Of a stretch of DNA of 64,000 nt, positions 1 to 64,000 are shown one piece after another (position 1 is the first letter of the stretch; the number at the start of each line of letters is the position of its first letter). This stretch comes from Physcia stellaris (Eukaryota; Ascomycota; Lecanoromycetes; Caliciales; Physciaceae). The stretch covers positions 248,001-312,000 of the forward strand of contig JABSSW010000050.1 of assembly GCA_018902385.1 (NCBI GenBank), read 5' to 3'. The notes under the pieces are model-generated. The model was given only the letters and a program-made list of their open reading frames with translations, was not told the DNA's origin and searched no databases. The translations under genes and the position numbers were made by a program.

Positions 1-489
1 GAGACAGAGCTTGGCCAGTCTCCCCAGTGCTCCAGTATAGCCATCCTAAACATACGTGGGCCTCAAAGGCATCTTCTGGAAAACTTTCCTCTGCTTCTGC
101 TGCCGCCGAGAGCGGTTCTATTTGACGGGACAGGCTATGGTTTTTCTCGGAAATGGATGGTTGAGCGGAGCGCTGCGAAAGATTCAATGCAACTTGATAT
201 TCGGTTCTGGCCGTCAATGTGAGACCTTAATCCTTTTCTTTAGCAACAGCTAGTAGAATCCGCATTTCCTAGAGCACCCATTTGACGTACATCTCCTTCT
301 GGGTACATGCTTTTCAACCTTCCTCGCCAGTTCGGGCACTTCTGCCCATCTGCCATTGCAACGCGCGGTGTCAAGCAGGTCAAGATAGCGTCGAGCTTTG
401 TCGGGGTCTTTGTGCTGTACCTCCAATAAGTACGGTCTATGTAGGTTGTGAGAAGATGCTGTGCTATGGGAGGATTTGCTTACGCTCAT
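1..489 (-). CDS. YPP1/TTC7-like TPR protein, 5' part (runs off left edge)
   Basis: The first two exons of a gene read leftwards. Exon 1 is 489-291, the intron is 290-226 (donor GTACGT, acceptor ATTAAG) and exon 2 is 225-1, still open at the window edge. Exon 1 contains the block DKARRYLDLLDTARCNGRWA followed by VPELARKVEKH; the splice adds CLTLTART and exon 2 continues to CLGWLYWSTGETGQALS. I recognise this as the N-terminus of the fungal 'filamentation protein'/YPP1 family (TTC7 in animals). In yeast, YPP1 is a TPR partner of the plasma-membrane PI4-kinase Stt4. The ATG at 489 is chosen because the family motif follows soon after; an in-frame ATG at 690 is possible but would add untypical sequence. 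It is divergently transcribed from RIX1. Family assignment is from memory of the N-terminal motif; most of the protein is outside the window. Confidence 0.72.
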
Positions 490-723
490 TATTTTGCCCT
501 CAATGTTACGAAGCTTCAGGCAGGATAGGCTCCTAGACAGAGCAGCATCTTGAGCTTGTGAAAGTGAGTGTTGGTCGCCGAGGTCGCGTATCCGAAGGGG
601 CTTAGCGTGCCGTACCCCCATCCTAGTGTAAAATAAATTACAGTGCCGAAGAATTCCAGTCAGTTGCACGAAAGGATTTGAGATGTTCAAAGCTCAGCGT
701 TCGCCGGGTGAGAGTTCGAAGTT
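490..723. promoter_or_regulatory. Shared divergent promoter between YPP1-like gene and RIX1
   Basis: Only 234 bp separates the two start codons, so both promoters and both 5' leaders must lie here. I see no clear TATA box. The assignment follows from gene layout only. Confidence 0.45.
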
Positions 724-3156
724 ATGGGCTCTAAATCTGGGTCTGCAAGTTACGGTGGACTTCGAGTTGTAACTCAACGACTTTCGTCTACACCACACTG
801 GCAGCTACCTTGCATTGCTCCTATACTGGCAGGCACGATCGCTGAGAACGGCTCACTACTCTCAGTCCCAAGTAACAAAGCTAGCTCTGAACACAATGTT
901 CTCGTACACAAGTTGAAGACCCAGATCTCGACCTTGCTGCAGGACAAACGTCCTCAAGCCAGATGGCTTGCCGTGGTCCTCGTCAAAGCAGTCATCGAGG
1001 CAGGAGGCCATGAAGTCTTACAGAGCGCTGGACCTTGGGTCAGATCCATGATCACGATCTTGGGGAAGCCTGGTTCTCCATCGACGAAGAAGCTCTGTCT
1101 TACTACTTTGACGCGGATTTTCCTCCTCACTCATGGTCATCAGTCACTGGTGAGAGAGATCACAACCCCTGTGTTACCTGCATTCATCACCAGTTCTCTC
1201 AAAATTCTTTCCGCAAAACCCGATCAAAGTCTGTCGTTGGTTATTACGCAGACTTTGACCGAATTACTGCCACACCATCCCTCATCATTTCGTCCTTTCG
1301 TTGCCCAGGTCAGAGCGTGCATATCACCATTCATAGCTGCGACGCCCGCAAGTATAGGTCGAGAGCCTTCGGAGTATCAGGCAAGCACGTCTGAGGGTAT
1401 TTCAAACGCCTCAAGGCGATTGTATGTGCTGCTTAGCGCTTGCGCGCCGAAGAAGACCGAGAACGAAGAATGGGGCAAATCTATCAGACTCGTGGTTGAC
1501 ACTTTACATGCGACCGCTGATCGTATTTTCCGCTCCGTCGTAGAAGACAGTCGATCATCTTTCGACGCTCAGCAGAACCTAGCTCGATCATCCACGGAGA
1601 AGGTTCAAAGCGCCGGGGAAGATCTACTAGGCTTGCCAGCATGGTTCGGCATTGATGCGGGTATCGAGCGTGTTGAAGGGCTCTTGAAAACTTTGAAGGC
1701 TTTTGTTTGCACCGCTACCCAGTTTCAGGTAGCCGTGCCAGTGAGCGTCATCCTTAATGTTACGAATCGTTTCCTTTCTCTACTGGTACCCATCAATGTC
1801 CACCAGGACTCTGCCCGTATTAATCCTGAATTTGGACGCGATGAACGCGAGGCACTGCTCCTTGCACTCCCTAACATTCACATATTGACAATTGAAGTCC
1901 TCTCATGCATGACAAAACGTCTCGCCTTTGGCAGCGTTTCTGTGTATACGAGCACGCTGCAGCAATGTCTGTGGGTACTTGATGTCGACGGTGCAAATGC
2001 TTCTCTGCGGACGGCGGTGTATAGACATGTGAAGCTAATCCTAGGATTATTTGGACTTTCAGTGCCGCGGAGGCTCAAGGAAGCCCTGTCCGACTGTATC
2101 AATGCTTGCTGCGACGACCTCTTACCATCTCCAAGCATCAACAAGGGTGACCTGAATGCTAATTCAAATCCTTCGCATGATATTTCCCGGAACATTGAAC
2201 GTATTGATCCAAGACTATTCGCTGGTGAGCGGCGATTGAGTATGAGAGAGACACAAATGGCTGCAGAAGACTTGCTAACCTTGACGCATACTCATCTGAC
2301 TGAAGATTACCTCGGGCAGTCAGCACGATCTAATATAGATCGGACGGCTATCTTGGCGCAACGTGAGGGAATACTGTTAACGAGCCTTCTGTATCCGCCA
2401 ACTCAAGCTGCAGAAACCAATGGTGCAAGGAGCGTTCTACCATTCGCTGTAAGGGCGTTCCCAGAATCGAAGAGTGTGGAAGCTCTTATCAGACCGAGGG
2501 TGCCTATTATTCAAACCACACAGACTGTAATGGAGTCGCAGCTCAATGGCGGGACTGATACCGATATGCAGGAGGCTAGCTATGCGCAACTGTACAGCGG
2601 GCCTTTGAATATGGATAAAAGTCACCAGATCGAAAGAAGATCTTCTGTGGAGGACTCAATGCAATCCGAGAGACAGCCTCCTCCATCAAATGTTGGATCT
2701 TTTAGTGTTGAACCTGCTATGCCATCCGAGAGCAATACGCAGAGAACAGAAATATCCATGGTTGAGGTTCCAGAAACGCAACCAATGACTGTAACAACCA
2801 GCAACAAGCGAGACCGTGAAGCAGAAGCTGCAGAAATTGCTCCATCCCAGTATTCGGATGCTGGCCCCTCAGATCCCTCGACCCGCCCAGACAAGAATCC
2901 CTCCCCGAAACGGCCTCGCATTGACGAATTGGAAGTCCACGCTGCCGAAGGAGTTGATATATCAGAAAACAGCAAACAGTCAAATGCCGCCGAAGCCGCT
3001 CATGCTTCGTCGGTAGAACTGACATTGCCATTGCAAGCGCTAAAGCCAGTCCAACCACCTGAGAAAGACTCGGATAGTGATGACTCTTCCGTCCACATTG
3101 ATCCTACGCTTGACACGGAAGACGAAGAGGAAGAAGATGACGACGCCGGCGTCTGA
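724..3156 (+). CDS. RIX1: Pre-rRNA-processing protein RIX1 (IPI2/PELP1 family)
   Basis: An intronless gene of 810 residues. The N-terminal half matches the RIX1 family: LRVVTQRLSSTPHWQLP near residue 13, LVHKLKTQISTLLQDKRPQA near 60, ARWLAVVLVKAVIEAGGHEV near 80, then STKKLCLTTLTRIFLLTHGH and SLVREITTPVLPAFITS, a helical-repeat scaffold. The C-terminal third is low-complexity with a basic nuclear-localisation-like run (SPKRPR) and ends in a strongly acidic tail (TEDEEEEDDDAG), as in RIX1/PELP1 proteins. In yeast the Rix1-Ipi1-Ipi3 complex acts in the nucleolus and nucleoplasm in ITS2 processing and late pre-60S maturation with Mdn1. Length fits the filamentous-fungal orthologues. The ATG at 724 lies just before the first conserved block; no better upstream start is seen. 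Base use is ordinary. A conserved housekeeping gene. Confidence 0.9.
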   Translation: MGSKSGSASYGGLRVVTQRLSSTPHWQLPCIAPILAGTIAENGSLLSVPSNKASSEHNVLVHKLKTQISTLLQDKRPQARWLAVVLVKAVIEAGGHEVLQSAGPWVRSMITILGKPGSPSTKKLCLTTLTRIFLLTHGHQSLVREITTPVLPAFITSSLKILSAKPDQSLSLVITQTLTELLPHHPSSFRPFVAQVRACISPFIAATPASIGREPSEYQASTSEGISNASRRLYVLLSACAPKKTENEEWGKSIRLVVDTLHATADRIFRSVVEDSRSSFDAQQNLARSSTEKVQSAGEDLLGLPAWFGIDAGIERVEGLLKTLKAFVCTATQFQVAVPVSVILNVTNRFLSLLVPINVHQDSARINPEFGRDEREALLLALPNIHILTIEVLSCMTKRLAFGSVSVYTSTLQQCLWVLDVDGANASLRTAVYRHVKLILGLFGLSVPRRLKEALSDCINACCDDLLPSPSINKGDLNANSNPSHDISRNIERIDPRLFAGERRLSMRETQMAAEDLLTLTHTHLTEDYLGQSARSNIDRTAILAQREGILLTSLLYPPTQAAETNGARSVLPFAVRAFPESKSVEALIRPRVPIIQTTQTVMESQLNGGTDTDMQEASYAQLYSGPLNMDKSHQIERRSSVEDSMQSERQPPPSNVGSFSVEPAMPSESNTQRTEISMVEVPETQPMTVTTSNKRDREAEAAEIAPSQYSDAGPSDPSTRPDKNPSPKRPRIDELEVHAAEGVDISENSKQSNAAEAAHASSVELTLPLQALKPVQPPEKDSDSDDSSVHIDPTLDTEDEEEEDDDAGV

Positions 3157-4900
3157 AATTAACATTGACAGCATATATTCATAGGATCATAGCTCTCGCT
3201 TGGATGTAAGAGCGCTGGATTGAGATAAAGTGCTCATCCGAGATGTGGCATGTTCGTCATATCAACCCACCAATACATGGCTCTGGATCTCCTCAATACT
3301 TCGAACATCTTCGCAGCAATTGTTGTTTTCATTTTCACACGCCATTGATCTGCGAGGGTATCTTTCAGAGATATCCGGAAGAACACTCATCATGCAGTAG
3401 TTGCGACAATGGTCTGCACTATCTCTCCGACTGCTACTTTTCAATTATCTATATTACCTATTGTGTAACGGCTGTACTGGAAGCTCAGGACGGATGACAG
3501 AAGAATCAGCCCACAATACTGGCTCGCATCAAGCCTGTACGCACTTGGACCTCTCGTGCTGTCAAGATGAGGTTCAGCGTCTCCCAACACACCACGTCTA
3601 TTGATATCTGGAGGCGAGCAATACCTAAGGGAGCCATACCGGTACTCAAGCTTCGATGGTCGTTTCGTGGTCCCTGTAGAGCCAGATTCAGCGAGAAGAA
3701 CGTTTCATATCAGGATGAATGGCACGCAAGCTCATCGCCTTCCCTCGCGGAACTTGTCATAATGTGTCATATCTAGTGGCAAGGGAGGTGTCACGTATAT
3801 GATGAACAGACGCAGCGCCGGCATTAGACTACAATTCTACCACAGTCCTAAAGTTCAATGCAAAGCCTCACTCGACATCCGCAACGAGTCTCTGGGAACT
3901 GTGAGACCACACTTCTACTGGACTCGCGGTTCAGGTACTTTCCCACCAACCAAGGCTCAAACTTTCCACCAAGACCGCACCCCCAAAGCCAAATGATGTA
4001 AAGCTTCCCCTAGCATTCAGCGCTGATACTAGTCCACATTCTAATGCTTTGTGGCTGTCCAGGCGAGGCATGAGAACCGATCACGTTGGCAAGTGATTTG
4101 GGAGGCTGCAGTGGCCGCTGCTGCGGTGCGCATTAAGCAAAGGCCATTGCGTAAAATTACAGGGCTCGATAGGAACCACACTGTATAGATCCTGGTTCGG
4201 GCTCTCTGACCATGAAACGGTGCTTGACGGATCTATTGCACATCAGCGATGGCCCTGGAAACGGGTAGCGAGTTCATGAGACATCATCATCTGCCCTATA
4301 GATGCCGCTCACACTGTTCGCTCCTTAGTCGAAAATACAAGATAGATGAGAAGTGCATGAGGAGCATCAAATGCAAGATCATCTCGCTCCTTCTACCGTG
4401 GATTGATCCCGGAAATAACTGTTCTGGTAAATGCCAAAGGCGGAAACTCACTCACCGTCACACAATCTGCGTTAGATTGTCTGGAATAAATGCGTACCGC
4501 TTGGAAACTCAGGATCTTGAAGGGTGCTGCGATATCTACTTGCCCGCCTCGCAATGTTCCTATGCTTACAAATCAAACATTAAAGGAGTAGGTATGGATT
4601 GAGTCTAAGCCGCAGACTTGGATGCTTATGTTCTTAATTGTAGGGCACCAGTGGCCGTTCTGTGAGTAGGCATACTTCTTCGTCTCTAATCTCACGTAGT
4701 CGTTCAAATTTTATGGATTTCTATAACATTCGCTGTTGATATTTTGAATCAACGCAGTTGATTGTATTGTTATGCATTATAAAACTTTTCAATTTTCATT
4801 CTCCTCGTATCTATTGCATTAACATCAATAATTTCATAAGCCGAGGACCTTGCCTTGGATAAGTGTGCTCGATCCCCCACAACGTCAAACCGTGACCTCA
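3157..4900. other. Intergenic, no supportable gene
   Basis: Only short overlapping reading frames in all phases, none with recognisable protein character or a convincing splice chain. The last part (about 4700-4850) is AT-rich and lies downstream of both convergent flanking genes, RIX1 and the SRPBCC gene. Confidence 0.6.
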
Positions 4901-5589
4901 CTAACCTCCACCACAGCCCTTCCCCGTAGTGGCATTCAAAAGCTCGTTCAACCGTTCACTCTCCCTCTTCAAATCCCTCGCCGTATCCTCGAACCTCTGC
5001 TGCAAAATCGCCTGATACATCTCCTTAACCACACTCGCATACGGCCCCCCTGATTCTCCCACGTCCGGTACCCACTCGTCTCATTCCCAAAATCCACAAC
5101 CTCACTGAAGCGCTCCGTGACCAATTGCCCCCGCGTCGCCGGGTTGACGTCCCCCCACGCGGCCCTATACACCTGACTCAGGTTTCCCCAGAAACTGCCA
5201 TCGCTCTCGAGTAGGGCGCACGGCACGTAGGTTGTGGGGTGCTCCGGCGTGGAGATATCGTTCACGTGTTCGAAGGATGGGGTCGTGTTGCGGGGATGCG
5301 CGGGGTCGAGGACGACGGTGTAGGTGAAGTCGTCCCCCAGGGATAGCAGGCCTGTGGAGGAGGCATTGGCGACGGGACTGCTGTTGGTAGAGGCGGTGAT
5401 CACAGCGGCGGGGGTGAATGTGTTCCAGTCTGGGTACGCGGTTGTGTTGCGGATGGTGTTGAAGACGAGGGAGGCGGGGGCGTTGATGGTGGTGATTGCG
5501 GAGACTGTGAATGTGGTTGAGTTGCGCGGGACGAGGATTGTGGTTAGGCCTGTTGGTGGGGGCCAGTGGGCGAAGGTGGGGAATGACAT
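4901..5589 (-). CDS. SRPBCC/polyketide-cyclase-like protein, apparent one-base frameshift
   Basis: Starts at 5589 with a helix-grip style N-terminus: the block ITTINAPASLVFNTIRNTTA followed by YPDWNTFTPAA is typical of fungal SRPBCC (polyketide cyclase/START-like) proteins, small single-domain hydrophobic-ligand binders of mostly unknown role. The frame runs normally to GYRTWENQGG near 5050 and then, without a change, ends at 4969 in an arginine-rich tail unlike the family. In the next phase, directly after a GGGGGGCC run at about 5044-5051, the sequence reads PYASVVKEMYQAILQQRFED and ARDLKRESERLNELL to a stop at 4901, which is what the family C-terminal helix looks like. So either one base is missing in a homopolymer (sequencing or assembly error) or the gene is newly inactivated. 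No intron with proper sites explains the shift. Family call good, substrate unknown. Confidence 0.7.
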
Positions 5590-7072
5590 TGGGGCTGTTC
5601 GGCAGAGCTGGATCTGGAGTTCAGGTGGGTGCTAATGGGGAGCTGGTGTTTTGGAAGTGGTGCCTGTATGCTTCAACCTTCGGCACGTCGTTCGGATTTG
5701 GGCGAGTCCGGACGAGAGAAAGGGAGATGTCCAAGGTTTATAGCCATTCCTTTCCACAGATCCTACGCACGTAATAATAATGTTTCCCATCGTGCCCGCC
5801 CGACGGATTCCTCCCCCGCTTCACTCGGTGAAAGACCTGCAAGTCTCCGAATTCCTTCGTTCCATGAAGATCTGCTACTCCAGATGCAGATTGACGTCTG
5901 CCAAGCACCTTGTACCACGGCGCAACGGTACCTTGCGGCATGGCTATTTAAGGTAATGCTTGCGATCGCGGGTGTGGCGCTCTTTGAAGCGCTTCCGAGA
6001 ATTCTGCAGCTGGATGATGATCAGGTAAATGAGTGGTAAGCGCTCTCGTCTCGTCGATAGCAAAGTTTGAGTTGGGCCAGTGAAGGTGAGAAGACGACCT
6101 TTGCGTCTCAACTGCATCCATTTGAGTTGAAATCCACCAACGGTTACGTTTGGCATTATGGCCGTCATAGGAGGCTCAACCATTTGAGAATGAGCTGTGG
6201 GAATCAGGGATGAGATCGATACAGCTTGTAAGCTTGAACGAGGGGGAGGAGTGCGGCTGGAGTGCTATCCATTTTAGGTCCAGCTCAATAAGATATGAGT
6301 ATTTTCCGAGAGGAGTTTGGTATCTGACCGTTCGATTGACGGCAGAGCTGAAGGCAGCGTCGCCCGGAAGAGAGGGTCGTGATGGTAGGCTCATTCTGTC
6401 TATGTTATTCGACGTCAAAATCACGGAAGGTCATGAAAGGGACCTAGCCTTTCTTCGAAAAGCCAAAGATAATTGTCTGGTTGCAGACCACGTAGTGGTC
6501 ATTGGAATTTGTAGACGTGGCTGCGATCGAATCTGGTGTTGAAAATGGCACGCGTGCATCGTACAAATAAATTCCTAATGGCGATTAGAAGGACTTCTTC
6601 GTTCAGATTATGCATGAAGGCTAAGCTGGCTAGTAGTCAGCTTCAAGAGGAGCGGATTCTTGGTGTCTGTGATGATGGTAACCTGGAATTGATCTCAAAG
6701 TGGAATGGAAAGGATTTATGGGTTGGAGACGCATCTGAACTAGGCTCTGATGTGAGGATCAATTTATGGCTCGAGAGAGTCCAACATAACGTGGACGGTT
6801 TCATAGCAAAGTAGTTTTATAGAAGCACAAAGGGCCTCGAATGGAAGAGAGTAGAGACTAAACTGAAATCACCAGATTGAAGGCCAAAAAGAACACTGGC
6901 TCATCTTATAGACAATGGAATCGAGAATAGAGAGAGCCTCAAGTCCTTAAACTTCCTGAGATGATTGATTGACTAGCGAACGCGAAAACGTATCGGCGAT
7001 CGAAGTTCGTTGATATCCATGATGCTGACATCGTGAACTTTTGTCTGGGTTCGTCTATATTCGTATAAGAAG
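5590..7072. other. Intergenic with unresolved coding-like fragments
   Basis: Several short open frames on the plus strand (5629-6024, 6171-6542, 6536-6814). A GTAAAT donor at 6025 and a CATAG acceptor at 6170 would join the first two in phase, giving a segment with SIRYEYFPRGVWYLTVRL, which looks protein-like. I could not extend this to a full gene or match it to a family. Treat it as a possible small uncharacterised gene or remnant. Confidence 0.25.
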
Positions 7073-7840
7073 TCAAGTTTTGTTGGTTGAAAACGAGTGT
7101 TCACTTTTTCTCTTGTGCAAACACTCGAGTCTCAAAACCTTTCCGCATTGTCCTCCACTGACATGACACGTGATATCATCCGTAACATCCCAAGCTGGAA
7201 CAGCACAGTTCTTCCAGATGCAATACGCATTCCCGTCCTGCAAACCTGCTTGAAAGAAATCGGTAACTTCGTCCTGCGTGTCTGCATACCCCTTATCATT
7301 CTTGCAAATCCCGTGATCGAGCAGACTAGTATCCTCACATGTCTTACCCGTCTTGAACAGGTCTGTAGGCCCACCGATGGTCACGGAGCCAGTCTGGCAC
7401 GTGACAGATAGGGAGTACCCGTCCACGAGAGATACATCTCCGTAGGCATCTCCAGAGAGCGGGAAGAAAATCTCTAGCTTCGTATTGCCACCACTGGGAT
7501 TAGCTTCGGTGCCAATGAACATGGCGCCACCAGCCGAGTCGTTCTCAGGAACACAAATCTTGCCGCCGGTGGAGCCGAAGGTACCGCTTGCAGTGCCCCA
7601 TGGACCGGCGTTGGCGTAGTACCAGTCAGGATTGTCGAATGTGAAGGTCATGCATTTCGTGGGGGCGGGGCCGGAGGGTTTCGGGGCAGTTGAGTTGATG
7701 GGAAAGATGGCGGTGCCGTTGTCGGTGTGGCTAATCGTAACTGTGCTACCTTCGGAGACTTCTGCTACAGGCAGTGCTAGAGCCGATTGGCTGCTGATCG
7801 CGGCAAGTAGCAAAACGGAGGTTTGTTGTGTGAGCTTCAT
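7073..7840 (-). CDS. Secreted thaumatin-like protein
   Basis: Starting at the ATG at 7840, the protein has 255 residues and opens with a classical signal peptide (MKLTQQTSVLLLAAISSQSA, cut near ALA-LP). An upstream in-frame ATG at 8023 would bury this signal and lies on the far side of the TATA box, so it is rejected. The mature part contains MTFTFDNPDWYYANAGPWGT, TASGTFGSTGGKICVPEND, GGAMFIGTEANPSGGNTKLE and a Cys-rich second half (CIWKNCAVPAWDVTDDITCH), resembling fungal secreted thaumatin-like/GH64-TLP-superfamily proteins. In that group many members bind or cut beta-1,3-glucan; here activity is not shown. The extreme C-terminus after SGGQCGK is atypical and may hide a short last intron. 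Single exon as drawn. Probably extracellular or cell-wall associated. Confidence 0.65.
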   Translation of the reverse strand: MKLTQQTSVLLLAAISSQSALALPVAEVSEGSTVTISHTDNGTAIFPINSTAPKPSGPAPTKCMTFTFDNPDWYYANAGPWGTASGTFGSTGGKICVPENDSAGGAMFIGTEANPSGGNTKLEIFFPLSGDAYGDVSLVDGYSLSVTCQTGSVTIGGPTDLFKTGKTCEDTSLLDHGICKNDKGYADTQDEVTDFFQAGLQDGNAYCIWKNCAVPAWDVTDDITCHVSGGQCGKVLRLECLHKRKSEHSFSTNKT

Positions 7841-7994
7841 AATCAAGGCTTTGGACGATAATTGAAAGAACTGGAGCGAGAGGTGCTTCAAGCGGTGTAG
7901 GAAGAGAAAGTCTGTAGATGTTGGTCGCGAGGGTAAAAGGGCTGATGTGCTTGATTGAGTGCTTGCTGTTAAAGGAAGAGGGAGAGTACCCTCC

Positions 7995-8002
7995 TTATAT
8001 AG
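7995..8002 (-). promoter_or_regulatory. TATA box of the thaumatin-like gene
   Basis: The minus strand reads CTATATAAGG at 8002-7993, about 155 nt upstream of the ATG at 7840, a usual distance for a fungal TATA box plus 5' leader. This supports the downstream start. Confidence 0.5.
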
Positions 8003-8023
8003 CTCTAGCAGACAGATAAGCAT

Positions 8024-9507
8024 GGCGCGGTATACGAAGCTGAGGAAGCTTCAGGGCGCGTACACCACCCCTTTACCCGACCACGCAATCATGGATTGTC
8101 TGCCTAGCTAAGCTGACGTCCGATACAAGAGCATGTCGCCGCTCAAAACATCAATGTCCGTTTGGTATGACTCTATCGACTCGACTCTCGGGCCAAGAAA
8201 GGATTATGGGGCTGTCTAGCTGCCACATGGTCAAGAAGCTCCTTCTGAGATCTTCACGTAATATTGAGTATGATGGCATGACACTACGCCGTCGTAATCA
8301 AGAGGCGTCCCTTACACATTCCCATTCGTGAAGAAATGGCCTGAAGCAGGTCTCTGAGACATCCTCATGTAAGACACAGCTCCTGTTGACATAGCAGGAT
8401 TCAAATCCATAGCTTTCATAACTAATAGGTCTTTGCGATGTGCTGTGAGAAAAGCTGACATGGAGGAATAACGACGGATTTCACTAAGTAGTGCATAGTC
8501 TGTCAGCATATCAGCACAGCCGAGGACATTGAGCTCCCGGGTAGAGTTCTTTGGTATCTGAGTACTTGCTTCATTGTCAGAGAAACATCGTCAGCTACCT
8601 GATACAAGGACCTACATTCCATAGAGAGCCAGCTTCAAGGACGTATTGCGAGGGCTTTCAATGAGTACATTCAGAACCAGATATCGAGTCTTTCAGTTCG
8701 TTTAATGAACCTAACCTGTGGTCCTGGATGCTAAGTAATGAGATTGAGATGACCTCGATCAAGCCATCCTGGGACGACTATCGTCTGCACAAGATCAAGC
8801 GAAGATCGAGCTCGCAGAGTGTTTCGCAGTTCGACGCGAACCCTCGTTTATGAGAGCCTCATCGAAGCTGTGCTATCGTACAAGCTACCAAACAGCGTCC
8901 AATACGGTCTTCAGCTCGCTTCTCGAACACCGAGGGATGCGTATTCGTTTGGAAGTAAGAGGATGAAGGAGCAGGGCCACTGCCTCATGAGGTCTCGGGA
9001 TCAACCAGCAAAAGAGAACACACATGGAAGATGAACTCTCGTTTGGAAATTGCCGTTGATCTGGGCCGTCGATCTGGGCAGTGATAGAGAACCCGCCCTC
9101 AAAAATAACGTCAGCTTATTTACTTTGTTGACTCAAGGGGTTTCGTCTCCTGAAGCTACATAAGACATGATACCTAACGGCCTTCAGTCCACTCGAAGTC
9201 CGTCATACTCGACAGGGATACGTATTTGAAAGGTCACCACCTCTAGGTTCTGTTCGGGTACCCTGGCATCCTTGAGCATTTGAATTGAGTGAGTATCTTG
9301 AATAAGATCGCGACATACCAGACAGCAATTACCCCTTCACTGTGCACTTAGTTAAATTTATTTATTGTTTTCTGAGGACGCCCCAGGCCATCCCCGGGGG
9401 GTCGAAGGGTCGGGGATTCACAAACCTTGCCCAACGAGGCTCGAGGTAAATAACCTGAGGCGCTCTGGTTCATGGCCGAATAATCGTTCGTACCTTAGTC
9501 GTTCATT
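8024..9507. other. Intergenic, nothing recognisable
   Basis: Unique-looking sequence of ordinary composition between two minus-strand genes. Only short frames (8312-8509 minus, 8819-9034 plus) without protein character. Confidence 0.55.
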
Positions 9508-11289
9508 CTACATAGCTAGACCGCTCTTCCACCATTTTTCATCACTATGCCAATAGACCCAGGATCCACCCCACCGCCACCATCCTTCTCCGGCCAATCC
9601 TCTTATCGGACTGATGGGAAACGGTTCATAAAGCCATATCCCAGAACGTGCGAAATCATCAGCAACCCCAGGCGCTGTAAGCCAAAACCAGGCGAAGACA
9701 AAAGCAAAATTCGCAGCTTCCCGAATTCTGTCCGGAATCCGATCGCGAATGCCGTTCTCCTTCATCCATTTTGCAGCTACCCGCTGCGCCAGTAGCCCAA
9801 AGGGTTGAATAGCGAAAAATAAGTACGCATGTGACGGATTGGTGTCGCCAAGGCTTGTGTAGCTGGCAGCAGCATGCAGCATGCCACTGGCCAAAAACGC
9901 TACTACGACGCGTAGGATCCCGCCTTTGACAGTCCTTTGACCCCAGCCTAATGGTTTTGCAACAGCTTCACCGAGCTGCTCAAAAGCGAGCCGGAACATT
10001 TGATGCCACCAGCCGCCCCAGAAGCCCGCGAGACCTTTTCTCCAGATCTCCTGAGGCGAACCGAATAAGGGTGGATAAAGCCACGGCCATCCGTGCTCTC
10101 CGAGCAAGCGCTCACCAGCAAAGCAAGCGAAGACGAGCGGTGAAAGAATGAAAATTATGTTTAGAGAAGCGTATATGCTTGCTAAGCTCAGAAGCAAACG
10201 GGAAGTCCGCTCGAAAGGAAAAGGTGAAGGACCCGGATTTGGAAGGCCCCAGTAATAAGTGTCTTTGAGAATGACGAACTTGAGGGTATCAAGCGCAATC
10301 AAAGTGAGCAAGAAATTGATGAGATTGTAGCGGAGGAGAGCGGAACGGCTGGGGTAGGGGTTTGAACGAGATCCTGTACCCGAAGCGGTGACTCTAGGAT
10401 ATTGTCGACGCGTTGGCTCGGCGAATGCCGAAAGAGATGAAGTGTTGGGATACGGAAGACCTGAAATCTGATGAGACCACCGTACGCCGCGGAAGTTGGT
10501 CACTAAGTCCGTCACCCAGACTATACGGTGCCAAAGTGTTGGCGGAAGCCCTTGCCAGACAAATCTTGATTCCACATTTTCATCTTCGCTATGCCCACTG
10601 TCTTGCCTCGAACGGTCTTTCGTCTTTCTCCTTCGTAGTCCGTCCCGTGGCTCTCCCTCTTTCCCACACTCGTTGTTGTCGTTCTCATTCTCGCCCTTAC
10701 TCATACTTTGGCCATCCGCCCCACCATCCGCACATCCTTTCACCTCGACTTCGCGACTCTTATCCTCGCCTAAACCGCCCATGCGCCTCTCTTCGCGACT
10801 CCCCTTTTCCTGTCCCTCTCCATCTCCCCCCGCCGCACCCTTCTCAACCCTCATCCCCTTCCCCCGCGCCCCAACCCCGCACACAAGCGTCCACGCCCAG
10901 AGCACACTCCAGGCCTCAATCAGCCCAATCCCATACCCGACGGTCACCATCCTGGACCTACACTCCAGGACGGTCCAGGTGCAGAACCAAGTTATCGCTC
11001 CGAGGACCGCCCATTTTCCGACATCCCCACCCTTTGCGAGCCATGGATGTTTACGGAGGGTGGAGGCAGAGAAGATGGTGCTGAGCGGTGGGAGCAAGAG
11101 GTAAAGGATCAGGATGTGCGGGCCTAGAGCGCGGTAGGGGTAGACGAAGGGTTGGTAGTGGATTGGGGGTGTGGGGGACGAGGAGGAGGATGGGGAGACG
11201 AGCTGGGCGTAGAGGGCGTGATGGGCGTGTAGGACGGTGGCGGGGGAGGCGGGATGGGTGGGAAGGAATTTTGAGAGGGACGGTGACAT
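9508..11289 (-). CDS. Wax-synthase-like membrane-bound O-acyltransferase
   Basis: Intronless, 593 residues. Several hydrophobic membrane segments: around 55-75 (HILILYLLLPPLS), 90-110, 115-138, 320-342, 362-392, 455-475 and 485-500. The signature of the fungal wax-synthase/MBOAT_2 family is clear: FWGGWWHQMFR with His429, and later ASGMLHAAASY with His472, the probable catalytic histidine. The N-terminal part is linked to the catalytic part by a hydrophilic, low-complexity segment (about 145-240) rich in Gly, Glu and Arg. Family members transfer acyl groups to alcohols or terpenoid hydroxyls in the endoplasmic reticulum, and several sit in secondary-metabolite clusters, but no such partner is visible next to this copy. 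The start at 11289 gives the normal family N-terminus. Function beyond acyl transfer is not known. Confidence 0.82.
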   Translation of the reverse strand: MSPSLSKFLPTHPASPATVLHAHHALYAQLVSPSSSSSPTPPIHYQPFVYPYRALGPHILILYLLLPPLSTIFSASTLRKHPWLAKGGDVGKWAVLGAITWFCTWTVLECRSRMVTVGYGIGLIEAWSVLWAWTLVCGVGARGKGMRVEKGAAGGDGEGQEKGSREERRMGGLGEDKSREVEVKGCADGGADGQSMSKGENENDNNECGKEGEPRDGLRRRKTKDRSRQDSGHSEDENVESRFVWQGLPPTLWHRIVWVTDLVTNFRGVRWSHQISGLPYPNTSSLSAFAEPTRRQYPRVTASGTGSRSNPYPSRSALLRYNLINFLLTLIALDTLKFVILKDTYYWGLPNPGPSPFPFERTSRLLLSLASIYASLNIIFILSPLVFACFAGERLLGEHGWPWLYPPLFGSPQEIWRKGLAGFWGGWWHQMFRLAFEQLGEAVAKPLGWGQRTVKGGILRVVVAFLASGMLHAAASYTSLGDTNPSHAYLFFAIQPFGLLAQRVAAKWMKENGIRDRIPDRIREAANFAFVFAWFWLTAPGVADDFARSGIWLYEPFPISPIRGLAGEGWWRWGGSWVYWHSDEKWWKSGLAM

Positions 11290-12612
11290 GGTAATTTTAG
11301 AGCGATGGTGGAACTGGGATGGTTGGAGCTTTGCCCCGAGAAGAAATCGGAGGCGGCGAAGATATTCTTGTGGGCATCATTTTCAGCCCTAAGAGCTTAC
11401 TAAGTAGTTCAAGCTAGAGACCAACACCTTAGGGTTAGCAAGACGATTGGAACGTCCGAGTTATTTTCTCTCTGTGTCTTCATGAGTAGCACATAAAAGT
11501 GTAATTCTACCGTCCTAGATCTCTACCACTACTGTGTCGTTAAACCTCAGCCCGGCCATAGCGTCTTTCCAGGCCTATTCAAGACCCATCAACGCCATGA
11601 TTGGCATCGCATCGCTGAATACCTCGAGATAACACGATTGCGTCAAATTCCGTTGTCAAAAACGATCGAACATATGCTAAAGTATGCCTAGCACTCCTGT
11701 TTGATTTATGTTCTCGTTTCGGGTATCACTTCTTGCCAACTTGCAAAGAGGATTCGCCAGCCATCCGCCTTTCCAGCAATGGCATCAGGCTCCTTTCAGA
11801 GAACTATCCCCTCTATCAGCCCGTCTCAAGCAGCATTTGTTTCCGATTTGCAAAAGGAGCTGTAAGCAGTTGGATCGTCTTCGCTGCAGCGTGTACTCAC
11901 GAATGACCTTCCGCTTGCTTTTGGATCCAGTCCCTGCTGCCCAAGCTACGCGTCACTGTGCCACATGCATAGGTATCTCGAATTGCGTACCAATAAGCAT
12001 CTACATGGGCTTTTTCAATGCGGATGCGCCTTTAAGATGGTTCTCAATGGCAGTCCGTGCACCATAGCCAATGTAGGCGGTATCCAGCGACAAAACCTCG
12101 ATCAGTCGATGAAGGAGAGCTGCCGAGTGTACACGTACCTCAATATCTACCTCCAGAGTATAGTATATCCTTGCGGTTTGAGTCACCAAATATTTTCTCC
12201 CATTGCTTGTTGCAAGAAGCAGTACGTACATTTTCGATTGTCGTCGCCAACGAAAGAGATAAGTCTCTCGATCAACCAATGTTTCCATTTTCTTAGCCGT
12301 CGGAGAGATTACGTTCTACTCGGAAACCACTCGTTCACAGCAGAGGACCCATGTGATAGTAGATGTCTGGAGCATTCGTTAATCGTAATCTCATCTATCT
12401 TGTACTCTAATACATGCATGCATCATAGATAAGCCCAGTGAGAAGGCCTCGTCACCCATCATTAGACATTACCGATCATACACCTCCGCCATGTCGCTCA
12501 TGCCAAAAATTCCAAGCAAGCATCGCACCATCGTAAGAGACAGAAAGTAAGTCCGGGATAACTTTTGAGCCGACTAATCTTTTTCTTCATCTTCGTAGCA
12601 GCCCTGGGCCTA
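11290..12612. other. Intergenic with one exon-like fragment
   Basis: At 11779-11861 the plus strand reads MASGSFQRTIPSISPSQAAF and on to QKEL, followed by a good donor (GTAAGC), which looks like a first coding exon. An acceptor at 11930 would keep the frame open, but the continuation is not convincing and overlaps equally good minus-strand frames. I could not assemble a gene. Confidence 0.25.
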
Positions 12613-13152
12613 TCAGTTGCATCTAGAGAACGGGCGTTTCTTGTTACAATATTGATACCCAGTGTCTTGCTTGTTTCCATGTGGTGGCTTCACTGGCTTG
12701 CTGCTCGACCTTCCAGATGCTCCTAAACGAGGAGCCCGCTTTGTACCATCACTGATCTGCCCAGTATCCTCACTGTGTCCACGTGATGGCTGGGTGCTTG
12801 ATCCTTTAGATCGTCTTATATCATATCTTTCCACATATCCAGTAATATCTTCCATGAAATTAGCTACCCTTTCGTTTATATAACCGTTGAAGTTCCTTCC
12901 GTGTGCTATGTCGTCTTTCAATTGATCAACGCTCCACAAAAGGCCTTTAATATACTCCATACTATTCTTATAGCGTCCAATGTCGTCCTTGAGTATATTA
13001 ATCTCGTCTTTAATTCTGCCGTGTCTTATTCTTTCTTCCTGTGTTGTTACTGCCACCTTCTCTGCTTCCTCAAACCTATCTAAGTTCGCGCGTGCGCTCT
13101 CTAGGGCGCCTTGTCTGTGACCCTTAATCTCATTTAGCTTGATCTGGCCCAA
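12613..13152 (-). CDS. Small coiled-coil protein (copy 1 of a local pair)
   Basis: 179 residues, not matched to a known family. The N-terminal 110 residues are charged and heptad-like (LESARANLDRFEEAEKVAV, RIKDEINILKDDIGRYKNS), predicting a coiled coil. The rest is a basic, Ser/Gly/Pro-rich, probably disordered tail (RAPRLGASGRSSSKPVKPPH) ending in KKRPFSRCN. The same architecture, size and strand are seen in the gene at 14428-14982, and both share a promoter block (13712-13764 and 15186-15238), so I infer a diverged tandem pair. Between this start codon and its promoter block lie about 560 bp with a three-copy direct repeat, so its leader is unusually long or contains an unseen intron. Function unknown; no signal peptide or membrane segment. 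Confidence 0.55.
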   Translation of the reverse strand: MGQIKLNEIKGHRQGALESARANLDRFEEAEKVAVTTQEERIRHGRIKDEINILKDDIGRYKNSMEYIKGLLWSVDQLKDDIAHGRNFNGYINERVANFMEDITGYVERYDIRRSKGSSTQPSRGHSEDTGQISDGTKRAPRLGASGRSSSKPVKPPHGNKQDTGYQYCNKKRPFSRCN

Positions 13153-13273
13153 TCAAGACGTTCCTCGTCCATGATTGATTGGAAAGTGAAAGGAAGAGGC
13201 AGGGAGCAGGAGTGTCGATATACTCAGGATGGTGATGAAGTGGCTGGTTCAGAGAGCGTATAGATGCGCCATG

Positions 13274-13690
13274 CAAAGTTTAATGACCGCCGTTGTGGAT
13301 TGCCGAGGACTAAATGTTTATTGCCGAGGAACCTTTGGCTTCTCGCCGCAATTCTTTTGAGGGTGGTTTTGCTTTAGGTACTCCGGTGGTGTGTCACGCG
13401 GAAGTCAAAGTGTGATGGCCGTCGTTGTTGATTTCCGAGGACCAAAAGTTTTGGTGTCTGGAATCTTCCGCTTTCTCGGCGCAAAAATTTCCTTTGGGGA
13501 TGGTTTTGGTTTAGGTATGTTTTCTGGTGGTGTGGTGGTATGGTATGCGTAGATCAAAGTCTAATGACCGTCGTTGTTGATTGTGGGAGAGAAAATTATC
13601 TATGGTACGTAGTCCTTTGCTTTCTTCCTGCAAACTTATTTCCTGGGTGGTTGTTTTGGTTTAGATGGTAAATGGTGTTCTTTTTGATTA
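13274..13690. repeat. Three-copy direct repeat upstream of the coiled-coil gene
   Basis: Copies start near 13274, 13406 and 13555 (spacing 132 and 149 bp). Each begins with a version of CAAAGT-TAATGACCG-CGTTGT-GATT, followed by CCGAGGACNAAA (weakest in copy 3), a TTTGCTTTCT-like tract, a TTTGGGTGGTTTTGGTTTAG-like stretch and GGTGGTGTG. Copies are diverged (roughly 70-80 percent alike by eye). They lie between the minus-strand promoter block at 13712 and the ATG at 13152. Confidence 0.65.
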
Positions 13691-13711
13691 TTAAAAGAGA
13701 AGAAGAGAACG

Positions 13712-13764
13712 AGGACAGACTGATGTATTTATGGGCGTCGTCTCCGAGGCTTAGACAGTCGTGA
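13712..13764 (-). promoter_or_regulatory. Paired promoter block, copy 1
   Basis: The plus strand here contains GAGGACAGACTGATG, a TATTTATGGG TATA-like core, GCGTCGTCTC and GAGGCTTAGAC. It is nearly the same as 15186-15238, which lies about 205 bp upstream of the second coiled-coil gene. On the minus strand the core reads CCCATAAATACA. Conservation between two otherwise unlike flanks suggests it is a functional core promoter. Confidence 0.5.
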
Positions 13765-14427
13765 ACGGCAAAAGCCTATGAATATTGTTTGATATGTGAA
13801 ACTTCACCCTCCCACCAATCTCTACGTGTCGCTTTCACGTTGTATCAGAACACAAGAGCTTGCCGATTATCATTGGAAACTACCTTCATCAGACATTGAC
13901 CTTCGTACTACAGCCTATGCAGGACAGGGTTTGACCACAGTTGTGCAACATCATAAGAGAATCCATTGTCTGATTCAATGGGTGGTGGTTTTCCTCAAGA
14001 GTACCGTATGAGACAGTTTGACATTTACTATCACCAAGATGGACTTACCTACTACAGTCTACGCCGAACAAGCTTGGACTACGGCAGTGCCATGTCAAGA
14101 CGTATGACATCAAGCTCCTTCAGAGAACTATCCTCTACCTGAGACAAATGATCCCCACGCTCATCCGAAATCTCTGTGCAGAAGCCGCTCACCCATTCAC
14201 ATGACAAAATAAGGTGATAGTTGAGGTTTGGAACAATTGTCAAGCGTGATTTTGACTAGCTCCGTACTCGAATACATACATATGCCATGAATAGACTAAC
14301 TTGTGAGGCCACATCATCATTAGACATTACAATCAGACATCTCTGCCTCGTCTGCCATTCTCAGATCCGAGCTTGTACCACACCATCATACACGACAGAA
14401 AACCGCTTCAGCATGTCATTGGCACTG
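13765..14427. other. Intergenic between the two coiled-coil genes
   Basis: No gene seen. One short plus-strand frame (13796-14011) without protein character. The end of the upstream paralogue and its terminator should lie in the right half. Confidence 0.5.
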
Positions 14428-14982
14428 TCAAATCCTTTCCTTCTTAGCATGGGCCGTCGAAACGCGCGCCTTCCTAGTGTTATGCCCAGTACGCTCCCTG
14501 TTTCTAAGTGGTGCCTGCTCGCTCGACCTTGCTTGTTCCTTTGGATCATAGGCCAGTTGTGGACTAGCATTTCGAGACCCATGTCCAGCACTGTCCCGGT
14601 CTCCACCTGGTGGCCTTCCTCTTGATCTTGGTGGATAGTCTGGAGTATAGCCTTGTTGTGCCTCAGCACTTTCGGCGGCAATCCTTGCCACCTTCTCTTC
14701 TTCGATGAGGATAGTGAGTTTTGCAATCTTTTCATCGAGAATCTTGATATCACATTCTTTTTCCTCAATTTCGTCTTCGTCGAATTCGACCCTATTCATA
14801 AGTCTGCCATACTCGACGAGTAACTCTATGTGCCCTATGTCTTTCTCGATCTTCTGCATCCTCTTCTTCCCCTTCTTTACTCTTTCTAAATGATCTTGGT
14901 ATTCCCTCCGAATAGAGTTTCTCGAGATCTGCTCTCTGGACCTTGCGCTGTAGAGTTCAGCTGCAGAGAGTTTTTGCGCCAT
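14428..14982 (-). CDS. Small coiled-coil protein (copy 2 of a local pair)
   Basis: 184 residues, family not recognised. Residues 1-110 are highly charged with strong coiled-coil character (DHLERVKKGKKRMQKIEKDI, EFDEDEIEEKECDIKILDEK, KLTILIEEEKVARIAAES), followed by a Pro/Arg/Ser/Gly-rich tail (YPPRSRGRPPGGDRDS). It matches the gene at 12613-13152 in layout, length and orientation and in its upstream block at 15186-15238, though residue identity is low. No signal peptide or membrane segment. The ATG at 14982 opens the coiled coil directly. Possibly a lineage-specific gene pair next to the repeat block. Confidence 0.6.
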   Translation of the reverse strand: MAQKLSAAELYSARSREQISRNSIRREYQDHLERVKKGKKRMQKIEKDIGHIELLVEYGRLMNRVEFDEDEIEEKECDIKILDEKIAKLTILIEEEKVARIAAESAEAQQGYTPDYPPRSRGRPPGGDRDSAGHGSRNASPQLAYDPKEQARSSEQAPLRNRERTGHNTRKARVSTAHAKKERI

Positions 14983-15185
14983 GAGTGATCAGGGAGGCAA
15001 GAGGTAGATGCTAGGAGTCGCAATGATATTGGGATCCAAAGACTGTCTTTGTAGTTGGAGCTTGACGATATAGGTTCGTGGAGCTTGAAGTCTGATAGCG
15101 TTCGATAATATTTGTGTGTGCTAGGTGGATGTTTGGAAATTTCGAATTCTTCTGGAGAGAGAAGGGGAAGAAGAATAGGGGATCA

Positions 15186-15238
15186 AGGACAGGCTAAGGT
15201 ATATATAGGCGTTGTCTCGGAGGCTTAGACATGTGTGA
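15186..15238 (-). promoter_or_regulatory. Paired promoter block, copy 2, with TATA box
   Basis: Contains AGGACAGGCTAAGG, a perfect TATATATA core at 15199-15207 and GTTGTCTCGGAGGCTTAGAC, matching the block at 13712-13764. The core is about 215 nt upstream of the ATG at 14982. Confidence 0.55.
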
Positions 15239-16373
15239 CTAGCGAAATTGCGTGAACTTGTTACAGAGCGGACAAACATTCACATTCTGCTTCTATCCAT
15301 TATGGCTTCTTGATACAAGATTGATAGTAGAATTCGTTAGATGTTGAATTATGTCTACAACGTAGGGCTGGCAGGCTTTGTCTACAGCAATCCACATCGA
15401 GAAAATCTACTGCCTGATTCACAGGGTCACAGTCGTGCTTGATCACAGTAGACTGGAAGTTTGACGGGAATTCCCCCTAGAGCTGATCCCAGAGTGATGC
15501 GGCCCTAAAACTAAGCCTCAGTTAGTGAATGATAAAGTAAATAGCGGAAACAGGTCACAAAACCTAGATACCTTCATTCTCGGCTTCATAACCTTCACTT
15601 AGTCGTCCAGCTCTTTGACTTGCATCACTTCATTACTCTTCCGGTGTACAGGTTACTGTTCACCGCTCCGATATCATATTCGACTCCCGAGATCTTCTCA
15701 CTTGCGTGGGCTTGTTCTACTCACACATCACGTGAAAGGCCTGTCCATACCTGGATACAGCGATAGTCGACCTGCTGGACAGGGGAGCTGATGCAGTGAA
15801 GTGGTATGCATGCTCAACCGTCAAGGCAAATGCTCGAATTTTCTGCTAATCACATTGCAGGCGTCAGTTTATTGTTGTTTTTTCTATTCTTTTCTTCATT
15901 CTTGAGAATTGATTGATTTTCGCTCATCAATTGTTGAAGGGTCGTTTCAGGTACATATCAGATTCATAGCCCTGTGGGCAAGGGAAGTCTGGCCATGCTA
16001 CTGCCAGCAGAGCCCGTGTGGATGTATTTGCTTACATAGGCGGTGCTCGCTTGCCGGGTCAGCCACCAGAGTCTCTACACAGAAGCCTTCAATGGCATCA
16101 GCTGACCGGCGGCCATCATTTGATGGCTGTAGCTTACTTTAGTCACCTGTGATCAAGTGATAGCAAGGCTTCTGAAAGTAGCTCATTCGGAAAGCTGCTT
16201 CTGAATTGATCCTGATCCGCCGAAGGATCTCAAGAAAGGTTTTCCACTGAGGAGATCAGACGGCTCGGTTTCCCCGGTCTGTTGGGAGGTGCGGGACAGT
16301 AGATACTGTTTGGACTTCAAAGATTCTTCTTGCCACAACCGGTGGGAAATGAGCCTCTTTTGGTCATATGTAT
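15239..16373. other. Intergenic up to the retroelement block
   Basis: No gene supported. It holds the promoter-like duplicate at 15790-16064 (listed separately). Composition is ordinary up to the exact start of the Copia LTR at 16374. Confidence 0.55.
15790..16064. repeat. Diverged copy of the promoter of the secreted-protein gene (copy 1)
   Basis: About 275 bp that align by eye with 50912-51198. Shared landmarks in order: GCTGATGCAG, ATGCTCANCCG, TCTGCTNNCTAG/AATCAC, ATTGTT followed by a T/C-rich stretch ending TTCTTCATT, GTACANATCA then CATAGCCC, ATGCTACTG then CAGCAGAGCCC, GATGCTCGCT-like and GGGTCA. The other copy is the immediate upstream region of the minus-strand gene 50219-50893; no matching coding copy is found here. 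Confidence 0.6.
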
Positions 16374-16517
16374 TGTAGAACTAGATGACCAATCAGGGAC
16401 CGCCAAAAGCTTAGTAACTAGTGCGCACTTCAATGACATTAAATGCTAGAAATCATGTAAATTAGCATTTCATAAAACAACATGCAATCAATGATTTATT
16501 TATTCAAAAATTTTACA
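16374..16517 (+). repeat. Left LTR of Copia element A
   Basis: 144 bp, pairs with 40549-40692. The left copy keeps more CC, CT, AG and GG than the right copy, so it was mutated less. Confidence 0.85.
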
Positions 16518-18896
16518 ATTATGAATTCGAATCACGTTTAATTGTTGCATTCAATACGTGATTTATTAAATTATCAATATTTTCAACATTCGATTGTTTC
16601 GACAAATTAACACGAAAAATCAAAACATCGCGAAAACATTTTTGTGTTTACATTTTTTTACAATCAATAACAATCAAAAATTTTTTTTATTTATTCGTTC
16701 GTTCAACACGATGACGAATACGAAACGAAAACTCAAATTGAATTTTTTCAAAAATTGAAACGCGTGATTATCAATCGTACGAATTAAAATCATCGAATAT
16801 TCGATTTGAAATTTCATCGATTCATTCAAAGATATTAAATCAATAATAAAAATTAAATTTTGACCACAACAAAATGCGAATTTCAACGAAAAACATGTTC
16901 GATACAAAATAACGACATCGAAATACAAAAAAAAAATTCAAAATTGAAAAAAACAAAAAAATTTCATGACAAAAATAATCGATCACATTTACGATATAAC
17001 AACGATTACAAATTTCAATTTTATTCAAATCGTTGAAATTCATTCATGAATCGTTTTTCGCGTTTTCAAAACACGTTTTGCATTCATCGATTCGATTAAA
17101 AATTTGAAATTGAAACAAAAATACAATCGTTTGATCAAAAATTCATTCAATCGTCAAAACATCGATATTTGAATAAACGATTATTTGAAAATATTGATTT
17201 TCGTTAAACAAACGAAAATTGTTGAAATCATCGATAACAAACGAACGTATCGTGATTTTTTACACGCAATCGACAAAATCGCATTTATTTTCGTTAAAAT
17301 ACAATTATTTCAATTAAATATCGTAACGAATCACGAAATACAATTTTTCATTTTTATCGAAATTTTTCGACATCACATGCGCATAAAAAAAATTCGAAAA
17401 AAAAAACGATATTCAATTCAACATTCGCAATTGACGAATGCGAACACACAAATCATCGAAATTTTTTTGACATTTCGTCATTTCGAAATCAAAATCAATT
17501 TCGAAATTTTTGCATTTGCGAAAAAAATCATTTTTACGACGATTGTTTTTATTTCAACGAAAACATACGTTCAAATGATTTCAAATTGAAATCAAAAATC
17601 GTGATTAAAATAAAAAAAAACGAAAAAAAAATTCAAAAAAAATTCAAATAAAACAAAACATCAAACGAATTAACGAAAAACGTCAAAAAAAAAACGATAA
17701 TAACAAAAACAAAAAAATCGAAATAAAATTTTTCGTTATCATTCACGTCAATGTCATAAAATCATTTACAAACGATTCGTTTTCGTTAAATTATTTTTTT
17801 CGTTCGTCATGAATTATGAATTACGATTTCGACATTCACGTAATCAACAACACGATAAAACAACGTTTTCAAAAAAAACGAAATTGCACAAACGAATCGA
17901 AAATTATGTTCGACATGAAATTATTTTTTATTTTGACATATGATCGAATGCGTATCAACGTCGATACGTTCACAAAAAAAAATCAATGAAATTTTTAAAC
18001 GTCAATTATGTATCAAATTTCATGATAAATATCGTCGCGAAAAACATTTTCGCAAACAAAAAATTGCATTTTGATACAATTCATGAACATTTGCACAAAA
18101 ACGATGCATCGATCGTTTTCGTATCACGAATAAAAACACATTACGTTTTCGAAAATAATAAATTTGAAAAAATGAACGTTTTCGCAATCATCGTGCGATA
18201 AAAATTTATTTTGAAATAACATCAATTTTTCGTTTATGCAAATAATGACGTCATACAACATTTACAAAAAACAATTGAAAAAATAAAATTTATCAACAAA
18301 AATAAAATGTCATTAATTAACAAATGCGAAAAATATGTTTTTTTCAAAACACATCGAATTGTATTCAAATTCTTTGTAAAATCAAAAATTTCGAACAAAT
18401 CGTTTTATCGTATTACATACGATTTCATCGATATGACAACGATTTTGAACAAACATAAATAAATATCATACGTGACATGTTTCGAAACAGATTTTCACAT
18501 GATATATACGCACAAAAACAAAAAACAAATTACGAAAATGTTTATTCGAATCATTCACATCATCGAAATTAAATACAAAAACAAAATCGTATTTGTACGT
18601 TTTGACGACGAACGCGCGTTAAATACTGTTTAAAATGATTATTGTGCATTCAAAAACATTACACATAAATCGTCGATCGTTGATATTTCAACACAAAACG
18701 ATCACAACGAACGATTAAATGATATATTGTTGATCAAATCACGAACAATGAAATTCGAAACAAATTTATTTGTTTATTTATGATCGTGAATCAATGAAAT
18801 CGTTGATTACATAATGAATCGTACATTTTTCAAAAACATGAATAAAAAATATCGTTCGAAATGATTATCGACAAGAAATCGAATTTTGTTCATATT

Positions 18897-19105
18897 TATA
18901 AAAAAAATTATGAATAATTATCATTTTATTGTTTTAAATTTCGTTATTTTTGTAAATTATATGCAGATGAAAACACAAAAAGTGTGCGAATGTCAAGACA
19001 TTAATTTCAACAAAAACGCATTAATTTTTTTTTTCGTCAAATTATATCAATTGAATTCTGATTGCAACATTTGTACAACATATTTGCGAAAATTGTATTT
19101 TAACA
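18897..19105. repeat. Left LTR of element B
   Basis: About 209 bp, clearly alike to 28764-28970 over its whole length (shared blocks such as ATTATCATTTTATTG and GCGAATGTCAAGA). Confidence 0.65.
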
Positions 19106-19195
19106 TTTTTTCACAACAATCGTTTGTGTTATTTGTTTTGTATTTTAATCAATTCAATCTGATTTAAAATTTTCGTGCAAATTTTTTCAACGACG

Positions 19196-19429
19196 TGTTA
19201 CGAGCATGTTTGACAGATAAATTTGACAAAAATTTGATAAATAAATAGTTGATATGATATGATCGAACAACGAATTATGTTTTAATTTTACGTCGAAATT
19301 AACGTGATTTGAAATTTGACGTCGCACACTGTTTGCAATTTCAACATTTTGTATTTATTTGTTTTTGCAAATTTATTGTTTTCGTTTAGTTAATCAATCA
19401 ATACAGTCATACAAGCACGACTCATGATA
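19196..19429 (+). repeat. Left LTR of Gypsy C
   Basis: 234 bp, pairs with 25651-25884; preceded by CGACG. Confidence 0.85.
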
Positions 19430-22400
19430 TTACAATAAGTTTTCAATTTTTATCGCTCGTCGTGATACGCGAACGTTCAAAAATAAAATTTCAAATCGAT
19501 CAAATTTTTCGTGAAAGACAAACGACGAAAAGTTCTTTTGACGAAACAAACGACGAAAATCGTGTAATTACAAATCGAATTTACACGCAAACGACGAAGT
19601 TTTCGACGATAAAAAACGACGAAACGACGACGATTTTTTATTTTTTTTTTATTTTTTCGAAATGATTCGCAGTTATCATGAAACAATTTCATTCAATTCA
19701 TTTCGTCAAAATTTGAATATCGACGAGATACAAGAAAACGTTGAGCAAATGCTGAACGAAATTCACGAAATCGATGAAAAGTTCACGATTCGCTACAAAT
19801 TTCGTCAGTTTTTTTTTATTTCGAACGTTGTGTCGAATCAGAACGACGATGTCACGTATTTTTTGAACATAAAAATCGTTCGTCAATTGAAATATTGAAT
19901 TCAACATCATTTCGACGACTTTTTGAACGTGTTCAATGATTTACGCATCGATCGAAACAAATATTTGATCGTTTTAGAAAATTTTGACGAATTCGTCAAG
20001 TTGTTCAAAATTCAAAAAAAAAATTTATTCGATATCGATAATATTTTTGAACAAATACGCGACAAACTTAAAACGTTCGAAAAAAAAAAAAAAACGAATG
20101 ATGAATCAATTCGTTGACAAACGTATTGAATATGACGATTTGATCAAATTGAATGAAATTCGTCGTTTTGAACGTGTTTTCAATTTCGATTCAAATGAAA
20201 ATTCAAACAACATCGATGATGACGAAAAAAAATCTGTTGTTGACGATTCGATCGTTACAAATTTTGTCAAATTTTCGAAAAAAAAACGCACGAACAAGCA
20301 TTCGAATTTCGATAAATTCACGAACGATTTGAATTTTGATTGATTTACATGAAAAATCAACGTTCACGATAAATTCACGATCAACAATGATTGATACGAA
20401 ATTGTTCGTTTCATGATCACGACAATAATTGACTGAATTGAAAAAAAAACAATTAAACATATTCAGTTTCGTCGATACAACAATTTGAATTATTTCGAAA
20501 ATGAAATAATGATGATCAATTTTTTCGAAAACATTTATGAAAATTCAAATCATCAACGCAACGTACGTCGAAAATATCGAGATTTGATCATGTTCGACAT
20601 TCAGAATTTTCAATTTTTTTATTCGAATTTTCATCGTTTGAATATTCAAATCAATTTCGACGAATTCACGTTGATGAATGATTTGATTGACAAATTCATC
20701 ATGTCGTTGAAACAAATTTTGAACAATTCGTTTCGTCATTATTTCATTTTGTTCGCGTGAAAAAATGACATTCAACAGATGTACAACGATTTGATTAATA
20801 TTCGAAAAAAAAAAATTCGCATTCGAATTCAAAAATCAGTTTTCGTGATTTTCAAATCGATTTTTGCTGTTTCGATTGCAATTTCGTTTGTCAAATCAAT
20901 TACGTCGACGTTTTTCGTCAAGTTCAAAAACGATCATAAACATGATTCAATCATCGATCAATTGATTGTCACGAACAAATATTTCACGTGTGAAAAACTC
21001 GATCACGATTGAAAGTTTTGTTTTAACGTCAACAAATTTCAGAAACGTCAATGACATAAATTACAAATATATCAATTGAATTTTGATATCGATTCGAGCG
21101 AATTTGATTCGAAAAATTGACAATTCACGTCAAAAACGCGATTGATGAATGTTTAAAAATTTTTTTTATTCACGATGATAATATGTTTGATTTTTTCATC
21201 AAACGATTTTTAGTCATTATTTGTACGTTATCATTCAACGATAATAAACATAGATTAAAAATTTTAATAGACATTGATGCAATCGATTATGCGTTCATTG
21301 ATAGAAAAATCGCGCAATTTGTGTGCAACATGCTGAACATGAAATTCGTATTTTTATTGAAATCGAAATCATTGATTGAATTCGATGATCGTCATGTTTT
21401 TTTTATAATTCACGCGATATATTTCAAGTTGACGATAAAATTACATTTCGAATTGATCGCTTTTTTGCTAATCATTGATTTCGATAATCATTCGATAATT
21501 TTAGAAAAGTCGTGAATGAACAAACATGAAATTATATTGAACATGATTTACGATAAATTGATTTTTAAATCGTTCAAATGCAATTATCACGACAACATAT
21601 TCAATCAAGTGATGCAAATTCGTCGTTTAAAAATTTTCAAATCAAATCGTCGATGAAATATATTTAATTGACGTCGCGATGCAAAATTATCGCCGAAAAA
21701 TAATACAGAACACATAGCGACGATAGAATTTCGATATATCATTTTGTTTCGTTTCAAAATCAAATTTTTATTTTTTATTGTTGAAAACGAATCAAATATA
21801 ATCGACTCGAAATGTTTCGAATGTTCAATTCATTCAGAAATCGATATCGACGACGAGTCGTCAACAATCGAATCAAATAATTCAGAAATTGATATTACGA
21901 CTGTTACGAAAACGACATTCGTCAAAAAAAAAAATTGAAAAATCAACGTAATAAACGATGAAAGACGAAAAAACAACAATCAAAATTTTCGTTATTTTCA
22001 AAATTGAATTCTGACGATTCGATGAATATCGCAATGATTGATGCAATTTTTTTTTGTTTGTTGATCGATGTCAAAAATCGAAAACAAAAAATTCAATGTT
22101 TTTTCATTACGATCAATCAAATCGATTTCGCGTTCAAAACATTACAAACGAATTTTGAATCGTTAAAAATCGTCGTCATGATCAAAAAAACTTTAAAACA
22201 CGAACAAATCAAATCGATATTCGAACGCATAATGAAAAAAATGTCAAAATATTTTCGTCATTTATCAAAAGTATTTGATTTTCAAAAAATTATCAAGTTG
22301 TTTTTTCATAAATCATACGATCATAAAATCGAATTGTTGAACGATAACAATTTTTTGTTTCGCAATCGAATGTATTTTTTATTCGAATTCAAACTTAGAA

Positions 22401-25400
22401 AATTGAAAAAATATTTGAAAAAAAATTTGCAAAAAAAATTCATCGTATTTAATCAAACGACATATGTTTTTTTTGTTTTATTTGCGATCAAATTCAACGA
22501 TCAATTACGTTTGTGTGTGAATTATCGTCGATTCAATCATATCACGAAACGCAATCGATATTTTATTTTTTTGATCGAGAAAATTTTGATTAAAATTCAA
22601 AATTGCAAATATTTGATCAAACTGAATATCATATCGATTTTCAATAAATTTCGAATGAATGAAAAAAATGAAAAATTCATCACGTTCGTCATTTCTATGA
22701 AATCGTATAAATATCGAATATTATTTTTTGAATTAATCAACGATTTTGCAAGTTGACAACATTACATGAATGATTTTTTGTTCAATTTTCTGAACGAATT
22801 CTGTTAAATTTATTTGAATGACATATTCATTTACAGTAAATTCAAAAAAAAACATATCGTGCACGTTCGAACAATACTGAAAAAACTCAAAAAAATCGAT
22901 TTACAAATGAATATCGAGAAATGCGAATTTTTCAAAAAAAAAATGACTTTTTTAAACGTTATATTTTCGATGAATGATTTTCGTATAAATTCAAAAAAAA
23001 TACAAATCATAATTGACTGAGCACGTTCTATCAATTTCAAGAAAGTACAAATTTTCGTGAATTTCGTCAATTTCTATCGACGTTTCATTCGTGATTTTTC
23101 GAAAAAAATCAAAATTTTCATTCGAATGATCAAAAAATTCGTAAAATTCGAATGAATTACGAAAACAAAAAAAATTTTCAATTTATTTAAAAAAACGATG
23201 ATCGAAATTTTCATATTTCGTCATTACGATAAAATCAAACAAATCATTTTGAAAATCGATTTTTCAAATTACGTTAATGCGAAAATGTTATCGCAATACG
23301 ACGACGAAAAAATTTTACATTTCGTTGTTTTTTACAATCGAAACATGATTTCAATCGAATGCAATTACGAAATTTATGACAAAAAATTATTGATCATTAT
23401 TCGTTGTTTAGAACATTGACGTTTAAAATTCGAAAACATTGACGAATCGATCAAGATTTTCATCAATCACAAAAGTCTGAAAATTTTCATGATTTCGAAA
23501 AAATTAACTTTTCGTCAAATTCGTTGAACAGAAATTCTATCGAAATTCAATATCGTCATTCAATTTCAATCAGAAATTCAAAACGTTAAAACAAACGTTT
23601 TGATTCGCATATCGAATTCACGATTTAAAAACGATAACGACGAACGACATCAATATAAAAAACAAATGTTGTTCATTTCGAAACGATTCGAAATTCATGT
23701 CGTCGAATTTGACGAATCAATTTACGAACGAATTTTCGTCGTCAACAAAACAAACGACGATTGTCGAACATATCGTGAAACATTCAATCAAAAATTCATT
23801 TTCGTGAACGAAATTAATTTACGCGATTGTCAAAAAAAAACGATGTTTTATATTACAAAAATCGATTATGAATGTTCGTCGATGTTTTTTTGCTCGTTAA
23901 TTTTTTCAAAAAAATTCATGAATTTTCAACGTCGAATCATTTTGAATTTAATCGTATGAAAAATTTTTTACGTCGTGATTATTATTGATTCAACATGCGC
24001 AAAACAATTCGTCGATACGTACGTAATTGTCACGAATATCAACGAATTAAAATTTTCAAAAATCGTAAAAACGAATTATTCATTTTTTTGATCATATTTT
24101 TGCAACGTTGAACGAATATATTCATTGATTTCATCACGAAATTATTTGACGTTCACGATCATAATGTTATTTGCACGATAATCGACAAATTTAATAAAAA
24201 ACGTCATTATGTACTTTGTACAACGAAAAACGAAAACACGAATGTTGAAATCACAGCAAAAATATTCATTCAATACGTGTTTCGTATTCATAATTTGCTT
24301 TTTTTCATAATATCTGATCGAAATTTTCAATTCGTTTTTTTCGTATGACAAGTTTTTTGCAAAATTTTCGACATCAAATGTAAATTTTTCACGATTTTTC
24401 ATTCAAAAATTGATGATCAAATCGAAAAAATCAATCAAAATATCGAAAAACAATTGCGACAATATTGCAATTACATACAAAACGATTGAAACGTTTGATT
24501 ATTTATAATCGAATTCGCAAACAATAACGCAATTTTTGCATTCATTGAATTATCATCGTTTTTCGTCAACAAAAATTTTCATTTTCGTATGAATTTTTTA
24601 TCGAATTTTATTTCGTATGTCATCACAAAAAAACGATTTTTGATCGTTAAAACGAAAAACATCACGAACACAATGCAAAACATTTTCGATTATGTACGAA
24701 TTCACGTCGAAATAATTCAAAAACGTATGACGATACAAATCAACAAACATCGCAAAATCGTGAAATACGTCGAAAAAAATTACGTTTTTTTGAATCGACG
24801 AAACATCAAAATCGTTAAATCATTCGACAAGTTTGATGACAAAAAATTGATTCATACAAAATGTTAAAACGTATGAACAATTTTTATCAATTGAATTATT
24901 TGAAACAATGCGAATTTATGATGTGTTTCATTGTTGATTTTTGCGCAAAAATTTTGTGATTTTTTCGAAAATCAAATCAACGAATTTTTCGATTTCGTTG
25001 TAATCAACGAGAATTTCGAATGAAAAATGAACGATATTTTAAAGTTTCGATATCATTACGATCGTTTTCAATATCGCGTCAATTGATCAAATTGATCGCA
25101 TGATCGAACGTGATATTACGTCGATAACGATGAATTCGATAATGTTCGTGACGTGATAAATAATTATCATCGAATTCATTTCATCGTCGCAAACTCGAAA
25201 TCGTTCAAAATTATTTTTTTCATTTTTCAGATCGATGATCAAAATTCATCTGCGAATCGTCGTCGCTCTCGAAAAAAAATTGTCGTTCTGATATTCATCG
25301 AAATTACGTTCGATTAAAATCAGAAAATTTCAATTGAATTTAAATTCATTTTGATTTCATTCATTCGTTTCAGAACTTTTTTTTTCAATTTCAAATTTCA

Positions 25401-25650
25401 CTATCATCGTTTCGACGTTGTTTACAGTCAGAATTTACGTCGCATAAAGAATTGAATCGTGTCAAAAACATTTTCAGAAATTGTTGTTCGATTTTATTGA
25501 ATTGTGAATTGATGCAACATATTGAAAAAGTCAAAAAATGATGATCGTGAAAATTTCGAATTTTGAATTCGTTCAAGACAATCGATAACGTTTTCGATTC
25601 GAATCAACGACGAATCGTCGAAACGACGTTCGCGAAAAAAAAAAAAATAA

Positions 25651-25884
25651 TGTTACGAACATGTCTGACAGATAGATCTGACAGAAATCTGACAGATAAA
25701 TAGTTGATATGATATGATCGAACAACGAATTATGTTTTAATTTTATGTCGAAATTAACGTGATTTGAAATTTGACGTCGCACATTGCTTGCAATTTCAAC
25801 ATTTTGTATTTATTTGTTTTTGCAGATTTATTGTTTTCGTCTAATTAGTCAATCAATACAGTCATACAAACACGATTCATGATA
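25651..25884 (+). repeat. Right LTR of Gypsy C
   Basis: 234 bp, pairs with 19196-19429; followed by CGACG. Confidence 0.85.
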
Positions 25885-26574
25885 CGACGTAATTTTTAAA
25901 ACTTTTTCAACGATGTAATTTTTTCAACGATACGTTGTTTGAAATTTTCGAACAAATTTTTTCAATGCGATGAGTTCGATGCGAAAATTGCAAAATCGAA
26001 CGAATCGAAATTCGATGATTTATTGACTTCAAATATAACGTAAAATCGATTTGTAAAACGTGCGATCGAACATTTAAAAAATTGCGACGTTTTGAATGTT
26101 TCGACGAAATGAAACATCGATGTGAAATCTGATATTTGAAATTTGTTAAAAGATATTTCATGAAACAAATATTTTATATTTGAATTTTGCGATGACGAAC
26201 GAAAATGCAAATCACATCATATAACATCATTGTGAATTTCAGAATTTTCAAACATTGTTTGCGACATCAATGATCGAATATTCATGCAATTTGATTGTCG
26301 AAAATTCATAAAATATGTCAACAATGTGAATCAAACAAAAAATGATCGAAAAATCGATAAAAAAAATAATGCATCGAATGCGAACAAACTTTTGCGAACA
26401 TACATCGATGCAAAAAATGCAAATTCGAATTTTTCTGATCTGACTAAAATCTGTCAGAGAATCGAATCGATTAGTATGCGAAAAAATCAAATATTTTCAA
26501 TTTTTCTTGATCGAATTTTTGTTTTTTTATTGATCGAATTTCTGATTTGCAAAATCGAAATGTAATTTTCGATA

Positions 26575-26760
26575 ATACGTTTTCGAAACGATTTATGTGA
26601 CTTCAAGTCGTATCTGTACAATACGTTTTCTCGAAACGATATTGATTTGACTTTTTTACGAAATTGTATAATACGTTTTTCGACGTCGTACTATTTAGTC
26701 TGTTCGTTTTTCTAACGTACAATACGTTTTTTCGAATTGTATTGTCATTTTCTTTTTTTC
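26575..26760. repeat. Short dispersed motif array inside element B
   Basis: Four to five copies of a TACAATACGTTTTTCGA-type motif at irregular 40-60 bp spacing, sometimes followed by its partial reverse complement. Could be a subterminal repeat of element B. Confidence 0.5.
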
Positions 26761-28410
26761 GTATTTATCGAACGACTAAGTTTCAAAAATAATAATAAAA
26801 AAAACGATAATTAGTCGTGTTAAATCAAGATCAAATCACAACAAAGATAAATTTTTATCATATTCGTTAAACAATAAAACAAATAAACAAAACATACAAC
26901 AATTTGTAAAATTTCTTCAAATCACAAAACGAAAAAAACGAAACATCGAATTCATTAAAAACAATAACAACAACTTTTATGTTTTTTCAAATCATGATCG
27001 ATCAACGATTAATAAAATAAAATGAACGAACAAAACAACAAACAAACAACATGTTAATTTCTTCAAAATAGTGATTTCAAGAAAATCAATATTTTTTCAA
27101 AATAAAACGAAAAAAAACAAAATTTCAATAACGTTGTTTCATGAATATTTTATTGTTTTCAACTTTGAAAACATTTGACATGATTCAATCGATAAATCGA
27201 TAAATGACAAAACGTTTTTGACAATGTTTGCAAACAAAAAAAAACGCGAAAATGTCGAAAAAGAAATGCGTATCGAAAAAGAAAAAAATCGAAAAATTCG
27301 CGAAAACGATATGCGAATCGACTGTTTGATCGAAACATGTATTGTTAAAAATGTTTCGAATTTGATCGATTTAAAAACAAATAAAATTATCGCATAAAAA
27401 TATAACGTAATGCGACTTTGTATGAAATCACATTTGTTTGCGAAATTGCATTTTTCAAAATCGCAAAAAGAAAACGAACGCATTTGATGTCGTTGCAAAT
27501 CAAATAAATTCGATTTCTCAACGAACATGCGATAAAAATCATTCACGATCAAATAAAATCTCGATGATGTAAACGTTCGAAACGAAATAAACGAACAAAC
27601 AATGTTTGCATTTTTCAAAAATTTGCATATCAATTTGAATGTCGCAATCGAGAAACGAAAAAATTTCGAAACGACAATTGATCGTGAAACAATTTTTGTT
27701 CAAAATATCGATTTTTTTGATGTTGCAATCAACGAAAAGTTTGAAAAAGAAATAATTAATGACGCGATTATTGATTTCGATGACGAAAAAAATGATACGT
27801 TTTCTGAACGTTCGCGTGCAATTTCTGATGTAAAAATCGAAAAAGATAAAAGTTTCGACGAAAAAAAAAAAAATTATCGATTCAAATGACGAAACAAAAA
27901 AAATAAAAAATGAAACAATTGATTTCGAAATTTGCAAAGAAAATGAAACAATTGTTTTCGACTTTTTGACGTGACGAATACGAATATGTTCGTGAAATTT
28001 GATGTTGTTATCGAATTTGATCGAATGTTTGCAACGTTTGCACGTAAATTTTTCTGTTCGTTTCTTGATCAAACGAATTTCTTTTTGTTGTTTCAATAAT
28101 TTTTTCGTTTTTTGTTTGATTTTGTTTTTCATTTGCAATTCGTGTTTACGCACAAGATATTTTTTTTGTATTTTTTTGACTTGAATGAATCAAACGCATT
28201 TTTGATTGATTTGATTTTTTTAATGTTGTTCGTACAAAAATCGAAAATCATACGTTATTGATTCATTCGAAAAAATGCAAATGCAAAAAAAAAATGATTA
28301 AAAAAAAATCAGAACGAATTCGAAAATGAACGATGCGAAATTCGCAAAAAAAATACGAATCGTCATTTTGATTGAATAAAATTCGCGTAAAAATTCGAAT
28401 AAATATACGC

Positions 28411-28540
28411 GAATTCGTAAAATATTCGTAAGAAAATTTCGATAAATAAACGAATTCGTAAAAAATTTCGATAAATAAACAAATTCGTAAAAGATTTCGA
28501 TAAATAAACGAATTCGCGAAAAATTCGTACGATAAATAAA
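28411..28540. repeat. Tandem repeat near the right end of element B
   Basis: About four copies of a 28-30 bp unit of the type AATTCGTAAAAAATTTCGAT followed by AAATAAACG. Confidence 0.6.
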
Positions 28541-28763
28541 ATGTTCGAAAGTTGATTTGTATTAAAATATTGAATGTTGTTAATGCAATTGAATCAATTC
28601 TGATTTGACAAGATTGAATATTTTCAATGAAATTGATTATTGTTGAAATATTGCAAATCGATTGTTGTATTGTTCGACGATTAAATATTATTGCGTTTCG
28701 TTTTATGACATGTTGTAATTAATATTAAATGTAACGAAAATTGTTAATTCGATTTTCATAATC

Positions 28764-28970
28764 TATTAAAAAATCATGAATGATTATCATTTTATTGTTT
28801 TGAATTTCGTTATTTTTGTAAGTTACATGCAAATGAAAGCACAAAAAATGTGCGAATGTCAAGATATTAATTTCAACAAAAACGCATTAATTTTTCTTTC
28901 GTCAAATTATATCAATTGAATTTTGATTGTAACATTTGCACAACACATTTGCGAAAATTGTATTTCAACA
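28764..28970. repeat. Right LTR of element B
   Basis: About 207 bp, pairs with 18897-19105. Copia traces restart right after it. Confidence 0.65.
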
Positions 28971-30212
28971 ACATCGTTCAATATGAAACAAAAACATATT
29001 TTCTGAATAAAAATATTTCGAAAAAGAAAAAAATGAAAATCAAAACACATATCGACTTTTTTGTAAATTATAACAACATCAACATTTTTTTGATTTGAAT
29101 TTTTAATCAACGAAAAATTATACGTACACGTGATATTACATTCAACGAAAATTCACGTTATCGTTTTAACGAAATAAATTTAATTCAATTCGTCAACGAG
29201 ATTTTTTTTATTAACGATACGTTTGACATATCGCAAAACGATTTCACGAAAATAATGAACATCGAATCAAACAACGACGAAAATGTATGAAAATTAACAT
29301 TTACAAAATTTATTATCGATCGCGATGCAAAAAAATTTCATAAACAAACGATTGAAAACGATTTTGAATCAAAATATTTATTTTCATTTGTTTCATTTTC
29401 GTTAAGAAATGAAAACACGTCAAATACGTTTGATTTTTCGTCATTTGTCGTTACAGAAAATTTCTCGTCATTTGTCGTTGCAAAAACAATAAAAAAATTA
29501 TTTTCGTTTGCATCGTCGTTGAAAAAAAAAATCGAAACATTGAACGAAAACAACGATTGACGAAATCAATATTCAATTTGAAAAATTCATTCGTATTCGC
29601 AAATCAAATTCGTTTCGAAATTTCAATCATTATATCGTTTTAAAAAATGCGTTCGCAAAAAAAATGCGTTCATTTTATAAAACATTCATGATTTCAATGA
29701 CGAAAAAAAAAATCGCATCGTGACGATTTTTTCGTCGAATCACGTTTTTATTATCAAATGTTCAAACATTTTGAAATCGTCGAATTTTTACGAATTATTG
29801 ACGTGAAAATCAAAACATTACAATCAAAACAAATTTGAAAAAAATTTCATAACATCATGTCAAAAACGCAAAAAAAATTTCAATATTTATCACGTGAATA
29901 TTCAAATACAAATTCGACAATGAAAAATAGAACACTTCCTATAAAAAAATGTCTATCGTTCCCTCTACAAAAAGTTTACTACCTTATTGGGTTAGACCAA
30001 TCTTGGCGAAGAACATCAAAGTTTTGGTGCAATCTTTTCGCACATTGCACACCAACCAAGAACTTGATATGATTTTTGTCTATGTAGTCAAAGTTGTAGA
30101 GTTTAATGAGGGGAATCCAATACTGTAACGTTTGTTGAATTCTGACGTGGGCGCATCGAGTTATTGAAATGCGGAGTTTTGATCGCATACAAATTGATGG
30201 ATTCGGGGTTCG

Positions 30213-31758
30213 ATGATCCAAACACCAACAACAACATCAACTTCAACTCCATATCAACTCAACCACGAGAATTTCAACGAATCCCAACAAATCATGCAGC
30301 TGACGTTGGATTTAGGCCTTCCTACTACGGCGCGTTCGCGTGGTGCAGCAAATCGCCATGCCAAAGAGCGAGAGAAACGGGGTGCTCTCCAGAAACTTAC
30401 TCCTACTTCTACGTCTACCTTTACTTCTGCTGCTGCATCGATCGAAATCAGCGCTCCCTACGAATGTCATTCAATGACTGTTACACCTCAAACACCCGTC
30501 GAGTTTCGAGAGCCTCACTACACAATCAATGGCCGAAATGGAATGACGTTGGATAGACAAGAGCCTGGAATCTATCCGGTCCCACAGCCAGCTATTATTC
30601 AGGATCAATGACTAAAGCACGTCCCATGTTTGACGTTGCATTCGATGTTTCAAAGGTTAAGACACATACGCGTTCTCAAGTGGAATCACAGCAAAAACTG
30701 CTGCAAAAGGATCAGGAAGCTTGGGAGGGTCAGATCTTTCAATACTTTTGGCGATTGGAACGATCTGAAATCATACGAATCAATGGAGAACTTTCTTCGG
30801 ATCTCGAATATCGGTTAGGACTGTCTGGAGGGGCTTTGTTTCAAGAGCATTTTCGTTTTCAACCTTGGACGGAGCGTTCTGTATGGAGTGGTTATGCTCA
30901 TTGCAAATTCAAGAAGTATTACTCTCCTCTTTCTACGGCTGTTCGAGCCAACGATGAGGAGAAAATTCGCTTGCATATGAGGGAGGAAATAGTCAGACAT
31001 AGCAGTCGTTTTCTTCTCAAATCGTTGACGAAATACGCCTGCAATGCGATGCAAAGAAAGAGATGGAAACTTGATCCTCCACACAATATCCCAACCCCGA
31101 AGAAGCTCAACTTGCAAAGGATATCAAGCGGGCGAAAAAGGCGAACGAAAGAGTGAAAGCGGAGGCAACAAGAATAGAAAGGGAAAAGCATTCAGCTTGG
31201 CCAGACGAGCCGGACGATTCTGATGAGTCGGACGATACATATATGACCGACGAATCGATCGATTCTGACAATCGTTCTGACGACGACGAGGGAGTGCAAT
31301 GGAGCGAGTTGGTTGAATTGAGAACCGAAGCAGACGAGCATAAATGGAAGCAAAAAAGAGAGCTTTACTCGAGTATGCCATGGTCGATATAACCTCCACG
31401 AATTGCCCTCTTCAGGCCGAATCGACCTCCACCAAATGCCTTATCAAATGCTCCACCGAATGCTCCACCAAATGCCTCAGCAAATGCCTCACCGAATGCC
31501 TCACCGAATGCCTCACCGAATGCCTCACCGAATGCCTCCATGCGCGGATCACTTCCGCAGGCATACACCGATGCAAAGACTGCAGATTCGAGCTTTTCGA
31601 GCCTTAATAAGCCAGAAGACCTCGCTGGAGAAACAGGCCCGATTTGTATGGCATATTCTCGATATCTCTGCCGCAGATGGCCAGGCCAGTCAGAATTCTG
31701 GGACCAGCATATGTACATAGTATCCAGAATGGCCAATATCAGGGCAAATCTATCCTGA
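30213..31758 (+). pseudogene. Unrecognised gene carried by the TA-bounded island, broken
   Basis: Plus-strand coding traces cover most of the island interior, in adjacent frames with about three interruptions. In order they show: a Thr/Ser/Gln-rich, probably disordered N-terminus with a basic run (ANRHAKEREKRGALQKL); a compact, well-folded-looking block (WEGQIFQYFWRLERSEI, WSGYAHCKFKKYYSPL, SSRFLLKSLTKYACNAMQRK); an acidic Asp/Ser stretch with DDTYMTDESIDSDNRSDDD; a run of Asn-Ala-Ser-Pro tetrapeptides (31430-31540); and a Cys/Trp-containing C-terminus (CRRWPGQSEFWDQHM). I see no DDE triad, integrase, helicase or recombinase signature. It is either an unknown transposase-type protein or captured host sequence. 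Some interruptions could be unrecognised introns. Confidence 0.45.
31430..31540. repeat. 12-bp tandem repeat (NASP-coding)
   Basis: About nine units of the type AATGCCTCACCG; the last five are perfect. In the plus-strand frame of the island gene they encode Asn-Ala-Ser-Pro. Confidence 0.85.
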
Positions 31759-33048
31759 TACCCTATTGCGCTATACCCAATCGAGAACCATGATATGCTT
31801 CGAAGATATGGTCAAATGACTGCAATTTCTGCAGTTCAGACTCCATGCCTGGCATTGAGACCCCCAGTTATGGACTTCAGATTTGCGGCACTCTTTCCCG
31901 ATTTAGCTAGCTCAGGGTCTACTTGGCGGCCAACCACCAAAAATGTAGTTTGTTGTTGCAGTTGATTTACAACCTGCACATCAATCAGCAATCAAGTATA
32001 ATTTCCACTTATCTAGCCAGGATTGTAGAGCAGAATGAGCGCATTCCAATGCTGCAAAAATAACAGAAATCGGTTCATTATCGCAATAGTTCTGGGGCTT
32101 GAAAGGTCATGCTAGAAATGTTTTAGAACAACTCCGCAACAACGCCTGCGAAGCAACAATGCCATATCCACCATAACTCAATGCGCACTCGCTCGATTTT
32201 CGATATTTTTGATTCTTTGAATAGTACTCACTTCGTGCTTCAAAACAAGCCTTCGAGTGTATGGTTTACTTACTGGGTTAAGAAGCTATTAAGGTGCGAA
32301 ATCGATGAGATCGCAAGGGACCCTGATTTCGTAATCTTATCAGATTTGACCCTAACCCTAAGAGTTCTCGACAAAGTTTTTTTAAAAAAACTTCCGGGCC
32401 TATGTTTGTATTTAATAAAATATAAAATTAAATTGTGTGTTCGAAAAAATTTTTAACAAATCGAACAAAATGTTTACGCAATTACATTAATTATTAAAAT
32501 TTTTCGAACATTAATAATCATAATTACAATTTTCGATTTGAACAATTTTTTTCGATATGACGCAATCAATGCATTCGCAAATAACGATATTAACGAATTC
32601 ATTTATTGCAAATCGTTTGACGATTGAAAAAAAAAAAAAAACAATATGTTTATTTTTTTATTGAAAACATTATACGAATTGAAACAATTTTGACATTATG
32701 ATATCGACATTTGTCGATTACTTTTAACAATTTAAATTTAAAACAAATGTTCGACATTGAATATTTATTCATGAACGATTACATAATTGTTTTTTTTTTC
32801 GTGAACGATATAACAATCATGTATTATTTTTAATATTTCAAACAAATCGACGTTTTCGAAAAACTTTTTTTCGAAACATACGAAATGAAAAACATCGACG
32901 AAATCGAATAATTTTTCAATATTCGTATTACACGCGATAAAAAACAACAAACAACGTCGTTTTGTCAAAACAATTATATCGACAAATTAAATCAACAAAT
33001 TCAAATTGACATGATGAAAAAAATCAAAATTATTTATAAAATTCGTAT

Positions 33049-33368
33049 TGTAAGAGATAAAAATTCAGAATTTTCGAAAGTGCGATTCGCATTCCGTCAA
33101 GCAATTCGATTATCGAAATTCGAATGATTTCGAAAAAAATCAATCTCAATCATTTTACAATTCGATCAACGATAAACTCAACAAGTTCATATTGTCAATC
33201 GAAATCGCTCGAATTCGTACGATTGAATAAATAGAATGTGAATAAAAAGCAATTGCAAAACGTAGTCTGTTCTGTAACGATTAATAAATCAATATATTAC
33301 ATCTCAAATTATACATTTCTGATGTCAATAATTCATTAAATTATATTATTTCTAGTACGAATTTTACA
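33049..33368 (+). repeat. Left LTR of Gypsy D
   Basis: 320 bp, pairs with 39366-39685. Confidence 0.85.
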
Positions 33369-36300
33369 TTTTAATCGTTATCATATTTCAAAATGATGTC
33401 ACTCGTGTATATTTAACAGAATACAGTTCTGTTGTCTCGCATACATCATGTCGAATTTTGATAATGATTTGCTTTTTGAATTTGTCGAGAATGTTGACGT
33501 ATTTTTCTGATTGATTTATTACAAACAACAAATCGAAAAAAATCATAAAAGAGAAATCAAACTGCAAACTCGAAATACTGAACGTTCGAAATCTGTAATT
33601 TTTATTTTATTTATTTCTGTTTCTGATTCTGTCTGAAAGTCTTTCGTCATGAAAACTATCGAGACGACATCGAATCAATATGAAAAAAAAAATTACAAAA
33701 AGTGAAAAAAATATTGCAAACAAATGAAAAATCAATTCACGCAAAACAACGTGAATCACATGATTCAATTTTCGAATTTAGTCAAGATCGCATACGTTGA
33801 TATTTATCTTAAATCAAATAGCAATGCGAACAAATTCTGAAACGTAAAAATCGATTTTCATTCAAACAAGCAATACATTTGAAACGAATTCAAAATCTTT
33901 TTGAAAAACGACATCGAACGAACAATCACGTTGCAACAGAATTTCTTGAGAAAATATCGCAAACACAAACAAAATCACAATCAATCGATTAAAAATTACA
34001 ATGTCGAACAAATAAATATGTTTGTTGAATTGAAATTCGAATTCAAACTCACGAAAGCAATGAAATTCAACGATTTTCGTGACGAATTACGAATTACGTT
34101 TGAAATTTCGTTGCATGTTTCTTAAAAAAAAAAATTCTCACAAAGACGAAATTGCTTGAACGACTCAAGCGTATGAAAAACGTTCAAATTTTGAAGAAAA
34201 AACTCAAGAATTTCAAAAAGCGTAAAATCTCGTTCGATATTGACAATTTTGAAAGCAAAAACGAAAAACTCAAAATTGCGAAAATCAAAAATAAAAAAAT
34301 CAAAAATACTAACAAGATCAATTCGAATCACGAATCAATCAAATCGAAAAATATTCGAATGTATCGCTGATTCGTCAGCGAATTCAAAAAAATTCAAAAC
34401 AAAAATAACTGTATAAATTGTGACAAATCAAATCATCAAATCGAAATTTGCACAAACAAAAAAAACAAAATCATTTTCGTTGATTAGATTTTTGAGCAAT
34501 CAAAAAACTAATCGATTTGATGATTTTCGTTCAAATCGTTAAAAAAAAAAAATTTTCGAATTTCGATTTCGATACGTCGTTCTTTTCAAACATGAGCAAA
34601 AATCATGTTAACAAAAAAAAAAACGACGCAAAAAGTTTAAAAAATTAATGATTCGTAAGTGCGTCAAAATCAAAATTAACATACAAAACGAAAACAAAAT
34701 TTGAAATGAATCGAAAACAATACTCGATACAAAAGCGAAAATTAATTTGATAAATCATGTTTATGCGAAAAAATTGAATTTTCGTCGTTTTGAAACTTTA
34801 AACTGTGATGCAATAACAATTGACAATCATCGTTTGAAAACGTATGACGTTTATTTCGTACAATTCGAAATGTCAAACGTCAAAAAAATTAATCGCTTTT
34901 TCGAAAAATCGTTTTTGATCGTGAATTTGAATTGAAATTTAACGTTAAACATGTTTTGAATACAATTTTCGAAAATCAAAATGAATTGAAACGACGACAA
35001 TATCAAAACTTGACGTTGCAAAAAAAAACATTTCATTTTCATCACATGTCGTATCGAAAACATCGAATCAAAACAATTGATCGAAAACGTCATCGATAAC
35101 GAAATCGAAACGTATTTCATGTTCGTACGAATGTATATTGACAAGCAATTCGACATGCATGAAATACATATTTCAAAACGAATTCAAATAGAGTTTGCTT
35201 TGATTGAAATGAAAAAAAAACTCGATATCAAAATCATTTTTTTCGATATCTTAAAAACGTATGAAAAATTCGATAGCGAAAATAAAATTTACGAATTATC
35301 GAATCATGATTCAAACGATCATGTTATTGATTTAAAAAAAAACAAAAAATCGTCGCATGAATCAATTTATTTTCTATTCGAGAATGAGTTTCGAATATTG
35401 CGTGTTTACATCGAAAAACATTTAATTAACGATTTCATTCGATTTTCACAATTTTTTGCAAAAACGTTCATCTTGTTCGTCAAAAAAAAAAACGATAATT
35501 TACGATTATGCGTGAATTACAAAAATTTTAATGCTTTCACGATAAAAAATAAATATTTTTTATCGTTAATCGATGAAAATTTAAATAAATTCACAAAGTC
35601 GTCAAATATATCAACATTGACTTGATTGCTGCTTATCATCGATTGCGTATCAAACATAAAAACGAATGAAAAACAATTTTTCGTATTCGATATGATCATT
35701 TCGAATATAACGTATTTTTTTTCGATTTCATTAACGTTTCGACGACGTTTCAAAATTTCATCAATAAAATTTTAACGATTCGTTTCGATATTAACGTCAT
35801 TGTATATTTGAATGATATAATAATTTATTCGATGAACGTCGAAATTCATGTCGACGATGTCAAATGAATTTTTGATCGTTTTAAAAAAAAAAATTATACA
35901 TTGTTTTTGAGAAATACAAATGATTCGCTGACGAAATAAATTTTCTTGAATTCGTCGTTTTTTTTCAAAAAATAAAAATGCAAAACAAAAAAATCGAAAT
36001 TATTCAACAATAATTAATATTTCGCAACGTTTTCGACATCATGCAATTTTTCGACATCGCTAATTTTTATCGACGATTCATTAAACATTTCAATAAAATT
36101 GCTGAATTTCTGATCGCTATGTTAAAAAAATCACAAAAATTTCGAAAAAATATTCGTAAACGCAAACGAAATCAAAATCGAAATCGCAACAAATCATCGA
36201 ATATTCACATTTTTCTGATCAATGAAACGTTGAAAGTTTTCAAACGATTTCGCAAAACATTTATCGAAACATCAATTTTACGTCATTTCGATTTCGAGCG

Positions 36301-39300
36301 CGTTATTCGAATCGAAATCGACGCATTCGACAAAATTTTTGAAATCATTTTATGTCAACAAAACGACGAAAATCACTGACATTTTGTTGCGTATTTTTCG
36401 CGCAAATTGATTTCGATCGAATGTCATTACGAAATTTATGACAAAAAATTGCTGATTATTGTGATTTCGTTCAAGCAATGAAAACACTATTTCGAAAACG
36501 CAAAAAAACAAATTTTTGTTTTTATTGATTATCGCAATTTGAAACAATTTATGATCACAATTAGATTGTCGTCACGTTAAATTCGATGAATTCAAAAATT
36601 GAATCGATATAATTTTTTAATCGATTATCGTTTCGATAACAAAAATTTTGCTGACGAATTTTCAAAACGATTTGATCACATGACGATTATTGAAAAAAAC
36701 GTCGAAAACAATCGTCAAATTTTGAAACAATTGCAAAAATCATTGATCGCAAATTCGAAACGTTTCGAAAAAATGCGAATAAATGCGATCAAAATCATGA
36801 ATGCGATGCATGTCATGAAACGATTCATGAATGCGATGCATAACATGAAACGTCGATCGCATTTAAATGATTCAACAATCGAATCAATCAACGTTGTTTC
36901 GAAAACATTTGATTCAAAAAACTCAAGACGAGATCGAATTTCAATCAACGTTGTTTCGAGAACATTCGATTCAAAAAATTCAAAAAATTCGAAACATTCG
37001 ATTGAACAAAAGTCAAACGTGACATTTATAAAATGAAAAATTTTTGTGTTAAAATCAGCGATTGTATTTGAATGCGCAATGCATAAAATTCGAATACAGA
37101 TTGCTTTACGAAAAAAGACGACATATAACGACGAGTCAACATTTTCATTGTTGAATTTCGTTCGTGATTTGATCGTTAAAAATCAGTTCGTTTCTGAAAT
37201 ATGTCGAAAATTAATTATTTCGAGAACAAAAACAAACAATTGACAACACAAAAATGAATTTTTGTATTACGACGATGTCGTTTACATTTCAAAAAGTTTG
37301 CGTGAAAACGTTATTCGTGCACATCACGATAATTCGTTCGTTGATCATTTCGACATCGAACGAACGTTGAAATTGATACGTCGAAAATACTATTGATCGA
37401 ATCAAAATTTTATCGAAATTTTTGAAATGCGACAGCAAATTAAAAAACATTGTGAAACATGCGTCGTTTACAAACGAAACAAAATTGCACGACACAAATC
37501 ATACGACAAACTTTTTTTTTTTTCGATTTTTGAATTTAAGTGAATTGATTTTTTCATGAATTTCGTGACAGAATTTTTTTCAAATAAAACATGAAATGAA
37601 ACGATTTACGATTCGATTTTAATGATTGTGAATCGTTTAACGAAAATGATTTATTACATATCAATAACTAAGACGATTTTCGCAAAAAATTTGATTGAAA
37701 TTTTATTTCGCGAAATCATTCGATTTCACGATTTTTTTTCGTCAATCGTCATCGACAAAAATTTCATTTTCACGTTCAAATACAACGATGCATTGTGTTA
37801 CGTTTTGAAAATCAAACGTAAATTGTCAATCGTTTTTCATTTTCAAATCGATGAACAAATCGAACGAATGAACAGCGTCATGAAACAATTTTTTCGCGTT
37901 TTTGTCAATTTCGAGCAAAATGACTGAATAGAATTGTTGTTCATGATCGAGTTCGTTTACAACAACAACAAACATACATTCACAAATATTTTTTCGTTCG
38001 AAATTATGTTTGAATATTCATTTCGCATGTTTTTCGAAAAAACATGAAACAAAAAAATTAAATTCAAATTCGCAAAAAAACACGTTGAACATTTAGTTGA
38101 ACTATTTCGAATACTGAAAAACAATTTATTCGTGACACAACAATAACAAACGATGTATAAAAACGAACGCACGAAATCAATGTCATACAACGTCGAAAAT
38201 TACGTGAATTTGAACGATAAAAACATCAAAACTAAACGAAACAAAAAATTGAAATGAAAATTTTTTGAATCATTTCAAATTTTAAAAATTATAAAAAATC
38301 AAACTTATCGTTTAAATCTACTCAAACGTTGACGCATTCACGACGTTTTTCACGTTTTTTTTCTGAAAAAATTCAATTTTAAAAAAGAAAAAAACGCGCA
38401 TACGTCACATTTTTCTGAATTTTTCTATCAAGTTGAAAATATTGAATTCGACGAAAACATGAAAATGAAAATTACGAAAAAATTTTATGAAATCGAAGTC
38501 ATCAAAAACAGCAAAATTTTCAAAACAAATGAAATTTCAAACAAATTTTACAACGAATTCGATTTTTATTATTTCGTGAAATGAAACAATTATGAAAACG
38601 CGACTTGAAAATTTGCATCGTTTGTCAAACATTTTCGAAAAACTTTGCGACAATTTCACAACGAAAATTCAAAAAAATTTGATGTCAATAAAAAAACAAA
38701 TCATCGAAAATCACGAAAAAAATGAATTGAAATACTTATTGCATGTTAACACATTTTCGTTTTCAAAAATTCTGTGTGTTATTTACTGTTTAAAATTTAC
38801 GACGCATGAAAAGCTGAATTGTGTCAAAAACATTTTCAGAAATTGCTGTTCGATTTGATCGAACGATGAATCGTTGAATAAAAAATGTGAAATGAAATAA
38901 ATAAAAATTTCGAAAATTTGAATATCAATGCGATCGCGATTAATGAACGTTTATCGCGTTACACATTTTTTCATGATATCGATGTTGATATTCGAAATAA
39001 AAAAATGAAAAAATGAAAAAATGTTCGAATTCAAAATTTTTTGTCAACAAATCAATTGTCAATCATCATATCGAAAATTGTGAATGATACGAAATCAAAC
39101 ATTCGATCATGAAAACAGCAAACAATTGATTCATCAAATTATGTTTTTTCTGAATCATTCAAAAAGATGTTTTCTCAGATTTTTAACGCAAATTGATTAT
39201 TGAATTCGAACAAAAATATTTCGAAATGCGAAAATCACGATCATAGTGATTTTTCAAGTCAATGCAAAATCAAGACAAGCAAAACACGTCAAGACAAACA

Positions 39301-39365
39301 AAATACGTCAAAATCTTTGTTAACATGTTGATTTCAAGAAATTTCGATGCTTAAAAAAAAACGTA

Positions 39366-39685
39366 TGTAAAAAATAAAAATTCAAAATTTCCGAAAATGC
39401 GATTCGCATTTCGTCAAGCAATTCGATTATCGAAATTCGAATGATTTCGAAAAAAATCAATCTCAATCACTTTACAATTCGATCAACGATAAATTCAACA
39501 AATTCATATTGTCAGTCGAAGTCGATCGAATTCGTACGATTGAATAAATAGAATGTGAATAAAAAGCAATTGCAAAACGTAATCTGTTCTGTAGCGATTA
39601 ATAAATCAATATATTACATTTCAAGTTATACATTTCTGATGTCAATAATTCATTAAACTATACTATTTCTAGTACGAATCTTACA
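39366..39685 (+). repeat. Right LTR of Gypsy D
   Basis: 320 bp, pairs with 33049-33368; Copia RNase H traces follow at once. Confidence 0.85.
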
Positions 39686-40548
39686 CATATTTCGATGATA
39701 AAAAATGAAAATAATGTTATTTTTCAAAAAATTCATATGTATCAACAGAAAATCGAATCAATTAATTTCGTTGCAACAATCATTCAATCAAACGTGATCG
39801 TTGTTGCATCGTTATTATTTGAATATTTTACGAATTCATTTAAACATTATGCGAAACAAACGATTCGAACGTTAAAATATTTGACACACATCAAATATTA
39901 CGTCATCGTTTACAAAAATCAAACAAATTATATAATTATCATTTTTTTAATTTCGTCAAATGCGTCATTCGCAAACGATTTAAATATTTGTCAAAATTCA
40001 AATGAATATTGTTTTATGTTTTTCGACGATTTCATCGATTGAAAAATCACAAAACAAAAAACAATTACAATTAATTTCATCGAAATCGAATTGTTGATTA
40101 TGTCAATGATGATCAACATCAAAATGTAATAAAATCGTTTTTTTGAATCAATACAAATGAACATGAAAAAATTCATTCACATTCAATGCGATAATCGTCA
40201 AATTATACGAACGTTTATTATGTCATCGATCAAATTAATCATTAAATTACGTTATGTCGATATATATCGTCATTGATTACGTCAAAAAATGCAAAAAAAC
40301 ACGATCAACATTCAATGAATTTTTACAACAAATATTTTGATCGATGATTTCATCAAAATTTTATCATTTCAAAAGCAAAAAACATTCGTGAAATTGATTG
40401 ATTTAAAATTTATTTCGATATCAAAATCAAAAAAAAACAACGAATTCGATCAATCAAAAATCGAATAAATCGCATCATGAATCACATCGAAAAATGAATA
40501 AAACATCAAAAATAAAACGAAATATCAAATATTTTTTTAAAAAAAATG

Positions 40549-40692
40549 TGTAAAATTAGATGATCAATCAGAAATCGTCAAAAATTTAATAATTAATGCG
40601 CATTTCAATGACATTAAATGTTAAAAATCATGTAAATTAACACTTCATAAAACAACATGCAATCAATGATTTATCTATTCAGAAGTCTTACA
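40549..40692 (+). repeat. Right LTR of Copia element A
   Basis: 144 bp, pairs with 16374-16517, followed by the target duplication TGTAT and then normal-composition DNA. Confidence 0.85.
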
Positions 40693-42137
40693 TGTATGTT
40701 CTAAATGCCGAAGATTTAAGAGGTTGCGGCAAGTGCCGGGCTTTAGCTCACTAAGCGCGTCAGGCGCCGATCAACACTTTGGGACACCCAAGTAATTGAG
40801 AAGTTGCAGGACTCGAACCCTGTATTAGAACCAGCCGTGACGTGAGTTGCCCCGCTATAGGAAAAGGAGGCTGTAATTTCCACAAGTAAACATCTGATGA
40901 ATCTTTTCCTGATCGACTATGCATCTAGGACACTGATAGCAGAGCTAACGAGCTTACTGGAGACTTGAAAAGTACAAAATTGCTTCACCAATCATTATGT
41001 ACCGTAACCGGAGCTTGATAGATACAGACTTGCATCAGAGAGACGCAAATACATCCCTAGTGTCTTCATTGCTTTTCCTCTCCCACTCTAGGTCATCTAT
41101 CGGTCATTATGACAGCATTGTACAGCTCGTCTGTGAGTATTTACGGTTCCGACAGCTGTTGAAAGATCGCGATCTATTACACAGTCAGGGTCAGGCCCAG
41201 AGCATATAACATATGAACCTACTGTGTGGCTCCGATAGAATGCAAGGCAACAAACATAGCCCTAGTTTTCCCAGAGGAAGCCAAAAATGTGTTTCTATTT
41301 CTCCTCCACTATCGACACAGCGTAGCGCGGCACTTATGACCCGAATCCCTATCAACACATCCCGATCAGTTTGATATTCAGCCCTACCGCAACAACGTCG
41401 GACCCCGGCAATTGCCGCTCGCCTGCATCGCTAACGCTGAAAATGGTAGGAGCTAAGCTTCATTGAGGTTTTCGAAATCAGAGCGTTGGGTACAGCGCCA
41501 ACGACAAGTCATTAGTAAGCAGACGCTGGCTTGACCTCCTAGTCGGTGGTTTTACTGTGTGGATCCTGAAACTTTTGGTTCGCTATTTTCGTGTGATACG
41601 TGGTTTTTACCTTTTATTTGCTAATGAGCTATCTAGTTCTTTACTAGGAATCTCCGGTGTACTTCTTGCTCAGGTAGTCATAGAACTAACTCTAGGCGGC
41701 AAGAACGATTGATCGGTTTTGATGAATAGCTGGATATATATCAAAGTGTCCAAGATGATGACGACCTTCACACTCCGTGGTACAAGCCAATGTCTCTTTT
41801 GGTTCATTGTAGAGAACTTGCCGGGTGACAAGGTCACTAAGCCGAGTGACGGAAAGGCGAAGGCGAAATGAGAGAGACATCGTCGTCCTCCTTAGACGTG
41901 ATAGACGATCTGTAGCAGGGTCTTCTATTACTCAACGCCGATGAAGATACCAGAAACGCTTGCGGAGAGCGTGAACATGTCTCAGAGTGTTGCATTATCA
42001 CTGTCGTTTCGCATGGATTACGTGTCTGTTCGCACTTTCCCTTTCTTCGTTAGGAGAATGCAGACTTTTTCAATTCAAGTCAAACCTGTTCACGATATCA
42101 AGGGGGCTGTGAGGTCTTCACCATGGACGGCATTCGA
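40693..42137. other. Intergenic right of the retroelement block
   Basis: Ordinary composition returns abruptly. Only short frames, none convincing. Holds the tRNA-like segment listed separately. Confidence 0.55.
40735..40840 (+). other. tRNA-like remnant, possible SINE head
   Basis: On the plus strand TTTAGCTCACTAAG resembles a pol III A box, and a T-arm-like hairpin GCAGG-ACTCGAA-CCCTG lies about 70 nt further on. Read on the minus strand the hairpin gives GGGTTCGAGTCC, a perfect B box. No intact cloverleaf can be folded by eye, so this is a degenerate tRNA or a tRNA-derived SINE at best. Confidence 0.25.
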
Positions 42138-42146
42138 TATATAAAG
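42138..42146 (+). promoter_or_regulatory. TATA box of the proline-rich repeat gene
   Basis: TATATAAAG, about 130 nt upstream of the ATG at 42275. Confidence 0.45.
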
Positions 42147-42274
42147 CTTCTGGAATCTCCGTTTGATTTGGGTTCGATCCATCAGAGACATCTATACGAT
42201 ATACCTACGAGAGAATCTTGAATCTAGCCGCTGATTCTCCAACAATTCAACATATTGGAAATTGACTAGCCGCT

Positions 42275-42967
42275 ATGTCAAAGAAGCCTGACTCGAAGGT
42301 TGATCCTGAGGATGGCAGAATGGTAGTATTCCTCGAGAGGGGCGCTCACGCTCGACGTATACCTGTCCCACAAGAACACCCACGGATCCAAACACAGCCA
42401 CAGCCGTCAGCCTCTGGAGCCCAACCACAGCAACTACCATATCAGCCATACGTGAGCCCATATTCGCCCGTTCCACCACGAGCGTCGGCGCATGAAGCCC
42501 AACCCCAGCAACTACCATATCAGCCATACGAGAGCCCATATTCGCCCGTTCCATCACGAGCGTCGGCGCATGGAACTCAACCACAGCAACTACCATATCA
42601 GCCATACGTGAGCCCATATTCGCCCGTTCCACCACGAGCGTCGGCGCATGGAACTCAACCACAGCAACTACCATATCAGCCATACGTGAGCCCATATTCG
42701 CCCGTTCCACCACCAGCGTCGGCGCATGAAACTCAATCACAGCAACTATCATATCAGCCATACGTGAGCCCATATTCGCCCGTTCCATCACCAGCGTCGG
42801 CGCATGGAACTCAACCACAGCAACTACCATATCAGCCATACGTGAGCCCGTACTCGCCCGTTCCATCACGAGCGTCGGCCTCTGGAACCCGACCATCGCG
42901 GTCAACCCCCAACCCTCAAACGCAGGCAGGATTTCAGTCACGGCACTCCTCCAACAGTCCAAAGTAG
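42275..42967 (+). CDS. Proline/glutamine-rich protein with six 26-residue repeats
   Basis: 230 residues, no known family. After a charged N-terminus (MSKKPDSKVDPEDGRMVVFL) come six copies of a 26-residue unit, QPQQLPYQPYVSPYSPVPPR plus ASAHGT, then a Ser/Thr/Pro-rich tail. Almost no hydrophobic core, so probably disordered; the YQPYVSPYSPVP core recalls Pro/Tyr-rich scaffold or cell-wall-type proteins but nothing more can be said. No signal peptide. The minus strand is also open across the repeats, but the plus strand is preferred because it has a TATA box at 42138, an ATG with a good context and family-like Pro/Gln repeats. Copy number probably varies between strains. Confidence 0.6.
   Translation: MSKKPDSKVDPEDGRMVVFLERGAHARRIPVPQEHPRIQTQPQPSASGAQPQQLPYQPYVSPYSPVPPRASAHEAQPQQLPYQPYESPYSPVPSRASAHGTQPQQLPYQPYVSPYSPVPPRASAHGTQPQQLPYQPYVSPYSPVPPPASAHETQSQQLSYQPYVSPYSPVPSPASAHGTQPQQLPYQPYVSPYSPVPSRASASGTRPSRSTPNPQTQAGFQSRHSSNSPK
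42422..42889. repeat. Minisatellite, six 78-bp units
   Basis: Units start at 42422, 42500, 42578, 42656, 42734 and 42812. All are exactly 78 bp, so the reading frame is kept. Units differ by only a few bases. Confidence 0.95.
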
Positions 42968-43032
42968 GAACCAGAAAACAGAGCATGGCTTGGAAATCCT
43001 TAGACCCCTGAATGCAGGCCTAAGTCACCCCC

Positions 43033-43239
43033 ATGGTATCTTCAGAGCCCGTGTGGGGGCTTCGATTTCGATTAGTCGCCGATAAGCATCCTTCCGACAT
43101 CAATGTTCAAATTACGTATTCAAATATCCTCGGAAAAGACTCTGCCGAACTTCAATTCGAGGAAATCAGTAACAAAGATGTGATTCTGTTCGACTTTTAC
43201 GGCTGTACGATAGTGGGACGAGTGGATATCGAAAAATAG
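43033..43239 (+). CDS. Small hypothetical protein
   Basis: 68 codons, ATG at 43033, reading LRFRLVADKHPSDINVQITY and VILFDFYGCTIVGRVDIEK. Amino-acid use looks protein-like but there is no match to a family. It starts only 65 bp after the repeat gene and could be a separate small gene or a remnant. Confidence 0.3.
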   Translation: MVSSEPVWGLRFRLVADKHPSDINVQITYSNILGKDSAELQFEEISNKDVILFDFYGCTIVGRVDIEK

Positions 43240-43443
43240 ATGAGGATAGAAATGCGAATTTTTCTGATGGGTCTTTGGTTTACGAGAGGAATTGCATACT
43301 GATTAAGACCTCGTAATACGACTTACTTGGTTCTAATACTTAATGTGATCTCGAACATTTGTATAGATAGAGCGATAGAGCGATAGAGAACGACGGACCT
43401 TTCCTATGTTAAAATTCAAAACAAAAGTCAATTTCCTGAATAT

Positions 43444-43972
43444 TCAGATTGGTCCTTTCTCATTCTTGCATGATCGGATTCTTCTTGCTACGTCGTCTTG
43501 AGGAACTCTCCAGAGATACGATTCAATGTGAGCGACACCATTTTTGCTTTGAGCTTCGTGCAGGGTCTCGCAAAGCCTCCGGAAGGGCGCAGAATTGGAC
43601 ACAGAGCCTGCAGTATACACGAGATTAGAGAGGAATAATAGTAATAGGGATTGCAAACGCGGTAATGGAAAAGCTGACAATGACGTTACTGTTTTGACTC
43701 ATACCAGGCGAACTGGGACATCCAGCACCTTTACTCAGCGCCCATAAATCTAATCCGCTGCCACTCGTGATGGACCGTAGCTGAAGACCGTTTCCCTTTT
43801 CTACAAACATCAGCGAAATGAAGGGTGGAGACTTGTTTGCAATGTCCAGTAGCGGTACGACAATGGCGAGATTCGAGAGGAATCGAATGGAAGACTTTGA
43901 AGACCTGCCATCAATGAGTTTATCTGCTGTCACAGGAGCAGAGATCGAATACGACGAACCGGGTAAAGACAC
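43444..43972 (-). CDS. Uncharacterised protein, C-terminal two exons (5' end not resolved)
   Basis: Exon 43972-43705, intron 43704-43608 (donor GTATGAGT, acceptor TACTGCAG), exon 43607-43444, joined in phase. The product reads PGSSYSISAPVTADKLIDG, FLSNLAIVVPLLDIANKSPP, ISLMFVEKGNGLQLRSI, GLDLWALSKGAGCPSSPG, then after the splice SVSNSAPFRRLCETLHEAQ and ends ARRIRSCKNEKGPI. The frame stays open upstream to about 44008 without an ATG, so at least one more 5' exon must exist, perhaps overlapping the next, plus-strand gene. I do not recognise the family. Coding character is good. Confidence 0.5.
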
Positions 43973-44224
43973 CTGGCAAGTGACACCGTTAAACTTAAAT
44001 CTGCTTGCTCATGATCCTGCGGTTTCTGAAGGAGTACTGGGTGTGTTGTGTGGAACGAGAAGCTAACACGGCTGGGTTGGTAGATTTGCAAAAGAAAGAC
44101 CAAGCTAGTCGTGATAACTCGACTGCAACCCTGAACGTCTTAGGTAGCAACCCACGAGCTAAAAGCCCCTCATTTGGCTACGAGTTCGGACCCACCCCAT
44201 GTCCCACCCAATCCCGACGACGAG

Positions 44225-44778
44225 ATGGGCACGGCGAAGGACCATGGAGACGCTGACCCAAGCCAAGCTGCTCCTATTTCACATGGTACGCTGCCTAACA
44301 GCATGGACACCGCAGAGCTAGCTGCATATGCAGTCAATTCAAACAATCGACAGAAGTCTGCCGCTGTAGATGGGTAACATTCTCGTTATTATACTCCCAG
44401 ACACTGGCTGGAGCGAGCCATGAGTCGAGAGGGAGAGTTACTGACAAACGCACACTTTGAGAGGCTACATGGCGTCTCAACACCCGAGAAAAACGAGTCA
44501 GCCTCGTACGAACGACATCCAGCGGCCCTACGAAAAGAAAACATACGCCTCTCTGAAGAAGTTGTTTGGTGGTGGAGCTAGTATCACTGAACCAGATCCA
44601 CGGTAGTATCCGTAGTATTCAATCGGTACTTTGTGTACTTGGATAAGGTTAACGGACGTCGCCTCCCCGGTTGTTCGACGTCTCCAGCTTGAGGTCTCCT
44701 GGTGTACGCTTTCCAGCTGCATACACAGCGCTCGATCCCGCAGGCAAGATAGCAGCTATCAGACAAGGCGGAAGCTGA
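44225..44778 (+). CDS. Uncharacterised small protein, three exons
   Basis: Exons 44225-44373, 44462-44602 and 44688-44778, with introns of 88 bp (GTAACA...TTTGAG) and 85 bp (GTAGTA...CTCCAG). All phases fit and give 126 residues: a Pro/Asp-rich start (MGTAKDHGDADPSQAAPISH), a middle NDIQRPYEKKTYASLKKLFGG, and an end GVRFPAAYTALDPAGKIAAI then RQGGS. No signal peptide or membrane segment. I do not recognise it. The model rests on frame, splice sites and protein-like composition only; an additional upstream exon is possible. Confidence 0.42.
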
Positions 44779-45822
44779 CCTCCATGATGGCTCTACACGC
44801 TGGACAGACCCAACAAGGTAGAGTGAATAGCTGGATTTTGGATGTGAGTCTCTCAAAGCCGTTTGCCATCCACCGTACGTCGCTAATACTTGTGGCTAGC
44901 AGTGGTATTGCAGTACCTGTCTTCCAAATTATCAGACCCTACTTTCTCGACCATGCCAAACACCGAACAATCATTGCGTTTCCAATATCCAAGCTATTTC
45001 CATAACCTCTACGTCGGCTGGTTGGTCCTGCATCCTACTACCTCGTCTGCATTCATGTCAATCTTGCAGCAAAGCTCTGAAAGATGCGGACAGGACTTCT
45101 TAGATCCCAGGTTCCTCGGTTAAAGGAGAGCTGACGCGGTCGCTATAGACCTTTCCTTAAAGTTTAAAATGACATTCTTTGTCTCGAAGTCGGAAGGAAG
45201 CATCTCAAGCCTCTTAATGGTTTTACACGCTTTGCTTAGCTTTAAAGGCTGATGAACAACAAAGACAAGACTTTCTATCTCGAGGCTACAGCTGTCGGTT
45301 TGTCTACCTTCATCTTTTAGACACTTCTACTTGTCCTAGAATTGGGCGAAGGCCTCCGTGTTCCGGTTTTGTTCCCGCGGCCCTGCTCGTTTAGACTGAA
45401 CTCTTGGCATAGGGACAAAGGCGTGAGTCGAATGAAACGATTTCCGATTAGCACTCGCCTCGATGCTACGATGACACGCTGGAGAACAGCCAATTGATGC
45501 TCCTGTTGTGATAGAAAGGACAAAGCAGCAACCACAAAGAGCTCCTTCCATTTCACCCTCTTTGTTCCTACTCAGTAATGTGAGAGTGTTCGATCTACTA
45601 TATACCACACATCACAATGCCATTGTTCTTAGCATCGCCGAACAATGGCGTTGTGTAGCTCCCTACCCTCAATATTTATATGGCTTCAATCCAGACCTAA
45701 ACGTACGACTCTTCACATCTTCCAACCCCTTCACGATCCACCGACAGGAACAAACTGATACCTAGCAACCACATCAAGAAACAAGAAACAACTTTTCGGG
45801 AACGACTCTAGGACCCGACAGC
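44779..45822. other. Intergenic, promoter side of the 471-residue gene
   Basis: No gene supported. Short frames on both strands only. Confidence 0.5.
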
Positions 45823-47238
45823 ATGGAGCCAATGCTGACGACCACGGGAACGACGGTTCTAAATACCCAGGTCACGCTGCATCGTTACCATGATCAGACG
45901 GTAAATGAGCACGTATATGCTGTATACCATCAGGACTATCGCCATGTTTGGATGCAGCAGTGGCCTAGCAACCTCTACGCTCACACGAGGAAATCGGGTA
46001 ACATGACAGACGACGGTACCTGCTACTATCCTCCACACCACAATTGGGGCGAGGATCGAAACGACTGGCCTGCCGTTCTTTTCCAGTACGAACCCGACAT
46101 TTCCATAAAAGCGCGCAACAAACCGAAGAACCTTATCACGGAAGAAGGATGGCTCGTGATTGATCTCAATGCAAAGCCCGTGAGGGACTTCCATTCAATA
46201 CCGTATGCCCTGTCTTCGAAGGCGGAGCCTTTTCTTTTGGAAGCTATCATGCGGGAAAACTACGATAGCGACATCCAGGTGCAAGACCTTAGATCGCGCA
46301 TGCCCGGTGCTCTCGTGAATGGCGCTGATAGAATCCGAACAGGCACCTTGTCAATGGCAATGAGCCGATTCCGAAGACAGGCCGCATGCATCAGCTGGAC
46401 AGGCAAAGTCGGTAGCGATAATATCAAGGAGTATCTTGACATGTTGCTTCCAACCCACTGTCGCAAAGCAAACTCCACAGTCGGTTTCCGAAATCTATAT
46501 CCCCATGAGTTCATTGAATTGGAGCTCATGAACGCTGGAAAGTTCCCAAACAAAGCGAAGCCGCCGAACAAGGACTTCTCGGACGCGAAAAAGAAGAAGC
46601 AATTCGACATAGTGGCGGAGAAGTACCGGAACAAACGTCAACAATTTGACGGCTCGTCGGACTTTACTGCCACCTATTATAAGATCATGGCGAAGCGGGA
46701 GGCTCAGGCAGCCGGTTCGAAGACTCAAAAAGTGGACGATGACTCCCAGGATGATGCAAGCGTGACCGACGACGATGAGGAGGACGGCTCAGCCCTCCAA
46801 GACTCCGGATTCCATGAACCCGAGCCTGTCGCGCTTATCGACTTCCGAAGCCTCCTTCCCATGACTCCGAGACTACTTGAACTGGCGCAGGCGATGCTAG
46901 AGCCTACTCGAATCCAATTTCGCTTCCTGACAGACACCGAGCCACCACAGACGGACAAGAGCGAAGACTACCTAACGCAGTACAAACGACTGCAGTCAGC
47001 CTTCATCAAAAAGCTTTCTGATGTGGGAGAGGAGTCTACTGGGCTGCAACTCATCGGCCTCAGCGTTTTCACCGATCTTAAATGGGATTGGAATGGTCGT
47101 TGGTGTGACGAGGCTTTTGGTCCTGAGCCTGATCGACATTGGGTGAGTGAAATGGTGCATGCCATCAAGGATGATATGGGTATAGAATCGGTGATGGGAG
47201 ATGACATGGAGCTGGATGAGGGCGAAGAAGCGGAATAA
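45823..47238 (+). CDS. Uncharacterised 471-residue protein
   Basis: Intronless, ATG at 45823 preceded by a long AC-rich leader (CAAGAAACAAGAAACAAC). The N-terminal 250 residues look like one folded domain rich in aromatic residues (YAVYHQDYRHVWMQQWPSN, YYPPHHNWGEDRNDWPAVLF, EEGWLVIDLNAKPVRDF). Then come a Lys-rich helix (DAKKKKQFDIVAEKYRNKRQ), a very acidic linker (DDDSQDDASVTDDDEEDG, about residues 307-325), a second conserved-looking part (DFRSLLPMTPRLLELAQAM) and an acidic C-terminus. No catalytic motif, signal peptide or membrane segment. It resembles lineage-restricted fungal proteins of unknown function that I have seen annotated only as hypothetical. Probably intracellular, perhaps nuclear, by composition. 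Confidence 0.7.
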   Translation: MEPMLTTTGTTVLNTQVTLHRYHDQTVNEHVYAVYHQDYRHVWMQQWPSNLYAHTRKSGNMTDDGTCYYPPHHNWGEDRNDWPAVLFQYEPDISIKARNKPKNLITEEGWLVIDLNAKPVRDFHSIPYALSSKAEPFLLEAIMRENYDSDIQVQDLRSRMPGALVNGADRIRTGTLSMAMSRFRRQAACISWTGKVGSDNIKEYLDMLLPTHCRKANSTVGFRNLYPHEFIELELMNAGKFPNKAKPPNKDFSDAKKKKQFDIVAEKYRNKRQQFDGSSDFTATYYKIMAKREAQAAGSKTQKVDDDSQDDASVTDDDEEDGSALQDSGFHEPEPVALIDFRSLLPMTPRLLELAQAMLEPTRIQFRFLTDTEPPQTDKSEDYLTQYKRLQSAFIKKLSDVGEESTGLQLIGLSVFTDLKWDWNGRWCDEAFGPEPDRHWVSEMVHAIKDDMGIESVMGDDMELDEGEEAE

Positions 47239-47408
47239 GAATTGGACCGCCAACGTGTGGAATGAATCATGATCATAGATCGGGACTAGGGGTTGTTTCT
47301 TTCTTAGGATAGTAATGTTCTGGTTTTGATGATGGCCATTTGACAATGCATGCAATGGATGTTAGTTGTAAGAGTAACGTATAGTTTTGCTTCGAAATTC
47401 GATATCAA

Positions 47409-47822
47409 TCAGAAATCAAAAACGTCTCCTCTTGAAATGTCTTGCTTCATCGATCTCCGAATCACACTAAGCACTGCCTCGTGCGTGCTTGTCGAAGCGT
47501 AGCGTGGAGTCTCCCTCAGCAGATATCTCTCGGGATCATATTCTGTAGGCCTCTCGCGGATCGTTGAGCAATGCTCTTGTTCTATGGGGGCTGAATCCTT
47601 TTCGGAATGAGACCTTTCGTGAGCCATTTCTCTGGCAGCATGCTCAGCAGAGTCTTTCGGGACAGTATTCTGCAGGCCTCTCGTCGGCCGTTGAGCGAGA
47701 CCTTCTATGTTTCTGTGCTCGTCCTGTTGAAAAGCAAGTTTTTTGACGCAGTTGAAGAGGTACCATGGGGAGTTAAGTAGGAGAGCTGGAAGTGAGGGTA
47801 TGGATGGGACTTTTTTGTACAT
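47409..47822 (-). CDS. Hypothetical 137-residue protein with internal duplication
   Basis: ATG at 47822. A short hydrophobic N-terminus (SLPALLLNSPWYLFNCV) is followed by a charged region with two imperfect copies of a QRPTRGLQNTVPKDSAEHAA / ERPTEYDPERYLLRETPRY unit. At DNA level the copies are about 47527-47580 and 47655-47710. No family. The duplication argues for a once-coding sequence, but expression is unproven. Confidence 0.35.
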   Translation of the reverse strand: MYKKVPSIPSLPALLLNSPWYLFNCVKKLAFQQDEHRNIEGLAQRPTRGLQNTVPKDSAEHAAREMAHERSHSEKDSAPIEQEHCSTIRERPTEYDPERYLLRETPRYASTSTHEAVLSVIRRSMKQDISRGDVFDF

Positions 47823-47973
47823 TAGTAGTAGCTGTCCATATCAAATAGCCAGCGACAACGGAAAAGTTCATCACATACGTCGTGTAGCACTTCGCTTACT
47901 CTGTTGCTCCCCACCGGCGCATCAGCCACAGCTGGCCGTCGACTGACCAAAAGACCGTACACAGTCTGCTCAG

Positions 47974-49374
47974 TCATACAGTCGCATGCTCATATCCCCT
48001 TTTTAAAGACTCATAATACTTCGCGTACTTGCTCCGTCCGCTTAAAACCCTCACAACCTCCCGCGCAATCATGCGATCGACTTGCTCGCTGGGATGCAGC
48101 TCATCTCGCCACATAAACGAGTCCAGACCCCCGTCCCCAGACTCATCCACACACACCTCGCCATCAAGACTACAATGATGCTCAAACCCGGTCACATTTG
48201 CAGGCGCTGTACCGTTCAGGTACACGGTTGGATTGGCGTGGATATCGAGCAGCTATAAGATCCCAGCGTATCAGAAAAATCCCTTCATGATGAAGATGAA
48301 GTGGCTGCGTATAGGGCAAGATGATAGCATAAGATCTTACCAAGCTGTACACATCAAACAGCGCAACCCTCGCCCCAGGATAGCGCTTCGAGAGGAGCAC
48401 TTCGTAAGGTAGTTGATATCTGAAGATGGTGTTGATGCTGGTGACGTACTCCTTCATCTGCTCCGCGATGGCGGTGTGGTTGGAGGGCTTATCGGGCCAG
48501 GCATGGGAGGGCCCGATGCCGCCCTTGGCGTCGGTCGCGTAGAGGGGCGTCAAGTGCAGCGGGGCGAGGTTGAACAGTACTAAGTAGCGGGCTCCGGCAG
48601 TGTAGAGGGTATCGAGGGAGGCGAAGACGCAATCGGTGAAATTGGTCAGTACGGCACCAGAAACCTGGCTGTCCTTCGAATTTCATTGATTTCAGCATTG
48701 CTTCTTGTTGAGTAGTCTATGTATCACTGTGGGAGGACTGCTTGGACCTATTTCGGGCGGCACAGAGGCAGAAGAGGTACGTACCGTCAAGAGCGCACCG
48801 TTTCCGACATCGTTCGTACCGATCCATAGGGCGTAGACGGCAGTGCGGGAAGTTAATGCAGGGGTGAAGTATGGTTCGCTAGCAGTGCCGTTGCGAGTGG
48901 CGGCCTTGTCGGCTATGAAAGCTGGAGCCTCATATTCGGCCACAGAAGGAAAATCGGCATTGATGTATGGGAAGAGCCGTGGCGTAAGCTTATTGGAGCA
49001 GACTGCACCACTGACCGCGTAATTGTAAAGGGTGATCCGCGAAGCTGTGTACTGGATTACGTAGCGAGGCCATGTTCGTCCACCGCTTGGAGTATGGAAT
49101 GACTACGGGGTTTTGAGTGCCGAATGTTTCCACGAGATACGAGATATGTTAAGGCACTCACCTCCGGTAGGAAAGTCCCCGGGGGCGGAGCAGCACCACG
49201 GGTCTGGAGGAAATAATTAAATCGGTTTTCGTCTGTGTAGCTGTCGCCGAATGTGATGAGGCTTGAGAATTGGGCCAGGGACCATGCGCGGTTGTGATTA
49301 TAGCTCGGTTCAGGTAGGACTACGCTTTGTGCAAGTGTCGCGACACCAATGGCGAAGAGAAGCTCGCAGAACAT
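47974..49374 (-). CDS. Secreted SGNH/GDSL-type esterase (CE16-like)
   Basis: Four exons, 49374-49162, 49102-48785, 48673-48341 and 48252-47974 (introns 59, 111, 88 bp; donors GTGAGT, GTACGT, GTAAGA), giving 380 residues with all phases consistent. A signal peptide (MFCELLFAIGVATLAQSVVL) is followed by block I ITFGDSYTDE with nucleophile Ser45, a GGRTWPRYVIQY segment, block III ALWIGTNDVGNG with Asn168, and block V WRDELHPSEQ with Asp338 and His341, so the catalytic set is complete. Fungal enzymes of this type are extracellular acetylesterases or lipases acting on plant cell-wall esters or lipids; the exact substrate cannot be read from sequence. Several N-glycosylation sites (NHTA, NGT, NVT). 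It lies beside other secreted-protein genes and is not obviously tied to the polyketide locus. Confidence 0.88.
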
Positions 49375-50218
49375 TCCTGCTCTCGGGAGAGTAGTGCTTA
49401 TCTCGAACTGTTTCGAAGCATTGGGGACAGTGAGGGCTTATGTACACGTAGTCGAGCATATTGATGGCTCCAATCCTTTTAATTGATCTACTGCAATGAG
49501 CTATCGAACCAATCGTCGAGTATCCGTGCATTTGAGGGGTAAAATGAGACTACTGTGGGATTTGCGGCCAGAATGTACCTAGGCCTCGAACAACTTTCAG
49601 ATGCATCTTCAGACCTCGGGTCTTTGGCGTATGTCAATTGCCGGCATCCCCCCTTACGCCGCGACCCAGGAAGCTGCCTAAGCATAGCGTGCAGCTTTTT
49701 TGGGAATGGAAAGTCAAAATTGATTCGTATCGTGACAAAAGAAGTCTGATATTCTCAAGCAAAGTCGCAAAACCGATCCGAAGTCGGGAAAGCAGTCTAT
49801 GGAAGTACTTAAACGAGGCAGCGGAGACATTCCGCGCGGCCCGGCTGGCCGGCTCGGCAGGGTCTACTGAGCTTGCAAGCAGGAGATTCAGGATCATGGA
49901 TTTCCTCCGACGCCTGCAGTTTTTATGAACCATGCTCTTATATTGCCTAGCTATTTTAGTGGATATGGTGGAAGTTGGGCTTATGGCTAGCGATGTTAGC
50001 GTAGTATGGCCTCTGTAGCTCCAAGTAAGGCGCTCGCTGTAGGGGTTGATGAGGTCTGTAATGCTTTTATTAACGTCACGAAAGCTCAAAGAGATGTTTC
50101 CTTTTCAAACCGTCATTTGATTCTTGCTGTTGGCGATTTGAGGCTCCACGGTCTGCTTTGAGAATCCTGATCGTCGGCTACTTCGACAGACCGAAAATGC
50201 CATATCCCGCCATCTTCA
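49375..50218. other. Intergenic, no supportable gene
   Basis: Overlapping frames at 49634-50089 (minus) and 49638-49928 (plus) lack protein character. Contains the esterase promoter on its left side. Confidence 0.5.
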
Positions 50219-50893
50219 CTACGAGGAGCATATGAAATCCTCGGAGACCTTCCCAGTCGGTATTGCCACTCGAACCAGCTTCGGCCTCCGCAGGGACGTG
50301 AAGCAATAGCTCAAAGGCTTACTACCCCACTGACTGATCTCAATCCTATCATAAGGATCAGTGTAGCCAGCCTCCCTTCTCAGATAGCTCGCTCTGTCGA
50401 TATCCATCAACGCCTGGGTCTCCTCCCATCGCAGCTCATTCTGGCGCTGGAAGTTGGGCATAGCGACATCGAACCAGTGCGGAGGACGCCAGCTGTCCCA
50501 CCGGTGTGGCTCGTTTACAAAGAGAACGGAGTTCCCCTCACCTAACTGCGGTCGAGGTCGGAAACCGTGGAAGACCACCTGTAAGCGCTTGAGGTCGTGA
50601 TAGTCGGTTGTTTCTGTGTCGATGCGATAGGGATTGCCTGTGAGCACGACTTTGACTAAGGTTGCCTGGCTGATTTGAATTTTTGGGGAGTGTCGCGAGA
50701 GCAGTAGGAGTTTTTCTACGTTTTGCGCGAGTGTTAAGATATTGGTGTTGGCGGAGCTGCAGAGGTTAAAGGTGAGGCTAGGAGGGATGCTTTCTCCCTT
50801 GGTCAGGGAATAAGGAGGTTCGTCATCGAGTGAACCTGTAGCTACACAAGCAAGTATCAAGGCGATCAGGAGTTTCGTTGTCTGCAAATGCAT
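50219..50893 (-). CDS. Small secreted protein of unknown function
   Basis: Starting at the ATG at 50893 gives 224 residues with a signal peptide (MHLQTTKLLIALILACVATG, cut near GSLDD). An upstream in-frame ATG at 50971 would hide the signal. The mature protein has few cysteines, a YSLTKGESIPPSLTFNLCSS segment, LKRLQVVFHGFRPRPQLGEG, RWDSWRPPHWFDVAMPNFQ and YDRIEISQWGSKPLSYC. No family recognised; could be an effector-type or wall protein. Its upstream region (50912-51198) is duplicated at 15790-16064, about 35 kb away. Confidence 0.6.
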   Translation of the reverse strand: MHLQTTKLLIALILACVATGSLDDEPPYSLTKGESIPPSLTFNLCSSANTNILTLAQNVEKLLLLSRHSPKIQISQATLVKVVLTGNPYRIDTETTDYHDLKRLQVVFHGFRPRPQLGEGNSVLFVNEPHRWDSWRPPHWFDVAMPNFQRQNELRWEETQALMDIDRASYLRREAGYTDPYDRIEISQWGSKPLSYCFTSLRRPKLVRVAIPTGKVSEDFICSS

Positions 50894-50911
50894 GGCCTTC
50901 GTGATCGTTGA

Positions 50912-51198
50912 TGCTGCTGATGCAGAAAAGGCGCATGAATGCTCAGCCGGCAGGAGAAACGCTCGGACCATCTGCTTGCTAGATCACTGGCGACCGCCCA
51001 TTGTTTTCCCTGTTCTGTTCTTCATTGCCCAGAACTTTTTGTTTCCTCGCTCACTCGCTTCTTAGAGATCTTTTCATGTACACATCAACTCCATAGCCCG
51101 ATTGCGTTAGGTAGGGGAATTAGTCGGCGATGCTACTGCGCAGCAGAGCCCATGTGGGTGTTTTTTTGCATAAGCGATGCTCGCTGGTTGGGTCAACA
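50912..51198. repeat. Promoter region of the secreted-protein gene, duplicated at 15790-16064 (copy 2)
   Basis: Begins 19 bp upstream of the ATG at 50893 and extends about 290 bp outward, i.e. the 5' leader and promoter on the minus strand. Aligns by eye with 15790-16064 through many shared blocks. Confidence 0.6.
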
Positions 51199-51646
51199 AT
51201 GCGATGATCGATTCGACATTGGGATTCGAATGAAGATACAAGGCGGGCTTCTTTTTCTTCTCTTGTTTCTCAACTTTTTAATTGCTTCACAGGCTTCGGA
51301 GGGTGAGTTCTCGCTCCCTCTTCACTCCCTGAAGCTGTCGCCTGGATGGAAATTTTAGGATACCCTCCGCTCCGCCTGAGCCTGCTTCAAGAGAATCCGG
51401 ACTGGGGGCCGGGGCTAGACCCGAACATTAGCAGGCAAAGACGCCAGAAGAAGCTCAGGGGGCGATACGCAGTTTTGAAGAGGATGCATTTCGGGCTGTT
51501 TACTTAGTTGATCCTATTCCCTTACATCGCCTGATTTCGCATCTTTCAGCACAATTACCTGAAGCTGAGCTCACATCTACCCTCCCTGTAGGTGTTACGC
51601 AAATATCCCTATTGTCCGTTTCCAAACCCGCTAATCCAAACAATGT
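51199..51646. other. Intergenic between secreted-protein gene and PKS 3' end
   Basis: No gene seen. Should hold the PKS terminator. Confidence 0.5.
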
Positions 51647-54600
51647 CTAGTCCTCATTCCATGTCACTCGCCCATACGGGCTTCTCACTGCTCCTAATCG
51701 TCCTAAATCTGAAAGTTTCGAGTCACCTAGTATGTCAAATACGGCGACGTCAGCATTCAGCTTCCTCGCAAACCAGTTACGCAATTCGATAGCTACAAGA
51801 GAGTCGACCCCGTATTGATGGACTGGCTTATTCAGGTCTATCTCTTCCTTAGGAATGGAAATAGAAGATGCTAGTTTTCCCATCAAAGCGTCGGCTACTA
51901 TATCTCCAGCTTCAGTTATCGATTGTGCTGTTGAAAAAGCTGCCATGAAGTCAACGTTTCGGTCGCCATCAATCGCCTTTGCACCCTTTGGATCCATCTG
52001 AAAAAGATGGCTAAAGACTGGTCGGTGAATCCATGAGGATGGCTCAATGCCTCGTGAGTAAAGGTTGGCCGGAGTGTTAATGCCAACGACGGCCTGGCAC
52101 TCTTGCGGAGATAACAATTGCAAGGCCGGATTGCAGAAGTGATCTAGCAAAGCATGTAGCTCTTGTGGTATCATTGGAACCAAGGTCCCTGGGGCCTTCA
52201 ATCTCGCCATAAGTTCCGCGTCTTCTGCTAGGATACCCTCTTCTTCCATGATGCCTAGGTCTAAAGAAGCTGCCTTTTCTCCGATCGAGACGCGATAGCG
52301 GGCTAGAGCATCCATGTATGAGTTGCCGGCAGAATAATTGGCTGTCATCTCCTTGCCGACGACGCCGCAAAGCGAAGAGAGGAGGACGAAGAAATGCATG
52401 CCCTTCGGTAGCAATGTATGTAAGTTCCACGATCCATCAATCTTTGACTTAGTGCTGACTTCCCAGTCTTCTAGGGTCATTTGATCAAACACGCGATCCT
52501 GTAGTCAATTTAGCGGGGCAAGCAATGTGACCACCCTGATTAGGAAAACATACTCTAAGAACGGCCGTAGCTTGCAAACATCCTTTGATCGGAGGCATCG
52601 TTCGCATGCATTGCTCGAGAGCCTTCTTGAGGGAGGCCGCATCCGAAATGTCGCAAACTGGAGTTAACAGACAGACGCCCAAATTCTCGATTTCTTGCTT
52701 AAAAGCGACCGAGATCTCGCTGCCGGTCCCGGATCTCGATAGAATGATCAAATTTCTGGCGCCACGATCGACCATCCACCGACAAATACCACGGCCTAGA
52801 CCTCCCAACCCACCTGCGACAACATATGACGCATTGCAATTGAATTGAAAGCTTGGTTGGGTATTAAGGACTGTCTACGTCGACTGTCAGTCAGCTGCAA
52901 ATCCAGCCGAGTGGAATCACTGACCGTTACAAGTTCGGCTGTTTCCATCATCATTACTAATTTTCCTGTGCTTTTACCTTGTTGTAGGTGGCGAAATGCT
53001 TGCTCGGTTTGCCGAAGAGGATATACGCTCAGTGGCTGAGGAGGTTGAATCTTGCCTGTTATGAGAAGATCTATAACATATTCCAGTGTCGTCTTCAAGT
53101 ATGGAGGTTTGTCACGGACCACTGCGGCTATGTCGAGAGCGCTAAAGGTAGCATTTCTCTCGAAAGGAAGCATGGACAACTTATTGCCGAGGAGAATATC
53201 CTTCTTGCCTATTTCAACAAATCGTCCATAAGGGGCTACGCATTCCCATGATGCGCTTAGCTCTTCACCAGACAAAGAATTTAAGACCACGTCCACACCG
53301 TGGCCTTGCGTCATTCTTTTGATCCCACGAGCAAAAAGGGTGTTACGACTGGAAAAGATATGGTCTTCTTCAATATCATATAGCTCCATCAGAAGCCGTT
53401 TTTTGCGATCAGATCCAACTGTCGCGTAAACCTCAGCACCAAGCAGTTTAGCAAGTTGAACAGCAGATTGGCCCACACCTCCAGCTGCTGAATGGATGAG
53501 AATTGTCTCTCCATCGCGAAGTCGTGCAAGCTCATACATGGCAAGGTATGCAGTGCCAAAGGTCAAAAGAATCGCGGCTCCCGTAGAGAATGGCATGTCG
53601 GCGGAAATCCTGACTGCGCATCGATCCGAGCATCTTGCACGTGTCTTGAAGGCACCCAAATGCACCATTGCAACATGGTCCCCAACTTGAAATTCACACT
53701 GCTGCCCGGTACGGCAAACCACTCCTGCGCATTCACTACCAATGAAGCTTCGTGGCCCAAGTTTCCCTAAAGCGACGAGGACGTCTGTGAAATTCAAACC
53801 GACTGCTTTGACCTCAACTTCCATCTCTCCAATCATCAAGGGCTGTGCTGAATCAAGATCCTCCACAAATGCCAGCGAATCCAGCAAGCCTGGCGTTCGA
53901 ATATCTAATCTCATATTTGGGCTGTCGTCCAGTGTCTGAACAACGGTCTTTGTAGGGGTTTTCTGCTTCGTGACATGCTGATCCAGATTGACGGCCCGGA
54001 TGAGACGGCCTATACTGAGCAATCTGTCTTTTTCGACGTACTCCAGCTCCGGCGTCCCCTTGGTCAATGCGGAACTTGTGGCATTTAGGATCTGGATGAT
54101 TCTATCGGTGATGCAATGATTTGACTGAGGAATATTTTCAATCATCAGCGTAACCAGAAACAAATGGGGATTCTCGGTGCGCAAAACCCTTGATAGCCCA
54201 TCAAGAATTCCCATTGTCGCTCGTTCCTGGTCCGAGGCTGGGCTTGTGACCCACAATATCTTTGCTCCAGATGCTAACAACACTTGGACGCCCCCGAACT
54301 TTTCTCTGTCTAGGTAGCGCAAAATCGAACCATGCACATCCAGAAAGATTATCCAGTTGTCGGCTGAAGGTTGCGTGAAGTCTAGAGCGCTGAATGATGT
54401 GACTATTTCACATGACGGGCATTTGCGAGACGATAAAGCAACCTGAAGATCGTGTTCGAGGTCGCGTTCTGGACACTTTTCAGGTGAACCAGGCAGCCGT
54501 ACGATCTTTACATTAGTAAGTTGATATGGTGGAGTCTCTTGAGTAGTGTCAACTGCTGTGAAGACCATGATGCTAATTTCTTGACACAAAGTGTCCGCGT

Positions 54601-57600
54601 AGTCGTCAAGGGTTAGTGTGGAGACCGTGAAGCCGGATTTCAGAGCTATCTCGTTCCAGGTCTCCTTTTTGACGCATGGAGACCACTTCCGACCTTCTCC
54701 AGTACCTGTTTGGTCAGCAATACAATCTCTATCTCAAGCATTTCTTACTCACCTAGCCACCATCCTGGCAGTAAGCCGAAAGCGAACGCGCTTCCGATCT
54801 TCTCTGTGTTGGTTACCTCAAGAAGCAGAAGTTTTCCACCCCTAAGCTATTGGTAAGAATGCTTGTATCCATGAACAGTGGAAAGACTTACGGCTTGAGA
54901 AGTTGTCTCACCCCTTTCATGGTGGTGTCTAGATCTTTGGTCGCGTGTAATACCTAATCCAGCCATAGCTTCAGCATGCATAACGTCCATCAGTAGGTCG
55001 TCAAAATAAGAAACCAATAGCTTACACTAGCTGCTACGACCAATGAATAGCCACCTTCCTCGAAGCCTTGGCTAGTTGGATCCAACTCTATGTCTAAGGC
55101 CTTGTACTGCATTCGGTGTCCTTGATCCAAGAAATTACTCTGCGCGGCTGGGAAGAATGATGGGGATATATCAGTATAGTCATACTGAGCATATCGAAAG
55201 CAACCGGTTCCATTGGATCCGACATGTCCAAGAGTGTCGACCACGATGGAGGTCATTGCGCCTGTACCAGCCCCGATCTCGAGTATCCTCATGCCAGGAT
55301 CCTTGTGTCCCAACACATCCAGATATCTTATCAGGGCTCGCTTTAGCGCAAGATTGTTGCCTAGATCTCGATAAAAGTCTTTAGCCAAGTCGCCCTGGAA
55401 CAGTAGGGCCAGAGGATCGACTTTCTCTTCAAGTATGTTAACTATATTACGTCCGACCTCGACGTAAAATTTCCCTTGCGCGTTTGAATTTTCCACTTTG
55501 TCGACCACAGCAGCCTGATTTTCTTTATTATGTAATAAAGCTGACCATTTTGGAAGGGGATTTGGCAGCGCCATTGCGCTCAATTGGTCCATCTTCAAAC
55601 GCATCCAGGAAATATATCTCTGAAAATAAGGCTTCATACCGTGTAAGGAGCGCAGGTCTAGAACCTTGAGAGCATCTGCCATAAAGTGAAGCATGACAAG
55701 CTGAAGGTCTTGGAAAAATTCCACTGGCTCAGACTCGGGCATTTCGTTTCCCCGACAGTATTCCAGTGTCTGATGATGGTCAAGGAGGTCGGGATCTGGC
55801 TTGAAGTCTAAATAATAACAGAGCTGGGTATCTGTTGCCTGAGAATGCACAGAGTAGTCGTCGTCAGCAACGGGAGTGACTTCAAGGCCTTCGACCACAA
55901 TGTGCGTAGAATCTTCCTTACGATTCATCCCTACCACAAAGCTATCGTAGTTACGACCAGATGGTCCTGCTTTGCAGTAGAGATCAAGAGCTTCGCCCTT
56001 TGCTAGTGCTGTGTTCGAGATCCACAGCCTGTGAATTTTGGTAGGAACCATAGTCGGTATGGCCTTGGCACCGCATTTGGAAACAGCAGCAAGCGCCATT
56101 TGAAAGACCCCATCGAGAGTAGTGGGATGGATCACATGAGACTGAACATTCTCGCCCCACGAAAAGTATTCCTCGTCGAAGGGAAACAGCTTGCCAACCA
56201 CTTCCATTTCCTTCTTGCATTCCAGTGCGGTGAGAGATCTAAACGAAGGGCCAAATCCAAAACCGTTGGTACGCAACATCTGATACATCCTGCTAGGATC
56301 TATAGCTGCTGATGAACTCTTACTGCGCCAATCAAATAGTGGCTTGAACATCTCGTATGATTCTTGATAGTCCTCATGGTGATCCAAGGCCGATGCCGAT
56401 TGCTTGAATTCTACCAGTATAGATCCGCTGCATATACTCACCCACGCTTCACCGACGAAGGCGAATAATCGAAAGCCACGAAAAGAAGCTTCTCCTGGAT
56501 CATCGGCGGAATGGAGATAGAATTGTGTGTCTACGCCGTCCTCTGTCAATGGGATACTCAAAGAATTCTCAAACAGCGCTTCTTTGATCGTGAACCCTGT
56601 GATATGGCGATTTGAAGTCACTGTCTGCTTTGCAGCTTCAATTGCCATGACCAACATACCCGCAGCAGGGTACAGGGTTGATCCATTTATCTGTTGACTC
56701 ATCAGCAACGAAAAATAGTGGTAGGATCATTGTCGGGTACCTTGTGATCCTCGATCCAAGGAAGGTCAGAAACTTTGATTGTATGGCGCCACTTTGCTTC
56801 ATGTGAGTTCCAGTCTATATCCGGTGTACCGAGCAGGTCAAGACGAGGAGCCTTTCTGAATCGGAGCGCTTTACTCAGACGACTCTCGGTCCAGTAATTC
56901 TTGGAGTGATTAAAGGGATATTCAGGTAGATCCACGAGCACCGGAAGTGCACTTGGTTTGTTCACATTTGGTGAATTGACTTTGTCGATATCGACCAAGT
57001 GCCCGGAGCAATATAAGCGACCAATTGCGTCTAACAATGAGTAGACACCATCTTTATTCCTCGTGAGAGCTGCCTGATAGCTGATCTCGCCGGCTCGACG
57101 AAGAGATTTTAGTATGTCTCTGATTGGACCTTGGAGTGCCGAATGCGGTCCTAATTCGATCAAGTCATGGATATCCATAGCATCGTAATGCGCTCCATCT
57201 AGTTCTTTAGACGCTTTTCTGCTGTTGATTCCACACATTCTTGCCACTGCCTCGGAGAATTGCACGGGAGATGTCAAATTCGATACCCAATAACATGGCT
57301 CACGAAGTCTAGTCTCCAAAACCTCGTCTCCGGTCACTGTGGAGATCATCCTGGGTTGCTGCTTATGTGACCCTCCCGAGCAACCCGGTTCTAGACCCTC
57401 GATCAAATTGCTGTACTCCATGGCAATACATTGCATTGCTGGAGAATGGTAAGCAACACCAACTCGCAATTTTCGAGCGAATACTTCTTCTTCGCGAAGC
57501 AGAAGCTCTAACGCTTCGATCTGATTCGCGTCTCCACTTACGGTGATGTTTCCAGGGCTGTTGATGCATCCAATCGAGATACCCACGTGATCGAACTGGG

Positions 57601-60245
57601 CCGATAATTTTTCGAGGTACGGCTTAATCTGGCCTTCTCCCATACCAACAGACATCATAGCCCCACGTCGGCAGTCATCTTCAAGCATACGGTCGGCAAG
57701 ATATCCTCTGAAATAAGCTAGCTTAATAGCGGAGTAGTGCGAGATTGCACCCATGCAGTATCTAGACGACCTTTTATCAGCGTAAAAAGATGATAGAGAG
57801 ACATATCGACCTACGCAGCAGCAATTTCCCCGGACGAGTGCCCAATAACGACATCCGGAAGCATCGAAAAGCTTCGTAGAAGATCGACCAGAGCAATCTG
57901 TACCGCGGTACAAAGCGGCTGACTATACTGTGGGCGATCTATGCTACTGTCCTGAGGCACCTTCTCTAATTCGTCTGTAACCTGTTAGAGTATTTTCGAG
58001 GGGACTGTGATGCTAGGTTTACCCATCAATGACCACGAACAACCTAGTAGACCAAGTGATTCTTCGGCAACGAGTAGACTTCGTTTGAAGACATGGTATT
58101 CGAGGAGCTCGCGACCCATCTGTGGCCATTGGGCACCTTGACCTGTGAAGACGAAACCGAGTCTTCGGCTAGTGTTCGGGATGGCAGCTTTCGAAAGCTG
58201 CCATCCCGAAGTTGATATATCAGCTGTAGATTTCGCAACCGCAAAGCCTTTCCATTGCATGGCTGTTCGCCGATTATACAGAGTGTAGGCAAGTCTAGCC
58301 ATGTATGAAGCATCTTCTTCAGACGAAAGCTTCAATTCTGGAATAGAGAGGCTATAAGCCAAGCGAAGCGTTTCAATGCCACGCTCTTCTGCTGCAGACA
58401 GGATTAGAAGTTTCGGCAATGGCAACATTGGACTCGTGGGAATGCTATAAGGCAGAGCATATGGTTTCGCTGCTGTTAGTATCAGCTCCTCGCAAGTTGG
58501 GGGTTTCCGTACAGACACGTGATTCCCAGTCAGTCCATGCATCGAGAGGTAGTTGTAAGCATCATCGAGGATGGCATGCGAATTAGTGCCGCCGAAACCG
58601 AAGGAATTCACGGATACACGACGCAATCCTTGGGCCGGCCAAGGACTGCAACTTGTAGGAAACTGATCTGTAATGAGCAAAGATCCGTCAAACATATTTG
58701 GGGTGTATACTTTTAAATGCCGACATTCGGTGTCGATTTTTGGATTCAACACTTCAAAATTGGTATTAGGTGGTATTATAGCTCTTTCAAGCACCAGGAT
58801 AGCCTTGATTAAACTAGCAACACCGCTTGCGCCTTCCAGGTGCCCTATGTTGCTTTTGACTGCACCTCTGTCACAATTCGAGTCAGCACGTCTCCGATTA
58901 CAGAAGCCTCAGTCCGCCTTCAACTCACATGTAAAGCGGATCTGCCTCGCTGCGATCGCTTTGGAATGAGGCCCCAATTGCAGCGGCTTCAATAGGGTCA
59001 CCAAGGGCGGTACCAGTACCTGGGAAAAAGTTTCAATGATAGCCAAGTTATAATGGGCTTATTGACTTACCATGGGCCTCAAAAAACCTGGTCGGTGCCA
59101 TGCTCAGACTTGCCTTGCGGTACGTGTCCTTGATCAGCGTCTCTTGAGCGTGTTTGCTGGGTTGTGTGATACCAGGAGTCCGGCCATCTTGGTTTGTACC
59201 TGTAGAACGGACAATGGCTCTGATGGTATCGCCATTGTGGATTGCATCCGATAGTGATTTTATGACAATAACTCCAAACCCTTCACCCCGTCCGTAACCA
59301 TTTGCGCGATGATCAAAGCTATAGCTTCGACTGTCGTGTGACAAAAAGTTCATGTTGCTAAGTGCCGCAAGATTCTCGACGCTGAAGATCATATTGCAAC
59401 CGCCGACGATGGCCTAGCGTCAACTTAGCTCATTACCAGACATAATCAGGAGGCTTTGGAATGGTAAACCCACCATGGTTGAGTCGCCTCGCCGAAGACC
59501 TTGGCATGCCAGATCGAAGGCTACCATGCTGCTCGAACATGCGCAATCGAGGTTCACGCTTGCTCCCGCTAGGTTGAAAAACCAGCTGATGCGGTTGGCA
59601 AGCATACTAGCTGCGACACCTGTCGCAGCATATTTTGGGGCTGCTTGCGGATCTCTGTAATGTAATGTCTGGTAGTCATTGGTGAAGCAGCCAGTATGGA
59701 CTGAAGTTCTAGAACCCGAAATTGACTTCAAGGGAATTCCGGCTATGGAAAACGTCAGACAAATATTCGGAAGAGAGACTAGTTCATGGAAGATACCGTT
59801 CTCAAGGGCTCTGTATGTTGTCTCTAGAAGACCTCGCTGCATTGGATCCATGTCGGCAGCCTCCGCTGGCGTGATCGAGAAGAATGGCGCATCAAAAGCA
59901 CCCAGATCCTCACTCAAGAAATGGCCACCACGCAAAGGTATCTATAGAGTGATCAGCTTAGGTCGTGGTAACATCCGGGAATCAGAATCATACAGTGTCT
60001 CGTTTACTGGGACTTGGGTCATGAAAGGATTCTATATTCAGACGATCCCCAGGAAATTCCGTCATCGCACATCTCCCTTCCATCATCATCGACCAAAAAG
60101 CCTCTGCCGATATAGCCTCCTGGGGAAACTTCAAAGAGAAGCCAACTACCGCAAGTGGCATCTCCATAGAATGACCTTCATCCCGGCACTCCGCAGCGTC
60201 GAATCTCGTCTCTGCCCCATGATCAAATCTAATCCCAGGCGACAT
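51647..60245 (-). CDS. Highly reducing type I polyketide synthase (KS-AT-DH-MT-ER-KR-ACP)
   Basis: Fourteen exons: 60245-59994, 59941-59797, 59742-59474, 59413-59071, 59019-58929, 58867-58023, 57974-57815, 57761-56741, 56690-55026, 54953-54892, 54841-54753, 54705-52925, 52874-52554, 52498-51647. All 13 introns are 47-62 bp GT-AG and all phases fit, giving about 2631 residues. Ketosynthase: LDCACSSSM with Cys201, EAHGTG with His336, NIGHLEG with His376. Acyltransferase: [14 protein letters not shown] at 605 and GHSSG with Ser695. Dehydratase: [11 protein letters not shown] with His1041 and [10 protein letters not shown] with Asp1235. C-methyltransferase: [12 protein letters not shown] at 1511. 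Enoyl reductase: [16 protein letters not shown] at 2052. Ketoreductase: [12 protein letters not shown] near 2259 and YSAGN with Tyr2403. Acyl carrier: [11 protein letters not shown] with Ser2581. All key residues are present, so it looks active and could make a reduced, methylated chain. There is no thioesterase, reductase or NRPS part, so release needs a partner in trans. Upstream neighbour is an MFS transporter in the same direction. Confidence 0.93.
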
Positions 60246-61931
60246 TGCTTTTAAAGGACAGAATTAAGATGTGCAACTATACTGGGTTTCGGTCTATGAT
60301 TGAATTTATGTTGATGACAAAAGTTCTCTGATCATTTGCAGCGGCCAGAGTCTTCAACGAAACATGGGATCAAGATTGAATGCAGTTTTATCTAGGAGAA
60401 TACAACTCGAAACAAAGGCGCTGCAGACCTTGATAACCTTAGTCCAGTTTTACGGTGGCGACAACAGGCAACAAGGCAATCGACTCAGAGTCATTAGCTG
60501 GAAGCACAGCCAACAATACGCCTTCCGTCTCGGAAGAGCTCTTTATGCAGCTCGATCAATTTTCATGTCTCAGCTGAAGCGCAATATGCACATATTCTCT
60601 GCCGCTCGAATGGAACCATCTCTCGGATGTCCACCGGCACTCATTTCTTTAAAGTGGTTGGCTACTTATGTAATAGCAATCCGTGCTTTAAGGGGTCATC
60701 TTAGCATCGGGACGTCACGTCAGACCGGATCTTCGGGGACCCCGGTTTTGCTATGGTGTAACTACAGATATTACTTTCTGTCTCGGTCGAATGCCCAGGA
60801 CCAATCAAGTAAGACTTTCACCTACTTTCGCTCCTTCTGAAAGGGCCTAACTGTCAATGATCAGTCTTGAACTACCATAGGCTCTTATCTTAGATAGTCG
60901 AAATACAAACTTTGCATGCAGGGCGAAGCGACTGGCACATATGAGCCATGTTCCAGTGGCGTTGCATCCTTTTTACCTGTACATAGACCTAAGATTAAAT
61001 TTGCAGCGGGCTTCCGCTGCGGGGCTGTGGACAGTCACAAATTCAAGTTTATCGAAGGCACAGCACCCTAGCCCACAGCCCCTGTTGAGTCTCCCGACTA
61101 TGCCTAACCACTTGAGCCATAGCCAAACGTCGAGTTGTTTTGAAGGCATCGTCGACAGGCAAACAAGAGTGGTGCGCCTGATCTGACTCGGAGTCCCTGC
61201 CCGCACACGTGCGGCTCTAGGTCACTCAAAAATGCATCTCTCGATACAAATGGCCCTTTTGTTGCAGTCTTTTCTCACAGTGCCGCTCTTACAGCACTCT
61301 ACATGGCGCGGCGTATGTAACACAGCCAGAATGCAGGTAATCAAGATCTAGATTTTAAGTGGAGGCTATTACGTTCAGGGGGTGGCCCGATGGATACTAC
61401 TGTACCAGCTCAGGATAAGTTACGTCACCTGAACTACCAGAAGATGGGTGGTTCTCAGTTTATTTGCTGGTCGCCAATAGCTGGGCGCCTAACGACGCGG
61501 CTTACGCCAATCAAAGTGATGCTTGGAGAAATTTGCGGCCCTTTCACTTGTACTTTTGCTGCGAATGAAGGTGAGTACGAGGTACCTAGCGCAGAACCAG
61601 CCGTGGTCCAGGCTATACATACTAACGCACCGACTATAGATCGTTCCCCTATGCTTTAGGGCTTTTTGCGTGACCTATGTCTTCGTCCAGCCAGGCTAGT
61701 CAAGTGGTATAGTATCAGTCAATCTTGAATCTTGTGACTGGAAAGTCGAACTCTTTTCTCTTCGAATAAAAGTCTACACGAGAACACCAAGAGTCAGCCA
61801 CTCTATCGCTTGATGGTTCATAGTAGATAGTCTGCTTTGAAAAGCGAGTGAACTTCTAAGGGGCACTTCCCACCAGATTGTAAACCGGACCTGGGAATCG
61901 GGCCTTAGAGACTCGGCACCTGATGATCTCA
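60246..61931. other. Intergenic between MFS transporter and PKS; PKS promoter
   Basis: No gene supported. A plus-strand frame of 158 codons (60364-60840) and one of 89 codons (61390-61659) have no family character. The PKS promoter must lie in the left part. Confidence 0.5.
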
Positions 61932-63972
61932 TCAGGACTGAGAATGTCCATGGTCCGCTCTGCGAGCTTTGTCTTTCTCCCTCCTCCAGATAAGGAACGT
62001 AAAGAAGAACTGAGCGCCAGTAAATCCTATGACAATACGGGTCTGCATTTTGTATTCATGTGCAAATAGAGAGCGTATCTGATTTTCCAACGGCTTGGGA
62101 AGCAGATCGATAGCCGCAGCTGATTCCAGGATGCTGGTCACGGAGCTAGCAGGTAGACGACTCAAAAGCCTCGATTTTATGGAGCTTTTCATGACGCTCG
62201 TGACGATTGACAAACCTACCGCGCCTCCGAGAGAGCGGAATTGAGTGACCGCACCAATAGCAGTGGCTTTAATCAGTGAGTATGCTTTCAAATGACATCC
62301 CAGCAGAGGTTTTGCTCACACTGATGCTCTCTTCTGACCGTCCGTTCAACTAGAAGTAATAGGACAGGTATACTCATTCCAAGGCCGAAACCAAGCAACA
62401 CCTGATAGCCATACTGTGCGGGCGTTATATAGACACTCGAAGTCAGTGTGGATAGCAACGTTGTGCCTAATATCTGCAAAGCAGCTGCTATGAGCAGCAG
62501 AATAATGGAAGGAACCTTGTTTTTGGAGCTTAGCAGAGATGCTAGAAAAGAGCCGCAAGGAGCACTGAGAGTAAGTGGTAGAAGTCGAATTCCAGCTCCG
62601 AAAGGTGAGACTGCGTTCACAGCTTGAAACCTCTGTGGTATTTGTACAACCATTATCGTGTAGGGAGCTCCAACAAGGAAAGTGTTGCTATTTTTTATTA
62701 GAACACTGTTAGCCTAGGATTCTGTGATGAGGGGAAACACACATACAAGAGCATTCCAAGGAATGCGCGATCTGACACTAAAGCCCAAGGTAGTACCGAT
62801 TCCTGTTTGATAGGTTTGGTATCAATATATCGCTCCCACGCAAAGAAAGCCATCCATAGTACTCCTGCAAAAACAAGAAGAGATACAATTAGCGATGATG
62901 ACCACCGGTGCTCATAACCTGCTTCTTCAAGCGCGCAGACGAGCAGGACTGAAGATGTCAAAAGCAATATTACACCCAGGAAATCAACACGTTCCAATGT
63001 CGTCCGAGAAAGTATAGTTCCCTTGTCGGGTTCGCCAGGATGGTCGAACTGATATGGAAAATTGGAAGGAGTTGCCAATAGTAACATCGCCATCGCAATA
63101 ACGCCAGCAGGCACGCTTAAAAATGCGTTAGCATTGATTCTGACCGCTTCACAAGATGTTAGATAGGTTACAGACTTGAGGAGGAAGACCCATCTCCATG
63201 TGGTATTGTTGTTTATTGTTCCTCCAACAACTGGACCTAAGGCATAGGATATGGCGAAAATTCCTGCAACTGAACTCACGTATCTTGGGATCCTATGCGC
63301 TGGCACAAGCTCGAAGCACATAACAGTCGTGATTGCGTATGTTCCCGAGCCACCAATTCCTTGAAAGGCTCGGAGAATAATCCTTCGGAGATGTAAGAGG
63401 TATGGAGATTGGGGTACCGTAGAGACCTACAGTTGTTTCATACTCTGAGAAGCTCCACAAGCTCCAGAGAATCCGGTAAATATGAACAAGGCTAGAAGTA
63501 GCATTGAGCGTCGTCCAAATATGTCGCTCAATTTTGCCCAGATTATAACAAGACCTGGCGACCGATCAATAATGATCGAGTAAACAGCGATAGCTCCGAT
63601 TTACCGGTGTACGTGACAAGGTATGCGCATACTATCCAGTTGCTGTTGCTGAATTCTTGCAAGTTATTCGTGATTGCTACAAGTGAGGTGCTCACAACTG
63701 TAATCTCGAAGTTTGCGAGGAATAAACCAAGGAAAAGCCTGTCCGTTTCTCCGTCAGCGGTGCTGAACAATGCTACTGTTTACTTACGCTGCGGTAGTAG
63801 TATGAAGCCTCCAGCCCTGAAGATAGTAGAACGCTGGTGGCGTGCTAGATCTTTCGAGTGCATCATTGTCTCCGCATGGATTCTCAATAGACTGTTCATT
63901 AGAACAGTCGTCAGAATGGTGATCAACTCGCTTTTCCACTTGGTATGAGTGCTCGTGCTCTGGGCTCATCAT
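61932..63972 (-). CDS. MFS transporter, DHA2 (14-TM drug:H+ antiporter) type
   Basis: Seven exons: 63972-63788, 63738-63605, 63554-63431, 63382-63176, 63115-62741, 62687-62320 and 62266-61932, with introns of 48-60 bp, in phase, giving 575 residues. A hydrophilic N-terminus of about 60 residues leads into TM1 (LGLFLANFEITVVSTSLVAI), then IIWAKLSDIFGRRSMLLLAL (the MFS loop 2-3 motif GxLaDrxGrr in its fungal form), ILRAFQGIGGSGTYAITTV, ISYALGPVVGG (antiporter motif C) and WRWVFLLNVPAGVIA. These are marks of the DHA2 family, which exports drugs and fungal metabolites across the plasma membrane. The donor of intron 5 (GTGTTT) is weak; the neighbouring GTGTGT would break the phase. It lies 1.7 kb upstream of the PKS in the same direction, so export of the polyketide or self-protection is likely by context. 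Confidence 0.88.
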
Positions 63973-64000
63973 AATGCGACAAACTATGGATGTTTATGAA

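Follow-up and report, generated by a model that had tools for sequence, protein, structure and literature searches.

RIP in Neurospora crassa is reported to act on cytosines in the order CpA > CpT > CpG > CpC, and that of Trichoderma reesei to prefer CpA and CpG over CpT over CpC (PMC5496416). Amselem et al. (2015) described signatures at CpA, CpT and CpG, with CpT leading beside CpA in Magnaporthe oryzae and one strain of Botrytis cinerea; the CpT signatures in transposons of M. oryzae, B. cinerea and Sclerotinia were tied to RID-class enzymes (PMC4352252). In alignments of control fungi capable of RIP, CpT is also named as dominant (PMC7882544). In basidiomycetes, hypermutation is placed at CpG or TpCpG, as in Microbotryum and Rhizoctonia solani AG8 (PMC4014442, PMC4352252); among the four SNP classes tabulated for R. 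solani AG8, CpC occurs most often, at one per 214 bp against one per 370–491 bp for the others (PMC4014442). Badet and Croll, surveying 1,239 fungi, concluded that a CpA preference is common to RIP-like defences (PMC12543289).

The lichen fungus Physcia stellaris, for which the accessible text of the genome paper holds no discussion of RIP (PMC7513301), very probably possesses a RIP-like defence of a different kind, in which a C in repeats becomes T (or, on the opposite strand, a G becomes A) only before a pyrimidine, with CpC as the foremost target and CpT as the next, while CpA is affected very weakly and CpG scarcely if at all beyond ordinary divergence. The species is a strong exception to the shared CpA preference, in that CpC leads and the common indices are negative. 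As in the RID-dependent RIP of N. crassa, we find C-to-T change on both strands, confinement to repeats, a strong mutational load and class I methyltransferase genes; unlike there, the order is CpC > CpT >> CpA, CpG being about level with CpA, and many near-identical copies of one repeat persist. C-to-T change in duplicated DNA is common to P. stellaris and T. reesei, but CpC leads in the former and comes last in the latter. CpT is hit as in Magnaporthe, Botrytis and Sclerotinia, yet CpA is a main target there too and the accessible text reports no CpC signature, whereas P. stellaris is CpC-led and nearly spares CpA. With R. solani AG8, P. stellaris shares C-to-T hypermutation and the high frequency of CpC; the bias named by its authors is CpG, however, and the SNPs lie between nuclei and also in genes, whereas mutation in P. 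stellaris is confined to repeats and hardly touches CpG. Cladonia rangiformis is likewise a lichen fungus; its AT-rich repeats have sharp boundaries, and it has RID and DIM-2 homologues. Its mutated DNA, for which the accessible text gives no target context, peaks at about 16% GC (PMC12542154), and the 73 windows of 500 bp below 30% GC in P. stellaris average 26%. The literature searched, Clutterbuck's 2011 survey excepted, records no CpC-first RIP in Pezizomycotina.

The window analysed here is a 64,000-nucleotide stretch of P. stellaris contig JABSSW010000050.1, and all feature coordinates are counted from the first base of this stretch; the genome searched comprised 43.97 Mb in 147 contigs, the published assembly of P. 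stellaris #10-5 being larger (46.57 Mb in 184 scaffolds, PMC7513301). An earlier note, made from the letters of this stretch alone, had proposed that a RIP-like process targets CpY and keeps CpG intact, and had rightly placed the DNA in Pezizomycotina, P. stellaris belonging to the Lecanoromycetes, Caliciales. Dinucleotide counts delimit two unstranded hypermutated blocks, the first (16518..29929) consisting of nested retroelements and depleted of CpY, the second at 32409..40548. The first block (13,412 bases) contains 2 CC, no GG, 94 CT and 123 AG, as against 922 CA, 711 TG and 860 CG, corresponding to observed/expected ratios of 0.008, 0, 0.148 and 0.184 for the former four and of 1.245 for CA and 3.6 for CG. 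Its counterpart holds 2 CC, no GG, 103 CT and 96 AG versus 590 CA, 420 TG and 480 CG, with ratios of 0.012 (CC), 0 (GG), 0.27 (CT), 0.23 (AG), 1.22 (CA) and 3.3 (CG). Over 200 mononucleotide shuffles of 16524–29929, CC+GG never fell below 376. The window flanks and the island between the blocks (29930–32408) are near expectation. The full count thus bears out the depletion that the earlier note had read from single lines, and its tally for 17161–17340 (10 CA, 15 CG, 6 TG and no CC, CT, AG or GG) was exact on recount. Mutation of the UV type strikes a C located after a pyrimidine; it was considered and set aside because TC lies above expectation in the block (observed/expected 1.5–1.6) and the effect of the 5′ neighbour is small.

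The hypermutated DNA has the architecture of a nest of LTR elements, with 144-bp LTRs at its ends and pairs of 234 bp, 320 bp and about 210 bp inside, all on the plus strand. The left LTR of the outer retroelement (16374..16517), recognized by its TG..CA ends, the target duplication and a taper of mutation, is unmutated in its outer half, and the right one (40549..40692), placed by LTR alignment, is unmutated at its outer end; the pair is framed by the 5-bp target duplication TGTAT at 16369–16373 and 40693–40697. LTR pairing and family alignment define a nested element with LTRs at 18894..19106, where CA mutation is raised, and 28759..28971 (ends approximate in both). Alignment identifies a further nested element, with 234-bp LTRs at 19196..19429 and 25651..25884 and the target duplication CGACG at 19191–19195 and 25885–25889. 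The 320-bp LTRs at 33049..33368 and 39366..39685 bound an element of about 6.6 kb, both being supported by their pairing and the left one also by a genome-wide family. Pfam scans revealed no domain in four ORFs of the block, in four ORF readings of the island or in a 298-aa ORF of an outer-element copy on contig C8; therefore we name the elements by their LTRs only, and the label Copia used by the earlier note is not confirmed. A search of viral_contigs for relatives of the 298-aa ORF yielded three pattern matches, none of them confirmed.

Comparison of the LTR pairs largely supports the proposed context. All changes between the 144-bp LTRs are at CpY, as the earlier note had claimed for those it checked, although they number 21 (16 CT, 5 CC) and not some fifteen. 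The 320-bp pair behaves alike, with 16 CT, 2 CC and 1 transversion, and the 234-bp pair differs at 15 CT and 1 CG besides the single CA already noted as an exception. The pair at 18894–19106 and 28759–28971, absent from the earlier note, runs in part counter to the proposed context, with 9 CA, 6 CT and 6 transversions. Summed over the four pairs as aligned, the differences amount to 53 CT, 7 CC, 10 CA, 1 CG and 9 transversions, and nine of the ten CA changes belong to this one pair. Two of the nine transversions fall beyond the true 144-bp LTR. In the family of the aberrant pair (12 further copies and the two of the window), 152 of 182 CT cells are mutated, compared with 58 of 490 for CA and 28 of 167 for CG; these proportions mark CA as a weak secondary target. 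Genome searches with the 320-bp LTR and with the outer 144-bp LTR were scored for the best 40 of 208 and the best 40 of 75 candidates, respectively. Twelve copies of the 320-bp LTR, aligned over 300 bp, are polymorphic in 32 of 32 CT columns, 5 of 33 CA columns and 2 of 34 CG columns, three columns bearing transversions having been left out.

The direction of mutation was polarised against natural unmutated copies and not against a consensus. For the outer retroelement, the reference was the copy on contig C8 at 898,969 (locus L034), in which GC amounts to 48% across 1.5 kb and CC and CT are at normal levels. Among 30 loci fetched, 21 with internal sequence on the side used, the window's own included, were compared; L012 and L025 were dropped for poor alignment, leaving 19 scored copies. 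With both strands folded, C was changed to T at 2222 of 2358 CC sites (94%) and 3109 of 3677 CT sites (85%), but at only 359 of 3501 CA (10%) and 260 of 3849 CG sites (7%). As in RIP, transitions from C:G to T:A dominate in these copies: C to T affects 39% and G to A 50.5% of sites, and each other change at most 2.8%.

The central part of the island serves as the natural unmutated reference for a second family. The island is an unstranded repeat insertion (29930..32408) identified by its genome matches and its border profile: CC+GG, counted per 100 bp, jumps from 0 to 9 where the island begins on the left and drops from 11 to 0 where it ends on the right. These abrupt borders accompany an insertion that took place after the surrounding DNA had been mutated. 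Six diverged copies of the family show C-to-T change at 827 of 871 CC (95%), 790 of 1064 CT (74%), 93 of 1197 CA (8%) and 70 of 1014 CG sites (7%). Four of the copies form a dose series, in which CC, CT and CA have reached 97, 52 and 2% (L057), 95, 62 and 2% (L058), 98, 90 and 7% (L059) and 100, 98 and 22% (L060), with CG at 3–5% throughout. In L057 the underlying counts are 153 of 158 CC, 99 of 192 CT and 4 of 215 CA, and this copy has acquired 12 transversions over 1,586 bp; L026, a lightly hit copy of the outer element, has a comparable profile (CC 116/129, CT 104/200, CA 3/189). The CpY context is thus upheld by two polarised and two column-based repeat families.

The target order is CpC > CpT >> CpA, with CpG hardly or not above ordinary divergence. 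The CT fraction exceeds the CA fraction in all 25 scored copies of the two polarised families. Rates derived from the raw fractions make CpC about 3–5 times faster than CpT, and CpT faster than CpA by about 39–51 times in L057, L058 and L026 but by 15 times in L060. CpA is struck weakly and late; its loss reaches 22–23% in L060 and L022, the two copies in which most CA has gone. In the young copies CpG is at background, because L061–L063, which are not hit, also differ at 2.3–4.5% of CG sites. CG values are elevated in older or more diverged copies (13–14% in L065 and L066, with 44–45 transversions; 17% in L008, with 92 transversions; 11% in L022) and locally towards the 5′ end (19/76 at 50–100 bp and 88/523 at 400–600 bp; 17–25%), and older divergence or quirks of the single reference copy are the likely cause.

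As expected for a RIP-like process, mutation is restricted to duplicated DNA. Counting into the outer element from its 5′ end, 7 of 171 CT sites are mutated within the first 50 bp, 36 of 114 at 50–100 bp, 85 of 133 at 100–150 bp and 217 of 265 at 150–250 bp (4, 32, 64 and 82%); the corresponding values for CC are 43/152, 22/37, 33/38 and 72/76. The fade hence spans about 150 bp inside the border, as measured at the 5′ end. Beyond it, in the pooled 1.5 kb upstream of 19 copies, CC, GG, CT and AG are normal at all distances (CC observed/expected 0.87–1.04), and the window flanks are normal as well. This comparison is one of composition, and one of the 19 pooled flanks, that of L021, is itself AT-rich.

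The defence is leaky, intermittent, rare or recently idle, and not as thorough as in Neurospora. With the central 1.6 kb of the island (1,601 bases) as query and the best 40 of 67 candidates scored, the matches listed number 42, of which at least 22, the window's included, are 93–100% identical over at least 1,591 of the 1,601 query bases; the remaining listed matches show 69–81% identity or are short. Copies at 93–100% identity cannot have been heavily hit, so the process must miss many targets, be rare or have been idle of late, and the efficient removal of near-identical duplicates known from Neurospora is not observed. Four such copies were fetched besides that of the window. L064 is 99.8% identical to the island; L061–L063, about 3% diverged from it, differ at 2–5% of CC, 2–4% of CT, 1% of CA and 2–4.5% of CG sites, so these three were not hit. 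A further point against the RIP-like reading is that strand-wise runs of mutation, which would have supported a processive single-strand event, gave no consistent signal on permutation (p = 0.023 in 1 of 14 tests, at least 0.06 in the other 13). Since repeat restriction and the transition spectrum agree with RIP, whereas the CpA hallmark (CA 8–10% against CC 94–95%) and a Neurospora-like efficiency are lacking, we speak of a RIP-like process with inverted context.

Genes that may account for this process are present in the genome. A search with the PF00145 profile gave matches at four places, which represent three genes, two of class I (RID/Masc1 type), both intact, and one DIM-2-like. The latter carries PF25423, a BAH domain below the cut-off and an ENV triad. 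The long class I methyltransferase, on contig C5, has 932 aa as annotated and the motifs PCQ and EQT, and matches G7Y79_00005g016670 at 99%; the short one, on contig C6, has PCQ and EET, comprises 513 aa after excision of two introns whose positions were set by homology, and retains the last motifs. Among relatives of the short type, EET was found in 26 of 29 matches, 3 being unread; for the long type, the best 120 of 303 matches listed include 114 with EQT, 2 with EET, 2 with ENT and 2 unread. A methyltransferase tree separates the short and long types, but, as long branches may meet in it, it does not serve as strong evidence. Heterodermia carries both the EQT and the EET type, and the pair is therefore probably older than Physcia. 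EQT is recorded for Neurospora, Ascobolus and Podospora and EET for Botrytis, and RID-type enzymes are described as having an unusually short target-recognition region (PMC6709928); P. stellaris provides a natural contrast for what sets their target dinucleotide. Both RID/Masc1-type proteins and the DIM-2-like protein are candidate catalysts, and we hypothesize that the EET type is the CpY enzyme. In the probable RIP-like mechanism, repeats would be recognized by homology as in RIP, mutation would take place in the sexual cycle, and the catalyst would be a C5-methyltransferase of the RID/Masc1 class with altered specificity for the 3′ neighbour.

The same class of enzyme and the same restriction to repeats would also be expected if CpY sites in repeats were methylated in a MIP-like manner and the 5-methylcytosines then deaminated in the ordinary way over time, with no active mutagenesis. 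Fungal 5-methylcytosine can occur outside CpG, and the DIM-2-like gene likewise fits. Slow decay, however, should add other substitutions, whereas L060 has lost 154 of 154 CC and 182 of 186 CT sites while differing from the island, over 1,568 bp, by 6 transversions and 3 transitions in the reverse direction. The same figures show that the process is fast, far above the pace of neutral change, and we judge passive decay to be unlikely, although it is the best placed of the alternatives to an active RIP-like process.

A cytidine deaminase of the AID/APOBEC type, acting on repeats or on reverse-transcription intermediates, could be invoked because retroelements are targets and CC is also attacked by APOBEC3G. 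APOBEC3G would, however, mutate the second C of CC, and the context of AID/APOBEC enzymes is governed by the 5′ neighbour. In P. stellaris, among 608 CCR trinucleotides (8 copies), mutation has struck the first C 593 times and the second 43 times; it is the 3′ neighbour that decides, whereas the base 5′ of the target matters little for CC and CT (NCT 0.56–0.72 in six less-hit copies). Moreover, both strands are mutated, C to T and G to A. The position of the mutated C, its context and the action on both strands make a deaminase highly improbable; a search with PF08210 (APOBEC_N), which returned no match in the genome but likewise none in 14 control genomes, carries no weight here.

Equally little weight can be given to an assembly artefact, that is, to nanopore base-calling errors at methylated CpY in repeats. 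The assembly is indeed nanopore-based and repeats are difficult to polish, but it underwent two rounds of Illumina polishing (PMC7513301), and strand-specific errors are not expected to saturate both strands. In addition, of the 187 CT sites common to L057 and L058, 73 are in different states in the two copies, which argues against a fixed, sequence-dependent error and indicates that copies were hit at least partly independently. The association of CT sites between copies is weakly positive in all 21 pairs from the two families (odds ratios 1.4–6.3, p < 0.05 in 11).

RIP indices were computed in 1-kb windows with the looser cut-offs printed for The RIPper (product ≥1.1, substrate ≤0.9), for which a substrate value of 0.75 is recommended (PMC6714961), alongside a CpY index devised here, (CC+GG+CT+AG)/(CA+TG+2CG), that scores a 1-kb window as depleted below 0.35. 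All 40 1-kb windows of the blocks (25/25 and 15/15) are CpY-depleted and none (0/25 and 0/15) is positive for canonical RIP. Twenty genomic samples of 4 kb, taken at 100 kb on ten contigs of C1–C15 and at 300 kb on ten of C10–C28, contain 16 CpY-depleted and no canonical-RIP windows among 140, and 76 loci, mostly from repeat searches, contain 141 and 0, respectively, among 391. That the classical CpA pathway operates here, with the CpY signature stemming from base composition or from an ancient different process, has next to no credibility despite the presence of RID/Masc1-type class I methyltransferases, since canonical indices are positive in 0 of these 391 windows and CA has changed at only 2% in L026, L057 and L058 while CC has reached 90–97%.

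The earlier note knew of no Pezizomycotina RIP with a CpY preference, and this holds in so far as no CpC-first or CpY-only RIP was found in the searchable literature, outside which the Clutterbuck 2011 survey lies; CpT signatures as such, however, are in print (PMC4352252, PMC7882544). A process that leaves CpA and CpG nearly intact escapes CpA-based indices. We therefore raise, quite tentatively, the possibility that a second specificity of RIP exists in fungi, one that recognizes a 3′ pyrimidine and may be carried by the short EET-type enzyme found beside the EQT type in lichen fungi; if so, surveys relying on such indices have underestimated RIP. The two contexts also differ in the stop codons they can create: CpY mutation produces a stop only from Trp (TGG to TGA), and CpA mutation additionally from Gln codons. 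Inactivation of elements by the CpY process should hence proceed mainly by missense change.

Most copies of the island repeat, a sequence of ~2.4 kb at 29930-32408 that lies unmutated between the hypermutated blocks, at present avoid mutation. Its central part occurs in 22 copies that share 93-100% identity. The repeat harbours a 12-bp tandem array (~31430-31550), and a telomere-like ACCCTAACCCTAA stretch is located close to its right end; in the ORF readings tried, no Pfam domain was found. With the central part as reference, the mutated copies L057-L060, all from one family, can be arranged as a graded dose series; they carry very few substitutions of other kinds, and the series is helpful for ranking target preferences.

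Mutation of CA, the weak secondary target, affects 7 of 35 sites in the left LTR of the nested element (18894-19106) compared with 3 of 35 in its partner (28759-28971), and 10 of 35 in L082, a locus of the same LTR family.

Two LTRs of the outer family, L034 and L027, are devoid of mutation and lie 5.1 kb apart on contig C8 (C8:898969-904105). Judged by these ends, a full-length unhit copy may therefore coexist with heavily hit ones.

Physcia encodes class I methyltransferases of both the EET (L001, contig C6) and the EQT type (L003, contig C5), and both types are also present in Heterodermia.
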